In this document: in pieces, positions 1-64,000 of the stretch
Layout of the letters: each line of letters begins with the position of its first letter
How positions within the stretch are numbered: position 1 is the stretch's first letter
From: Polyporus tsugae
Lineage: Eukaryota > Basidiomycota > Agaricomycetes > Polyporales > Polyporaceae
Length of the DNA: 64,000 nt
Direction of reading: 5' to 3'
Assembly: GCA_024305745.1 (NCBI GenBank)
Contig: JAHRBS010000012.1
Location: 2,175,001-2,239,000 of the forward strand
The notes under the pieces: generated by a model
Told to the model about the DNA's origin: nothing
What the model saw: only the letters and a program-made list of their open reading frames with translations
Database searches by the model: none
Made by a program: the position numbers and the translations under genes

Positions 1-3000
1 GCCCGGATCTTATATGTCATGCAAAGAGCCTACCTTGCGACATTGTGATGTACCCCCAGGTCTGTTGAATGGAATGACTAAGAGACTTGGAAGTCGGCGC
101 TCGCCACTATCGTCCCATACCTTAAACATCATCATCGCCACCGGTCGGCCAGGAAGCATGTAACCGACTACGAGTTCCGTGACAACACTAGACGGGATAT
201 CAGAGGCGTAGGAGATTGGTTTCAGCAACATAACTTACTTCAATCCAACTTGTCTATTAGTGATCGCTTGGATCATGCCTGCGTGCGCATTATAATCAAG
301 AAAGCATCCCGGCAGACTTGGGTGAACACGTACCAACTGGGATCAAGTACACCTGTGCGTATCGTTAGCTCTCATAGGGACGAATGAAGGCTGATGACTC
401 ACGAGAGCGATAAGAAGGGCGACAATCAGGGCCCAGATGGTCATTTGGGTCGGGAATAACTTGATGCAAAGGCACGAGAAACAAAACGTGACGGCAAGGA
501 TGCCAGCGTACCTTCCAGATATGTCAGCGTATCAACACTCACAACACTACGTCATGCTTACCACCACTCCGGGACCGGAGGATATTGCGCCATGAGGCGC
601 GCGTGGATGTCAGGCTGCTCGCCAAGTGAGCGGTGTAAATGTATGCTAATAGGTTTGCGGAAGTATAGGATGGCGTGGACAATGGTGGCAGTGATGGATG
701 CGAAAGCAAGGCCGTACGATATCGCGAACGTGGCGGAGAGGAAGAGGGGGCTGTACGACTTGTAAGCCTCGAGGTTGAACGTGGAGTCCGGGTTGAGGAT
801 ACGGGTGAGGTTGTATGGCTGCCCTGCGCAAGCAATGGTGTAAGTATACCGGGGAAAGAACGCGGAAAGGATTGCTCCACCTGTGTTGTCGAATGGTCCT
901 AGGGCGGAAATACTGGGCGGAGTGAAATCTTGAGTTCACGGGAAGAAATTCTAGAACTTACGGCATGTACTGAGAATACCAGACGTTTGTAAACTGCGTA
1001 GCCCCGCGACGGAATGTGAGTAGACCGATAGCGACGTAAGGCAAGGCAAACGCACATAAACAAGGGGCGCGAGGAACCCTGGGAGCGGACGAATGGGTTA
1101 TTGGACGGGTCGGAACATTGGGGATGAAGGCTTACAATAAAACATCAGGAACCCTGCGATGACGTTTGCTTCTGCCCACCCTGGAGAGGCATCAGAAACG
1201 CAGATCATCAAGGTGGTAAATATAACCATAACACGTACAAGGGGTGGCGAGCGGGCTGCCGATGAAGGCGATCTGATTCCAGTCAAAGGACAGAAGCGAG
1301 AAGCCCATGCCACTGTGATATCTGCATGCGATAGGATTAAGCAAAATGTCACTCAAGGTGATATCTATCCTACCCGAAGAGCGCATTGACTTTCTATAAC
1401 GACCAGGGACGCGAGTCAATGGGAACCGTACACAACTGATCGAAACAAACTTACCACATTCTTTGGTGCTATCCAGCACACCTAAGAGCATGGCAGTCAA
1501 AGAACAGGAAGTGTTTCTTTACCTATGAGGGCGCTTACCCATGTGAAAACGCTATTAAGGCGGATTAGGGCGCTTGATTAACGATTGAATGGACAGGACT
1601 CGGCGTACCTCAGTGCCTGGAACAAATATCCCGGTACGATATCTAGTGTCCATCCAACAGATCTCGTTAGAGGGAAAGCTTGAAGGGCCGTCAAACGGCG
1701 GCACGGAAACGCACACCATACAGCCGCAGAGACGAAGGCATATGCGAAGAAGCGTTCTCGAGAGAGACCATCGTGACGGCCGATTCCTACGTAGCTCTGG
1801 GAATGGAGCGTGTTGAACAGCGCGCAAACCACCAAAGTGTTCGGCCAGACTGAGATAGCGGTTAAATATGGATCGAGTTGAAAAGTTATGGACGCATAGC
1901 CTACTCATGGACGCTGGTGCGACAAGCTTTTGGCGCAGATGCGAGCAGGGAGATGAGTAATAGGGATCGGAGACACGCGCCAAAGGAACAACGAAAGCCA
2001 TACCAATCTACGTGCAAGACCTCCAACGGAAAAGCCGATAAGCTGTTTTTCGGGGGAGTTTTAGAGTCACCCCTGTCAGAAATGTGAGCAACGGCCTACC
2101 TGTGTGGACATGACGAGCATCCATTGATCTGGTTCATGTCAGTCAACTCCCAACCGCGGAACGACCATCATTGCGACTTACACGCAAAGTTGAAGTTCTG
2201 GTTATACCAGACCCGCTGCACCGCAATTATCTCGGTCTGTGGTGGGTTTCGGTCAGTGACGGGACATCACCGGCTTTATCCAATGATAAGGACAACACAC
2301 CGCGTACGCCGACTGCGCGCCGACACCGGCCATGATGGTGATCAGCACCTACGTGTGGAAGAGCAAAGATGGTGGTCATCCTCGAGGTCTTCAGACAAGT
2401 AACGGAGGCTCCTTACGTGTTCTTTGATGGTGAAGAAGCCAGGATTAAGGGAGACGCCAAAGATCTTGCAGTGGGGCAGCCAGCGTGCCCAGGCCCTTCC
2501 GAGAGGGAAGGTGATGAGCTGCGCGACGATCTGCGGGCGTAGTTAGCCTCGTTTTGTGGGGGTCGGTGATGTGCATCATAGGGGATGGGCGCAGGAGAGT
2601 GCATGATGGAGGACAGACTGTATATGCAAGGAGTAGGAGAGGTGGGACGTACACTAGTGACCATGAGGGAGGGATAGCGGAAATAGTAGAATTCGTTGAT
2701 GCCGGGGAGGACGATGGCCCAAAGGATGCCAAGGAGCCAGGCGCGGAGGGTGTTGACGGGCATGGCCTGGTCATCGTAGTTTGCGACGGCGGAACGGACC
2801 TCCGGATAGGGAGAGTCGTCCTCTGAAAAAGGCACTGGGAATGAGGGGAGGCAGTGAGGGGTGGATGAGAGAAGTGGGCGTACCGAGCCAAGTGATGTCA
2901 TGGTCGTAATTGGGATCGAAGAAGTCGGGAGGGTCGTCGGGAGGGTTGTCAGTAGGACGGGAGGACAAGGATTCCGAGTCGTCAAATTGGCGGGATCCTG

Positions 3001-3159
3001 GAGGGGAGGTGAGCAGAGGGCGGAGGGGGGTACGGGGGGGGATTGGGAGGGGATGATTGAAAATCGGGATGACTGACTTATGGACTTCTCGGGGTCGAAA
3101 GATGAGAAGCTGGCTATCGAAGGGGCGGCACGGTTGTCCTCCTCGACCTCTGCGGACAT
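1..3159 (-). CDS. OPT-family oligopeptide transporter (multi-exon, C-terminus beyond the window)
   Basis: Proton-coupled uptake of small peptides (or related metal-peptide complexes) at the plasma membrane is the usual role of this family. Exons read leftwards on the minus strand. Family landmarks appear in the expected order: PVNTLRAWLLGILWAI (about 2,700-2,770), AQLITFPLGRAWAR followed by GFFTIKEHV (about 2,415-2,530), GYLFQAL (about 1,612-1,632), FDWNQIAFIGSPLATP (about 1,240-1,290), EANVIAGFLMF (about 1,140-1,175), YSPLFLSATFA (about 720-770) and GYMLPGRPVAMMMFK (about 120-165). Many introns of 50-65 nt separate these blocks. I chose the ATG at 3,159 (MSAEVEED...), which gives the acidic cytosolic N-terminus usual for OPT proteins. 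The frame stays open upstream to 3,603 but is only proline/serine-rich low complexity. The window ends after roughly two thirds of the protein. Exact splice sites in the N-terminal exons are uncertain. Confidence 0.88.
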
Positions 3160-4095
3160 CTCATGCCAATAGGTGGGTGGAGAGGGGGGGCGGAGAGCTA
3201 CGTTCCACGGGAGAGGGATTCGGGCGAGAACAGAGGATGGGAGGTCAGAGCGGGGAGAGGAGGGAGAAAGGAGAAGGAGGATGAGAAGGGGATGGGCGCG
3301 TGAACGAGATAGCCAAGGGACAGAGAAGTGGTGGAGGGAAAGCCGTGGACGGGGGATGGAAGGGAGCCGGAAGGAAGGGGCGCTGACGAGAGGAGGGCAG
3401 GTCAGCGCAGCGGTTCGCAGACCCGGGCAGGGGACGGTCGGGGAGAGGAGGAGACGTCGGGCGGGGAGCGTGGGGGATGGTGAGGACAGGGAGAAGGGAG
3501 GCTGAGGACAAGGACGAGGACGAGGACTGAGAGGAAGAGAAGGGGGACGAGAGTAGTCGCACTCGTCGCCGCAGACGTCCTGCTCAGGCGGGGACATGAG
3601 CATCCGCGTCCATGATCATCGTTATCCACGTGCGAGATACAACAAGGACCGAGCTCCCGGTTTAGATTGTTTCTCAAGCGTCGCAACCTTGTCGGTACTC
3701 TATCACCCCAGCTACCTCTTCCCCCCAACCCTCTCTTTCCTCTCGCCCGTCTTCACATCCGTCCCCGTTGGCACCATAGGGCGAGCTGCCAGCGGCCAGC
3801 GGTGCGCTCGGACAGCGAGAGATGTCGTGGTTGGCGTTAGACGGCAGTCGTGCCTTGCTGGGGCCAGATGAGACAGGATGTGAGAAAGAAGGAGATGGCG
3901 TCAGTGGCCAGCAGATGTCGCACAATCCAAGGCACACTCCGCAGCATCCCTTCTCTCCCCCGCACCTTCCAACCCTCGGCCTTTTCAACGCGTCCACACG
4001 GTCTCATTTCACGCTGCTATCTGTCCGAGCGCACAAGTACAACCCGCACTTAATAACATAAGCAGAGAGAAAGATAATATTATTTCTGCCCATCC
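3160..4095. other. Intergenic: OPT promoter side and 3' flank of the next gene
   Basis: I see no convincing gene here. The stretch is strongly purine/pyrimidine-asymmetric (G/A-rich on plus from about 3,180 to 3,540), which keeps long low-complexity reading frames open. It should hold the OPT promoter and the terminator of the minus-strand gene that ends at 4,096. Confidence 0.5.
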
Positions 4096-5667
4096 TCACC
4101 CCAGTGCCAACCGGCCAAAGTCCAGCGTCGCCTCTTCAATCGACATCTTCCGCACCACAAGCGCCTCCACAATCAATCGTGCTTCCCGAACCGTTCCCGC
4201 CCCAGTGCTCCCCACCACCATGTCTCCCAGCTCCCCCACCTCCACTGCAGCCGACATCTCCGGCGACTCGTCCTCCCCATGTCCATTCTTCTTCTTCTCC
4301 ATCGCCGCATGCAGACCGTCGACTCCATGGGCGAGCGTGCACGCCTCCGACCCTACCTCTGCTATCAGTGCCGACGCTGCATCGCCCACATCAGCCTTCT
4401 CAGAGCCGCCGCCCCCCGCCGCGCGACTCGGCAGGCCGCCACACACCTCCTTCTCCGTCTCCCGCGTCTCCCCTTGAGCGAGAGCGATCAGAGCGCTACG
4501 CTTCTCATCCCGCTTCTTGTCGCGCGCAACCCGCCGTTGCAGCGCCCTCTCGTCCTTGTTCAACTCGCCCTCCTCAGAACCGACGTTGCCCTTCTGGTGC
4601 CATGGTTGAACTTTCTTCTCCTTGTTCTTATTGTATCGCTTCGTATGCCTGCCAGGGGCCGAGCCCAATGCAACAGAGACCCCGAGCCGCACTCGGTGTC
4701 GCATAGGACGCGGTTTGTAGACGGCGGCGATCTCCAGTCCGGCGAATGACGCACGACGAGGACCCAGACCAACCTCGACACCCACAACGAGGTCTAGCTC
4801 GTCGTCCGCTATTACTCCCGAGGCCGGCATGTCCGTGTCGGTAGATTCGTCTTGGAACGCGGGTTCGGGCTCCATAGAGAACAGCGCGAGGTCGTCGTCG
4901 ATGGGTGCTATGAACGGGGAAGACTGGGCTGTCGGTCGAGAAGGGTTGGTGCGGATGGGGCGATGGCCTATGGTGGTCGCTGTCGCTGTAAATGAGGCTA
5001 TGCCGGGCCCGCGACCGAGATTGGAGAAGGAGAAGGAGATGTCGTCGACATCCGTGGACTCGGCGTAAGAGAAGTCGGTCTCCACCTCGGAAGTGGAGCC
5101 ATCCGCTCCGTCCGAGTACAGAGAACCAACGGCGAGAGGACGTTTGCGCATCTTGCGGGTCCACTCACCGGTATCAGGATTGGTGTAGCCGCTCTCCTTG
5201 TCGGCGAGGGCGGCTATAGTAGGAGGGACTTCGATCTCTTTGACAACGATGACGGAGGCGCCGATTTCGCCGGCCATCATCTCAAGAGTCTCGAGGGACT
5301 CCTCGAGGTCTGCCCGGGAGAGGCCAATGAGGGCGCCGGAATCTGCGACGCCGAGCTCATAGTAGGCCTGGCCGCCCCCCTCGAGAAGACGCCATTTGAG
5401 CTGAGTGACGAGTCGAGCGAAGCGGGCATTGGAGATGTGAGTGAGCTTGAGCTTGTACTCGATATTGCCCTGTCTTGGATGAGTAGCCGATAACAAGGCC
5501 TAGATTGGGGAAGGGCTCACCTCTTCGACTTCGGGGACGAGCTTGGGGATGCCGTTGTGGAGGGCGGCGTTGAATTGTGGGGAGAGACCGGGGGTGGGAG
5601 GAGACGGGAGAAAGGGGTCCCAAGGGGACGGAACGCGGGGGCTTTCAGACTCGTGCTCACCAAACAT
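4096..5667 (-). CDS. GTPBP1/2-like N-terminal-domain protein lacking a GTPase domain
   Basis: Two exons: 5,521-5,667 (49 codons from ATG at 5,667) and 4,096-5,469, separated by a 51-nt GT-AG intron; about 506 residues. The start of exon 2, GNIEYKLKL followed by RLVTQLKWRLLEGGGQAYYE and a leucine/methionine-rich helix, resembles the conserved N-terminal region of the GTPBP1/GTPBP2 translational GTPases. In those proteins it precedes the G domain. No P-loop (GxxxxGKS/T), switch or NKxD motif follows. Instead there is an acidic/serine region, a basic segment RHTKRYNKNKEKK, and an alanine-rich C-terminus ending at 4,096. The resemblance is read by eye. A role in translation or RNA binding is inference. 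It lies divergent to the PKS with 738 bp between the start codons. Confidence 0.72.
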
Positions 5668-6405
5668 GGGGAGGATTTGGTGTGTCTATCACTTTACGGT
5701 TGTTTCGGGGAGGGATGACGGTGGACGTGTTAGGCAGCTATTCGAGTGATCATTGTGGGTGGTGTGAAAATAGGAGACGGGAGGGGAGTTCAGGATTCCG
5801 AACGGGTGGTGGACGTGGTGGGGACAAGACTCAGAAGGTGGGCAGCTGGAGAGAGATCATGGTGGTGTGCGGAGGAGGAGCGTGTGCGACTCGTCCACTG
5901 GACTGACTCACAATCAGCCTCAGCGCCAAGTCGCCGGCCAGTGCGGCCCGTCGGGTGGGTCCGAGTCGAAGCGCCCGGGATCGACGAGTCGGGGTCCGCA
6001 GTCAACGTCGCCTTCTTCCTCCTCGCATCCTCCTCGACGCCGACCAGAATTCATTTACGCTTCAAGGCTCACAATGTGCACCAGGCTGTCAACGTAGATC
6101 TCGAGGAGATCTCATCTCACCCATCTACCTCCCCATTGGCCCATCTGCCCACCCCGTCGTGTGGGCATCCTACTTTGTACTTACCCAGCGTCGGCGCGGG
6201 GGGCTGTCCCATCGTTCCAGGCACTGCGCCCTGGGGACCCTGCTGGACCCTGATATTGCATCAAATTCGCCGGGCGATCATCTCAGTAGTCTAATTCCAA
6301 GTCCATTGTCCCACTATATATTCACGGGCCAGCATGGCAGACCAGCCTCAGCAGTTTACTTGCGGCCTCAACGATATCGTCTCTGCCCTTGCCTCGTAAC
6401 ACAGA
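5668..6405. promoter_or_regulatory. Divergent promoter region with TATA-like box before the PKS
   Basis: This is the 738-bp interval between the divergent starts of the GTPBP-like gene (5,667, minus) and the PKS (6,406, plus). A TATA-like run, TATATAT, lies at 6,315-6,321, about 90 nt before the PKS ATG. A decoy ATG at about 6,334 opens a 21-codon frame ending in TAA just upstream of the true start; if transcribed it would be an upstream ORF. Nothing else coding is convincing. Confidence 0.4.
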
Positions 6406-9400
6406 ATGTCTCACACCGCCAAAATCGCCGTGGTATGCTTGTTTATCCGTCGTCGTCTTGTACCTCCAATAGCCATTTGACTGGATCACTCTGTAGATTG
6501 GCATAGGTGCTCAGCTTCCGAGCGGGACCTTTTCAGACACAAACCTCGACTATCGTTCCTTCTTCCAGTTTCTCCTTCAAAAGGGTGACGCATACGAGCC
6601 GATACCCAACGATCGATTTAACATCGAACAGTATGTTTTCCCCTCATTTCCACCACCCGTTCACGGCTCATCATTTTCAGCATCCGTGGCAACGCCACAG
6701 GGAAGGTCCTCACAGACACCGGCGCGTTCCTCAAGCATATCGACCAGTTCGATTCCCTCGAATTTGGCATCACCGCCAAGGATGCCCGCCTCATGCCCCT
6801 CAGCTGCCGCAAGCTCATCGAGGTCGCCTTCCTTAGTTTGCAGGATTCGGCCATCGACTATCGCGGAAAAAACGTCGGATGTTACATGTCCGGCGTTGCC
6901 CACGACTTTCACGCCGTCTCGGGCCATGTATGTCTTCGTTCGCACCAGCACAGTGAATCCCCTGACATTCGTCCCATAGGACGATACGGAGGCCAAGGGA
7001 TCTTTCGCATCAGCGCCCGCTGTCATAGCCAATCGTGTCTCGTATCATCTCGACCTTCGCGGACCGTCTATTCCCTTGGACACGGCTTGTAGCTCTTCGC
7101 TGCACACAACTCACTTGGCTGTGCAAGCACTTCGGAATGGTGAATGCGACGTTGCTGTTGCAGGAGGATGTCAGATGAATTATCGGTGAGTATTTCCTCA
7201 TCTTCGAAGGCGGAAGGACCTGACGTCTCGCCGTTTATCGCTCAAGGTTCACGGATTGGTTGGTCTACACCCAAGGCGGCATTCTGTCTCCAGACGGAAA
7301 GTGCAAGCCTTTTGACGCCTCGGCGAACGGGTGAGTATAGTCAAAGTACGAGAAAGGCACTTTCGACTTATTTCTGCTCTTGCAGGTTTGGCCGGGGAGA
7401 AGGCGCAGTTGCCATTGTTTTGAAACCTCTTGAGGCGGCGATCAGGGACCACGATCACATCTATGGCACTGTATGTGCATCCCCCATCGTCTGGATAGCC
7501 TTCTAATCTTCCCGATATAGATTCTCGGGACCGGTATCAACTCTTGCGGATCTCTTGCTCCAGTCAGCGCTCCCGTTGCATCTGCTCAGAGGGATGCGAT
7601 GAAGCGCGCATTCAGTCAAACTTACCGTCGTCCTCAGGAGGTGGACTTTCTCGAGCTGCATGCTACCGGTACGTTTTCTATCGGAGGACTGGCATAACCG
7701 GGTTGGATTGATCAATCGCTCAACCAGGAACTGCCACTGGTGACCCCACTGAGGCAAATTGGGTCGGTGAAGAGTTCAAGCGCGATGGTGATCTGGTCAT
7801 TGGAAGTGTCAAGGGAAACATCGGGTCAGTCTGCGAAGCCGTCATATCTCGAGCAGCTGGATTCTAAAACGGCAAGCAGTCACCTTGAGATCACCTCCTT
7901 CTTGGCGTCTCTCTGCAAAGTCTGCGGGATTTTTGAAACGGGCCTCATCCCTCCCAACGTCAACTTCAGGAAGCCCAATCCTTCTATCCACTGGGCGAAG
8001 TATCGCTTCCACGTCCCCGTAGAGCCTGAGCCTTTGACATACCGTTCGACCGGCCGCCCTCCACTCATGGCCATGACAAGCTCAGGCATCGGTGGCGCGA
8101 ACGGTCACTGCGTCATTGAAGGCCCTCCGTCGGTCCTTCCTCATTCCTCCCCCTTCTGGGTGGAGAAGGTCCAAGCCCCTGCTCTTATCGTCGCTGGTGG
8201 CCTCTCTCCGAGGTCTGTCGTGGCTGTCGGAGAAAGCCTTCCGGATATCCTGGAGAGTGGCGATGCAACTGTGCTTGCGAGGATCTATGGTCGTCGTTCT
8301 CGCTCGATGACCTGGCGCTCGTTCGCCATTGCCAGCCACGGCAAGGTTTCCAAGTTCAGTGATGCTGCGATTGTACCGAAGACCAAGGCCCCGGTCGTCT
8401 TCGTTTTCTCCGGGCAAGGCACTCAGTACTGGCAGAGTAAGTACCTTGCGTTTGCATGACTTTTGCTGTGGCTGACAATTAAATAAGTGGGTCGCGACCT
8501 GTTCAAGATGTGCGCCCCATTCCGGGAGAGCATCCTAGAGATGGACTCCGTCTACACAACAGTCGTTGGCGCGTCGCTGGTTCACACCACTGGCCTTTTC
8601 CTCGAGTCTCCTGAGAACGCATCCGACCCTCTCGGTGATCCATGGCCTATCGATATCGTGTTGCCCGCGATAACCATGCTGCAGCTTGCGCTTGTCGACG
8701 CTCTGGCTGCGGCTGGCATCACACCGGATGTTGTCATCGGCCATTCGGCTGGTGAGACCGCTGTACTTGCGGCCTCCGGATCGGCATCGAAGGCCATGGC
8801 GCTCGAGATCGCTATTGCACGAGGGCGCGCTATGTCGTTCGTAGAGGACGCCAAGGGAACTATGGCGGCCGTTTCCTGTTCCCCCGAGGAGGTTCGCCGC
8901 ATCATTGCGGAGGTACACGCCGAACTTGGAGATGGTGTTCTCGAGATCGGATGCTACAACACGCCCTCTGCAGTCACTTTGTCTGGCTCTGAAACTCATG
9001 TCGACCTTGCTGTCAAGAAGGCAGGGACTGCCGGCATCTTCGCACGCAAGCTCCGTACTCGCGTTCCGGTCCACTCAGCGATGATGGCGCTCTGCCGTAC
9101 GAACTTCCAGCGGCTCATCGAGGATGTCTTCGCCCGTCACTCGATCTCCTCCCCTACCGTGGAAACATACTCCACGACAACCGGCCAGCTCTTCCAGGAC
9201 ACATTCAATGCACAATACTTCTGGGACGGCACGATTGGCCCCGTTCGCTTCGCACAGGCGATCACGGCGCTGACGGAGAAGCACAAGTATGCTACGTTCG
9301 TTGAGATTGGCCCACACCCTGCCCTTTCGAGTTACGTCTTGGCGATGACCCAGAAGAATACTCTTGTCACTTGTCCTCTTCGTCGTCAGCGCACTCCCGA

Positions 9401-12400
9401 GCCCGGAGCCGACATCGTGGAGTTCTTGACCACCCTCGGCAAGCTCGTTGTCGCTGGATACAACACTATCGATTTCGACTCTCTATACGGGGCAGCAACG
9501 AAGTTCTCAGGAACGCTTCCTCCATATCCCTTCGCACCAAAGACGGTTCCATATCGTATTCCGAGCGCGGCCATCGTGAGGCAGCTGCAGCACCGCAATG
9601 GTCCCCTCAACTATCCCCAACTCGAAGTCAATATCCATACTCACCCAGAGCTTGCTGATCACGTTATCAAGGGTGAGCCTATCATGCCAGCGGCTGGATT
9701 TATTGAAATGGTATGTTCGTGATGATCCAGTGTCATCCTGGCAATGGAAATCCCTAACTTAAACCGTTCCCAGGCTTTCGAATTTGGTGCCAAAGAGCTC
9801 TACGACATCGAGTTTCATGCCATGCTCCCCCTTTCCAGCGACCGTCCTGTACCTGTCGAAGTCAAGCTCGAGGGCACGCGGTGGACTGTGAACAGCGCGG
9901 CATCGACGGATTACGCGAAGATGTGGCCGATCCAGGTTAGCTCAGTTGACAATTAATGCCTTTTGATTTCAGTCTGATCGCCGTATCAAGTACAACAGGC
10001 GGCATGCGTCGGGATACTTGTCCTTCCAGCCTACCTGCGAGTCGACCGTTCCACGTTTGGACATTGAATCCCTCCGACAGCGTATGACGCCTGTAAGCAT
10101 GTCAGGTGAGCACTTTTGTCATGCGAAATGTGCCTCTATAAAACTTTCTTCCTAGGGTTCTACGAACGCTTGAGTTCCTTCGCGCAGTTTGGCGCTACGT
10201 ATCGCAGAGTGCAGGCGTGTCACATTGCGAGGGACTCTCGAGGTGGTGCTGAGGTCCTCACACAAGTGCGTGCCGCCGACGGTGACCTTCCGAAGTACGT
10301 CACCGATTTCAAACTGCCTTTGCCTTGACTCCGCCTGACATTGTGACTGTCAGCCTCTCAGACTACTGTTTCCATCCCGCGATACTGGACGCTTCTATCC
10401 ACGTTATGGTGCACCCTATTATCACAGGAAACTTTGACACCGAACTCTTCCACCTTCCCGCTAGAGCCTCAAAGGCTCGCTTCCTTCATACCGGTCCCCT
10501 TCCTCGGACCGTGTATGGTTACGCCAAGCTTGTGGATTGGACTCCAAGTGCGTTCTTCAACCCTGACGTTCTTGATGTGATCGGGTTTTAATATAAACGC
10601 AGAGGGAATCACCTACGATGCCACAATCGTCGATGACTCCGGGGAAGCTTTGTTAGTCTTAGAAGGAGTCCAGGTCGCGCTCCATGGCCAGCGAGTACGG
10701 AAGCTGGAACAGCGATATGAGGTGGTGTATCGCCCTCTCGGTCTCTCGCTTTCGCGCAAGCAAGACGACCCGTTCCATCGCATTCCTTCCCTGCCAACGA
10801 TCTCTAGCCCCGTCCTGCTTCACAAGCAACGCTCCTCCGACACCATCCCTGACTTCAAACCTCTGGATTCTCCCCCTTCCCCCGCACTGTCATCATCCAC
10901 TGAAGCGCACACGCTCTCGGACAGCATAACGTCGTCCGCTCATGGCAAGCTCCCCTCATTTCTGGTCCTAGACTACGTTAGGGGCGAAGAGATGAGGATC
11001 CAAGCGGAGATGGCCTCATATGACTCCACTGAGCCACTGGCCCTGTTCTTCACCGCTTGGGACGGTGTAGACGGAGACGCCGCTGCGGGCTTCACTCGAG
11101 CTCTCCGCAAGGAGTACCGCCTGTGGGCCATTCGCCTTGTGATCTTTGATGCGTCTTGGTCCCCGTATCAGAGATCACAGGCAACATGCGAGCTTTTCTC
11201 CCTGGACACGAAGGACGAGGAGATGAAGGTGCAAGCCGATGGTTCAATCATTGTCCCTCGCGTCGAACTGGCAGATCCCCCTTCGCTAACCGCTCCTTTG
11301 GATTTGGAAAGGCCCTGGAAACTGGTAGAAGGCGACGTCGTTCAAACAAATCTTCCGATTTGTCCGCCCGACCATGTGGTGGTGGAAGTCAATGCTGTGG
11401 CTTCTGATGCCTCGGGACTGTGGGCGTTTGTGGGCAACGGTGCTCACCCCGTGGTCGGGATTTCTGCAAAGCCTATCTCTAGTCATGTTCATCTCCATCG
11501 AGGCAGCATTGTCGAGATGGAAGCTACCCTCCTTACCACTGGTGACGGCTCTGGCCTGCTCGGTCCCCCTCTCCTCGCAGCCACCATTGTTGCACTCGCA
11601 GTCACTGCACCAGCCTTCTCACACCCTGAGCGTCTCTCAGGCCGTCGCGTCTTGGTTTCCGGTAGGGACGGAGAACTCAACACGCAGATTTGTGAGGTCT
11701 GCTCGCAGCTAGGAATGGAGGTGATCCGTCTCGCAACTTATGACGGTGCGCAACTAGCGTCATCCTATCTCAAGAAACCCGATCTTGTTCTTTCTGGTAC
11801 ATGTAATGTGCGGGAGGTGGTCATCCTTCGCTCTCTTCTTGTGCCGGTGACCGGGCGGATGCTACTCTGGAACCATCCGGAGCACGGTGTTGCAAGTATC
11901 GCGGCCAATGACCCCTGGGTTGTTGGTGATGCACTCCGCGCTGCGCTCTCATATCACGACAATCGGCGCTCAACGTCGGTTCCCTACACACCGCCCTACC
12001 AGCTTCTCCCAGAACATCTACCCACCGTGTCGTTGTCTACCAACCTCTTCGACTCGAACAAGTCATATATATTGGTCGGTGGAATCGGTAGTCTGGGGCT
12101 CTTCATCGCACTCTGGATGTACGAGGTAAGTAGTTATGACCTTTCTTCGTACAAGGCAGCTAATACAGTATGTTCGGTAGAATGGAGCGAGACATCTAGT
12201 CCTCACGTCACGTTCTGGAGCCGTGAGCTTGGAGAAGACGCACGATTGGGTTGCCCAGAGGATACTTTGCTATCTCGGTAGCCGCAGCGATCTGACTTTG
12301 CTGACCCTTGCTATCGATGCCACCTCCGAGAAGGATATGGGTGCCCTTATCCGCAGGCTTTCCCGCCCTCTTGCCGGATGCATGCTTTTGGCCGCGGTGT

Positions 12401-14790
12401 TGAACGACAGATCGTTTGCCGCACAGACGCTCGAGTCGTTTGAGACTCCATTACCTGCAAAGGTCAAGGCATTTGAAGCTATCGAGCAGGCATACGATCT
12501 GGATACTCTTGACTTCTTGGTCACTTTCTCGTCCGTCTCTGGAACGTTTGGTAATGCAGGCCAGACAAATTACGCAACGTGAGTACTCCGTGTTGATGAC
12601 TCCCGTCGCCGCCGGTCTTCTGACATCTTTATGCAGAGCAAATACGCTGGCCGCTGGCTTGACGCGCAAGTACAAGAATGCTTTCTCTATCACCTGCCCT
12701 GCTATCATAGATAGTAGGGTCGTTTCGACAACAGATGCAACTTACCAGTCTCGACTGCGCCATGTCATTGCATATGGCATGTCAGCACGAGGTATTTACG
12801 CTCCATTTCACCATATATCCAAGCTGACTATGAGTACAGAACTCTGTGACTACCTCGGGGACGGCATTCACAAGTTACGCGACGGGCGCATTTGGCAGTA
12901 TATACCCAACTTCGATTGGCGGCTGGTCCGCGATAACATGGGTTCTTCAAACCTCTACGATCACCTCGTACCTGATACCGCTGACGACGTTGAGGCTCAC
13001 GCTGGAGATGGAAAGCCCTCGTTGGTGCGCATCGTCTGCCATACTCTCGACATCAAGGTCGAGGATGTATCCGTGGACGTCCCCCTCACATCATATGGAC
13101 TCGACTCACTTTCGGCGGCATCTCTTTCGTTTGCGCTCCGTCCCCTTCTCTCTATCTCCCAGCTTCAGCTGCTGGCCGATCTTACCATACAGGACATTCA
13201 GGCGAAGATTGATGATGCAGGGGAGGCGGAACCATCTTCTGGTCAACTTGCTAATGATCGGGCCTCGTTGGAGCCAGTTGCCAAGCCAGCAGAAGAGACG
13301 GAGATCGTGGCCAGAGTTCGCGAGATGGAGGGGATGCTCGCACGACTCAGCGCGGAGTTATCGCCCTGGTCCTCATCGACTCCTACGCGTAGGACCGTTC
13401 CGAAGGAGGCGATTGTTGTAACAGGGACGACAGGCAGTCTCGGCGCACACGTCCTAGCGCGTCTCCTCCAATCTTCGGGTTACAGCAAGATATACGCTTT
13501 GGTCCGTCCGGGCCTGGACGGCGCACCTGCAACTCAGCGTCAAATGGCCGCCTTCAAGGCCAGGGGGCTCGACGCATCCTTACTCTTCTCACCTCGACTC
13601 GTCATCGTCACCTCCGTCCTCGACAAGCCTTCCCTCGGGCTGTCTTCGAAGATGTATGAAGATGTGAGCGGTTCTTGCTCCATTCCACTTATGATCTCTT
13701 TCTGAGTAGTCTGCACAGATCCGAAAGTCTGTCTCCCATATCGTCCATCTCGGTAAGTCATTGTTCTCCTCTGCACTGTACCATGTCTTGAATTCTGCAA
13801 TAGCATGGCCCATCAGGTTCGAATTGTCGCTGTCCACTTTGGAAGGGATCCTCCTGGGGCTTCGCGGTTTAGTAAATTTGGCACGGGATGCACGCGAATT
13901 AGGACCAGTCACTCTACTGTTTTCGAGCACTGTCGGCCTGTTCAGGAGTACGTCATCACCATCGGTATGCGATACTCCAGCTGAGCACCCTATCTTTGGA
14001 ACTTCAGACTACAGCGGCCCCGGACTTCCGAAGGAGGAACTGGTTGCGCCGAGCGTCGCTGCAGGCACCGGATACACTGAATCGAAGTGGGTTGCCGAGC
14101 AACTGCTCAAGATTGTCGCCGAGAAGAACATCGCTCACTCGGTTGTGGTGCGCATCGGGCAACTTACTGGAGGCGCGAACGGCGCATGGAAGGAGTCCGA
14201 ATGGCTTCCTTCGATGATCAGTGCATGCACTGCACTGCGTTGTCTTCCCCAAGGACAAGGGGTAAGTTCGTAAAAGCATTCGACGTGTGGCGCGATCTGA
14301 CAGTTTACTGCCACCGCAGGTTGTCTCCTGGATTCCAGTGGAGACAGGCGCCGAGGTCATACTCAGCATATCGGAGACGGAGCCCGCCTCTAAATTCTCC
14401 ATCTTCCATCTCCGGCACCCCCGACCAATCCCATGGCAGGATATCATGGGCCACTTCTCTGAGGTTCTTCGAATCCCAATCGTCCCCTACTCCGACTGGC
14501 TCTCCAAACTCACCGGGACGCTCGAGAAGCCGGAGCCTCAGACCTCGGAGTACGTTGCTCCCGCCCTCAGGCTATTGCAAATGTTCCAGTCGGCGAGTAT
14601 CCTGGATACGGTGCACCAGCCAGTACTGGTTTTGGATAGCAACGGGTTCATGGTATTGCTGGATATTGAGGACAGCTCTCGCCGTTGCGCGGCCCTCCGC
14701 GATCCAAGTTTGCACCAGCTCAGCGTGCATGACGTACAAAAGTGGGTGGACTACTGGAGGGGCGTTCGTGCTTTGGCCCCCACTATCTAA
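6406..14790 (+). CDS. Reducing iterative type I polyketide synthase, KS-AT-DH-(psi-ER)-KR-ACP-reductase
   Basis: Joining 21 exons by GT-AG rules gives 7,299 coding bases (2,432 residues plus stop), exactly in frame. The start MSHTAKIAV joins [14 protein letters not shown] across a 64-nt intron. Domains and residues: KS with Cys173 (DTACSSS), His308 (HATGT) and His344 (GNIGHLE); AT with Ser615 (GHSAG); DH with His920 ([10 protein letters not shown]) and Asp1093 (HPAILDA); a stretch of about 450 residues resembling a decayed enoylreductase, whose nucleotide loop reads SGRDGELN rather than GxGxxG; KR with SSVSG and Tyr1784; ACP with Ser1927 (GLDSL); terminal NAD-binding reductase with TGTTGSLG at about 2,032 and Tyr2214/Lys2218 (GYTESKW). 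No methyltransferase or thioesterase is visible. The expected product is a partly reduced chain released reductively as aldehyde or alcohol (inference). No clustered tailoring genes are seen. Confidence 0.95.
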
Positions 14791-14970
14791 CGTGCCAGTG
14801 GATTTATCGTCGATCTATGTCGAGGGAATGATGGTTTTCGGGTAATGTAGGACGTATGTACTTGGAGAGATCACGATGCCCACGACGCCTGTTAGTAGTT
14901 CTTCCTGTACGCTACAAGCAGTTCCGCCATTGAACCTATTTAAATTCTCTCGATCTCAGCCGGACCGTAC
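14791..14970. other. Tail-to-tail intergenic spacer (PKS / E2)
   Basis: This is a 180-bp spacer between the stop codons of two convergent genes. It presumably holds both polyadenylation regions, and no further feature is visible. Confidence 0.4.
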
Positions 14971-16115
14971 TTAGTCTTCGATAACGATGACTTCGCCAGG
15001 GTCTGTCCGCGCGCCACCGACTAGTGTTGAAGAACCCACACCTCCTCCTCGACGTTTCCTTGTCCGCCTCTCTATCTCATCCTCTTCCGACAAGTCGATG
15101 TCAACCTCTCCAGTATTCGCGACTAGTCCTCGTTTCCTCTTTGAGGCCCCTGTTGCTGGACCGCCTGCCGTCGCCGGAACTCTTGCACGAGACCGTATTG
15201 GCGTATCATCATCTGAGTCGTCGATGGTGATCGTTTCTGCTGCTGCGGGAGTGGCCATCCTGGAAGTTGGCGATGATCGTGTACCACCGCCGGTTGGTAC
15301 TGGAGGTGGCGGAGGACTGTGAGATGCTTTCGCTTTGCCCTTGTGATCACCGGGTTGCGGACGAGCATAAAGCTCTGTCCAGCGTCTCGCTTCGCGATCA
15401 TGCTGGACGCGGTTGCGGACATATTCTGTGGCTATAGAGGGAACTAGACAAGGGGGGTAAGGTGGGCTGGAATCAGGAACTAGTCTGGAATCCGGAATCA
15501 TACCTAAAGGGTCCTCTGAATGGCGAGGGAGTAGGTGGTTAGAAATCCGATGGAGCCACATGGGGAAATGGACGCACTGGGGTTTGGATCCGTGAGTAAG
15601 GATGATAATGATAGAACGACCTTGAAAAGAGAGAGGGCAGGCGACCAGTTATGCTTGAGGATGTCGATGCAAATGCTTCCACGTTCGTTGATATTCATGT
15701 GGTAAATTCTGCGAGTGAAATCAGAGAAAGGACATGCGGCAGCGGTGTGGAAGAAGATGCGGACCGGGTACGGAAGGTCATCCTGGGGGCAGAAAAGCTG
15801 AACAAAGGGATGAGGGTAAGGAGGGCAGGAGAGAGAAAGAGAAGAACGACCGACTGACGGGTAGTCGTGAGCGAGTACAATCTCGACCTGGAAGACACCG
15901 CCTTCGTAGACGCTGCCCTCTGGACCTGGAATGGTGGCCGTCCAATGAAAGACGTCGTCGTCGGATGGGGCGAGCTTGATGGAGCCGAGGTCCTCCTTCT
16001 TGAGATCGACGATTTCGCGGTGTATGCGTTTGAGGGTGGTCTGGGGGGCAAGTTGAGATGGAAACGGAGAGAGAGGGGGGCGAAGACGTACTGCTGTAGC
16101 GTGTGAGGGAGGCAT
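14971..16115 (-). CDS. Ubiquitin-conjugating enzyme E2 with long C-terminal tail bearing SIM-like motifs
   Basis: E2 enzymes carry ubiquitin (or a relative) as a thioester on Cys and pass it to E3-bound substrates. After removing short introns the UBC fold is complete: TTLKRIHREIVDLKKE, VFHWTATIPGP, YEGGVFQVEI, DYPFSAPRMTFRTR, then IYHMNINERGSICIDILK with the catalytic Cys in SICIDI, and LLTDPNPKDPLVPSIA. The HPN signature reads HMN; the Asn that supports catalysis is kept, the Pro is not. Beyond the fold is a tail of roughly 130 residues, low in complexity, with a basic KRKR/RKRR character. Three hydrophobic-acidic stretches, TITIDDSDDD, VDIDLSEEDE and EVIVIED (the C-terminus), look like SUMO-interaction motifs. 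The first intron (after MPPSHATA) is 51 nt. A link to SUMO-directed ubiquitination is inference. It is divergent from Utp22 (260 bp apart). Confidence 0.92.
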
Positions 16116-16127
16116 GCGAGGAGCGGG

Positions 16128-16143
16128 TGTGTGTGTGTGTGTG
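16128..16143. repeat. (GT)n microsatellite in a divergent promoter
   Basis: A run of eight GT units lies in the 260-bp interval between the divergent E2 and Utp22 genes. This interval must contain both promoters. Confidence 0.85.
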
Positions 16144-16375
16144 GTTGAGTGAGACTGGGACTGACTTTGAGTGGGACTGAGTTAAGTACTTAGATGAGTG
16201 GGCGACCTGCACGTGCGCCCGGAGACGCTCGGTCTCGGTGAATTTAATTTAATTTTACATCTGCTTCCTGCTGCTGCTCCCCGCAACCGCGGCCGTTCGC
16301 TCGATTGCTCTCTGCTCTCGAACCCTCTTCTCTCCTTTCTGTTCGTGCTCTTGTCAACCCTGCTCGTTTATTCCT

Positions 16376-19300
16376 ATGGCTCTCAACCTCAAGAGGAAGA
16401 GGGCAGACTCGGCGTCTCGCTCTACCGAGCACGGCGACGAGTGGGCAGGCTTCAACGACCAGGAAACCTCTCCTCCGGGCTCCAGCGATCATGTCGCCGT
16501 GCATCCCCCCAAGCCGCCTACTGGGGAGGAGCTGAAAAATATCAAGGATGCCACCGACCTTTATCGGTCCACCTCCTTCAAGTTGCAGGTCCGTTCCCCC
16601 CTTCAGCGTCCCTCACTGCCTTGTATCCCCACACTCTTCTGCTAGATTGACGCTCTCCTGCCAAACGTTCGACCAAAGTACCACCTCTCCCAATCACTCG
16701 ACAACTTCCTTCTTTCCTTGCACAAGTTTCTAACCGACCTGCCGCCCCTTCCGCCTCAACATCCCCTTCACGCTGCGCGTAGCCTCTCCGTTAAAGCTAT
16801 TGCGGTGCCCTATATTCGGCCCCTACCCACAGAGGAAACAAATTGGACGGTCGCTTTCGAACCCCCATCCGAGATTGTCCTTGGTGGGAGTTGGGCGACG
16901 AAAACCGCGGTCAAGGGCAAAGACTCCACCAAATATCAGGTCGATGTTGCTGTCGCAATGCCCTCGGTGAGTCTGTCCTGATTCCGTCAGCATATGCTTT
17001 CTGATGGACCTTCCCCAGAGCTTACTACAGGAGAAGGACTACCTGAATGGACGTGTTTTCCAGAAGCGCGCATACTACTTGTCGGTCATCGCCTCTGCTC
17101 TTGCGGACGCGAATCCCGCTTACGAACTCGTCTACGAGTCAACCTCTGGCGACCCAAGGTACACAACGTTAGTCTTGAACCCACGTAGGTGCTCTCTGTC
17201 ACGTCTTCATGACCACTCAGTGACCGCTTTGCCAGCTGTTCAAGATATCGGCAAGCTTAATGCCCAAATTCGCATCATCCCCTTCCTTCCACAATCACCT
17301 ATTACCCTCCAACGTCTATCTCCCTCGCGCTGCAACATCCGCACCTCTGGTCAGGGCCATGAGTTGGAGCAAGATTCCACCCCTCTCTACAACACCGCCT
17401 TCTTGTACATGAACACGCCAAAAGCTCATCTTTTGTCTGTCCACGCCCTCAAGCAGGATGTACCTGGCTTTGCCGATGCTTTAACTTTGCTTCGCGTGTG
17501 GGCAAATCAGCGAGGGTATGGGTTGGGTGGCACGTTATGTGTACGTGGTTTCGAAGGGAGGGGAATGTGGTGGGCGTCCGTACTGGACATGCTCATTCAC
17601 GGCGAGGAGCCTCAGCCCGTTGACTTGGGGAGGTCGGGCACCAAGCGCAAGCCTTTGGGAAAAGGGTTGAGTTCGTATCAACTGTTCAAAGCCGCACTAG
17701 ACTTCCTTGGTAAGTGCATGGACTTGGTCATTGTGCGCCCCTACTGAGTTCATGATCTCCCTGACGTACCTCACAGCACGGTACAACTTTGCAGAGCGGC
17801 CTGTATTCGTCAGGTCGAAGGATGGCCACAGAGTATGTCTGATACCTCTTCTCCTCGTTTCAGCTGCGTGGTAATCATTGTCGATGTCAGTTTCCTCCTG
17901 CAAGCTACGCCAGCCACGAGGCGGTTTTTGTTGACGCGACTTCTTCAGTCAATCTCTTGGCTGGTGTTTCATTGTCCTCGCTCGACATGGTATAGCTTTT
18001 GAACTACATAATACCGTGCATCCTACTGAAACTTTGCTAGCTGAGACACGATGCACAGGCAACACTCGAAGTGCTGAACCGGCTGGGTAGTTCGGAGGAT
18101 CCTTTTCGAACTGTTTTCTTGCAAGACCACCGGGATGTATTTAGCCGGTTTGACGTCGTTATCCAGTGGGTATTTCAATCATTTACGAGTCAGCTGCGTT
18201 GTTTTAATTGAGCATTGCAGAGTTGATATGTCGTCTGCCGAAATGTCCGACCAGTCCTTCCATCTTGTGGCTGATCATGGATCTGTCTATAACGCGCTTA
18301 TGGCGACTCTTACTTCAACTATTCGTCAAGGTCTCGGGAGTCGTGCAAAGGCTATCTCAGTCCTGCACCCATCCTCGGATGTACGCCCACTCTCACAAGC
18401 CCTACCAGCGAGTCCCGCCGTCATCCTCATCGGCATTGTCTTGGACACTGAGCACGCCTTTCGCTTGGTTGATCACGGTCCCACAGCAGAAGACCGGGAC
18501 AGCGAGCAGGCGGAGAAATTTCGTCATCTTTGGGGCACAAAAGCAGAGTTGCGTCGCTTCAAGGATGGTTCCATCACGGAGAGCGTCGTCTGGGACGTCA
18601 AGAGCGCTGACGAGCGCGCGTACATTCCAGCCATGATCGCCAAGCATCTGCTGCAGAACCATTTCGGCATCGGTGCGGATGACGTGAAGACCTGGCAACC
18701 TCAGTTCGATGCTCTTCTGAAGGCACCAGAATCGATCCGGTCGATGTATGAAGCACGAGATGCGGTGGCTGGTTTCAAGGCGGCCCTTACCGCTTTCGAC
18801 GCCCTCGTCAAGCGCATCAAGGCCCTCGACGACAAGCTGCCACTCGCGGTCCTGAACGTGAGCCCTGTATGTCCTGCGCTCCGGTATACGGAAGTCTTCG
18901 TCCCTATCGCTATGCCGCCATCATCTCGGGTCGGGCTGCCTACTGCCGCCTCGTACGTGCCAGCTATGGAGATCATTGTGGAGTTCGAGAAGTCTGGAAG
19001 ATGGCCAGACGATCTTCACGCTATTCAAAAGATCAAGCTCGCGTTTTTCGAGCGCTTGGCTACGGCACTCATGGAGGCCGTGAAGGGGTTGCAGGCGACT
19101 ATTGTCCTCGGGGAGTGTGCCGACCGGAAGGAGATACAGGACGCGGCCGCCATTGACATTGTCACTCCGGAAGGCTGGGCGTTCCGCGCACGTATATGGC
19201 ACGACCGCGAGGCGACGCTACTCGATCGTGTCATCGACGACCAATCCCACATTCCAAAAACATTCAGGCGCCATATGACGGGGGACGAAGCTCACGAGCG

Positions 19301-20452
19301 ACGGGTCGCACTTGAGGCGCGCGACGCATACATTCGGAGGTTCATACATGCCCCACGACATCACCGAGTTATCGCTGCCCTTTCTCACAAATTCGTCGCC
19401 TTTGCGGGGACTGTGAGATTAACGAAGCGATGGCTCGCGTCTCACTGGTTACTCCGTGGTCACGTCTCGGAAGAGGCGGTAGAGCTACTATGCGCCTACA
19501 TCTTCCTGCGGACTGGTGCTAGTGTTGTGGCTGAGGCTGCTACGCCTCCAGCAGTTGTACCGGGAATGAAGGAGCGAGGTTTTGCTCAAGTACTGCGATT
19601 CCTTAAGGACTGGGACTGGACGAACGGCCTGGTTGTGCCATTAGACCACCTCGAAGAACAGGACAAGATACTTTCGGGCGAGGTAGCAGGCGGCGCGGCA
19701 TGGTCCTTGATTACCAAATTCGATCCATCTGGTCACATCTGGACGTCACTTGGTCCGAACGCTGTGATCGCTCGACGCATTACGGCTATTGCCAGGGCAA
19801 CCTGGGAGAGCTTTGACTCTCAAGATTTTGACGTCAAGGTTTGTGGTCTTCAATATGTGAGATGTGGACTTATGCTTTTGTCACAGCACTTGTTTCAACA
19901 TCCGACAAAAGATTACGACTTCATTGCTGAGCTGGACCCTGGCGCCTTGCCTCGCTATTATCAGAATGTCGGCGCAAATCCATCGGGATGGGCCTCAAAA
20001 GCCAAATATGCAAATGCCAGCCTGGCTAGCTCGGTTGCGCCAGTTTTTCCTGGATTTGATCCCGCTGCTACATTGTTTGCAGATCTGAGGGTAAGTTATC
20101 TCCCTACTGTCCAGATCAGTATGAAATTTATTGTGTAATTAGAGTGTGTATCAAGGCACTGCCCTGCTCTTCTATGATGCACTCGGTGGAAGCAGCATTG
20201 GTGGTGTATGGCAACCCATATTGAAAACTCCTCGACCGTTCAGGGTTCTCGGCGGCTATTCAAGTCTCCCTGTGAGCAAGGTGTGTTTAGTGATACATTG
20301 ATGTACCATTGCTAAATGGGAGTGTGTAGAATGGCAACAAGCTGGAGAGAGAGAAAGACGCGGTTTCTTTGAACCAGGAGGCATTGGTTGCGGAGACTGA
20401 GAGGATAGGTCACGGTCTGATAGTAAGATTATCATTGCTCCACTTGGATTAA
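16376..20452 (+). CDS. UTP22: Utp22/NRAP (nucleolar protein 6) U3 processome component
   Basis: Utp22 is a nucleolar subunit of the small-subunit processome (UTP-C complex), needed for 18S pre-rRNA maturation. The gene starts MALNLKRKRADS with a basic N-terminus. It reads through several short introns, including at about 16,588, 16,964, 17,186, 17,710, 20,090 and 20,281, and ends LLHLD-stop at 20,450-20,452. Family landmarks: DALLPNVRPKYHLSQSLDNF, a nucleotidyltransferase-like core with DVAVAMPS, LLQEKDYLNGRVFQKRAYYL, LRVWANQRGYG, FRHLWGTKAELRRFKDGSI, and near the end GGVWQPILKTPRPFRVLGGY. The largest exon (about 18,220-20,090) is open throughout. Length and order fit the roughly 1,100-residue fungal family. 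It is the last well-preserved host gene before the repeat nest. Confidence 0.93.
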
Positions 20453-20516
20453 TAATGATTAGTTCATTTTGGTGGAGTGTAATCAGCAGCGGTCCCAGTA
20501 ACTTACATGAAACAAG

Positions 20517-20542
20517 GGAGGGCGTCGCTTCGCTCCGCCTCC
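20517..20542 (-). other. GC-rich hairpin, candidate Helitron 3'-terminal hairpin
   Basis: GGAGG at 20,517-20,521 pairs with CCTCC at 20,538-20,542, extended inward by CG/CG around a one-base mismatch. Its position, 33 bp beyond the RepHel stop on the downstream side, fits the subterminal hairpin of Helitron 3' ends. Confidence 0.5.
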
Positions 20543-20574
20543 TTTTGGTAACGAGTATGTGAGAAGCGAAGTAG

Positions 20575-23500
20575 TTACAGGAGAAGTTCAGGAAAAGTGA
20601 CGTTGGTAGTAGTAGATTGGCCTGGAGGTAAGCGAACCTTGGCATGAGACCGGTTTCGGATTCTGGAGAGAGCAGTATAGAGTTGACCGTGAGAGAAGGC
20701 AGGGCGAATAAGATCTAGACCGATTCTATCTAATGTGAGTCCTTGACAGCCGTTAAATGTGGTAGCGTAACCGGGAGCTAAGGGAAATTGCATGCGTAAT
20801 AAAGTATGTCCTGAAGAAAGAGTGGCGGAGAAGGAAATGCGAGGAATTAAGATGTCTTCGGATTGAACGGAAGCAGCTGTTAGGCCATGCAGGACGCGCA
20901 CGGTGATAAGTCGGCGACCAAGAGCTTTGATGAGTACGCGTGTGTTTTTTACGAGACCGCGATCGAGTGATAGATTGCGAACGAGTCTATACACTCCGTT
21001 GACTTTTACGGTCAAAGCGTGAGCGGGCAATCCAGGAGGAGGGTGGCGAGCGGCGTAATCGAGGATGGCATGATCGATGTCGACTCCCGCGTCGTTGGCT
21101 TCTTGCAAAGAATCTGCGGCAAAGTAAGTTTGTTGCATGCCAACTACACGGTCGATGATTGTCGAGTTATAAGTATTGACTTGGGCATTGGTTGGAGCGA
21201 GAAGAGACCGGACAATGCAGGAATCAGGGTTGGCAAGAATGTGTGACGGAAAGGTAAAAGCAAGAAGTTCTTCAGGGCTGGAGATGTGGGGGATGAGATC
21301 TAAAGACAGTTCGGGGCCGGCACCGTTTCCGATGGAATCGACGAAGTCTGCGAACTGCGGGTCTTCAGCATTGCGAATGGGTACACACAAGTGATGAATG
21401 TGAAACGCGGGCCATAATGGCGATGATTTGATGGAGGCATCAATTATTTGAGCGCGCGTGCCATGGCGAATGACAGGACAGGTTTGGCGAAAGTCGCCAA
21501 GGAGGACCATGACTTTACCTCCGAAAAGAAGATCGTTTTGTTTGAGGCGTTTTAGAAGGTCATGAATGCAGTGCGCGACAGCTTTGTTCGCCATTGGAGC
21601 TTCATCCCAAACGACCGCTTTTGTTTCACGGATCAGATCTGCACGGGAAGATCGCGAGCCGATAGAAGACTCAAGCAATTTGTTGTTCTCATTAACGGGA
21701 ACCTGAAGGATGATCGAAAGTCAGGAAAGATATTAGAGACAGCGAAGAGTGCTAGCCTTGAAGGTGGAGTGGGTTGTTCGTCCACCGGGGTAGAGCTGAG
21801 CCGCATAGGCGGAAGTGGCAGTAGCGAGTACTATACACCCTTTACTTTGGAGGAAGTTGCAAAGTGCATTAGTGATGAATGTTTTTCCTCAACTGGCAGG
21901 AGCATCGATGAACGTGAGATATGGTTCATCATGTGCTATAGCGTGTAAGATAGGAGCAAGCGCTGCTTGCTGATCGTCATTCATGGCGGCCATCATGTTG
22001 TCCGCGCGCTCGGCGAGATGCGGTCGTAGGGGTTCCCAATGTTCTAGCTCATGAACGACTTCGGGTGAGTGATAGCAAGGTTCAGGAAGATCGTAGTCTG
22101 CCAGAGTTTTGCCGTATTCTTCGAGAAGTCGTCCAACGTGATCAAGGGCGGAATCCTCTGCAAAAGATTGAGCACCATGATGAGAGTCGATGAAGTCGGC
22201 GAAGAGGGCATGCCAAAAGATGTTCCAAAGATGTTTTGGAGAAAGAATGCAATCATTGACGAGTAGGTGAACGAAGAGGACACATAACTGGAATGGAGTT
22301 TGGAGGCTGTTGACGCCTTCCTTGAGAGCCAGTTCACCTTCGTTGGCATCTGCAAATAGGCTGAGAGCATTTGCTGCATCTTGAAAAGATGGATGGAGCG
22401 TGCCATCGATCGTACAAGCATTGTTGAAAGAGCGAGCAGGACGGGACTGTAAGATAGCACGGAGGTAGAATCGGTCACCTTCTGTAGGACGTGCAGGATG
22501 AAGACGAGTGACGTGTGGATGTGTAGATTGTCATTGAATGACGTGCATGCGAGTGAAGTTGTCGCCAGCGAATACTGTCTCTTCATAATAGCCAGGGTGT
22601 CCGACACGATTGATGTTGCGAGTGGCGACATGGAAATAGATGTAGTATTCTGCATACGTAAGAGAGTCAAACGTACGTGTGGATCCCGATGGAGTGCAGA
22701 GGGACCCTGTCGGACGCTGGAAATAGCGTTCTAGCAAGGAAAGTGAGTGCTCATGGCGGTCTCCAGATCGACAATATTGACAAAAGACATGCTGTTCAGA
22801 GTGAATGGGAAGTGCAGAGACAGCGGGATCTTTCTTTGTAATGTGAAAGCCCAGGATGCGCCAAGTTGCTTCAGCGGTGGAGAGATAGCGACCATCCCAA
22901 TATTCTTGAATCTCATCAATCCGTTGCGGCGACTGATCGTCAGTGAACACCCTGAATTTCGCGCGATCGGGGCCTAGGATAGGTGTGAGATAAAGAACAA
23001 TGGATGTGATAGAAGTGTTGTACCTTTGTGTATGTATTTGAATAAATATTGAAAGAGGTGCGATGGTCCAGTGACTTCAAAATTGATGTGACAGCGAAAT
23101 TTCCGCATCAATGGTAGGCAGTGAGGTACGACGTACTGATCTCGTTCATGCCGGCAGCAATAATGTACGTGACCTGTATCGTCAACAAATGTTGTTTGCT
23201 GAATAGGTTTTGGATAATGAAAGTGGCAGGGAGCGCGGTGCACTCCATCGGGAAGGAAAGGCGAACAGTATAGAGTATGTTTGTGAATGTAGAGGCTACT
23301 GATCAACGCCGCATCATCACGATCATCAGGAATTTCTGTGGAAACAATGGTGTCGATGTGTTGTGGAAGAACGCAGTCAATGGTATACTTGATGAGGATG
23401 TGAGCATGGGGTAAGCCACGCTGTTGGAATTCGATAGAGTGGATGATGTATTGCACAGACCCGGTGGAAGGAAAGATGGTGTGGAGAGCGTGCTCGAAGG

Positions 23501-24746
23501 CAGCCAACTTTTGCTTGAAGACCCAACAGACGACGACAGGAATGTCGCAGAAAGTTTGACCGGGATGGCATTCAGAGGTGATTTTAGGCCAGTCGGAATT
23601 GCAGGTGAAGGTGATGAAGAAAGCAGGAGCACCATAAGTCGCTGCAATCGCGAGTGAATCTGCAATTTGCTCGGAAGCCCAGCAATTCGATCCTAGGAAA
23701 GATGCGGGGAGATAGACGTTATTGTTAGGTTCGATGTGATCGACTCCCATTTGTTCTGTGTCTGCATCCTGGATTCTTCGCTGATTATTCCGAATGTAGC
23801 TCATGCATGTATCCAGATTTCGACTAAACATGTCAACAATGTATTGGTTTGTAAGTCTACTAAAGATGCTGAAGCGCGGGTTGCGCAGGAGGCGTGCGCG
23901 GTAATACCATATTTGCGTCGTTTCAGGATCACCGTTGACGGCTGCATTGGGAAACACAATATCCTGTTGGGCTGGATCAGCCTGAGGGATGCCCCATCCG
24001 AGTTGACCGGAAGGGAAGAACAGAGGATACACGAGAGGTTCCCATAGACGGCTGACGGTCGGGATGCCGACTTTTTCGTTATCTGTGCGAGCAATGATGA
24101 TTCGACGTGGCTGGATATCACTGACAGTTGTGTTGTCGTATTGAAGGAGTGCCGCAATTTCGGAAGTGGCAGCTCCAGGATCTGTGAGTACCAATTGCAC
24201 GGTAGGACAGGCTTGGGTGTCCAGTTGGCCAAGCATACAGAGCTGACGAACGAAAGGGTTGCATTGGAGGAGTGCTTGCTGCATAGCCTCAAGCCATTGC
24301 GTGGGTAGAAGTCGAGCATGAGAAGGGTGAGGAGGGACGTCGAGCGAGAAACCATCATATAATATCCAGTGGATGGGAGAGTCGGGATGTTCTGGACGTA
24401 AATGGTGGTACACTTGCCCTTGAATGGAGAAAAAGCCTTGAGGGCCGGCTCTTTTGACAAAAGAGAAGGTACTCTTGAGTGCGGCGAACACAAAGATAAG
24501 ATTCAATTTTCGAGACAAAGCTGAACAACGAGGATTGTTAATGATACAATAGAATTCGATAGGGAGGTCTTCCAATGGTTGAACATCCATAAACCTCTTT
24601 CCGTTCGGACCACAACAAAATCCCGGTTTTTCGCCAGTCAACAATACAGTTTCACATGTTGGACAGGCATGGGTATGACCAGCGCGAACAGTGCCCCACG
24701 CTAGTGTTGGTGTCGGAATGGAGACAGGCTCCCATGGGTTGACCAT
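20575..24746 (-). pseudogene. Helitron RepHel: HUH rolling-circle initiator fused to a Pif1-like helicase, with two nonsense codons
   Basis: Start MVNPWEPV at 24,746. The N-terminus has a zinc-finger-like segment (CPTCETVLLTGEK...CC). The Helitron_like_N/Rep part carries the HUH motif GLPHAHILI and the two-tyrosine segment YLFKYIHKG. A GT-AG intron of about 55 nt then restores GPDRAKFRVF. The helicase follows: a Walker A region reading APAS-stop-GKT, DEAPMANK (motif II), GDFRQTCPV (motif III), GCQGLTLDRIGLDL and HGQLYTALSRI (motifs V/VI), ending ...PELLL at 20,575. In-frame TGA codons fall inside the P-loop (21,889-21,891) and after MHVIQ (about 22,529). A GC-AG intron appears to follow THSTFK. 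HUH His and both Tyr are intact, so this is a recently disabled copy. Confidence 0.85.
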
Positions 24747-25230
24747 GATAGCGGATGGTGTCTGAAGAGAGGTTATACTTAGCTATAATGGAATAGATTC
24801 GGGATGAAGACCTACGATCAATGGCAGTGTAGGAGAAGAATTGTGACGTGCGGAGGCCCACGTGCTTGGCCTTCGACGGCAAAAATTGTGATGATGTGGT
24901 TGGAAACAAAAGCTGCGAGAGATGATGTTAAGACGTAGAGCGGCATAGTTAGTGAGCAGCAAACAAAGAAATGCAATGGACAGGAGAGGAGATCATCAGT
25001 GTATTACAAAGAGCAGCTCGTGATGTATGTGCTCGTGTTTGGCAGAAGTGGCATGGCGCGCACAGGTCAGTTGACTTCTTTCATGCATGTTGTCATCAGC
25101 CCCTATTGCTTTCCACAATGTCATCGGTGCTGCGTACGTCTGAGCTGACGGATGCAGTCACCCCTGTAGTGTTGTATGTCGTCCGTTCTCTTCGTCCTCG
25201 CATCTTTACTGATCTTTCACCGCAGCTACT
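24747..25230. other. Divergent spacer between RepHel and the Helitron passenger gene
   Basis: This is about 480 bp between divergent genes inside the Helitron and presumably holds both promoters. Short frames exist on both strands, but none connects convincingly to the flanking genes. Confidence 0.35.
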
Positions 25231-26118
25231 ATGGTACAATCCACGTTCGTCGTCTGTGGCTTCTTTCAGCTGTGGGATGGCATACGTGTTCCATCGCCAT
25301 GACGAAACGACCCATCGGCATCCACTTTCCATTGCCAGTATAACACTGCTCTACAGTGTTCAGACAATACCGGTCGTCCCGTCAACTTCCGGATCTTCAG
25401 CCCGCCCAGTGATGTCACCCTTCCCAGTCAGACGGTGTCCTTCATCCACGCCAAAGCATATGTTCCTTCTGACAGCAAAACAATACCGCTGGAGGGAATT
25501 CGGCAGGCTGTATTGCCGGGCGATCCGACGGACGACAAATATCAAAACCATGCGCCGAACCTCACCTACAGCCTCACCCATGGCGTTGGTCTCGTACAGC
25601 CAACGACACACGACAGTGGACCTGGAGAAGACAGGGAGTTTCAAGTGGAAGTCAGCCCGTGGGTCCGTGATGAGAATTGGTCTTGCACTGTGACGTACGT
25701 TTTCAATCAGCTAATTGACGGCGGATTCTAAGCGAACATCAGCTGTGTCATGCCAGGAAATGCACTGCGTTGGCGCAAGGTGCCGTTGCCATATGCGAAG
25801 ACTGTCGTTTATGTTGCCGGCATCTGTGGACACATTCGTGACGATGGCACGCTGGTAATTATCCTCGACAATATAGTCTTCAATCTCGCTCCTCCTGTTG
25901 CGTCTCCATCTACTGTTGCCACTCAATCGACGGCTCCGCCTCCTACCAAACGACAGAAATTCGATGTGTCGTCTTATTTGCCGTACGTCATCCTATGCGA
26001 GCTTCTGTTCAACATTCTAACCGTGATGCAGACCGCGGCCATCTGCAGAAACATCTCCCTCCTCGTCTACAACAGGCGCAAGCACGTCATCGAAAGACAC
26101 CAGTTCTTCAGTGTTTGA
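25231..26118 (+). pseudogene. Helitron passenger gene, OB-fold-like (possible ssDNA-binding role), with one TGA
   Basis: From ATG 25,231 a single frame runs MVQSTFVVCGFFQLWDG...VPSP-TGA-RNDPSAS... and stays open to a GT-AG intron at about 25,692-25,738. It continues as VMPGNALRWRKVPLPYAK, TVVYVAGICGHIRDDGT and LVIILDNIVF, then a proline/threonine-rich linker with TKRQKFD. A second intron near 25,985 probably precedes the end. The pattern hydrophobic strand-VAG-x-DDG-strand-LDNI looks like an OB-fold half to my eye. That is inference; I recognise no named family. Plant and animal Helitrons carry RPA-like ssDNA-binding genes, which suggests an analogous job. It lies on the opposite strand to RepHel. 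Confidence 0.5.
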
Positions 26119-26325
26119 CGAGCCATTGTCATCTCAAGAGTCGTCAGCTACAGCCCGCTCTCTGTCACCAGCACAACATGGTCCTCCTCATACGTATTCT
26201 ACGCGTACGGCGGAGAAACGAAAGATGTCGTGAGCAGCGGGACATGTACGTACTATTTGATGTGTAATTTCTGTTCGGCTTAGCGCTGCGGTTTGCAATT
26301 GAAAGAGCACTTTCCACGGTACATT

Positions 26326-26380
26326 GTCGATGAAGTTGTAGGGAAGCCACTGTCCACCGTAGATGAGGTTGTAGGGAAGC
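26326..26380 (+). repeat. 22-bp direct repeat, period 33 bp
   Basis: Two copies, 26,326-26,347 and 26,359-26,380, share GATGARGTTGTAGGGAAGC with two mismatches overall. They sit near the proposed right end of the Helitron. Confidence 0.7.
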
Positions 26381-26394
26381 AGAAAGCCTGAGGT

Positions 26395-26414
26395 GTTGAC
26401 AAATACGTGTCAAC
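26395..26414. other. 7-bp perfect hairpin
   Basis: GTTGACA (26,395-26,401) and TGTCAAC (26,408-26,414) flank a 6-nt loop. It is close to the presumed Helitron 5' end. Its function is unknown. Confidence 0.6.
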
Positions 26415-26738
26415 AAACAGCCGTACACAGAAAGCGGCGACAATTTTAATACAATAGTAATCAGGTCAGGTATTTTTCCTAAACTAAGATGTGATGTTGC
26501 AGGAGACCTGAATACTGCAAATTTGATCACCACTCAAGGAGGAAAAGGAAATGTGCTTATACATACAAAGGTGCAGCATGCACTGGAAGTAGTTGTTGGA
26601 ATGAGTCTGTGGGCACCTCTGCCCGTGCGCTAGTGTTCTTGGGGTTGGTGGGTTCCTTGACTCTGCCAGCTCATTGTGCATAGCATAGCATTTGTAGCTT
26701 TGTTCTATCTATCTATGATGTTTACACAATCTGTCTGT
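26415..26738. other. Spacer between Helitron and gypsy LTR
   Basis: I see no gene or repeat I can support here. Short open frames on minus (26,484-26,681) lack recognisable features. Confidence 0.4.
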
Positions 26739-27184
26739 TGTTACGACTGAGCATCGAGTAAGGATCAGGGATATGTACGAGACGAGCAGGAGCGCCAACA
26801 AGCACTTGTGCAGCCAGAGCAGAGCAAGGCTCAATGGTCAGGGCTGGAGACAAGATGTATTGAGTAAGTAGGTGTCTATGAGCAAAATACAGCGAGGCTT
26901 ACCTGGAGACAAGAGGTCAAAACTGAGGTCTCCAGGCAGCAAAGTACAGGTCCTTATATACGTATAGAGGACAATGAGAACCCGGGGACAATAGGTAACT
27001 ATAGACACGGGTGAATAATGGAAACGGAACAATAGCAACTATGAACAATAAGGAGCTATTGTGCTAAAGAACAAAGGACAAGATACAATGCAACGGAGAA
27101 CAATAAGTACAACGTGAGAAGTAGATTGTCCGGAAAAGGAAACTAAGGTGCTGATAGCAGGTGCCGAATGGAACATTCATGACA
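26739..27184 (-). repeat. Gypsy chromovirus 3' LTR (446 bp, minus copy)
   Basis: On minus it begins TGTCATGAATGTTCC and ends ...CAGTCGTAACA (TG...CA). A polypurine tract (AGGAGGGGGGTAT) precedes it, as expected for a 3' LTR. It matches the LTRs at 34,851-35,296 and 40,964-41,409 and has the same 446-bp length. Confidence 0.92.
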
Positions 27185-30100
27185 ATACCCCCCTCCTAAG
27201 GGTCGTGCCTTCACGACTAAGTCTTCTTGAGAGGACCAGGTGCCTTTGCATGCGTTGAATGGAATTTTTGCACAAGTTGTGGTGCATTAGCGAGGTCCAC
27301 TGCATCCTCCCAACTGTCGTGTGCAGGGCCCCAACCCTTCCAGTGTACGAGGTATTGCAGTTTCTTCCATCTCCCATACCGCCGCGACTCCAACACTTCC
27401 TCCACTTTATACTCCTCCTCCCCCTCCACTTCAATTGCCGCTGGCTCTGCCGGATGATGACTGGGGAGTCGACTCTCCTTGTGCAGGAGCAAGAGAGAGA
27501 CATGGAACACTGGATGGATTACAAGGTCCTTGGGGAGTCTGAGCTCGTAAGCCAGATTGCCCACCTTGCGTACAACCGGATACAGGCTAGCGTACCAATC
27601 TACCAGTTTCCGAAAGACTCCAGGAACACGGAAGTTCCTCATGTTGAGCCACACCTTCTGGCCTCCCTTGAACTCTGGCGCCTCACGGACATATCGATCA
27701 TAGTACTCCTTCATCTGCTCAGCTGCTAGAGTCAAGGCCGCGGTAGCGTCCTCTTGTGCTTGCCGCAACTCCTCTCGCCGTTCATCTGCTGTGGGCACCG
27801 TTGTTGGCAACATTGGAATATGGAACTGGGGTTCGAAGCCGTACATGAGGTAGAACAGCGAGTAACCCGTTGATGAGTGCTTGTGCGAGTTAAAGGCGAA
27901 CTCTGCGATCGGCAGCCACTTGACCCAGTCATCGTGGCGCCATGAGCAGAACATACGAAGGTACGCCTCTATCTCCTGGTTCCATCATTTTGATTGCCCA
28001 TCCATCTGAGGGTGGTAGGCTGTGGACATTGCACTTTCTATGCCGAGTCCCTTGAGCACGGCGTGGAAGAGCTTGCTTGAGAACTGGGGCCCACGATTAG
28101 AGATGATCTTCCATGGCAGCTCATGAAGATGAAAGTGTTCTTGGATGAAGTTGTCAGCAGCTCCTTCCGCGTCGATCTCCTTGGTGCAGGGAATAAGATG
28201 TATCATCTTTCCATGCCGATCAGCGATGAGCTGAAGCGCGTTGTATCCATCCACCTCTGGGAGTCCAGTGATGAAGTTGCACGTCACAACCTGGCCCGGG
28301 CCATCAGGGATTTTGTTTGGTTGAAGAGGACCTTGCAGTTTGGCATGTGAAGCCTTGCCGCAATGACAGGTGTTGCAGGTCTCAATATAATCCTTAATGA
28401 ACTTTGCCATGCCCGGACACCAGTAGTTTCGTGTAATCAACTCCAACGTCTTCGACTGCCCAGGGTGTCCAGCAGGTGGGAGGTCGCGGTGGATGCGTAC
28501 AATCTCAGCATGCAGTGCGTCGTCCTTGAGGATGTAGACTTTGCCTCGGTACAGTAGCAGGCCTTGCTCACTGTTCCAGTCCACCAAGTCATTCTGAAGA
28601 CGCGCTGGTCCAAGCTTGTCCAGCTTACTGAGTGCCTCCATGACCTCCTGTTTGCGTTCTCCACACTCACGGATACACCGAAGCAGTGCCTTCTCTGGAA
28701 CCACCGATAGGTGCCCTCTCTTGGCTGCCAATACCCGGAATCGTTCTGGCTGCAACAAGACTCGACTGAGATTGTCATCTGCATCCTCGTGCTAGTGGTC
28801 AGGCCATCTCGACAGTGCATCGGCCCTACCATTAGATGTCCCAGGCTTGTGCGAGATGACAAAGTCGAATCGTGACAGATAGAGAGCCCATTGTGCCTGC
28901 GGCCTGCCTGCACGTGAGGTTCTGTGCTGTGTGCCAATACTCGAGGTTCTTGTGGTTTGACTGGATCTCAAACACGCTAGGGAGACCTTTGAAGTAATGG
29001 TGCCAGGCTTACAGAGCACAAATGATGGCGAGCATGTCCTTGCTGTAGATCTCGTAGTTGCATTCAGCGTCGTTCATCGACTTGGAATGAAAAGCAACGG
29101 AGTGCCATTTGCCATCTTCCCCCTCCTGAGACAGAACCATGCCCATAGCAAAGCCAGATGTGTCGACTTTGATGTGGGTGTTGTGGTCTGGATCATAGAT
29201 TGTCAGGACAGGGCTTTTGGTGAAGCAACACTTGAGCTCGTCAAAGGCAGACTGCTCTTTGTCTCCCCATTGTTATGAATGGCCCATCTAGCGCCTATAC
29301 CCAGTGTCTTAGTTTCCTTTTCCGGACGATCTACCCTTTACATCGCACTTATTGTTCTCCGTTGCATTGTACCTCGTTTCTTGTTCATTAGCACAATAGC
29401 TCCTTATTGCCCATCGTCGCTATTGTTACGTTCCTATTGTTCTCTCATAACCATAGTCACCTATTGTCCCAGTTTCCCATTGTCCTCCATACATACATAA
29501 GGACCTGTACTTTGCTACCTGGAGACCTCAGTTTCGACCTTTTGTCTCTAGGTAAGCCTTGCTATATTTCGCTTGTTAGATACTTCGCTCAATACATCTT
29601 GTCTCCAGCTCTGACCGTTGAGCCTTGCTCCGCTCTTGCTGCACAAGTGCTCGTCAATGTCCTTGCTCGTCTTGCAGGTCTCCCTGGTCTTTACTTGACG
29701 GCCAGTCATAACACCCATTGCCATGGCGCATTGCCCGTGAGGTGATCCAAGGGTTTGCAGATGGCACTAAAGTCCTTTATGAACCGCTGATAGAAGTTTG
29801 CAAAACTGTGGAACTTCTGCACGTCTGAGGTGTTCTGAGGGACAGGCCAATCGGCGATACCCTTCACCTTCACCAGGTCCATCTCTATGCAGTTCTCCAA
29901 GACAAGTACGCCAAGGTATTCCACCTTAGGCTGTTTGAACTCGCACTTCTCTGACTTGCAGAACAGATTGTTCTCCTTAAGACATTTCAGGACCTTGCAC
30001 ACCAATGTGCAGTGTTCCTCGAGACTGTCGGTGAATATGAGGATGTCATTGAGGTAGATAGTGACTTTGCCGAGTATGATGAGGTCCTTGAAGATGTCGT

Positions 30101-31147
30101 TCATGAGCACAGAGAATGTGCTGGGTGAATTGGCTAGCCCAAAGAACATAACATTGAGCTTGAACGGCCCTCAATTGGTCACGAAGGCAGCCTTCCACTC
30201 ATTGCCGGCCTGAACCTGCACATTGTTGGCCTTCTTAAGTTGATCCATCAGATCCAATACCAACGGTAGTGGGTAACGGCTCTTAATGGTGATCTCGTTG
30301 AGTCGCCGGTAGTCTTGGACTGGATGTAGGCTACCATCCTTCTTCTTGAGAAAGAAGAACGGCGACAACATTGGCGACTTCGACTCTTGAATATAGCCTT
30401 TGGCCAAGTTCTCAGCGAGAAACTTGTCAAGCTCTCCTTGTTCGCTGGGCAATAGGGGGTACACACGGGAATGGAACATCTTTGCATTGGGCACGAGCTC
30501 TATCGCATGGTCATAGGGTCCGTGTTCTGGCAAACATTCGGACGCCTCTTTCGAGAACACGTGCAAGTATTCATGATAGTGCTCGGGTACGATCTCTTCA
30601 ACGGGGCGGACTTCCTTCTTCTGGTACTCTTGCTCAGGCAGTTGTTGTGAATATGTGTACGTCGCTGAAGCAAACAGTTGCGGAGCATCATAAAGGCGTC
30701 ATCCATCCTCCCATGCATTGAGAAGAGACGTCTCAGTTCTATCCCACTGTGGCAGGATTCCTGGTGGGCAGGGCCTATCCTCCTCCTTCTCCTCAGTCAT
30801 CACAGCTGCACACACCCTTCCAACTTTCCTAACCTTCTTTGCCCATTGGGGACCGTGGCACACCGTAAGCCGTATCTCCATATCATGCGCTTTGGTCCTG
30901 ACAGGTTCAGAGGTTCTCTGGCATGTCTCTGGACATCTCGACAGGTGTAGCGAGCCACATTCCCAGTCTACTTCAGGGTTGTGCCCGCACAGCCAGTCCA
31001 GGCCAATGATAACATCCTCTTCTCCTATATCTGTCACCACAAAGACCACTTTCTCCCTGTGGTCTCCTATTATATCCAACACAGCAACTTCAGTGATTGT
31101 ACCATCACAGTTTTCTGAACTGTCAATGTTGTACAGAGGGATTGGCC
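27185..31147 (-). pseudogene. Ty3/gypsy chromovirus pol, minus copy, 5' part lost
   Basis: Read leftwards: a protease remnant without the active-site region (31,147-30,699; PIPLYNID..., IGLDWL), RT (30,566-29,719), interruption by a solo LTR (29,271-29,713), RNase H, integrase (28,758-27,985), and integrase C-terminus plus chromodomain (27,954-27,217; YKVEEVLESR, LVHWKGWGP). The protein blocks at 30,566-30,171, 28,758-27,985 and 27,954-27,217 are identical to the plus copy, including the shared stop codons. RT 29,719-30,149 and protease are clearly diverged. RT has YLND instead of YxDD. Gag, LTR and leader are missing: at 31,148 the sequence switches abruptly into a copia LTR. Confidence 0.9.
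29271..29713 (+). mobile_element. Nested solo LTR of a related gypsy element (443 bp)
   Basis: It begins TGTTATGA and ends TCATAACA (8-bp inverted ends) and is flanked on both sides by CCCAT (29,266-29,270 and 29,714-29,718), an exact 5-bp target duplication. It splits the RT/RNase H part of the minus gypsy copy, which is uninterrupted in the plus copy. It is related to but clearly diverged from the 446-bp LTRs. No internal region is present, so this is a solo LTR formed by LTR-LTR recombination. Confidence 0.93.
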
Positions 31148-31574
31148 TGTTGAAATTGGTGCTGTAGCGCGCACTCTTTTGACCGCCCCAAGTCCCACTT
31201 TGTACCATACATACTAGATACTGTGCCCAACCCTTTGGTATTTCCCACATTGCTATATTTCAATTTCTCATAGAGATATACCATACTCTTACATAGTGAC
31301 TTGGTTTAGTGTGGATGCCATCCCCTCTCTAGAGTGGGCTCTACCTTAGTCATTTCTCGTCCTCTGGGCGCTAGAATGGTGCCAGTTTGTGTAGGATCAC
31401 GTAAGCTATGTAGCACATGCTCAGTGCGCTGTCACCTCGCCTCTGTCGAGCTCTGTAGGCCTTAGACTTCTTAGAGCTCAACTTAGGTGAGTAGTTTAGT
31501 TTCCTGTACATGATAGACTTCTTAGAGCTCGACTCAGGCCATTGTGACCACTCTAAGGCGCACTGCAGCCAACA
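31148..31574 (+). repeat. Copia-family LTR (427 bp) at a chimeric junction
   Basis: It begins TGTTGAAATTGG and ends GCAGCCAACA. It is the reverse-complement relative of the copia 5' LTR at 50,417-50,842, including the duplicated AGACTTCTTAGAGCTC motif. The flanks TGGCC (left) and CAACA (right) do not match, and the gypsy sequence does not resume on its right. This is therefore not a simple solo-LTR insertion but a recombination or deletion junction. Confidence 0.85.
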
Positions 31575-33663
31575 CAACAACACTTACAGTGAGGGGGCCA
31601 CAGCTCCCCAGTGCACACCATGCTCGATGACCTCGGCAACTAGATGAATGGGTTAGTGAGGCTGTAGTGACAAAGAAGCAAGAAGGTTGATGTACGGTTG
31701 TGAGTGCACCCAAACAATGTTCTCCACATGAGCCTTTGTGCATGTATGGATCTCGCGGAGTGTGGACTCAGCAGCATTGAGTGTGGCACTTGTCTGAGCT
31801 GTCTTCTTAATGGTGTGTTCGAGGGTGGTGTTCTGGAAGTGGTAGCATGCCTCGGAAAGTGAAAGGAGTGAAGTGGTGAGGTTCTCCTGCGTGCACTTCA
31901 AGAACGTGCCACAGGTGATGTACAAGTATTCTTTGGCAAAATCACAGAGCTAGCGAGCATTGGGACGATCTGCCTCGAAATGAAGGGCAAGAAAATGGTA
32001 GAGCTCCTCGAACAAAGAATCAATGAACTCGGTAGGAGCAAGCACACGGGTACACATGAGAAAATCGGACATGATGAATGCGGTGTTGAAGGTCCTCGGC
32101 TCGTCATCCTGGGGGTGAGTGCTGGAAGGAGTGGTGCCATGAGTGTCAGAGGTAGAAGGTTCGGATCCCTTAGCATGGACAGTGCAAGAGGTGTGGTCAA
32201 CAAGCTCATTGAGGATGAAGGAGTCGAGGAAGGTGGACAACATAGTGGATGAACTGGAAGCTGGAGATGAGCACACAACCGTGGCCTTAAAAAATCCTAT
32301 TGGGTGGGCCAGCAAATTATGCTGAGTGCTGCAGCGGCACTTACCTGCAGCACTTCCACCGTAATTCCCTGCCTGTCACACCTGCAGCACTTCCGCCGTA
32401 ATTCCCTGCCTGTCACAAATTGTAGTTGTCCTTGTACAGATCTTGGTCAACCAATTCAGGCATTCCCTCAGCCTCGGTGAGCTCAGTTACGATGAGATCT
32501 CGGAACCTGCACATGTACTGAGCGAGACAATGCATGTGGGGACCCCAATCGGATGGTGGATTTGCGAGCTGTTCAATCATTTGGCAGATGCGGAGTGCTG
32601 CTTCACCAATGTCAGTGACTCGGGCAACATGTTCTTCAATGTGTCGGATACTGAGGCGCATTTGAATGTGGGAACTTTCCTGCTCATAAAATACCTCAAG
32701 CTGGTAGTCTTCAGGTCCATGAAGGGTGCTGCCCCTGATGTTGCACAGCTAGGCCTCCATGTGGTCGCTTTCATCTGGAAAGAAGCTGGGGAAGTCCTAT
32801 TTGAAGGCCTCATGTCAGTGGCAATGTTCCTGGAATCACGGCACTTATAATCTGTTTGACCGCCTCATGGAGCAGCCTCTTGAGCTTCTCCTCAGTGAAC
32901 GACATGGCCGTGAACTTTGCAACTTGGTCGTTCATCTGTCGTACAAGAGTGTCAGCGACTGTGTTGCGAAGTCTTTCACATTCCTCTTGTGCGGTTTTAG
33001 GAGTAAAGTTATGTTTGTTGGCTTGGGTGGTGAACATTGTGGATGAAATGGAAGGCTGTTGAGCGCTCGGAGCTTCAAGCGAAGCCTTCTTCACGGGCCT
33101 TGCGCAACCCCTCTTTTCTCATACAGATCATGGGATGTGTCATTCACCACGGAGTCTCCTGTTCCCAACCCCACAGCCGTGCATGGCACCCTCCTAGTTC
33201 CTGCAGCTGGGCTTTCTCATGCTCATATTCATGCATCTGAGACATTCCATTTTGGAGCATCATCACAGCCTCACCCTATCATATACTAGGCAAATCTTCA
33301 CCTCCTACCTCTGGCGCTCCTGCGCCTCCTTCAACGCCTGCTCAAACACTTCTGCCGAGTCTCCAATGGTGGTGTTGTATCCCATCCAAGAGAATATGGT
33401 TGTACTGGGTTCCACAATCAGTCTTTGGTGATGATATTTGGCCACAACCTCCTGTGATGTACCACCTTTTTATTTTTATTTAGCAAAAGTGACAAGGTGA
33501 AGCTTTGAATCCTCAACTTGAAGCTTTTCAGTGCCTATGTGTTGCTCAATCCAGCCGACATCTCTTTCAAGACGCTCTTTGAGTGCGGGCAACATGAGGC
33601 TAGCCAGGTCATTGATATTGTGGTGCATGTCTTCGGCGGCCAGCATGGTGGGGCATGATAGAC
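31575..33663 (-). pseudogene. Degenerate coding remnants of unknown origin
   Basis: Minus-strand fragments look like former protein: 32,315-31,950 (MLAHPIGFFKATV..., open after one stop into a second block to about 31,690), 32,661-32,413 (IEEHVARVTDIGEAALRI..., helical) and 33,094-32,810 (CERLRNTVADTLVRQMNDQ..., coiled-coil-like). They are in different frames and broken by stops. I recognise no family. The order on minus suggests one decayed gene or transposon ORF. Confidence 0.4.
32344..32417. repeat. Tandem duplication of 37 bp
   Basis: Two adjoining copies (32,344-32,380 and 32,381-32,417) begin CCTGCAGCACTTCC and end CTGCCTGTCACA, with one A/G mismatch. Confidence 0.9.
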
Positions 33664-33749
33664 AACAATAAGTACAATGTGAAAAGTAGATTGTCTGAAA
33701 AAGAAAACTAAGGTGCTGATAGCAGGCACTGAATAGAACATTCATAGCA
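33664..33749 (-). repeat. CpG-depleted gypsy LTR fragment (5' 86 bp)
   Basis: On minus, TATGAATGTTCTATTCAGTG onward matches the first ~85 bp of the 446-bp LTR. Its CpGs have been converted: TTCGGCGCC became TTCAGTGCC and CCGGAC became TCAGAC. It lies 29 bp outside the left arm of the palindrome and points away from it. Confidence 0.8.
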
Positions 33750-33778
33750 TACAACCTTAGCAAGATCCTTGAGTGGTG

Positions 33779-34235
33779 ATAAACCAACCATGAGACTTGT
33801 CAATGAAGATTTCTTAGGCTCAACCCCATAGTGCATTGGATCTGTGAGATCGTCCAAGGGCACCTCTTTTGCATTGATCAGAAGGCTCAGCACCTAGAGG
33901 TGAGGACAGCTACCTGCAAGGATCACAAGGCTAGCCAGTGTCACAGAAGAGAGGCAACTGCTACTGAAAGGTGCTTCAGTTGACTTCAGCAGCCAATCAC
34001 ACATTTGAAGAAGTGATCACTGTAGATGTAGCACAACCTGAGCATGGTAAGATTGGTCATGCTCTCTAGCTGGATGAGGGGGATTATGGTCTCTGGTCTG
34101 GATATATCAGGTTCTGAGTCCAAGCCTCTGTAGAGGCACTCCTTGAAGCTATTAGTGCTGCCCAAATGGATCCCAACTTCATGGATATGGGGATGAGATG
34201 AATGGTCCTTCAGAGCCATACAGAGTGCCCTAACA
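33779..34235. repeat. Palindrome left arm (457 bp)
   Basis: This is the inverted copy of 34,394-34,850; paired coordinates sum to 68,629. The same peptide, EVGIHLGSTNSFKECLYRG within a longer frame, is readable from both arms, so the arms are essentially identical. The peptide has a leucine-rich look (MTNLTMLRL) but I cannot name it. The loop between the arms is 158 bp. Confidence 0.92.
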
Positions 34236-34393
34236 AATTTAAGACTGAGCATTGTCTGTGGAGAGAGAAACATTTTCCCATCTGAGAGGCAATCTACTCT
34301 ATTTCCCACACTGAAGGCACTCTATATGCACTTTGATGAATTGGAGTGGTACATTGTCTTCCTCAACATTATTGCTTCTCCTATCCTCAAAAC

Positions 34394-34850
34394 TGTTAGG
34401 GCACTCTGTATGGCTCTGAAGGACCATTCATCTCATCCCCATATCCATGAAGTTGGGATCCATTTGGGCAGCACTAATAGCTTCAAGGAGTGCCTCTACA
34501 GAGGCTTGGACTCAGAACCTGATATATCCAGACCAGAGACCATAATCCCCCTCATCCAGCTAGAGAGCATGACCAATCTTACCATGCTCAGGTTGTGCTA
34601 CATCTACAGTGATCACTTCTTCAAATGTGTGATTGGCTGCTGAAGTCAACTGAAGCACCTTTCAGTAGCAGTTGCCTCTCTTCTGTGACACTGGCTAGCC
34701 TTGTGATCCTTGCAGGTAGCTGTCCTCACCTCTAGGTGCTGAGCCTTCTGATCAATGCAAAAGAGGTGCCCTTGGACGATCTCACAGATCCAATGCACTA
34801 TGGGGTTGAGCCTGAGAAATCTTCATTGACAAGTCTCATGGTTGGTTTAT
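34394..34850. repeat. Palindrome right arm (457 bp)
   Basis: Partner of 33,779-34,235. Its outer end coincides to the base with the start of the gypsy 5' LTR at 34,851. Confidence 0.92.
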
Positions 34851-35296
34851 TGTCATGAATGTTCCATTCGGCGCCTGCTATCAGCACCTTAGTTTCCTTT
34901 TCCGGACAATCTACTTCTCACGTTGTACTTATTGTTCTCCGTTGCATTGTATCTTGTCCTTTGTTCTTTAGCACAATAGCTCCTTATTGTCCATAGTTGC
35001 TATTGTTCCGTTTCCATTATTCACCCGTGTCTATAGTTACCTATTGTCCCCGGGTTCTCATTGTCCTCTATACGTATATAAGGACCTGTACTTTGCTGCC
35101 TGGAGACCTCAGTTTTGACCTCTTGTCTCCAGGTAAGCCTCACTGTATTTCGCTCGTAGACACCTACTTACTCAATACATCTTGTCTCCAGCCCTGACCG
35201 TTGAGCCTTGCTCTGCTCTCGCTGCACAAGTGCTCGTCGGCGCTCCTGCTCGTCTCATATGTATCCCTGATCCTTGCTCGATGCTCAGTTGTAACA
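34851..35296 (+). repeat. Gypsy 5' LTR (446 bp)
   Basis: It begins TGTCATGAATGTTCC and ends GCTCAGTTGTAACA. It contains a TATATAAGG box at about 35,074, ahead of the probable R region. Confidence 0.95.
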
Positions 35297-35729
35297 TTAG
35301 GTCAAAACTTCTCCACGAGCACCAGCGCACTTTTCCCCTGGAGTTTACACATGTTTATCATTCCCCTTTTCCCCTCGTATGGTACGCACTCAGACCCTCT
35401 GTGTTGGTGTAGCGTAGTACGTGCTCTAGTCACATCATCGGACGTGGTCTTGATTCAACTCGAGGCTTGCCACTTTCAGTGGTACAGTGCGCGGAAAGCT
35501 CCTAACCCGAGACCCCGGCACTGACAGAAGTGGTCCGCCTCACGGCGTGGAAGGCTAGAGAAAAGCGGCGAAATGAAACCAAGGCAGGACACCCTTGGAC
35601 TCGTGTTCCTTGAGGTTTAGACACAGCAATAGGCCGAGGAGGCTGAGCAGACCGTGTTGGGTTGTGCACCAGCCATCCATCGTTCCTGGATAGGAAGCAA
35701 GACACTTCATCCTGGCTTGCAAAGAGTTC
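35297..35729 (+). other. Gypsy leader between 5' LTR and gag
   Basis: This is the untranslated leader of the plus element. The same segment, heavily CpG-decayed, recurs at 41,410-41,850. It contains an agaricomycete-retroelement-like stretch but no ORF I would call. Confidence 0.5.
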
Positions 35730-37016
35730 GTGCACACCTTTCATCCCTTTGAAGTTCAGGATGAGTACTGGGATAAGGACAAGAAACAGTGGTCTGTCTG
35801 TGTAACACAACCGTGTCCACACCAGAGTCGTACTTGGAGACCTATTCCTGAGGCAGTCAAAGGTCTCACACCTCGACTCATCACTACCGAAGACCAACCA
35901 GCCCTGATCCTTGCACACATCACCAGACCCCCTACATCTGCCTTTTGTGACTCCGAACGTCTGCCTCTTTGCCAAGCGGCAGCAGTTGCAACTAGTAACC
36001 CCGCATCCCGCCCTGCGTCCCACCCTACCTCACGTCCAACCTCTCAACCCCAAAGCCGCAAGCCGACCCCCACTGGGACTCCGTCCACATCCCCTCGTCT
36101 TGGAGGACTAACCCTCCAGACCACTGCCAAACTCGTTAGACAACAGCTTGCATCCCGCACCTCCAATTCCCCCATCACTTCGACCTCAGCGCTACCCAAG
36201 GTTGAAGCAGAACCCGAGCAAGAGGACTCGAACCCTGCAGTCGAGGAGAAACCCAAACGAGAAACTGTAGTTCTCAACACCCCGACACCTCCATCCTCAC
36301 CACCCTCATCGTCCTCTTCCTCTTCGCCCTCATTGCGAGCACTGTTGCCTGCTCCCACCATGGCCATACCCACCCCCTTTGATGTCTCCAAACTTTTCTC
36401 CCAAGTTGCCCCTCGCAAGTACAATGGAAAACTCATGCAGGAAGGGCTCCGCTTTGTAGCCAACGCCCGCATCTACTACGATCTTCTCGAGGTGCAAGGT
36501 GTCGTGCACGAGATCCGCTGGATCACGATCCTCAACAAGTTGACCGGTGGCGCTGCTGAGTGGGCCAGCCCATACATCGTCATGGTGGCCAGCGGCAATG
36601 TTGCATGGTCAGACTTTGCGGCCTTTGAAGGGTCATTCAAGGTGCACTTCTGTGCTGCAAACGACGAAGAAGCGGCCATCGCAGAACTCGCCAAACTCTG
36701 CAAGGCTTCTCATCGGCTTGGCACCATCAAGGACTACACCAGCCAATTCAATGCCATTGCTGCTCGCACCAGGTTTGGCGATGCAGACAAACGCAAATGG
36801 TACCGCACGGCGCTCCCTTACAAGATCAAGGACACCTTCGCGACCACATCACACGACATCTTGGACCTCACCAAGATCCAGAAAGTCACACTGCAGATGG
36901 ACCAGCAACTTGCCGTGCGCGAGGAGGAATGGCTGAAGCAATTTGGATGGAAGAAGAAGGGCAAAAAGGCAGCCGCCTCTGGTTTGGGCAAGAAGAAGTT
37001 TGATGGTGAGTGCTAG
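35730..37016 (+). CDS. Gypsy Gag with stop inside the zinc knuckle
   Basis: The frame encodes 428 residues: a proline/serine/threonine-rich N-terminal half and then the retrotransposon Gag domain (FSQVAPRKYNGKLMQEGLRF, TGGAAEWASPYI, DYTSQFNAIAARTRFGD). A lysine-rich tail leads to GECstopNCGEKGHPMFCC, a CX2CX4HX4C zinc knuckle broken by TAG at 37,014-37,016. After the stop the frame stays open to about 37,196. It could be a nonsense mutation or a readthrough site. The position inside the knuckle and the other lesions favour mutation. Gag packages the element RNA into virus-like particles in the cytoplasm. Confidence 0.85.
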   Translation: MHTFHPFEVQDEYWDKDKKQWSVCVTQPCPHQSRTWRPIPEAVKGLTPRLITTEDQPALILAHITRPPTSAFCDSERLPLCQAAAVATSNPASRPASHPTSRPTSQPQSRKPTPTGTPSTSPRLGGLTLQTTAKLVRQQLASRTSNSPITSTSALPKVEAEPEQEDSNPAVEEKPKRETVVLNTPTPPSSPPSSSSSSSPSLRALLPAPTMAIPTPFDVSKLFSQVAPRKYNGKLMQEGLRFVANARIYYDLLEVQGVVHEIRWITILNKLTGGAAEWASPYIVMVASGNVAWSDFAAFEGSFKVHFCAANDEEAAIAELAKLCKASHRLGTIKDYTSQFNAIAARTRFGDADKRKWYRTALPYKIKDTFATTSHDILDLTKIQKVTLQMDQQLAVREEEWLKQFGWKKKGKKAAASGLGKKKFDGEC

Positions 37017-37192
37017 AACTGCGGTGAGAAAGGACATCCCATGTTCTGCTGCCCAAAGCCCAAGGTCGAGGGCCAATGGGCTGCCTCTTCCTCCTCATCC
37101 GGTACCAATGAGCTCACAACACTCAAGGCCCAGCTCAAGGCAATGGAGGAGAAGATTGCCATCCTTACGGTGGTCAATAAGAAAGAGGGTTT

Positions 37193-40100
37193 TTGATTAG
37201 AACCGCATTGGATGCTGCGCATGCTGGTTCCTGTAGTAATAGTCGATTTTCTGTACTGGGTTCATCGTTTGTATATGAAGTAAATCATGATGGTCAACAC
37301 TTTCATATACCGGTACGGTTAATTGGCAAGCAGCGACATAAGGACATTGTAGCTATGGTAGATAGTGGTCCTACTACTAAGTTCCTACATAGACGATTCG
37401 TAGAACAGAATAGGGTTACGACGAGGAAGTTGGCAAGGCCAATTCCTCTGTACAACATCGACGGTTCAGAGAACCGTGATGGTACAATCACAGAGGTTGC
37501 CGTGTTGGATATGGCAATCAGAGACCACAGGGAGAAGGTGGTCTTTGTAGTGATGGATATAGGAGAAGAGGATGTCATCATCGGCCTTGACTGGCTACAC
37601 AAGCACAACCCTGAAGTAGACTGGGAATGTGGCTCACTGCAGCTGTCGAGATGTCCAGAGACATGCCTGCCTAACCAGAGAACCTCTGAACCTGTCGAGA
37701 CCAAAGCACATGATACGGAGGTACGGCTTATGGCGCACCGCGGTCCTCGACGGGCAAAGAAGGTTAGGAAGGTTGGAAGGGTGTGTGCAGCTGTGATGAC
37801 CAAGGAGAAGGAGGAGGATAGGCCCTGGCCGCCAGGATTCCTGCCGCGGTGGGATGGAACTGAGACGTCTCTTCTCAATGCATGGGAGGATGGATGACGC
37901 CTTTATGGTGCTCCGCAACTGTTTGCTTCAGCGACGTACACATATTCACAACAACTGCCTGAGCAAGAGTACCAGGAGAAGGAAGTCCGCCCCGTTGAAG
38001 AGATCGTACCCGAGCACTATCATGAATACTTGCACGTGTTCTCGAAAGAGGCGTCCGAATGTTTGCCAGAACACGGACCCTATGACCATGCGATAGAGCT
38101 CGTGCCCAATGCAAAGATGTTCCATTCCCGTGTGTACCCCCTATTGCCCAGCGAACAAGGAGAGCTTGACAAGTTTCTCGCTGAGAACTTGGCCAAAGGC
38201 TATATTCAAGAGTCGAAGTCGCCAATGTTGTCGCCGTTCTTCTTTCTCAAGAAGAAGGATGGTAGCCTACATCCAGTCCAAGACTACCGGCGACTCAACG
38301 AGATCACCATTAAGAGCCGTTACCCACTACCGTTGGTATTGGATCTGATGGATCAACTTAAGAAGGCCAACAATGTGCAGGTTCAGGCCGGCAATGAGTG
38401 GAAGGCTGCCTTCGTGACCAATTGAGGGCCGTTCAAGCTCAATGTTATGTTCTTTGGGCTAGCCAATTCACCCAGCACATTCTCTGTGCTCATGAACGAC
38501 ATCTTCAAGGACCTCATCATACTCGGCAAAGTCACTATCTACCTTAATGACATCCTCATATTCACTGACAGTCTCAAGGAACACCACACATTGGTGCACG
38601 AGGTCCTGAAACATCTTAAGGAGAACGATCTGTTCTGCAAGCCAGAGAAGTGTGAGTTCAAACAGCCTAAGGTGGAATACCTCAGTGTACTCGTCTCGGA
38701 GAACTGCCTAGAGATGGACCTGGTGAGGGTGAAGGGTATCACAGATTGGCCTGTCCCTCAGAATGCCACAGACGTACGGAAGTTCCGCAGTTTTGCAAAC
38801 TCCTATTGGCAGTTCATAAAGGACTTTAGTGCCATCTGCAAACCCTTGGATTGCCTCACGGGCAATGCACCATGGCAATGGGGAGACAAAGAGCAGTCTG
38901 CCTTTGACAAGCTCAAGCGCTGCTTCACCAAAAGCCCTGTCCTGATGATCTATGATCTAGACCGCAACACCCGCATCGAAGTCGACACATCTGGCTTCGC
39001 TACAGGCGCGGTTCTGTCTCAGGAGGGGGAAGATGGCAAATGGCACCCCATCACTTTTCACTCTGAGTCGATGAACGACGCTGAATGCAACTACGAGATC
39101 TACAGCAAGGACATGCTCGCCATCATTTGTGCTCTGTAAGCCTGGCACCATTACTTCAAAGGTCTCCCTAGCGTGTTTGAGATCCAGTCAAACCACAAGA
39201 ACCTCGAGTATTGGCACACAGCACAGAACCTCACGTGCAGGCAGGCCGCAGGCACAATGGGCTCTCTATCTGTCACGATTCGACTTTGTCATCTCGCACA
39301 AGCCTGGGACATCTAATGGTAGGGCCGATGCACTGTCGAGATGGCCTGACCACTAGCACGAGGATGCAGATGACAATCTCAGTCGAGTCTTGTTGCAGCC
39401 AGAACGATTCCGGGTATTGGCAGCCAAGAGAGGGCACCTATCGGTGGTTCCAGAGAAGGCACTGCTTCGGTGTATCCGTGAGTGTGGAGAACGCAAACAG
39501 GAGGTCATGGAGGCACTCAGTAAGCTGGACAAGCTTGGACCAGCGCGTCTTCAGAATGACTTGGTGGACTGGAACAGTGAGCAAGGCCTGCTACTGTACC
39601 GAGGCAAAGTCTACATCCTCAAGGACGACGCACTGCATGCTGAGATTGTACGCATCCACCGCGACCTCCCACCTGCTGGACACCCTGGGCAGTCGAAGAC
39701 GTTGGAGTTGATTACACGAAACTACTGGTGTCCGGGCATGGCAAAGTTCATTAAGGATTATATTGAGACCTGCAACACCTGTCATTGCGGCAAGGCTTCA
39801 CATGCCAAACTGCAAGGTCCTCTTCAACCAAACAAAATCCCTGATGGCCCGGGCCAGGTTGTGACGTGCAACTTCATCACTGGACTCCCAGAGGTGGATG
39901 GATACAACGCGCTTCAGCTCATCGCTGATCGGCATGGAAAGATGATACATCTTATTCCCTGCACCAAGGAGATCGACGCGGAAGGAGCTGCTGACAACTT
40001 CATCCAAGAACACTTTCATCTTCATGAGCTGCCATGGAAGATCATCTCTAATCGTGGGCCCCAGTTCTCAAGCAAGCTCTTCCACGCCGTGCTCAAGGGA

Positions 40101-40931
40101 CTCGGCATAGAAAGTGCAATGTCCACAGCCTACCACCCTCAGATGGATGGGCAATCAAAATGATGGAACCAGGAGATAGAGGCGTACCTTCGTATGTTCT
40201 GCTCATGGCGCCACGATGACTGGGTCAAGTGGCTGCCGATCGCAGAGTTCGCCTTTAACTCGCACAAGCACTCATCAACGGGTTACTCGCTGTTCTACCT
40301 CATGTACGGCTTCGAACCCCAGTTCCATATTCCAATGTTGCCAACAACGGTGCCCACAGCAGATGAACGGCGAGAGGAGTTGCGGCAAGCACAAGAGGAC
40401 GCTACCGCGGCCTTGACTCTAGCAGCTGAGCAGATGAAGGAGTACTATGATCGATATGTCCGTGAGGCGCCAGAGTTCAAGGGAGGCCAGAAGGTGTGGC
40501 TCAACATGAGGAACTTCCGTGTTCCTGGAGTCTTTCGGAAACTGGTAGATTGGTACGCTAGCCTGTATCCGGTTGTACGCAAGGTGGGCAATCTGGCTTA
40601 CGAGCTCAGACTCCCCAAGGACCTTGTAATCCATCCAGTGTTCCATGTCTCTCTCTTGCTCCTGCACAAGGAGAGTCGACTCCCCAGTCATCATCCGGCA
40701 GAGCCAGCGGCAATTGAAGTGGAGGGGGAGGAGGAGTATAAAGTGGAGGAAGTGTTGGAGTCGCGGCGGTATGGGAGATGGAAGAAACTGCAATACCTCG
40801 TACACTGGAAGGGTTGGGGCCCTGCACACGACAGTTGGGAGGATGCAGTGGACCTCGCTAATGCACCACAACTTGTGCAAAAATTCCATTCAACGCATGC
40901 AAAGGCACCTGGTCCTCTCAAGAAGACTTAG
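37193..40931 (+). pseudogene. Gypsy Pol: protease, RT, RNase H, integrase, chromodomain
   Basis: Pol lies in the -1 frame relative to Gag. Protease: AMVDSGPTTKF (DSG intact) and IGLDWL. RT: SPMLSPFFFLKKKDGS, RRLNEITIKSRYPLP, MFFGLANSPSTF, and YLND where YxDD is expected. RNase [24 protein letters not shown] where TDHKNLEYW is usual. Integrase: HRDLPPAGH...CNTC zinc motif, CNFITGLP for xDFITGLP, SNRGPQF for SDRGPQF, GQSK for GQTE. Chromodomain: YKVEEVLESR...LVHWKGWGP. Stops: TGA 37,895-37,897, TGA 38,423-38,425, TAA 39,137-39,139, TAG 39,354-39,356, TGA 40,161-40,163, plus one frameshift near 39,240. The terminal stop is at 40,929-40,931. It is not autonomous. Confidence 0.93.
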
Positions 40932-40963
40932 TCGTGAAGGCACGACCCTTAGGAGGGGGGTAT

Positions 40964-41409
40964 TGTCATGAATGTTCCATTCGGCACCTGCTATCAGCAC
41001 CTTAGTTTCCTTTTCCGGACAATCTACTTCTCACGTTGTACTTATTGTTCTCCGTTGCATTGTATCTTGTCCTTTGTTCTTTAGCACAATAGCTCCTTAT
41101 TGTTCATAGTTGCTATTGTTCCGTTTCCATTATTCACCCGTGTCTATAGTTACCTATTGTCCCCGGGTTCTCATTGTCCTCTATACGTATATAAGGACCT
41201 GTACTTTGCTGCCTGGAGACCTCAGTTTTGACCTCTTGTCTCCAGGTAAGCCTCGCTGTATTTTGCTCGTAGACACCTACTTACTCAATATGTTTTGTCT
41301 CCAGCTCTGACTGTTGAGCCTTGCTCTGCTCTTGCTGCACAAGCACTCATCAATGCCCTTGCTCACTTTGTAAGTCTCCCTGGTCCTTACTTGACAGCCA
41401 GTTATAACA
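40964..41409 (+). repeat. Gypsy 3' LTR, hybrid of two subtypes
   Basis: Its first ~300 bp agree with the LTRs at 26,739 and 34,851. From about 41,270 it switches to the subtype seen in the solo LTR at 29,271: it ends CTCCCTGGTCC...CAGTTATAACA rather than ATCCCTGATCC...CAGTTGTAACA. The junction points to LTR-LTR recombination with the older element on its right. Confidence 0.85.
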
Positions 41410-42560
41410 TTAGGTCAAAACTTCTTTGTGAGTACTGGCATACCTACACCCATTTCCCTTTCCTCTTTCCTCTTATACAATATGCACTTTTGATCCTCTA
41501 TGTTGCCTAGCGTAGTACACACTCTAGTCACACCATCAGACATGGTCTTGATTCAACTTGAGACTTGCCACTCTCAGTGGTACAGTACATGGAAAGCTCC
41601 TAACTCAAGACCCTGGCACTGACAGAAGTGGTCCACCTCATGGCGCAGGAGGCTAGAGAAAGGCGGCAAAACAAAGCCAAGGCAGGACACCCCTGGGCTC
41701 ATGTCCCTTAAGGTTAAGACACAGCAATAGGCTGAGGAGCCCGAGCAGACAGTGTTGGATTGTATATCCACGGTTTGCATTTCTGATATAGGAAGCAAGA
41801 CCCTCCACTCTGACTCTGGCTTGTCAAACTTCTGGGCACACCTTTCACCCCAATGAGGTTCAGGATGAACATTGAGATACAGTTAGACAGTGCGGAACAG
41901 TCTGTGAAGGTCAACTGTGCCCTAATTGTTGATGCACCTTCAAGTCTATCCCAGAAGTAATTGAAGGTATTGCCCCTTGACTCCTCACCAATGACAGTCA
42001 GGACTTGCAGATCCATACACAACTTGTCAACCTCTTGATTCCAGAACCTTGAGACCCCAACCACCCTCCTCAGTATTAGGCTGCCATTGTTGCCACCAGA
42101 AATCCTCCTCATGCCCTGCCTCACGCCTAACTTCCCAACCCCCAAGTCACATCTCCACATCCGGAGGATCTCCATTCCTAGAATCTATTCTACTCAATTG
42201 TGCTCTTTTCTTAGCAAGTGAACATATTGCAAGATGCACTTTCAACCCCTCAACGCCCACCACACCAAACTCTGCACTCCCACTGGCTAGGACCCCACAA
42301 CAACAGACCATCATCCTCAATCAATACTCCGAGTAATCCCTCATCTGTGTCAAGTCCCTCACCACCCCCTACTCCAATCATAATCACTCTGGCACCCTTC
42401 AACACTGCCAAACTCCTCTCCCAAGTCACCTCTCATGAGTACGATAGAAAAGTCACGCAAAAAGGGCTCTGCTTCATAGTGAGTGCCTGCATCTACTACA
42501 ACCTTCTTGTGGTGCAGAATGTCTCTATCAGGAAAATTAGCCTTTGCAATGAGTAATAAT
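41410..42560 (+). pseudogene. Truncated, CpG-depleted gypsy remnant (leader and partial gag)
   Basis: It aligns with 35,297 to about 36,510 of the plus element: same start TTAGGTCAAAACTTC, the GACAGAAGTGGTCC segment, and Gag-like LLSQVTSHEYDRKVTQKG and ACIYYNLLVVQN. Differences are mostly CpG to TpG/CpA. It ends abruptly in AT-rich DNA at about 42,560. Confidence 0.85.
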
Positions 42561-43190
42561 GAGTGCTACTGTCAAAACTGACACTAATCAAGTGTTGCCT
42601 ATTTTTATTTTATTACTATTATGAATTTACACTTTTGAGATTGTATTCAATAGTCCTCTAACTACTAGTATAGAACTATTGTTATTTTCTACTTTTGAAT
42701 AGTGCAATTATATAATAATAAGTTCTAATAGACTTTATATCATTTTCAGTAGTGCTACGTTATATAGCTATATTATTATAAATGTACTACTCCATAGTTG
42801 AATATGTCTAATAGTACTATTTAGCACTACAATTATACTATTTTAGTACTACTAACATTACTCTAGCTGCCTAACTTTTAGAGGTACATTGTTAAGCATC
42901 AGCATAATTTGTATCTATCTTTGACAGATACTTAATAGTTCTTGAAGTTACAAGGTTGCGTTCAATATGTTGGTGATGTCATTATGATGCTGCTGACTTA
43001 GAGAAATATCTTTAGTCTCCTCAATGCTAATATAATATGCTTAAACACTATCAAACACCATATATATATCATCAGTATAGAAGTAACACTAGTGTCTGAG
43101 CCCAAACACATTTATCAGCAGATATGATATTAGTGCTTTTCTTCAAGTCCAGTAAGAGAGAGGATATATGGACCTTGTACCCCCAATATA
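42561..43190. other. AT-rich non-coding DNA
   Basis: This is about 630 bp of low-GC sequence with no convincing ORF. It has TAGTACTA-like short palindromes and (TA)n stretches near 43,062 and 43,189. Confidence 0.5.
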
Positions 43191-43194
43191 TATA

Positions 43195-43285
43195 AGGTCT
43201 TCTGGTGCAGTGGTTAAAGGTGTCTGCTTGGAAGGTGGCTATGCTGGCAAGACTGGAGGTTGAGGGTTCAATTATGGCATAGGCC
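43195..43285 (+). repeat. tRNA-like Pol III module (SINE-type candidate)
   Basis: An A-box-like TGGTGCAGTGGTTAAAGG (43,203-43,220) is followed at normal distance by a B-box-like GGGTTCAATTATG (43,263-43,275) and then T-rich sequence. A long variable-arm-like middle recalls Leu/Ser tRNAs. The acceptor stem is not convincing, so it reads as a tRNA-derived repeat rather than a working tRNA. Confidence 0.4.
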
Positions 43286-44200
43286 AGTATATTTATTTTA
43301 TTTTATTTGGCTACCAACCAGCTGCTAGCTCAATCATTGTTGGAGCATACTCCTATAATTTTTGGATGTAAATAAGGGTCAATTGAGCCTTCATCCCCAG
43401 TCAAAATGCCTCTAAGAATGCTGGGGAATCCTGGAGAAAGGGAGTTAGATGCTAAAATTCAGTGGAGAACCATCAGAATAATTGCCACATAGGTGCTTAG
43501 TGCAGGCACTCCCATCACCACTACCATCACTGTCACTGACAGTCCTCTCCATCCTTAAGAACCCCTGGAATGGATAGAGATAGTTACTTGCTGTGCCTAG
43601 CATCATGTTTAATGCATCTCCTTACATGCTGCACTTGGATGGAATGACATTGCTCTCAGATTGCTGTCTGTCTCCCTTGTACTCTGCTCCCTTCCCTCAC
43701 TGCGGTAATTGTGGTATCCTGACTTTCTATCTGAGTTTGCATTGACCTTAAAATTCACTAACTGTGTCTCTAGGAATGCCCAAGCCCCCCACTGTGAGGC
43801 CTACCTCAGAACTATGATGGCCACTCTCTCCTGCTCCACCCCTGCCACAACTGCCTGGAGACAAGTGATTTTGTGGATGTCCGAGCTGCATAGGAAAGGG
43901 TCAAGTTTTCATCTCAAAAGGTGCCTAGATCTGGCATAAGGAGGTGTGAGAGCAAGGTATTGCATGCTGTATTTTCCATCCTCCGCATCCATTATATGCA
44001 CAATCAAGCAAGACCGGGAGGAAGAGGAACTGAGGAGAGCAGCCAAATGAGGGTCCATTGTGTTCAGCATCAAGATGTGATGATGAGAGCCCACTCCGCA
44101 GACATATGCGCACATCTGAGCTGCATACAGAGGCCTCTGCAGCAGACTCTTTCTGGGAGATTCAGGTAAGTGTGTTTCTTATAGTCTTCCATGCTCGAGC
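43286..44200. other. No gene recognised
   Basis: Short frames on both strands (for example 43,709-43,939 and 43,921-44,169, plus) have no recognisable domain. Possible splice signals around 44,166 (GTAAGTG) and the sequence beyond the inserted 249-bp element suggest a decayed gene whose intron received the insertion. Confidence 0.3.
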
Positions 44201-44449
44201 TATTAGCAGTGGAAAAGTGACCAGACCGGGGATTGAACCCAGGACCTTCTGGTTTGCACCCAGATGCTCTACCACTGAGCTATCTGGTCTTGGATTCAGT
44301 AGAGACACCAGTTTATTAGTGTAGATTAGTGTAACTGTAGCCCCATGTCACTACGGCATGCATGCTATGCACAGTACATTGAGGGGTCTTATGGCAGTTC
44401 AGGGACCAACTCCTGAAGGATGAGTAAGCATGATTACTGCATCCTAACA
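44201..44449 (-). mobile_element. 249-bp LTR-like element carrying a tRNA-Cys gene (copy 1)
   Basis: Read on minus it begins TGTTAGGATGCAG and ends CCACTGCTAATA. It is flanked by identical CGAGC pentamers (44,196-44,200 and 44,450-44,454), i.e. a 5-bp target duplication. The TGTTAG/CTAATA ends are a short imperfect inverted repeat. It is exactly as long as, and nearly identical to, the copy at 48,118-48,366 in the opposite orientation. No internal region, PBS or polypurine tract is attached, as for a solo LTR of a miniature element. Confidence 0.88.
44218..44289 (-). tRNA. tRNA-Cys(GCA)-like gene inside the 249-bp element (copy 1)
   Basis: 72 nt fold as a full cloverleaf: acceptor GACCAGA/TCTGGTC (7 bp), D-stem GCTC/GAGC, anticodon stem TCTGG/CCAGA with loop GTGCAAA (anticodon GCA, Cys), T-arm CTGGG-TTCAATC-CCCGG. 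It is followed by CTTTTC, a Pol III terminator. A-box TAGCTCAGTGGTAGAGC and B-box GGTCCTGGGTTCAATCC are present. G at position 32 and discriminator A are atypical for tRNA-Cys, so charging is uncertain. Confidence 0.75.
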
Positions 44450-44454
44450 CGAGC

Positions 44455-45255
44455 ATCGGAAATTACAGAACTAACACATATTTGGTTGATCTACAGGACA
44501 ATTGTGGTTCTATTCTCAATTTTCAGGGTCCAGACGGAGCACTGGATGCGGAGGTACCCTCCATGGGACATACATCACCTCAGTCAGTGGATTCCCCTTC
44601 TGCTGCTTCACCGCCATCCTCTCATCTAAGGCCGCAGCCCATTGATATCAGTCAAAATGATCCACCTAGTCAATCTATTCACGAGCCGCTCCCTGCAACT
44701 GGGATCTCCGAGATTGACATAGCCTAAAAGTTGTGAATGCGCTGTGGGCCAATTTTTATCTTTAGGACTCTCAATTGGATGACAATACCCTCTTTCATCT
44801 CCAGAACCCTTTGCATAATGTGATGCTCATGGGAAACCTATGCACATACAAATGTGATGCACGGAGGAAGGACAGGCCACAAACCAAAGGGTGCGAGTGG
44901 GTCCGAGCGTGCCACAGGACAAGGGCAAATGGAAAAACAAACAAACCCAGCTCCAAGAGCCAGGGTGACGAGCCACTAAAGACTTCGCTAAAGCCGAGTG
45001 GACCAAGGAACAAGCTTGCGGGCAGGACCGTCCAATGAGCGAGAATACGAGGGCACACAGATATTGCACTTTATGTGTGATTCAGCAAGTGGAGACTTCT
45101 TACGCGTGAGCTTCTGTGAGAGACAAAATGAGACAATACGAGACAAGTGATGAAATGCAGGGAGATGTAACCTGTCATCTGGAATTCATAATCTACCTAC
45201 TCAGTACACTGGGGAACCCTACACTACAACAACTGTATATGCTCGCTTGGATCAG
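44455..45255 (+). other. Decayed coding remnant, then no recognised gene
   Basis: A plus-strand frame at about 44,482-44,727 (GPDGALDAEVPSMG..., serine/proline-rich, ending GISEIDIA) follows a possible splice acceptor (TTTTCAG at 44,520). It could be an N-terminal exon of a transposase or other gene; I do not recognise it. The remainder to 45,255 shows only short frames. Confidence 0.3.
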
Positions 45256-45735
45256 ATGGCTACCTGGACCTGGACCTGCCTTGACAGACCACTAAGTTGC
45301 TGAACATGGGTCCAGGTTAAGTTGTGGGTAACCTGACCTGGACCCGCAAAATTACCTGCAGGTCCAGGTCTTGCGGGTCCAGGTCACCTATACTGCGGGT
45401 CAGTTGAGGATCCAGGTATAGGTTTACAGATTAGAATTACCCACACATATCTGCAAAGACCTGTGGCTTCAATGATATAGCTAGCCACTGTTATGTGTAG
45501 ATGAATATAATCCCTTGTTGGCTATGTATAAGTCTTTGTTGATTGCATTTAGGCTACTTAGCAGATATATTTGCAGGTAGTTGACCTGGATCTGTGGGTC
45601 CAGATCAATGGCAGGTATAACCTGTGCGGGTCTAGGTCCTTTGCGGGTAATACCTATGCAGGTCTAGGTTGGGGCTTTAGATGTTCAATTACCTGCAGGT
45701 TTGGGTCTAGGTAACCTGTGGGTCGACCTACATTC
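45256..45735. repeat. Cluster of CAGGTCCAGGT / ACCTGGACC motifs
   Basis: Within about 480 bp, variants of GGTCCAGGT and its complement ACCTGGACC occur a dozen or so times in both orientations, often joined to GCGGGT or TGCAGGT (for example 45,266, 45,310, 45,360, 45,377, 45,586, 45,658). It is irregular in spacing, not a simple tandem array. Confidence 0.65.
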
Positions 45736-46204
45736 AGCCTTAGACCACTTGCCCTAACCATGCAGAATAATGACTTGCAAGCCAACCAGATACGTGCTAT
45801 ATAGATGCATGAGCTGTCTTGCGCGAGGACTCTGAAAACTACTGGGCAACTCACTGTGTGCCTGACCTATTGGTCACACAGCAGGCACATAGCTTCTCCG
45901 ATGAGAACTGACTCAATGGGCTGTACACTTGTGCAGACCTGAGCCTTCACCAGACAGTGCCTGTGATGGATGTCAGTAATGCTCAGGGTGGTGATGCGCG
46001 ATCTGACTGCACGCAGCTTATTGAGACTGGTCTGCTTGCAGAGGGACTGTGCCATGCTATACGGTTCCTCCTCACACGATGGGGGATCCTCCTGCTAGAA
46101 CCCTGTTGGTGTCAGACATGCTGAAACAGGGCTGCAAGCGTGCATATTGTGTAAGTCTTGCATAAGCTAGGGTTGGTGATCAAGGCGGGGAGACCCCTGT
46201 CAGG

Positions 46205-46810
46205 ATGCACTCGGAACAGCCAGAGGCGCAAAGATACGGGGTCAGAACCTGTTCAGACCCTTACAGCAAGCTGGCCATTCTCACTCCAGATGAGCGACTA
46301 GCCCTGAAACTGTATCTGATAGGCACAAACAGAGCAGACAACATCTATGTGAATCACTGCAACACCATCCTTGAGCAACATTCAGAGGATGAGATCTCCT
46401 CCTTGTATGGCCTCCAAAGGGTCATTGCAGAACTGAGTGAAGTCAAATATCTATGGCATGACATATGTCCATACTCTTGCATGATGTACAGGACCCCACC
46501 ATCGCATTTGATTGCTACAAGACTGGGACAAAGACGCCTCTCTGCCAGTTTGCCACCTTCCCTCTCGGGCCTCAAATTCAATTGCGCTTCCAGTCCCCAG
46601 AAGGTGCACACAATATAAAACACTGGGAGTGCAGGATGGAGGAGATCTTGGAGAGGTTGGTCAAAGGGCACAGGCAAGCTTGACGACATTGGTGACATCT
46701 ACAAGAGTTCAGACTTCTGGGATGCATACTGCAAGGGTCACATTGAGAAGGACAATGTGTGCATCATCTTCTCAATGGCACCTGTTATTTCTAGAATTGT
46801 AACACAATCT
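46205..46810 (+). pseudogene. Plavaka-like (CACTA superfamily) transposase remnant
   Basis: Two frames together give the conserved order ILTPDERLALKLYL, SLYGLQRVIAELSEVKYLW, HDICPYSCMMY, then PLCQFATFPLGPQIQLRFQS, PEGAHNIKHWECRMEEILE, DIGDIYKSSDFWDAYCKG and DNVCIIFSMAP. The blocks CPxSCxxx, xFxTxPLGPQLQ and SxDYxDAxxxG are hallmarks of agaricomycete Plavaka-type transposases. The ORF is frameshifted around 46,500 and ends where the catalytic part should begin. It is non-functional. Confidence 0.75.
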
Positions 46811-47072
46811 CCCTGTTATCTGATGCACCAACAATGCTGGCAGAGGGCAGCATTGTATTATAATATGCCTGACCAGGATAGTATTATACAACTCAGCCAA
46901 TGCAGTTATACTACTACAGCCTAGTGGCTGTATTATGACACCATTATAACTACCCCAGATGTTGTAATACTACTTTGAGCAGTGATTTAATCTGCTGTCT
47001 GTATTTGGGCACTTTTTTAATATCTTTACTAATCAACCAGTGCTTGATTGATCTAATCTGCTGTGCACTTGA
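46811..47072. other. AT-rich spacer
   Basis: Non-coding, with short repeats of TATTATAA and of the CTTGATTGATCTAATCTGCTG / CTTGATCAGTCCGATCTACTG type at about 47,042-47,090. No feature is supported. Confidence 0.4.
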
Positions 47073-48117
47073 TCAGTCCGATCTACTGTGCGCTTTTGGG
47101 CGCTTATTTGATGATCTGGCTTCCTCAAATGGTAGAAGCCCAGCAAGGGTGAGGATGCCTTGAATTGACGCCCACTTGGGTGTGGGGGCGAAGGTCTCAT
47201 TGTACTCAAAGCCAGGACACTGGGAGAAGCCCTTTGCAACGAGGCGACCCTTGTACCGCTCAATCGAGCCGTCTGCATTGCGCTTGACACGGAACACCCA
47301 GCGGGAGCCAATAGCCTTGCGCCCTGGAGGGAGGAGGACGAGTTCGAAGGTGCCATTCTCGATGAGGGACTGGATTTCATCCTGGGCAGCCTTGAGCCAC
47401 CTGGCATGCTCGTCTGCGTCGAGTTCCATGACCTCTGTGATCGACCTGGGTTCACCCAAGTGCTCCTGGTTCGCCTTGGACGCATGCTCGACCACAGACT
47501 CAAATGCGACCTCAAGGGCCTCATCGTAGGTCAGGTAGTCGTAGTGCTGGCCAGAGTAGACATCCTCGATGCCAGCCATCATCGCATGGAGTGCATCTTC
47601 ATCACTGCCATCGTCGTGACCTAGATAGTCAAGTTCATTGTCAGAGGACGTGGGACTTGGTGGGGGCGACATGGAGTGAGGGGCGAAGGGATTGGCACAA
47701 GGAGGAGGAGCTGGGTCGTCGACTGGTGCGTCGATGAGAGGATCTGGTGAGAAAGAGTTGCGCTGTGGTGGTTCAGGCGATGCAGCAGGTGGAGCAGGGG
47801 ATGCAGAGCAAATGCGAAGATGCTGTGGGACAAGGTTCTGGCGTTCAAGCTCTCTATTGTTGAGGGAACCCTGGTAGCGAGCAGAGTGCGATGGGAGCTG
47901 TTTGCGAGCGAGTGCAGGGTATGGTCTGAAACCAGCTTCGCCTTGTGCTGGCTGGTGGATGGATGGTGCCCGAGGATGAACTGCTGGTGCAGGAGGCGGT
48001 GATGGAGGCGCATGAGCAATCACTGGAGCATGTGGAGGAACTGGCTGAGGCAGGGGGCCTTGTGCACAAGGAGGCTGAGGTGCAGGAGGCCAAGGTGGAG
48101 ATGGTGAACGCTGTGGG

Positions 48118-48366
48118 TGTTAGGATGCAGTAATCATGCTTACTCATCCTTCAGGAGTTGGTCCCTGAACTGCCATAAGACCCCTCAATGTACTGTGCAT
48201 AGCATGCATGCCGTAGTGACATGGGGCTACAGTTACACTAATCTACACTAATAAACTGGTGTCTCTACTAAACCCAAGACCAGATAGCTCAGTGGTAGAG
48301 CATCTGGGTGCAAACCAGAAGGTCCTGGGTTTAATCTCTGGTCTGGTCACTTTTCCACTGCTAATA
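48118..48366 (+). mobile_element. 249-bp LTR-like element carrying a tRNA-Cys gene (copy 2)
   Basis: It begins TGTTAGGATGCAG and ends CCACTGCTAATA. It is flanked by GTGGG on both sides (48,113-48,117 and 48,367-48,371), an exact 5-bp target duplication. It is inserted in the linker region of the copia pol pseudogene, so its insertion is younger than that element. It has the same length as copy 1 and only scattered transitions separate them. Confidence 0.9.
48278..48349 (+). tRNA. tRNA-Cys(GCA)-like gene inside the 249-bp element (copy 2, decayed T-arm)
   Basis: The acceptor (GACCAGA/TCTGGTC), D-arm and anticodon arm (TCTGG-GTGCAAA-CCAGA) are identical to copy 1. The T-arm has lost pairing through C-to-T changes (TTCAATC to TTTAATC, CCCGG to TCTGG), so the B box is weakened. 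TTTT follows at 48,351-48,354. It is probably a pseudo-tRNA. Confidence 0.7.
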
Positions 48367-50416
48367 GTGGGGACTGCTAATGTGGTGGTGCAGCTGGTGG
48401 TGGTGCGATTTGCAGTGCAGGAGGTGCAGGAGGTGCAGGATTGTCCTGGGGTTGTGCGTCTGCATCTGCGTCTCCAGGGACGTCCACATCATCGAGGGGC
48501 AGGCCAAAGACGTTGATGAAGGGCAAGTTGCCTGGGAAGCACTGCTCGTCAAAGACTGCACGCGACGAGATGATCACCTTCTTCGCTGCAGGGTCCCAGA
48601 ATCGCCAGGCCTTTGTGCCCTCAGGGTAGCCAATGAAGATGCACTTCCTCGTGTGTGGCTGCAGCGCTTTGCAGTCCTTCTTGCGAATGAGCACATAGGC
48701 CAGACAGCCAAAGACGCAAAAGTAGGACACGTCTGGCTTGCGCCCATCGCCCTTCCAAGCGGTGTAGGGGATATCTCTGTTGAGAGCCGAGGTGGGCATG
48801 CGGTTGCGTGTATGGATGAAGGCAGAGACAGCATGGCCCCAGAACGAAGGAGGCAGCTTTCCCTGGGCAAGGAGAGCGGTGGCCCCTTCAGACATCGTCC
48901 TGTTAGCTCACTCTGCGACACCGTTCTGGTGGGGCTCGTCTGGCTCTGTGTGCTGCCTGTGGATGCTGTGTTCTGCGCAGTAGTCAATGAACTCCTGGCC
49001 CATGTACTCGCCACCCTTGTTGTCGCATGTGGCCTTGATGCGCAGGCCCAGGCAGTTCTCAGCGTATGCCTTGAACACCTTGAATGCAGCAAAGGTGTTG
49101 CTCTTGAGCCTGAGGTAAGCCATGGCCCAGAAACGTGTCGAGTCGTCAACAAAGACCATCCAGTACTAGTAGCCCTCAGCTGTGCGCACTGGGAGCTTGC
49201 CCTTGAGGTCTGTGTGGACAAGGGCAAGGCGAATGAACCGCCTGGAGGCAAAGCAAGGGATGGGGTGGCGATTGAGCTTGCCAGCAAGGCAGGGCTCGCA
49301 AATCGCATCAGGTGCACGCTGGGAGCGGATCCTGAGCCCTTGGACGAGCTCCTTGCAAATTGCAGAGCGCAGATCATCGAGGTTGATGTGTGAGCAGCGC
49401 TGGTGCCAGAGTGCGAGGTCTTTGCTGCTGGTGGTCGATGCAGAGAGTGCAGCCATCGATTGGGGGATAGTGCGACCAAGGAGGTAGCCCACATTGTGCG
49501 CATTGACCTGGGCCTCAAAGCGAAGCTTCCCCTGGTGGTAGAACAGCGCAGAGGACGCATGCAACTCGACAGTGTAGCCCTTCTCGCGTGTGAGGTGGAA
49601 AACAGACAGCAGGTTGCTGGTAAGTGCAGGGACATGGAGGACGTTGTGTAGTACAACAGCAGGGGGTAAAACACCGCCCTTCTGCTCAGGTTGGAACACC
49701 ACAGACCCTAAACCCGCAGAGTAGACAATGTGCGAGTTGGCAAGTCGAATGGGGATGGTGTGGGGCGAGTAGGAGCGAAACCAGTTGCGGTGGGGCGTCA
49801 TGTGTGCAGAGGCACCTGTGTCGGTGTTCCAGTGAGCAGCAGCAGGAGTGGAGAGCCAGGACGAGCGATCTGAGGCCGAGAGGAGGGCAGAGGCGCAACC
49901 AGCACTCACAGCAGACTGCTGGAGTTCATCCTGCGACCCAAAGGTGGCAAAGGATGTGCGAGGGGCCTCAAAGGCGTCCTCCTGGTGCTCTGAATGATGG
50001 GGGTGATGCTGAATGCACTGGGAGGCCCTGCGCTTTGCCTGTGCGCTGGCATCACGCTTAGTGAAGCACTGGGCCTCTGAGTGGTTGAGGCGACCGCAGA
50101 ACGTGCAGGAGAGCATGGAGGCGAAGTGGGATGGACCAGAGAGGTAGTTGCTGCAATTAGAGATGTTGGAGTGCGGTGCAGCAGCCAGCGTCATGGTGGA
50201 GGGGTGGTGACGTGGCACGCGATTTACAGGCGAAAGGACGAAGTGAGGGGACAAAAACTGAGCGCAGGAGCAACAAAAGTTGAAAAGGGGGTCCCAGAGC
50301 GAAGAGTGAGGCACACAGAGGGTGCAGAGGTGGAATGGGAGCCAGGGGAGGCTCTAGAGTGGTTGGATAGGCAGGGATGGACGTCTAGAGGCGGTCAGGG
50401 TGCAGGGCTCATAATC

Positions 50417-50842
50417 TGTTGACAGCAGTGCGCCTCAGAGCGGTCACAATGGCCTAAGTCGAGCTCTAAGAAGTCTGTCATTAACAGGAAACTAAACTAC
50501 TCACCTAAGTCGAGCTCTAAGAAGTCTAAGGACACAGAGCTCGACAGAGGCGAGGTGACAGTGCACTGAGCACGTGCTAGGTAGCTTACATGATCCTACA
50601 CAAACTGGCACCATTCTGGCGCTGAAAGGATGAGAAATGCCTCAGGTAGAGCCCACTCTGGGGAGGGGATCAGATCTACACTAAACCGAGTCACTATGTA
50701 AGAGTATGGTATATCTCTATTAGAACGCAGAATCTAGCGATGTGGAAAGTAGCGGATGGTAGGGTACAGTACGTGGTATGTATGGTACAAAGCGGGACTT
50801 GGCACAGTCAAAGGAGCGCGCGCTACAGCACCAACTTCAACA
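50417..50842 (-). repeat. Copia 5' LTR (426 bp)
   Basis: On minus it begins TGTTGAAGTTGGTG and ends CTGCTGTCAACA (TGTTGA...TCAACA ends). It contains a 24-bp direct repeat, CCTAAGTCGAGCTCTAAGAA and following bases, at about 50,453 and 50,512. It is homologous to 31,148-31,574. The copia pol pseudogene starts about 100 bp to its left. Confidence 0.88.
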
Positions 50843-50959
50843 CATTTGTTATATTAACGGTACACAGTGCTCATCCGATTCACGCGATACATCAATCTAC
50901 CAGCGGTTTTCTCTCACGTGGAAGTTCGAGAACATCCAAGAGCAGGATGTAGATTTGTA

Positions 50960-53160
50960 AGGGGTCAAGAGGAGACCATAACACACGGCAATTTGCGCAG
51001 AGTTTTGTCTCCGTCGGAAGACATTGATGATCTGTGCCTCTGCAGCACCGATGAGCAAGAAATGAATGTTGCCAACAAAGACAAACCCAATATCAAGCAG
51101 TTGAAAGTGCAATATTGAGGTCATTCGCTTACTAGTTTGTATCTGCCATTGTTTTCCAGTTGTCCGAGCTCTTCAAGTGTACTTGTAGTTGGTAGCAATG
51201 AATTCTCTTCCTTGGCTATACAAGACGAGTTCATCTCATCTCATGACATCGAGGGCGCCCAACTGGTATTGGAACGGTTCACAGAGGAAGACGGTGAGCA
51301 TTACGTCCCGAGTAGTTTTTAGTGTAATAACATATAAATAACCATACCTTCAGATAATGGGTACAATGGAGGGGACAAGGAGTCAGTGTCCGAGGGGGAA
51401 GATCTTATACAAGAACTGGTATGTTTGGTTACATTTGTATAGTCAATACATCCTAATCAACAAGTACCGGAGCAGCTCTTGATTGCTCTCTAAAACCGGA
51501 CCGTAAGTTTCTGTGGTATCTTGGCATCTGTGTTGTCCTAAAACAATAACAGGTTTGGAGTCTCTTCTTGAGGCTTTTGGCCTTGTCAACCTTCGCCGGC
51601 AGTGTTTGTTCCTGGAATCATTGGCTCCATCAGCAGAGTCGAGCGCAAACCTTACGATGTGTACTGTACAAGGAGTCGAAGAGTTCCTAGAACTGTTTCA
51701 AATAACCAAACACTCCTCCACTCTTTTTGCTGCATTGCTTACCCGCATGTGGCCATTGTTGGCAGCTCGGTCTAAATCTGCAGATCTTTTAACTCTGCAG
51801 ATGGTGGTAGAATGTAGATGCCTGATGTTGTGCAACGTGGCAGCTTGGTTGTGGCTTACTCACGACTGCATTGTTCGCGCACAGATGCTAGCCCAACAGC
51901 TTCAAACTGATCCCAAGGCTTTCGATGACACAACTGATTGGTTCACCCATCTCATCCATGACATCTACATATCATTTGCCTCTCGCAATCCAGGTGTACT
52001 CCAGGTGGAAGTATACCTCTCTCAGCTAGCAGGACAGAATGTATGCCAGACCTCCCTCCACAATCTCACTTGTTGGGTGCTGGAGTTGCTTCTAGCACCA
52101 GACTCAGAACTTGATGCTTCCGCTCAGAACTACACCGGCGCCCATTTGCCACAGTCAACATCGACCATTGTCTGAAAGAAGCAGAAGCCTTCCATTAAGC
52201 TTCCTGGCCCATCTTGGGAACTTCATATTCAACCTACGCGTGAGTCTTGTTCACAAGGCTTTGATCTATCTTGCAGTTTATTTGCACCCTAATCCCCCTT
52301 GTCGTCGATGGGTTACCCAGTCGCCCAACTCAGCTGCAGAGTGTTGTATGGAGTCACATGGACTATTACCTTCCTTTCCACAAATGTGCACCATCTCAAC
52401 TATGCGTCACCGGCGTGGGAGGTCCCTTCCATTCCGACCTCATTGACAATGATGGAGCCTTCGCCAGCTGGGTCATCTTCTGGCCCTTCTATTTGATTTG
52501 CCTGCACTCCGTGATCATACCTGGGGTTATTTTGCCTCCAGCGAAGAGTTCAACCATTTCCTTGACAAGCAACACTTCAATGGAAGCCCTGCATCCGCGG
52601 ATGCCCTGGTCAATATCTCTTGCTATGGGTCACATCAACCTCAACACAGAGAGGGTCTACGTCAAGCTCATATCTACTTCCTGCGGGAAGATCTCTGGCA
52701 TGAATTCACTGAGCAGCACAACGGGAATTCCATTCCCTTTCATAGTTTCTACGAATGGACCCAGCGCTGTATCAAATTGCCATCCGTGGACGGTGCCCGC
52801 AGGCGCAACATTTTCCTCCCTCTTGTTGGCAAGCTTACCGGATTTCTTTTAACCGCAGACCTTATTTATGCAGGAAAGGTGGAGTGTCCAGAAGCCACAG
52901 AAATGGGCAGTCTAGTCTTTGACTTGGGACTTGGCACAAAGCACGGGTTGCAGGTCAATAACTTGGTCGGCACGCCTAATCCAAATCGCAAAAGTGTAGT
53001 CGAAGCATTGGTTCAGACTTACAAGTTTCTTGAAACCAAACTCACTCAAGATGAGTGTTGCATCATCAGATTTGACTCTGTGATATTGGAACACACACTC
53101 TGCAAGTTCCAGTGGTTGACCTGGGAGATGACTCGTCACGGGTACTCCATCATTGACTAA
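50960..53160 (+). CDS. Multi-exon hypothetical protein (unrecognised)
   Basis: Probable exons: 50,978-51,117 (ITHGNLRRVLSPSEDIDDLC...), 51,170-51,293 (VLVVGSNEFSSLAIQDEF...), 51,355-51,419 (acidic, DKESVSEGEDLIQEL), 51,550-52,172 (LESLLEAFGLVNLRRQCL..., helical) and 52,290-53,160 (PLVVDGLPSRPTQLQ..., FHSDLIDNDGAFASWVIFW, then LPALRDHTWGYFASSEEF..., TQRCIKLPSVDGARRRNIFL, LVGKLTGFLLTADLIYAGK). The last 220 codons (52,498-53,160) are uninterrupted. I cannot name the family. It may be a transposon-associated or expanded agaricomycete protein, and joining at about 52,480 needs a frameshift or intron. Start codon uncertain. Confidence 0.45.
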
Positions 53161-53361
53161 CTCTGCGCTTATACTACTTCTACACTTATACTACTCGTGA
53201 GCACCATCAGTAGCTGCACAACCTCCACCTTCATCCTGATGCCCACTAACTTGACAGACTATGAAGGCCGGGTGTGAGAGCAGGGAGTTGTGAATAATTA
53301 CATATACAATATGTTTTCAGCACAAGAGTATTGTAATTGCGAGGAGGTGCCAGTGTTCAAG

Positions 53362-54240
53362 TCAAGCCAAATCCTTCATTGGTACATCCGTCCTCTCCAC
53401 CTCCCCTCCCAGCTCGCCCAAGTTGAGACCTCTCAACTGCTTGTTTGGAGGAGGATGAACATCATCGTTACCAGACTCATCTGAAGATGGCATCGGATAG
53501 CTGACTTTGCGCTTCACCTTCTTCAAAGGCAACAGCTGTCCACTGGCAAGGCAACGGATCGCCAACAAGTTATAATCCTGATGTGGGAATTGTTAGTGTT
53601 CGTATCTTCCAGCTTTTAACTGATTTATATGATGCTCACCGTCTCCACCACGCAATCAAGCAGGCAAATGGCTCGAAGTTTTGGAATGAACACATGCTCC
53701 TGACGGGCAACACGGACAATTACACAACTGACTTGAACCTCCACCAAGTTGGTCAACATGAAGAGACCAGGTTTTATCTCCACATATTCCTTGCTAGAGG
53801 GCATAGAATAATCACCATATGGACGTACATTGGTATTGTGCATGAAGCGTACCTAGAATCCCCACCCTGACAGTGCTCCCAATACTCAACCACATTATCG
53901 GTGGTATGGACTTCACTTTTGATAAGTGGTCGGAGAACATTAAAAGGGTCCACAATAGCTGACAGGTCGACGGATGCCTCACCACCAAGATCACAAGAGG
54001 ACGTTAAATAGCGATTGGCAAAGGTCAACGTTAAGCCTTGGCCACGACGACCTGGGGTCCATTCTCTGAGACAACCTCCTGCGCGGGAAACATGATTGTT
54101 AAAAACTTGATATACGGTTTGTACACCGCACACAGCAGTGTCGAAACTTGGTTTGAAGTGGGCCAATTCTGGCAGGTGACAATTGATGAGGAACAAGACC
54201 TATGAGATTGCTCATATTGATGACTTTGATTGACCATATA
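53362..54240 (-). pseudogene. Hypothetical protein (unrecognised, agaricomycete repeat-associated type)
   Basis: Minus-strand pieces in order: 54,196-53,860 (AHFKPSFDTAVCGVQTVYQV..., GQGLTLTFANRYL, VDLSAIVDPFNVLRPLIK, EVHTTDNVVEYWEHC), 53,843-53,640 (LVEVQVSCVIVRVARQEHVF, IPKLRAICLLD) and 53,568-53,362 (LLPLKKVKRKVSYPMPSSDE, ending VPMKDLA). Splice sites are plausible near 53,590-53,640. A frame change without a clear intron at about 53,830 (SRYASCTIPMYV) makes me call it broken. The family, as I know it, is a common uncharacterised agaricomycete protein of roughly this layout; I can give no function. Confidence 0.4.
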
Positions 54241-54396
54241 CTAATAGCATACAAATCAACAACTATCGACTCTGCAATGCACTGCACTATAATAATGTTA
54301 TGCTAGATGCATGACATTAGATGAGTATTTGTTTCTTTATAGTCAGTTTGCTTGTGCAGTAGCCTATAAATACATTTAGCTGTGATTGTGTCTTAA
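54241..54396. other. Non-coding spacer
   Basis: AT-rich, with a TATAAATA-like run at about 54,365-54,372 just upstream of a tRNA-like module. No gene is seen. Confidence 0.35.
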
Positions 54397-54468
54397 GGTG
54401 CCATAGCTTAGTGGTTAAGACATCATTTGTGAATTCTTGAGGTCAAGGGTTCGACTCCCGTTCATCAC
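54397..54468 (+). repeat. tRNA-like Pol III module (tRNA-derived repeat)
   Basis: An A-box TAGCTTAGTGGTTAAGAC (54,404-54,421) and a perfect B-box GGTTCGACTCC (54,448-54,458) are spaced as in a tRNA. The acceptor pairs only partly (GGTG with the 3' end) and no clean anticodon stem forms, so a working tRNA is unlikely. It may be the head of a SINE. Confidence 0.45.
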
Positions 54469-55514
54469 TCATTGATTATTTTCTAGCTATTTGAATACTT
54501 GAAGACTTATTATTTTTAAGTTGCAGATCTAAGTGACAGACACTATTAGAAATAGCCCTTTGAACACTTTTTAATAGTGGTAGTTTCATAGGATTAGGGT
54601 TACTATTGGCTGAGATATTAGGCAACTAAAAAAATGCACAAATGCCTCATATTGGGTGCTTAATCTCCACAATAAACACTACAAAGCTTTAAATACAAGT
54701 AGTTCCACATTATTTGACTTGATATTGACTGAGTCATAATCCAAACAAAGAAGTATACAACTGTCGCCTATGTTCGTATAATGTATGCACTAGTAGTTCT
54801 AACTATTATATCTATTGCATCTTGGTGTACACGAGAAGGCTAGCAGCATACCTCTTGTGCTTCAAAAGATCTGTGGAAGTCATATTAATAATGTTTCCAA
54901 TATACTCTATATCTTCCCCCATTTCAAATCCATCATTATACCACACTTCACCGGACTTGTCTACAATTTTGGCTATAAAGTTACGATTGATGAGGAACGA
55001 AATCAATCGTTTATAATGAGGTGCACTTTCCGCCAGCGCCATGTCACACTTAACAATGCCCGTGGGAATAAACTTCAGACTCAGAAAGGCTTTGACTACA
55101 AAAAATTAGATGCTGGACTACAAATTTCCTTACTCCTCCAGCACAGCTTTAGGGTTAGGGTCAGGATTTCTTACCACCATTAGAACAAAATGAAATATGG
55201 CAGTGCCCAGTTTTGTGATCTGTTGTTACTCACCTGTTATGCCCCTCAGGCTAAGCACTCTGCTGCTGTGGCTCTACACCTAAGTCTAACAAATGTGCAA
55301 CTGTGCCATTGCTTATCTGTTTTGTATATACAGTTGTTTATGTTTTATATATATAGTCATAAATAGTCCATTGAGTGTATTATGCTGGCATTAGTTTCAT
55401 ATAGATCATGGTCTTTATTGGCTAATCTGTGCAGCCCTCATAAACTCATAGCTTATTGATCGCAGTCAGATGTTATCATCCCATTACCCAGTATTTGCCT
55501 GATTTTTTTGCAGT
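54469..55514. other. AT-rich non-coding DNA
   Basis: About 1 kb without a supported gene. The frame at 54,815-55,183 (plus) and its antisense have no recognisable motif. Confidence 0.4.
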
Positions 55515-55916
55515 TTGCATCTGCAGCCACGTGATGCATCTCGGTTGCTTCACTGTATACAACGGTTCCATTCATCAGTGTCACCAAAATTAGGCCACAC
55601 GAAACTACCCAGAAAGCATCCTCCCCAAGGTATACATCTGTCCCCTCTGCAAGAGCTTAGGCAATGTCATCCTTCCTATAGTCACGTCAAAGATCCCGGA
55701 GGTCAACCTCATACCCTTCCCGGACTGGATTTGGGCGGCCAGCATCAGTATCCTGAAGTCAAAGCCAGATTCCAACCTCCAGTCCTTGCACTTCAGAACA
55801 GGAACCAACAAATTGGTGTTCTACGCAGTTCAGGACTATGCATATCACACGCGGCTGGTCGTCCAGATAGTATGGATATGCACAAGATGGTTGATACCAT
55901 GATGGTAACTTAAACT
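55515..55916 (+). pseudogene. Captured fragment of a UBR1-type N-recognin E3 ligase (RING-H2 region)
   Basis: Right after a perfect splice acceptor (TTTTTTGCAG, 55,514) one frame reads CICSHVMHLGCFTVYNGSIH, then QCHQN, a TAG stop (55,591-55,593), ATRNYPESI, and VYICPLCKSLGNVILPI, the atypical RING-H2 of UBR1. It continues with WAASISILKSKPDSNLQSL and FRTGTNKLVFYAVQD. A further frame at the end gives MDMHKMVDTMMV, which also fits UBR1. UBR1 binds N-degrons and ubiquitinates their carriers. Nothing of the rest of this very large protein is seen on either side, so this is an isolated, damaged exon-sized fragment. Confidence 0.75.
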
Positions 55917-56111
55917 ACAAACATGTATTGTAGAAGTACAATCTTCGCCATTGGTGAGTATGTATTGATGCTGGTACGTGAAAATACATGTGATACGGGC
56001 ACTTAGGACAGTTGCAGAAAGATGTCCATAACGACGGGAGGGTGTTTGACCTTTATCCGATCTATGGTCAGTTAACTTTTCCAAACTATAAGCTTTATGC
56101 TTATCATTCTT

Positions 56112-56687
56112 TCAATTCATCTCAGACGCCGAAAGGAGCTTGATGAGGATATGCAAATGTTCTGTGATAACGAGCAACCAAGCTTGGTCCTCGTTCTGCT
56201 GGACATTCCTTGTATGCCAGTCTTGTTGCAGCTGTGCATGAATATGCTCCATGAGCTCCTTAACTTTCACAACCTTGAACTTGGCGAGCCTGAGGTCCTC
56301 GGCCATGTTGTCACTATCAGCGTCAAGCTCCACCTTGAGGGTGACAATGTCTTGATCAAGGTCCTTAACACTCTCCACCAGCTTCTCGAAATTGACGTTG
56401 ATGTCATTGAAGCTCAACACCGTTGTCTCGATTGTCGAGGTGTGCTCCACGAGCTTCTTGATCACCTCCAGAATGTTCTGTATGTCAAACATAGTTAGTA
56501 CGTATTACGTGGGTACGTAGGGCTAACGCTGGTTAATTACCTCATGCTTCTTGGATTCCTCACGAGCATGATGCATGCGGGCAGCAACTAGGTCTGCAAG
56601 CAGCGTGGAGGTGGTCTTCCTCGCCAGTACTCGGCGTGGAATTTTGAGGGGCTGGTTGGATGCGGAAGGCTTGGAGGAGTTGGGCAT
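56112..56687 (-). CDS. Small two-exon coiled-coil protein (170 aa)
   Basis: Exon 1, 56,541-56,687 (49 codons: MPNSSKPSASNQPLKIPR..., basic, then LLADLVAARMHHAREESKK); a 63-nt GT-AG intron (56,478-56,540); exon 2, 56,112-56,477. The second exon is nearly all helix with heptad-like hydrophobics (NILEVIKKLVEHTST, VESVKDLDQDIVTLKVELD, LRLAKFKVVKVKELMEH). No family recognised. The clean phase-0 intron and open frame in an otherwise decayed region argue that it is, or recently was, a real gene. Its codons contain more CpG than the surroundings. Confidence 0.55.
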
Positions 56688-57990
56688 GCTGGCTTATCTT
56701 ACTCAATTCTTATACCTCTCCGCATGAGCACTTTACTGCCCTCAGCTCATCCAACGTAGGTATATACTTCAAGTGCCCTATCTTTGCGGCACTGCACATA
56801 TCTAAGTTCAACAAATTTATAGCTCTGCTACTACTTCAACACTCTGTATTCAAAGCAGCTTTGGAAGGTTTCTTAATACTGTTAATGAGGCTAAACATAG
56901 GTCCAGTTTAAGTTGCAAACAGCTTGGCCCAGAACTACAAATTTACTAGATTTTGTAGATTCAGATGATGTGCATTGTATATCAGTTGAAAGAAATAGAT
57001 TTATATCAAAAGATCATGGTCAATACATATCTACAATGATCTGCAAGCTAAAGCTCCAAAGTTTGACTTGTTGTCATAAGATTGTTGTATAATATCATCT
57101 AATACTTTCTAGTAGTGTATATGCTCTTCTGGTCATATTTAATTGTTGGTGGTGATATTGATATTCTATAATAGACATATGCTACAACACCTATAGTTGG
57201 TAGAAACATCTAGGTAACTTCATAGATCTAGGCCACTTTACTGACAGATACCTCAACCTTGACGTCTGGTCTGGCCATATTATATATATGAAAGCAGATG
57301 AAAGCTTTGGACAATAAATTACCTATGAATCTTAATAGTGCTTTATTGGCTCAGATATAAGCTGAGAAAATATACAAACCTCATTTTAGGTGCACTTATG
57401 ATGAAAGATGAATGCTCATTGGTATGTTATTCTAATGATGATGGCTAATTCATCTAGTTTTTCTTTTAATGTCACAATCGTAGAAGTTGACCTAGGACTA
57501 GCAGACAAATAAGCAACTCATACAACTATATAAATACTTTCTATCACTCACTATCACTGTTAATCAATATACATATCAAGAAGGCCTTCCCTTTTGAGCC
57601 AAGATTTTGATGTATATATATCACTAACAGACTTTTTTCAACTACTTTTTTACTAGCACTAGTTTTTGATTTATTCAACTGTGTTTAGTTGATTTAGTGG
57701 TTGCCTGCACAACAATGTAGTGAGTTTTATAAGCTGCTTTGTATTGAGCAGTTGTGTATTTTTATTACTACTATTATATTCTTCTTCTCTTCATCTACAT
57801 TTACACAGTCCTAAGGCAAACAGTATAAAGACTGTTGATGTTGCATTAACAACTGCTCCCCATTATAGTTGACTGCACAACGGGTTATTTGAAATGTTCA
57901 AGTAATATATCAGGAGTTGCATTAAACAAGAAGTCTTTCAAGTGCCTCACTTTGCAATCATATCAATAGATATGTAACAAACCAACTATT
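56688..57990. other. AT-rich non-coding DNA
   Basis: About 1.3 kb with no supported gene, very AT-rich with many short TATATA runs. Confidence 0.5.
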
Positions 57991-59785
57991 CTAATATGCA
58001 TCTACATCAAACCAAGAAATGTTGGAGTCCATATAAGCACCAGCATAGTAGCTATATTGCCCAAACCTTTTCCCCCAAACCTTAGCCTTTTCTCCCTCCA
58101 TATCAACACTCCAATTTCCTCCCTTCCTTTTCAAATCATAGTACAAGTAGTTTCCAAGCTCTTCATCAAAGTCTTCCAAATCCTGTGCACTTGATGAAAG
58201 CAAACCCTTGGCCTTGGCCTCCTCCAAATCTTCAATATCTTCAAGCTGCTGCTGCAACACAGAATATCCTCTGATGCTGAAGGGGTGGACTGAGACCGCA
58301 ATAGTGGAGAGAGAACCTTGACCAATATTTTTGACCCATGGCTGAAGGGTGTCTGTAGCAGACTCCACATTGAAGGGTGGAAATACCACATATTGGAGGA
58401 AGTGAATATGAATGGTGGGGACAGTGCTGAAAGCACTGATATGGGCTGCCCACATATCTCTTTTCCAGAAGGGTTTGTTGGGTCCACAGATATACTGCAG
58501 TATATATCATTAGCCAATAGTCAATAAAATAGTGAACATAGTAGTTACAGTCTCCCAGCCTGGTAGAGGGTGGGCTTGGCACTGGAAAAAAAATCTGTTT
58601 TTCTTTATAGTATACAATAGTAAAAAAAAATACATACCTCTTCTTCTCCATAAGGACGCAAATGAAGAACTAGTAGAGATGGAGGCAGATAAGGCCCTAT
58701 AGAGATATAAGGCTGGAGTGGAGCGGGTTGCCATATGTTGTAGGCAATAGTGAGAGCCTCAAGGTGGACAAAATTAGTCCACACTGAGGCAGTCTCTGCT
58801 AGATTGATATGTTGAAGCATAGGACTAGTGAGGGTGAGGTCCAAGGTTTTGACCCAGGCAGCTCTGATAAGAGGAAGGGGAGTATTGTTGATATTGAAGG
58901 AGGTGGAGGGGGACTGGGGGGCTTGGTCCTAAAATGAATATATGTCTATAAAAGCAGCATGAAAAAGTAGAAATGATGAGTTATACCTGGACTCTTTGAT
59001 GTTCCATAAAAGTTATAAATGCTTGTGCAGAGAAGATGCATGTGTGTTCATACACCTCTGGACCAAGGACCTTTTCAGCAGAGTATCCATATGCTGCTAT
59101 CAACTGCACTTTCTTGTGTATAGTGGCCCAAAGTTCCTTGTTGGAGAAGTGATGAGTGGCAATGTCAAATGGAGTATAGTGATGTAGAGTTGGTGACAAG
59201 ACAGTGAGAGGGTCTGCAGGAGCTTCATCATTGATGTCATTCTTAACCTGAGAGGATGATTTGTGTCGAGTTTATCAGGTAGGGTGAGGAGATAAATGAA
59301 GGAAAGATCTATTACCATAGTCCAAATGATCCTCCATAACTCTGCAGGACAGATGGTGGGGGGGAACGCTTGAACTTTGGAAGGAAATGGCATGACTAGA
59401 GAGCCTAGGATGATGGGAGGGAGGCCTTGGGAAGGGGAGGAGATGAGGGCAAGAGGCAAGATGTGAAGTGGAGAGTGCTGATGGGCAAACTGATAACAAT
59501 CTCCAACAGGAATTGATGACTTTTATTCATGACTGCAACAGGTAGCTTGAGACAATGGTACAAAGCTGAGGCTGTAATAATAATACGGAGCAGAGAGTTG
59601 GGAGCAAATGATCCAAATTGTAAATTGGAGGTGACCACGATTTGGGGTGCAGGGTAGGATGGGGAGGGAGGGCTCACCAGAACATCCAAGTCATCCACAA
59701 CCACTGCAAGCGACGGCCTCCTGGTGCCTTCATCAGCATGCCTGATCCCAGGGAGCCAGGGGGAGCTGGAACGATGAGAATCCAT
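57991..59785 (-). CDS. Multi-exon hypothetical protein, leucine-rich in places
   Basis: Minus-strand exons in order: about 59,660-59,400 (PQIVVTSNLQFGSFAPNSLL..., hydrophobic; IIITASALYHCLKLPVAVM), 59,250-58,985 (LHHYTPFDIATHHFSNKELW..., KVLGPEVYEHTCIFSAQAF), 58,930-58,640 (LIRAAWVKTLDLTLTSPMLQ..., NFVHLEALTIAYNIWQ, LPPSLLVLHLRPYGEEE) and 58,500-57,991 (DMWAAHISAFSTVP..., VFPPFNVESATDTLQPWV, ending WFDVDAY). LxxLxLxx-type spacing in the third exon resembles the leucine-rich part of fungal F-box-like proteins, but no F-box is visible. Start and splice sites are uncertain. The last exon is open for 154 codons. Confidence 0.5.
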
Positions 59786-61203
59786 GCAGAAATGGTGGAG
59801 ATGTGGGGCATTCTTGTGGGGGCAGGGACAGAGCTCACTAGAATGTCCAAGTCAAGGGTATTCAGAGCAATGGCTTACCTGCAGTCATGCCAAACAGCCT
59901 GCACACGTGCACCCAGAACCATTCTCCAAAGCACACAATGCCTGCTGAAGTGAATACAATTTGTGAAATAGAAGTAGTGGCAACGAACACCATGGACTTC
60001 AACCTGCTCATCAGGCTTGAGCATGCTTATGTCAGCACCATGCCATTTAAGCTGATGAGCTGGCAACTTCTCTCTTCTTCTTGCACCACCACGTTCCTAT
60101 TCACCTGAGCCTGCAGTCCGATCAACTGCTGTCAGTCTTTGGTGCCCAGAAGGGCTCATGACTGTACATGGAGGGACACCTCCTTGTATTTTGTCACATA
60201 TGAGTCTGGGCCTGGCCTTCTTGCAGGTCAGCAAAACCCCCTTGTGCATGCCCCAGTGGTGTCGGGGTCTGTTCCATCTTCAGGGACTTGTGTGGTTGCC
60301 CAGTGGGTGTACTGAGAGCTTCATTGCATGCCTCAATGGTGTCGAGGTTTCTCTGTTCATCCACCACTCTCTACCACTTCTCTCTACTCTTACAGCTATC
60401 CTCTCTTTCCTGGGTAAGTCCTATATTTAATGTTGTTTCTGTTGCTAACTATTGTGTCTATTCTCTAGCCCACCATATGCTACTCCAGCCATTATATTTG
60501 GCAAGTCTGGTCCTATAATCCCTCTGTTTTGCTAATGACATGCTGTCCTCTAGGTTTCTGGCTTGTCATCACTCCAAGAGTGCTCAGTTCTTCTTCTATG
60601 TTCTGATCAGTTCTCTCTGGTGCATTATTTATCCTAGTGGTATGTGTATTTCTGCTATACTTATCATTTGTAGGTCATATCCCCTCAACATAGCAAGATC
60701 CCTCAACCTAGGCTCTTGAGGCTTTGTTCACTCCTTCAGTACGTCTTTCTTCTCTTTCCTTACTAGTCTTTGATCTGAACCTCATGTATCTCATTATAGA
60801 GTTTAGGCTCTCTATGCTCCTCTCTTATTTCTATGTATTACTGCTCTGTAGCTTTGTAGCCTGTACATTCCTGATGCAGTATGTAGTCATTGGCTGCTAC
60901 CTTCTGCAGGGGTAGCATCTAATGAGTACATGCTGCAAGGGAGCAGTTAGCGTAGAGCACTCACAAGCACTTTGTATTCATTTGCTGGACTTGGTGTTTC
61001 AACTCCTTTGGGTGGTCATGTGACTCCACACATTGAGTGGCTATGACCCTAATCCTAAACCCAAAATAAGCGCCCAAAAGACAATCCCATCAGCTCTCCT
61101 TTGCTGCCACTCATCCTTATCTTCATACCATCACTCCCTCTGCTTTTCTGGCACTCGTAGCTGCACCTGGCCTTCTACTGGCCTTAAATCTCTACAAGCT
61201 ACT
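59786..61203. other. No gene supported
   Basis: Pyrimidine-rich plus strand with several short frames (for example 60,158-60,430 and 60,724-60,915), none with a recognisable motif. It includes the promoter region of the gene starting at 61,204. Confidence 0.35.
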
Positions 61204-62761
61204 ATGACAAGGACTTATAATACTAGACCTGCTGCAAAGAGGAAGAGAAGTCACTCCAACTCTTCTGCTGAAGATGTTGATCAATCTCCAGTAAGTATAG
61301 ATACCAGCACTGCTATCTTCTCTCTCTTAAGTAGTGCTGTGATATTTGTTGTGCTTACTGTCCTCCTATAATCAATCCAAGCCTGAAGCTGTGAAAAAGA
61401 GCTCTAAGAAGAAGACCAAGAGCAAGCAGAGAAAGTCCAAGCATTCAGTAAGAATATTACTCAACTTCTGTTTGCTATAAGCTATTGACATATCTCCAAC
61501 ATCTAGAATCTTGAGTCTGAAGCAGACTTTAGTCTGGGCAGTGAAGCTGAGGCTGAGGCTGAGGCTGAAGCAGAGAAAAGAGGGAGAGCAAAGGGGAAAA
61601 AGAAGAAGTCCAAGGCACCTGTAAGTCAAACTTACACTGTTGTATATTTTCTAATACTAATGCAATGTTTAGAAGAATCCTCCAAAGGCCAAGGCTTCTT
61701 CAGAGAGTGAGTCAACAGAGACTGAAACTAAAAAGACCAAGTGTCCTGTAAGTGAGATCTAACTTGTATAGAACTATTTTTCTTACACAATCTATAGACC
61801 ATTCCCAAGGAAGCAAATGTTCCTCCACCTGCTCCTTCTGCTGTAAAGCCAGACCATGCATGCTCTCATCAGTCAAAAGAGATAGCTGCTGAGAAGGATG
61901 GTCAGAGAAAGGCTTTACTCTGGAGTAAATATGCTCCTGCCTTCAGGCTGGACATTTCTCTAGAAAAGCTTTTTGCTTTACGTACCAACAATCGGAAGGA
62001 GCTAGACAAGTATGCAGAGTACTGCAATGGCCCTCTTCAGTCTACCGCTGTGCTCCCCTTCTCTGCCAAGTACTATGACTCTGAAGAGAAACTTGTTGTG
62101 GCACTCTTTGCTTCTAGGCTTGATGAGCCTGAAGTAAGTATATGACTTGAATTTTTCAAATGCAAATAACTTACTCTTCTATATCTAGACTATTGCCGAG
62201 TACAATGCAACCCATCCTCGCCCTCTAAGTGCCCAATATGCAGGACGCACTGAGAAGGATCTTATTATGGCTCAAGAGCGAGGTGATAAGATTTATCATG
62301 ATGGCATCTCGGTATATTGTTTTAGTCAATGTTCTGATATATATATTGCTTTGGCTAACTACTTTAAACAGAGCACCTGTCTCAAAAACTACTGGAAGGA
62401 CGTTCAGTGGCTCTCCAGTCAGCTGTGGCCCTATGTTCCTACTCGGGACATCCGCCATGATGCTGACTGTGGCATCATTGACACATATGTTTATGTTGTA
62501 CTTGTTTACTTCAAGTCTAAGACCAATATTTCTTTTTTCAGATATGCTCCAGGAGATGTGCTCATCAGCTTTTCAGGAGCACTACCACATCGTGTCTCAG
62601 AGTGGAAAATACCAGAAGGCCCTCAGACCTTGGATGAGGGTTTGACTCCAGGTCGCATTTCTACTGTAATGTTCTTTCCTCAAACATCTCTACGTCTTTT
62701 GAAGGACAAGCCACTTTATTGGGGAAAGGACACAGCTTTTGGTGCTTACTATCAGCCTTAA
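61204..62761 (+). CDS. Basic-tailed protein with a 2OG-oxygenase-like C-terminal motif set (unrecognised)
   Basis: ATG 61,204 (MTRTYNTRPAAKRKRSHSNS) starts a string of small lysine/serine/glutamate-rich exons (KKSSKKKTKSKQRKSK; SLGSEAEAEAEAEAEKRGRA; KASSESESTETETKKTK). The conserved-looking part follows: LFALRTNNRKELDKYAEYC, KLVVALFASRLDEPE, TIAEYNATHPRPLSAQYAGR, then after introns STCLKNYWKDVQWLSSQLW, VPTRDIRHDADCGIIDTY, APGDVLISFSGALPHRVSEW, TPGRISTVMFFPQTSLRLLK, ending AFGAYYQP. HDAD, LPHRV and PGRIS could be the HxD...H...R triad of a double-stranded beta-helix dioxygenase. The spacing HxD to His (about 25 residues) is short, so this is tentative. It is probably nuclear, given the basic N-terminus (inference). 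Confidence 0.55.
61548..61574 (+). repeat. GAGGCT hexamer repeat within an exon
   Basis: Tandem GAGGCT/GAAGCT units encode Ala-Glu repeats in the low-complexity N-terminal part of the gene at 61,204-62,761. Confidence 0.8.
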
Positions 62762-64000
62762 TAGTTTTATTCATCCCCCATATATATGCTTTATAAATAT
62801 GATTTACATGATGCATCTAAAATAGAGTGTGGTGAATGCTAAAATGAATACGAGACCAGATTAAGTGCTCATATAATGTCATATATTAGGCAAGTTTTTT
62901 TAGACTATAGATGCAAGAACACATGTCTTATATATTATATATCAAGCTAGGGTGAGGACATTATGAGGACATGCACAACTTGTAGAAGGCAAGGGTAAAA
63001 CAGCATCAGCTGGAACTTTAGAATAGTAAGAGAAAGGGTACATATAATAAATTCCCCTCTCTTATCCCCTTGTGATAAGAGAACAAAGAAATATCTTCAG
63101 GTGCAAGTCATAGTTTATCAGCTCTATCACCACAAAAGGCCAATACACTATTTAAAAAATACAGAGAGCTTGTGCAGGAAGATAAAGGGACACAACATAT
63201 GAATATATATTGTATATGCAGGTTTTAATTGAAGGAACACAAAATGTCTATTACCCATTAATTATTGCACCAGGCTCTTTGCACCCACTCTCATGCCTCT
63301 TAAGAACTATTCTGGATAGCTCTTGAAAATACTTCAATTCATCAAATTCCTTCTACCACTTGTCCATCCTACACAACCAGTCAATTCTACACCCCTTCAG
63401 TCTCTAGTGCAAACAGATCCCGGCTTTTATCTGCTCTTCTGAGAACTGGCACTCTCTTGTCAAATCTCCAAGTCCCCTCTTCCTAGTTCCCTCTTCAACT
63501 CTCTGGCACTATGCTTGGTGGGAAAATTCTTCAAGGACATCTCACACAGGATGAGCAGGTGTTGATTCAAATTATAGTGGAGCATATGCTTTACAAGTAT
63601 CAGCGGTTGATGCACAAGATGACAGTGGGCAAGCTGGGGGTTGAGGAGTTTCAATATCTCACACAGCAAATATATGCAGAATTGTAGTACAATCTGATGC
63701 AATATATAATAGTAGACAATGGTGAACTTGTCAATAGTAGATGGTAGATAGATGACTAAGACCTAAGGTCAATTAGTACCTCTCATTTCAACGTCATTCT
63801 TGTTGTTCTCCAATAAACAGAGACACTTCATCGCATTGCTGGGTGTCTTAACTTGAACTTCCACCCGACTGGCGAGGGCAAACATGAATGGTTTTACTGC
63901 ATTGTAATCAAAGCTAAGTCTTGGGTCATTAGCATAGGCAACATACAATAACATAATTGATAACAGCCTACCCTTTGCTATACTTGCAACGCTCCCAGTA
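62762..64000. other. AT-rich DNA with two doubtful small ORFs
   Basis: Mostly non-coding. A 58-codon plus frame at 63,511-63,687 (MLGGKILQGHLTQDEQVLIQ..., helical) and a minus frame at 63,769-63,954 (MLLYVAYANDPRLSFDYN...) look protein-like but lack homologues I know. The latter could be an internal exon of a gene continuing beyond the window. Confidence 0.3.

Follow-up and report, generated by a model that had tools for sequence, protein, structure and literature searches.

Mobile 249-bp units with a tRNA-like gene in Polyporus tsugae as probable solo LTRs of a Helenus-type TRIM

A 249-bp unit carrying a tRNA-like gene, present twice in the window (the entire analysed stretch of 64,000 nucleotides from contig JAHRBS010000012.1 of Polyporus tsugae), is mobile and was inserted by an integrase-type mechanism. 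With high probability, each unit is a solo LTR from a TRIM of the Helenus type (TRIMp3), a kind of short LTR retrotransposon that codes for no protein and has a tRNA-like gene in its LTR. As such, the unit very probably constitutes a new family of an already described kind and not a new kind of element. The family adds a tRNA-bearing LTR with clean empty-site evidence to a little-described group, and its small, countable set of insertions can be used for testing Pol III-driven LTR retrotransposition. Judged by titles and abstract openings, the literature searched contains no paper on this kind of element besides one recent description (Kojima, 2024; PMC10886601).

Structure, copy number and insertion sites of the unit

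The two units of the window form an inverted pair with 98% identity (alignment of 44,200-44,450 versus 48,117-48,367), and both begin with TGTTAG and end with CTAATA (Table 1). Coordinates, flanks and identity agree with a preliminary description of this DNA, which had reported two near-identical 249-bp units with these termini and with 5-bp duplications of their own. A sequence search of the 43.2 Mb genome for further copies, as had been proposed, recovered 17 copies on 10 contigs, and the objection that no other copies might exist fails. The length is 249 bp in 15 of the 17 copies, including three (L010, L011 and L016) in which the match spanned 247 bp and the first two bases (TA) were added; L012 measures 250 bp and L017, truncated at its 5' end, 198 bp. 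The CTAATA end is kept in all 17 copies, of which L003, L004 and L005 are almost identical. The terminal dinucleotides are TG..TA, in three copies TA..TA, and not TG..CA. Besides the tRNA part, the unit takes along 160 bp on the upstream and 16 bp on the downstream side; ordinary tRNA genes with several copies in the genome (20 genes at 19 loci) have little in common farther than about 12 bp beyond the gene.

Table 1. Positions of the units and associated features in the window
Feature	Position	Strand	Evidence
5-bp target duplication CGAGC (+ strand letters), left of copy 1	44196..44200	.	sequence, flank comparison
Helenus-like solo LTR (probable), copy 1, 249 bp	44201..44449	-	sequence, genome search, alignment
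TTTT, possible weak Pol III terminator, copy 1	44213..44216	-	sequence; CACTTTT in 17/17
tRNA-like gene, anticodon GCA, copy 1 (69.3 bits, E 4.8e-13); predicted R start about here	44217..44289	-	ARAGORN, Rfam, fold
B box GGTTCAATCC, intact, copy 1	44230..44239	-	sequence; intact in 12/17
A box TAGCTCAGTGG, copy 1	44272..44282	-	sequence; pattern in 17/17
5-bp target duplication CGAGC, right of copy 1	44450..44454	.	sequence, flank comparison
Interrupted Ty1/Copia gag-pol remnant hosting copy 2 (RVT_2, SH3_retrovirus, gag_pre-integrs, Pol_BBD)	47073..50314	-	ORFs 47073-48023, 48377-48895, 49166-50314; empty sites
5-bp target duplication GTGGG, left of copy 2	48113..48117	.	sequence, empty sites
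Helenus-like solo LTR (probable), copy 2, 249 bp, within Copia remnant	48118..48366	+	sequence, genome search, alignment
tRNA-like gene, anticodon GCA, copy 2 (57.6 bits, E 8.1e-10; T arm weakened)	48278..48350	+	ARAGORN, Rfam, fold
A box TAGCTCAGTGG, copy 2	48285..48295	+	sequence
B box, damaged GGTTTAATCT, copy 2	48328..48337	+	sequence
TTTT, possible weak Pol III terminator, copy 2	48351..48354	+	sequence
5-bp target duplication GTGGG, right of copy 2	48367..48371	.	sequence, empty sites

Compared in the sense orientation of the unit, the target duplications (TSDs) are perfect (5/5) in eight of the 17 copies (L001, L003, L005, L008, L009, L013, L014 and L016), agree in 4/5 letters in two (L002 and L007) and in at most 3/5 in seven (L004, L006, L010, L011, L012, L015 and L017). 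The chance of a perfect 5-mer is about 1/1024 per copy, and the eight perfect TSDs are eight different 5-mers. For five insertions, the fetched loci include natural empty sites in which the two flanks overlap by 5 bp. At L001 (6/6 places), L003 (2/2) and L014 (6/6), the letters of the empty site equal the TSD, so that the exact target 5-mer is present once; the one place for L009 agrees in 4/5 letters, and a single, poorly aligned place for L013, with 3/5 letters, was left out of the exact set. Equally, all 20 related Copia places elsewhere in the genome that possess the left flank of copy 2 also possess its right flank with a 5-bp overlap, some of these places possibly being mutual duplicates, and the GTGGG letters are present in all six of the 20 that were fetched. 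It is because of the three exact empty sites and the 5-bp overlaps at 20/20 related places that insertion is assigned to an integrase-type mechanism. The proposed target-site check of further insertions thus found 5-bp duplications, and the view of the unit as mobile, LTR-like and not a SINE is borne out. Chance as the source of the unit pattern is ruled out by the flanks, the empty sites and the TSD letters.

Two other origins are weighed by the same observations. A tRNA-derived SINE mobilised by a LINE would be in keeping with a 249-bp repeat whose tRNA has A and B boxes, but is extremely improbable: the tRNA lies at the 3' end with TTTT and 12 bp after it, the preceding 160 bp move too although they lie outside any tRNA-started transcript, a poly-A or simple-repeat tail is absent, and the fixed CTAATA termini together with the 5-bp TSDs (eight perfect cases, empty sites) refute it. 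Amplification of ordinary tRNA-Cys genes by segmental duplication has practically no likelihood. L010 and L011 are indeed a segmental duplication with both flanks identical, and L003 and L006 have a common 3' flank; natural empty sites and eight different TSD 5-mers nevertheless refute it as a general origin, and an Rfam search located at least four ordinary tRNA-Cys(GCA) genes elsewhere in the genome, with different stems and T73. The earlier caveat that copies might merely share flanking sequence hence applies to the L010/L011 duplicate and to one flank of L003/L006, and not to the family with its different TSDs.

The tRNA-like part

ARAGORN recognised a tRNA in all 17 copies and Rfam in 16, L015 being absent from the Rfam results; in the window, the two RF00005 tRNAs are the only Rfam matches at gathering scores. 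The A box pattern and the motif CACTTTT occur in 17/17 copies and an intact B box in 12/17. The minimum-energy fold of copy 1 is cloverleaf-like, that of copy 2, with its damaged B box, is not a cloverleaf. Consequently, of the full cloverleaf with A and B boxes in sense that had been ascribed to both copies, the tRNA and the A box are common to both, while the intact B box and the cloverleaf-like fold belong to copy 1.

The designation as a tRNA-Cys gene is correct as to the anticodon GCA. The discriminator, on the other hand, is A73 in the unit and T73 in the four ordinary tRNA-Cys genes, and tRNA-Cys identity needs a U73 discriminator. In a MAFFT alignment covering 20 nuclear tRNAs, 46-47 of 72 letters are shared with Cys, 48 with Ile and 45 with the best Ala, overall identity being no nearer to Cys than to Ile. 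An Ile-like tRNA body (57/72 versus 48 for Cys) had appeared in a gap-ridden alignment and was discarded for the MAFFT value of 48/72. A hand-made pattern for ordinary tRNA-Cys gave five matches, none of which equals one of the four real genes; the presence of these four genes rules out the unit as the sole source of Cys tRNA. Since the Cys label derives from the anticodon, with A73 and no closer likeness to Cys than to Ile, a spread of working Cys tRNA genes through the genome, as had been envisaged, is unlikely. Judged by its sequence, the tRNA-like part most likely represents a Pol III promoter and not a Cys tRNA supply.

That the host, in addition, expresses and processes the tRNA carried by the proposed solo LTRs and makes use of it is very unlikely. 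The boxes kept in the copies and the cloverleaf-like fold of copy 1 would fit such a use, and unit copies take the first 11 places among the 63 tRNA hits that Rfam scored in the genome, with up to 72 bits. Discriminator and overall identity speak against it; nucleotide diversity is 0.035 (pi) in the tRNA part versus 0.024 in the remainder, hence the tRNA part shows no extra conservation, and most Helenus tRNAs have been judged non-functional (Kojima, 2024; PMC10886601). Very unlikely is maturation of the LTR-borne RNA into a genuine tRNA that combines the anticodon of Cys with the wrong discriminator A73; a mobile family would in that case spread an unusual tRNA potentially able to insert another amino acid at Cys codons, or else supply the cell with tRNA fragments. 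With 17 of the 21 tRNA(GCA) genes identified being transposon copies (17 further nuclear Rfam hits were left untyped), copies of this type, which have the top Rfam scores, inflate the count of tRNA genes in such genomes.

Proposed origin and the two-LTR form

As a Helenus-type TRIM, the unit would use its tRNA-like part as an internal Pol III promoter, with transcription starting near unit position 160 in the 5' LTR. The transcript may at times continue past the weak TTTT, extend over a short internal region and stop at the TTTT of the 3' LTR, which would define U3 as about 1-159, R as about 160-237 and U5 as the last 12 bp. Ty1/Copia proteins, the presumed helpers, would copy this RNA in trans, and Copia integrase would insert the DNA at cuts staggered by 5 bp. 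Subsequent recombination between the LTRs could delete the internal part of the presumed two-LTR form, leaving single 249-bp LTRs, and recombination between different copies could give rise to units without matching 5-mers.

The two-LTR form with PBS and polypurine tract, for which a search had been recommended, was not encountered. Among the 17 copies there is no same-strand pair within 10 kb, no common inner sequence is seen in the flanks, and an intact B box followed 15-45 bp on by GGTTATGAG has zero occurrences in the genome, a pattern that covers the intact box with an iMet-type PBS only; neither PBS nor PPT nor internal region was found for the unit in this genome. Copy pairs about 10-11.7 kb apart (C6, C7, C11) were considered as LTRs of one long element and rejected, as L010/L011 are a duplication, L003/L006 have one common flank and L008 is flanked by a TSD of its own. 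The copies have the appearance of solo LTRs, their ends and TSDs pointing to LTR status.

In a Copia copy of this genome (L044), the LTR is directly followed by GGTTATGAGCCCTGCGCTC, which we take to be the complement of the initiator tRNA-Met anticodon arm and thus the Copia primer site. The longest match between this Copia LTR and the unit is 11 bp, which is chance level; because the two LTRs are unrelated, Copia is put forward as helper by inference only.

The unit might also be a complete, small MITE-like DNA element that happens to bear a tRNA-like gene and is mobilised by an integrase-like transposase, for instance one of the Ginger type. It terminates in inverted repeats of 6 bp that are almost perfect (TGTTAG versus TATTAG), and fully so in L010, L011 and L016, which start with TATTAG, and both the 5-bp TSDs and the absence of a two-LTR form among the 17 copies would agree with such an element. 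The inverted part comprises only 6 bp, however, and LTRs likewise have short inverted ends; no autonomous partner was seen, the first 159 bp of the unit having no genome match beyond the 17 copies at E<=10, and the match to Helenus (tRNA in the LTR, 5-bp TSD, solo LTRs, Copia primer type) is more specific. A MITE-like origin is therefore unlikely, and the solo LTR of a Helenus-type TRIM is retained as the preferred reading.

Comparison with known systems

The local Ty1/Copia family (LTR TGTTGAAG...GCAGCCAACA) occurs in the same TE clusters as the unit and is the likely helper type, but is protein-coding. Tied to tRNA-derived SINEs (SINE2) by the tRNA-like Pol III promoter and by being a short non-coding repeat, the unit differs from them in that SINE2 elements carry the tRNA at the 5' head and have neither a fixed 5-bp TSD nor fixed TG..TA termini. 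Ajax, a TRIM of nemerteans with a 5S-derived Pol III promoter in its LTR and a 5-bp TSD (PMC10886601), equally combines a small-RNA promoter of Pol III with this TSD length, but its promoter derives from 5S and its host is an animal. Cassandra, the land-plant TRIM family whose LTR carries 5S rRNA, a Pol III gene (PMC10886601), had been named as the best parallel. A Pol III gene within the LTR is common to both, but the unit holds a tRNA and no 5S rRNA, and Helenus, with tRNA-bearing TRIM LTRs described in 2024 including those of basidiomycetes, is nearer (Kojima, 2024; PMC10886601).

Helenus elements are non-coding, with a length below 1,000 bp at screening, possess two LTRs and a short internal region with PBS and PPT, and in fungi have 5-bp TSDs, a dominant primer type corresponding to the initiator-Met anticodon arm and an inferred mobilisation by Copia (Kojima, 2024; PMC10886601). 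The unit departs from them by its anticodon GCA, 'Cys' being absent from the main text of PMC10886601, and by the lack of the two-LTR form, PBS and PPT here; its LTR is 249 bp long, and it is likened to Helenus by description and not by sequence identity. The missing two-LTR form does not exclude Helenus membership, because some families are listed as solo LTRs only, without full-length copies (PMC10886601). Shared with Helenus are the tRNA-like sequence with A and B boxes in a basidiomycete host, the 5-bp TSDs, confirmed by exact empty sites at three insertions and a near one at a fourth, the solo LTRs flanked by TSDs, and the presence in the genome of a Copia whose primer site is of the initiator-Met anticodon-arm type.

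Copies of the unit in the genome

The 249-bp LTR-like unit is found twice in the window exactly where the preliminary description had placed it, starting with TGTTAG and ending with CTAATA in sense, and the 5-bp borders reported there, CGAGC at the 44,201 copy and GTGGG at the 48,118 copy, are equally present; the two units align with 98% identity. The proposed search for further copies throughout the genome (43.24 Mb on 18 contigs, with the window on C16) identified 17 copies on 10 contigs, the tRNA part alone as query recovering the identical set, while no further relatives of the first 159 bp were found at E<=10; such copy counts are, by the search tool's own statement, lower bounds. A length of 249 bp is observed in 15 of the 17 copies, in three of these after addition of two end bases by hand; L012 has 250 bp and L017, truncated at the 5' side, 198 bp. 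Pairwise difference among the 16 copies other than L017 averages 6.7 positions, with no differences between L003 and L004 nor within the duplicate pair L010/L011, and, with L011 excluded, C>T and G>A changes make up 40 of the 56 minority letters. In L010, L011 and L016, the start is TATTAG and not TGTTAG, so that the ends form a perfect 6-bp inverted repeat; L016 nevertheless possesses a perfect 5-bp target duplication. Copia, chromodomain Gypsy and Helitron elements and a polyketide-synthase-like gene also occur in the window, a content that would suit a basidiomycete-like fungus.

Features of the window with their coordinates
Feature	Position	Strand	Remarks
LTR-like unit	44,201-44,449	-	tRNA-like gene
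LTR-like unit	48,118-48,366	+	tRNA-like gene
Chromodomain Gypsy element	26,739-41,409		nested repeats in both inverted and direct orientation (arms 2.5 kb, 98%); domains Chromo, Integrase_H2C2, RT
Helitron-like remnants	20,575-24,746	-	Helitron_like_N and PIF1 helicase, separate ORFs
Polyketide-synthase-like gene, several ORFs	7,740-14,790	+	predicted; acyltransferase and dehydratase domains in scanned ORF 8,487-9,722

Target duplications and empty sites

The target-site analysis, likewise suggested beforehand, showed a perfect 5-bp duplication in 8/17 copies, four of five matching letters in L002 and L007, and three or fewer in L004, L006, L010, L011, L012, L015 and L017. Empty sites with 5-bp overlaps provide direct evidence that the unit inserts with a 5-bp staggered cut. 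The 48,118 copy lies within the remains of a Copia element with the Pfam domains RVT_2, SH3_retrovirus, gag_pre-integrs and Pol_BBD, and the 250 bp to the left of the copy are matched at 20 other genomic places, which may include mutual duplicates; the right flank is present in all 20, overlapping the left match by exactly 5 bp, and these read GTGGG in the six places fetched (6/6). At one more place, C17:1829054, the right flank is matched in part only. Among fetched loci, the 5-bp overlap was seen for five insertions, L001 (6 places), L003 (2), L014 (6), L009 (1) and L013 (1). At all 14 places of L001, L003 and L014, the overlap has the letters of the target duplication; it agrees in four of five positions at the one place of L009, and in only three of five, within a 71% alignment, for L013. 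L014 also has one alternative flank pairing, 1.86 kb apart, at another fetched locus (L053).

Copies without a duplication may stem from inter-copy recombination or local deletion. L010 and L011 have identical flanks, as a segmental duplication, and L006 has the 3' flank in common with L003 together with a different 5' flank. In L012 and L015, one flank recurs within the set of fetched loci and the other, except for approximately 30 bp, does not, and the flanks of L004 lie 1.43 kb apart at a C17 locus.

The tRNA-like part

Both ARAGORN and Rfam detect a tRNA in each window unit, and its anticodon is GCA. The earlier assignment to tRNA-Cys holds for this anticodon, but is not supported by the remaining body. 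The genome has, elsewhere, no fewer than four conventional tRNA-Cys(GCA) genes (L059, L060, L066, L067); these four have T73 where the unit's tRNA has A73, and they differ from it in the stems, with mainly the A-box region in common. The 63 Rfam tRNA matches in the genome comprise 16 of the 17 units, 10 matches on C18, a contig that appears mitochondrion-like, and 37 other nuclear matches, of which 20 were typed. Comparison of the unit's tRNA with 20 nuclear tRNAs gave 48 (Ile), 46-47 (Cys) and at most 45 (Ala) shared letters out of 72, counts that single out no parent. An Ile-like tRNA body was dropped as a candidate, the initial 57 letters for Ile being an alignment artefact.

The full cloverleaf with A and B boxes described for both units is retained for the 44,201 copy, which folds cloverleaf-like, but not for the 48,118 copy, where the minimum-energy form differs and the B box is without its invariant C. 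Among the 17 copies, the A box is intact and TTTT present in all, and the B box GGTTCRANCC is intact in 12. Since the tRNA part is no less diverse than the preceding 159 bp (0.035 versus 0.024), there is no sign of purifying selection for tRNA function. Copies of the unit occupy the top 11 of the 63 Rfam tRNA scores, which constitutes an annotation trap.

Clusters, candidate helper and probable relation to Helenus

The best 74 matches, 17 units and Copia relatives, lie on 13 contigs and form only one stretch per contig, of at most 57.3 kb on the 10 contigs computed and of less than 1 kb each on C3, C8 and C13. Contigs with clusters are 2.1-5.7 Mb long. Centromeres of some basidiomycetes consist of one TE cluster per chromosome, and by their distribution the one-per-contig unit/Copia clusters look like such centromeric clusters. 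On C16, the window includes the left portion of the cluster, which begins near position 20,000 and extends to the right.

A two-LTR form was not found in this genome: there are no same-strand pairs within 10 kb among the 17 copies genome-wide, the flanks of the copies share no internal sequence, and a pattern search for this one primer type showed no case in which GGTTATGAG lies 15-45 bp behind an intact B box. The family is therefore known here only as single LTRs. In the Copia copy of locus L044, the LTRs start with TGTTGAAG and terminate with GCAGCCAACA at the outer and GCAGCCAAACA at the inner end, the latter directly followed by GGTTATGAGCCCTGCGCTC (L044 5,540-5,640), which we take to be the complement of the initiator-Met anticodon arm rather than of a tRNA 3' end. 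Because of this primer site, a suitable Copia helper for the unit is likely to exist in this genome; by sequence comparison, the L044 LTR itself is unrelated to the unit.

LTR elements bearing a tRNA were described as a kind in 2024 with the TRIM group Helenus (Kojima, 2024; PMC10886601). The unit agrees with this group in its tRNA and target duplication; with respect to the two-LTR structure, only single units are seen in this genome. The units are probably solo LTRs of a new Helenus family, which would add to the known kind the empty-site proof, a Cys anticodon combined with A73, and restriction to a single TE cluster on each contig.
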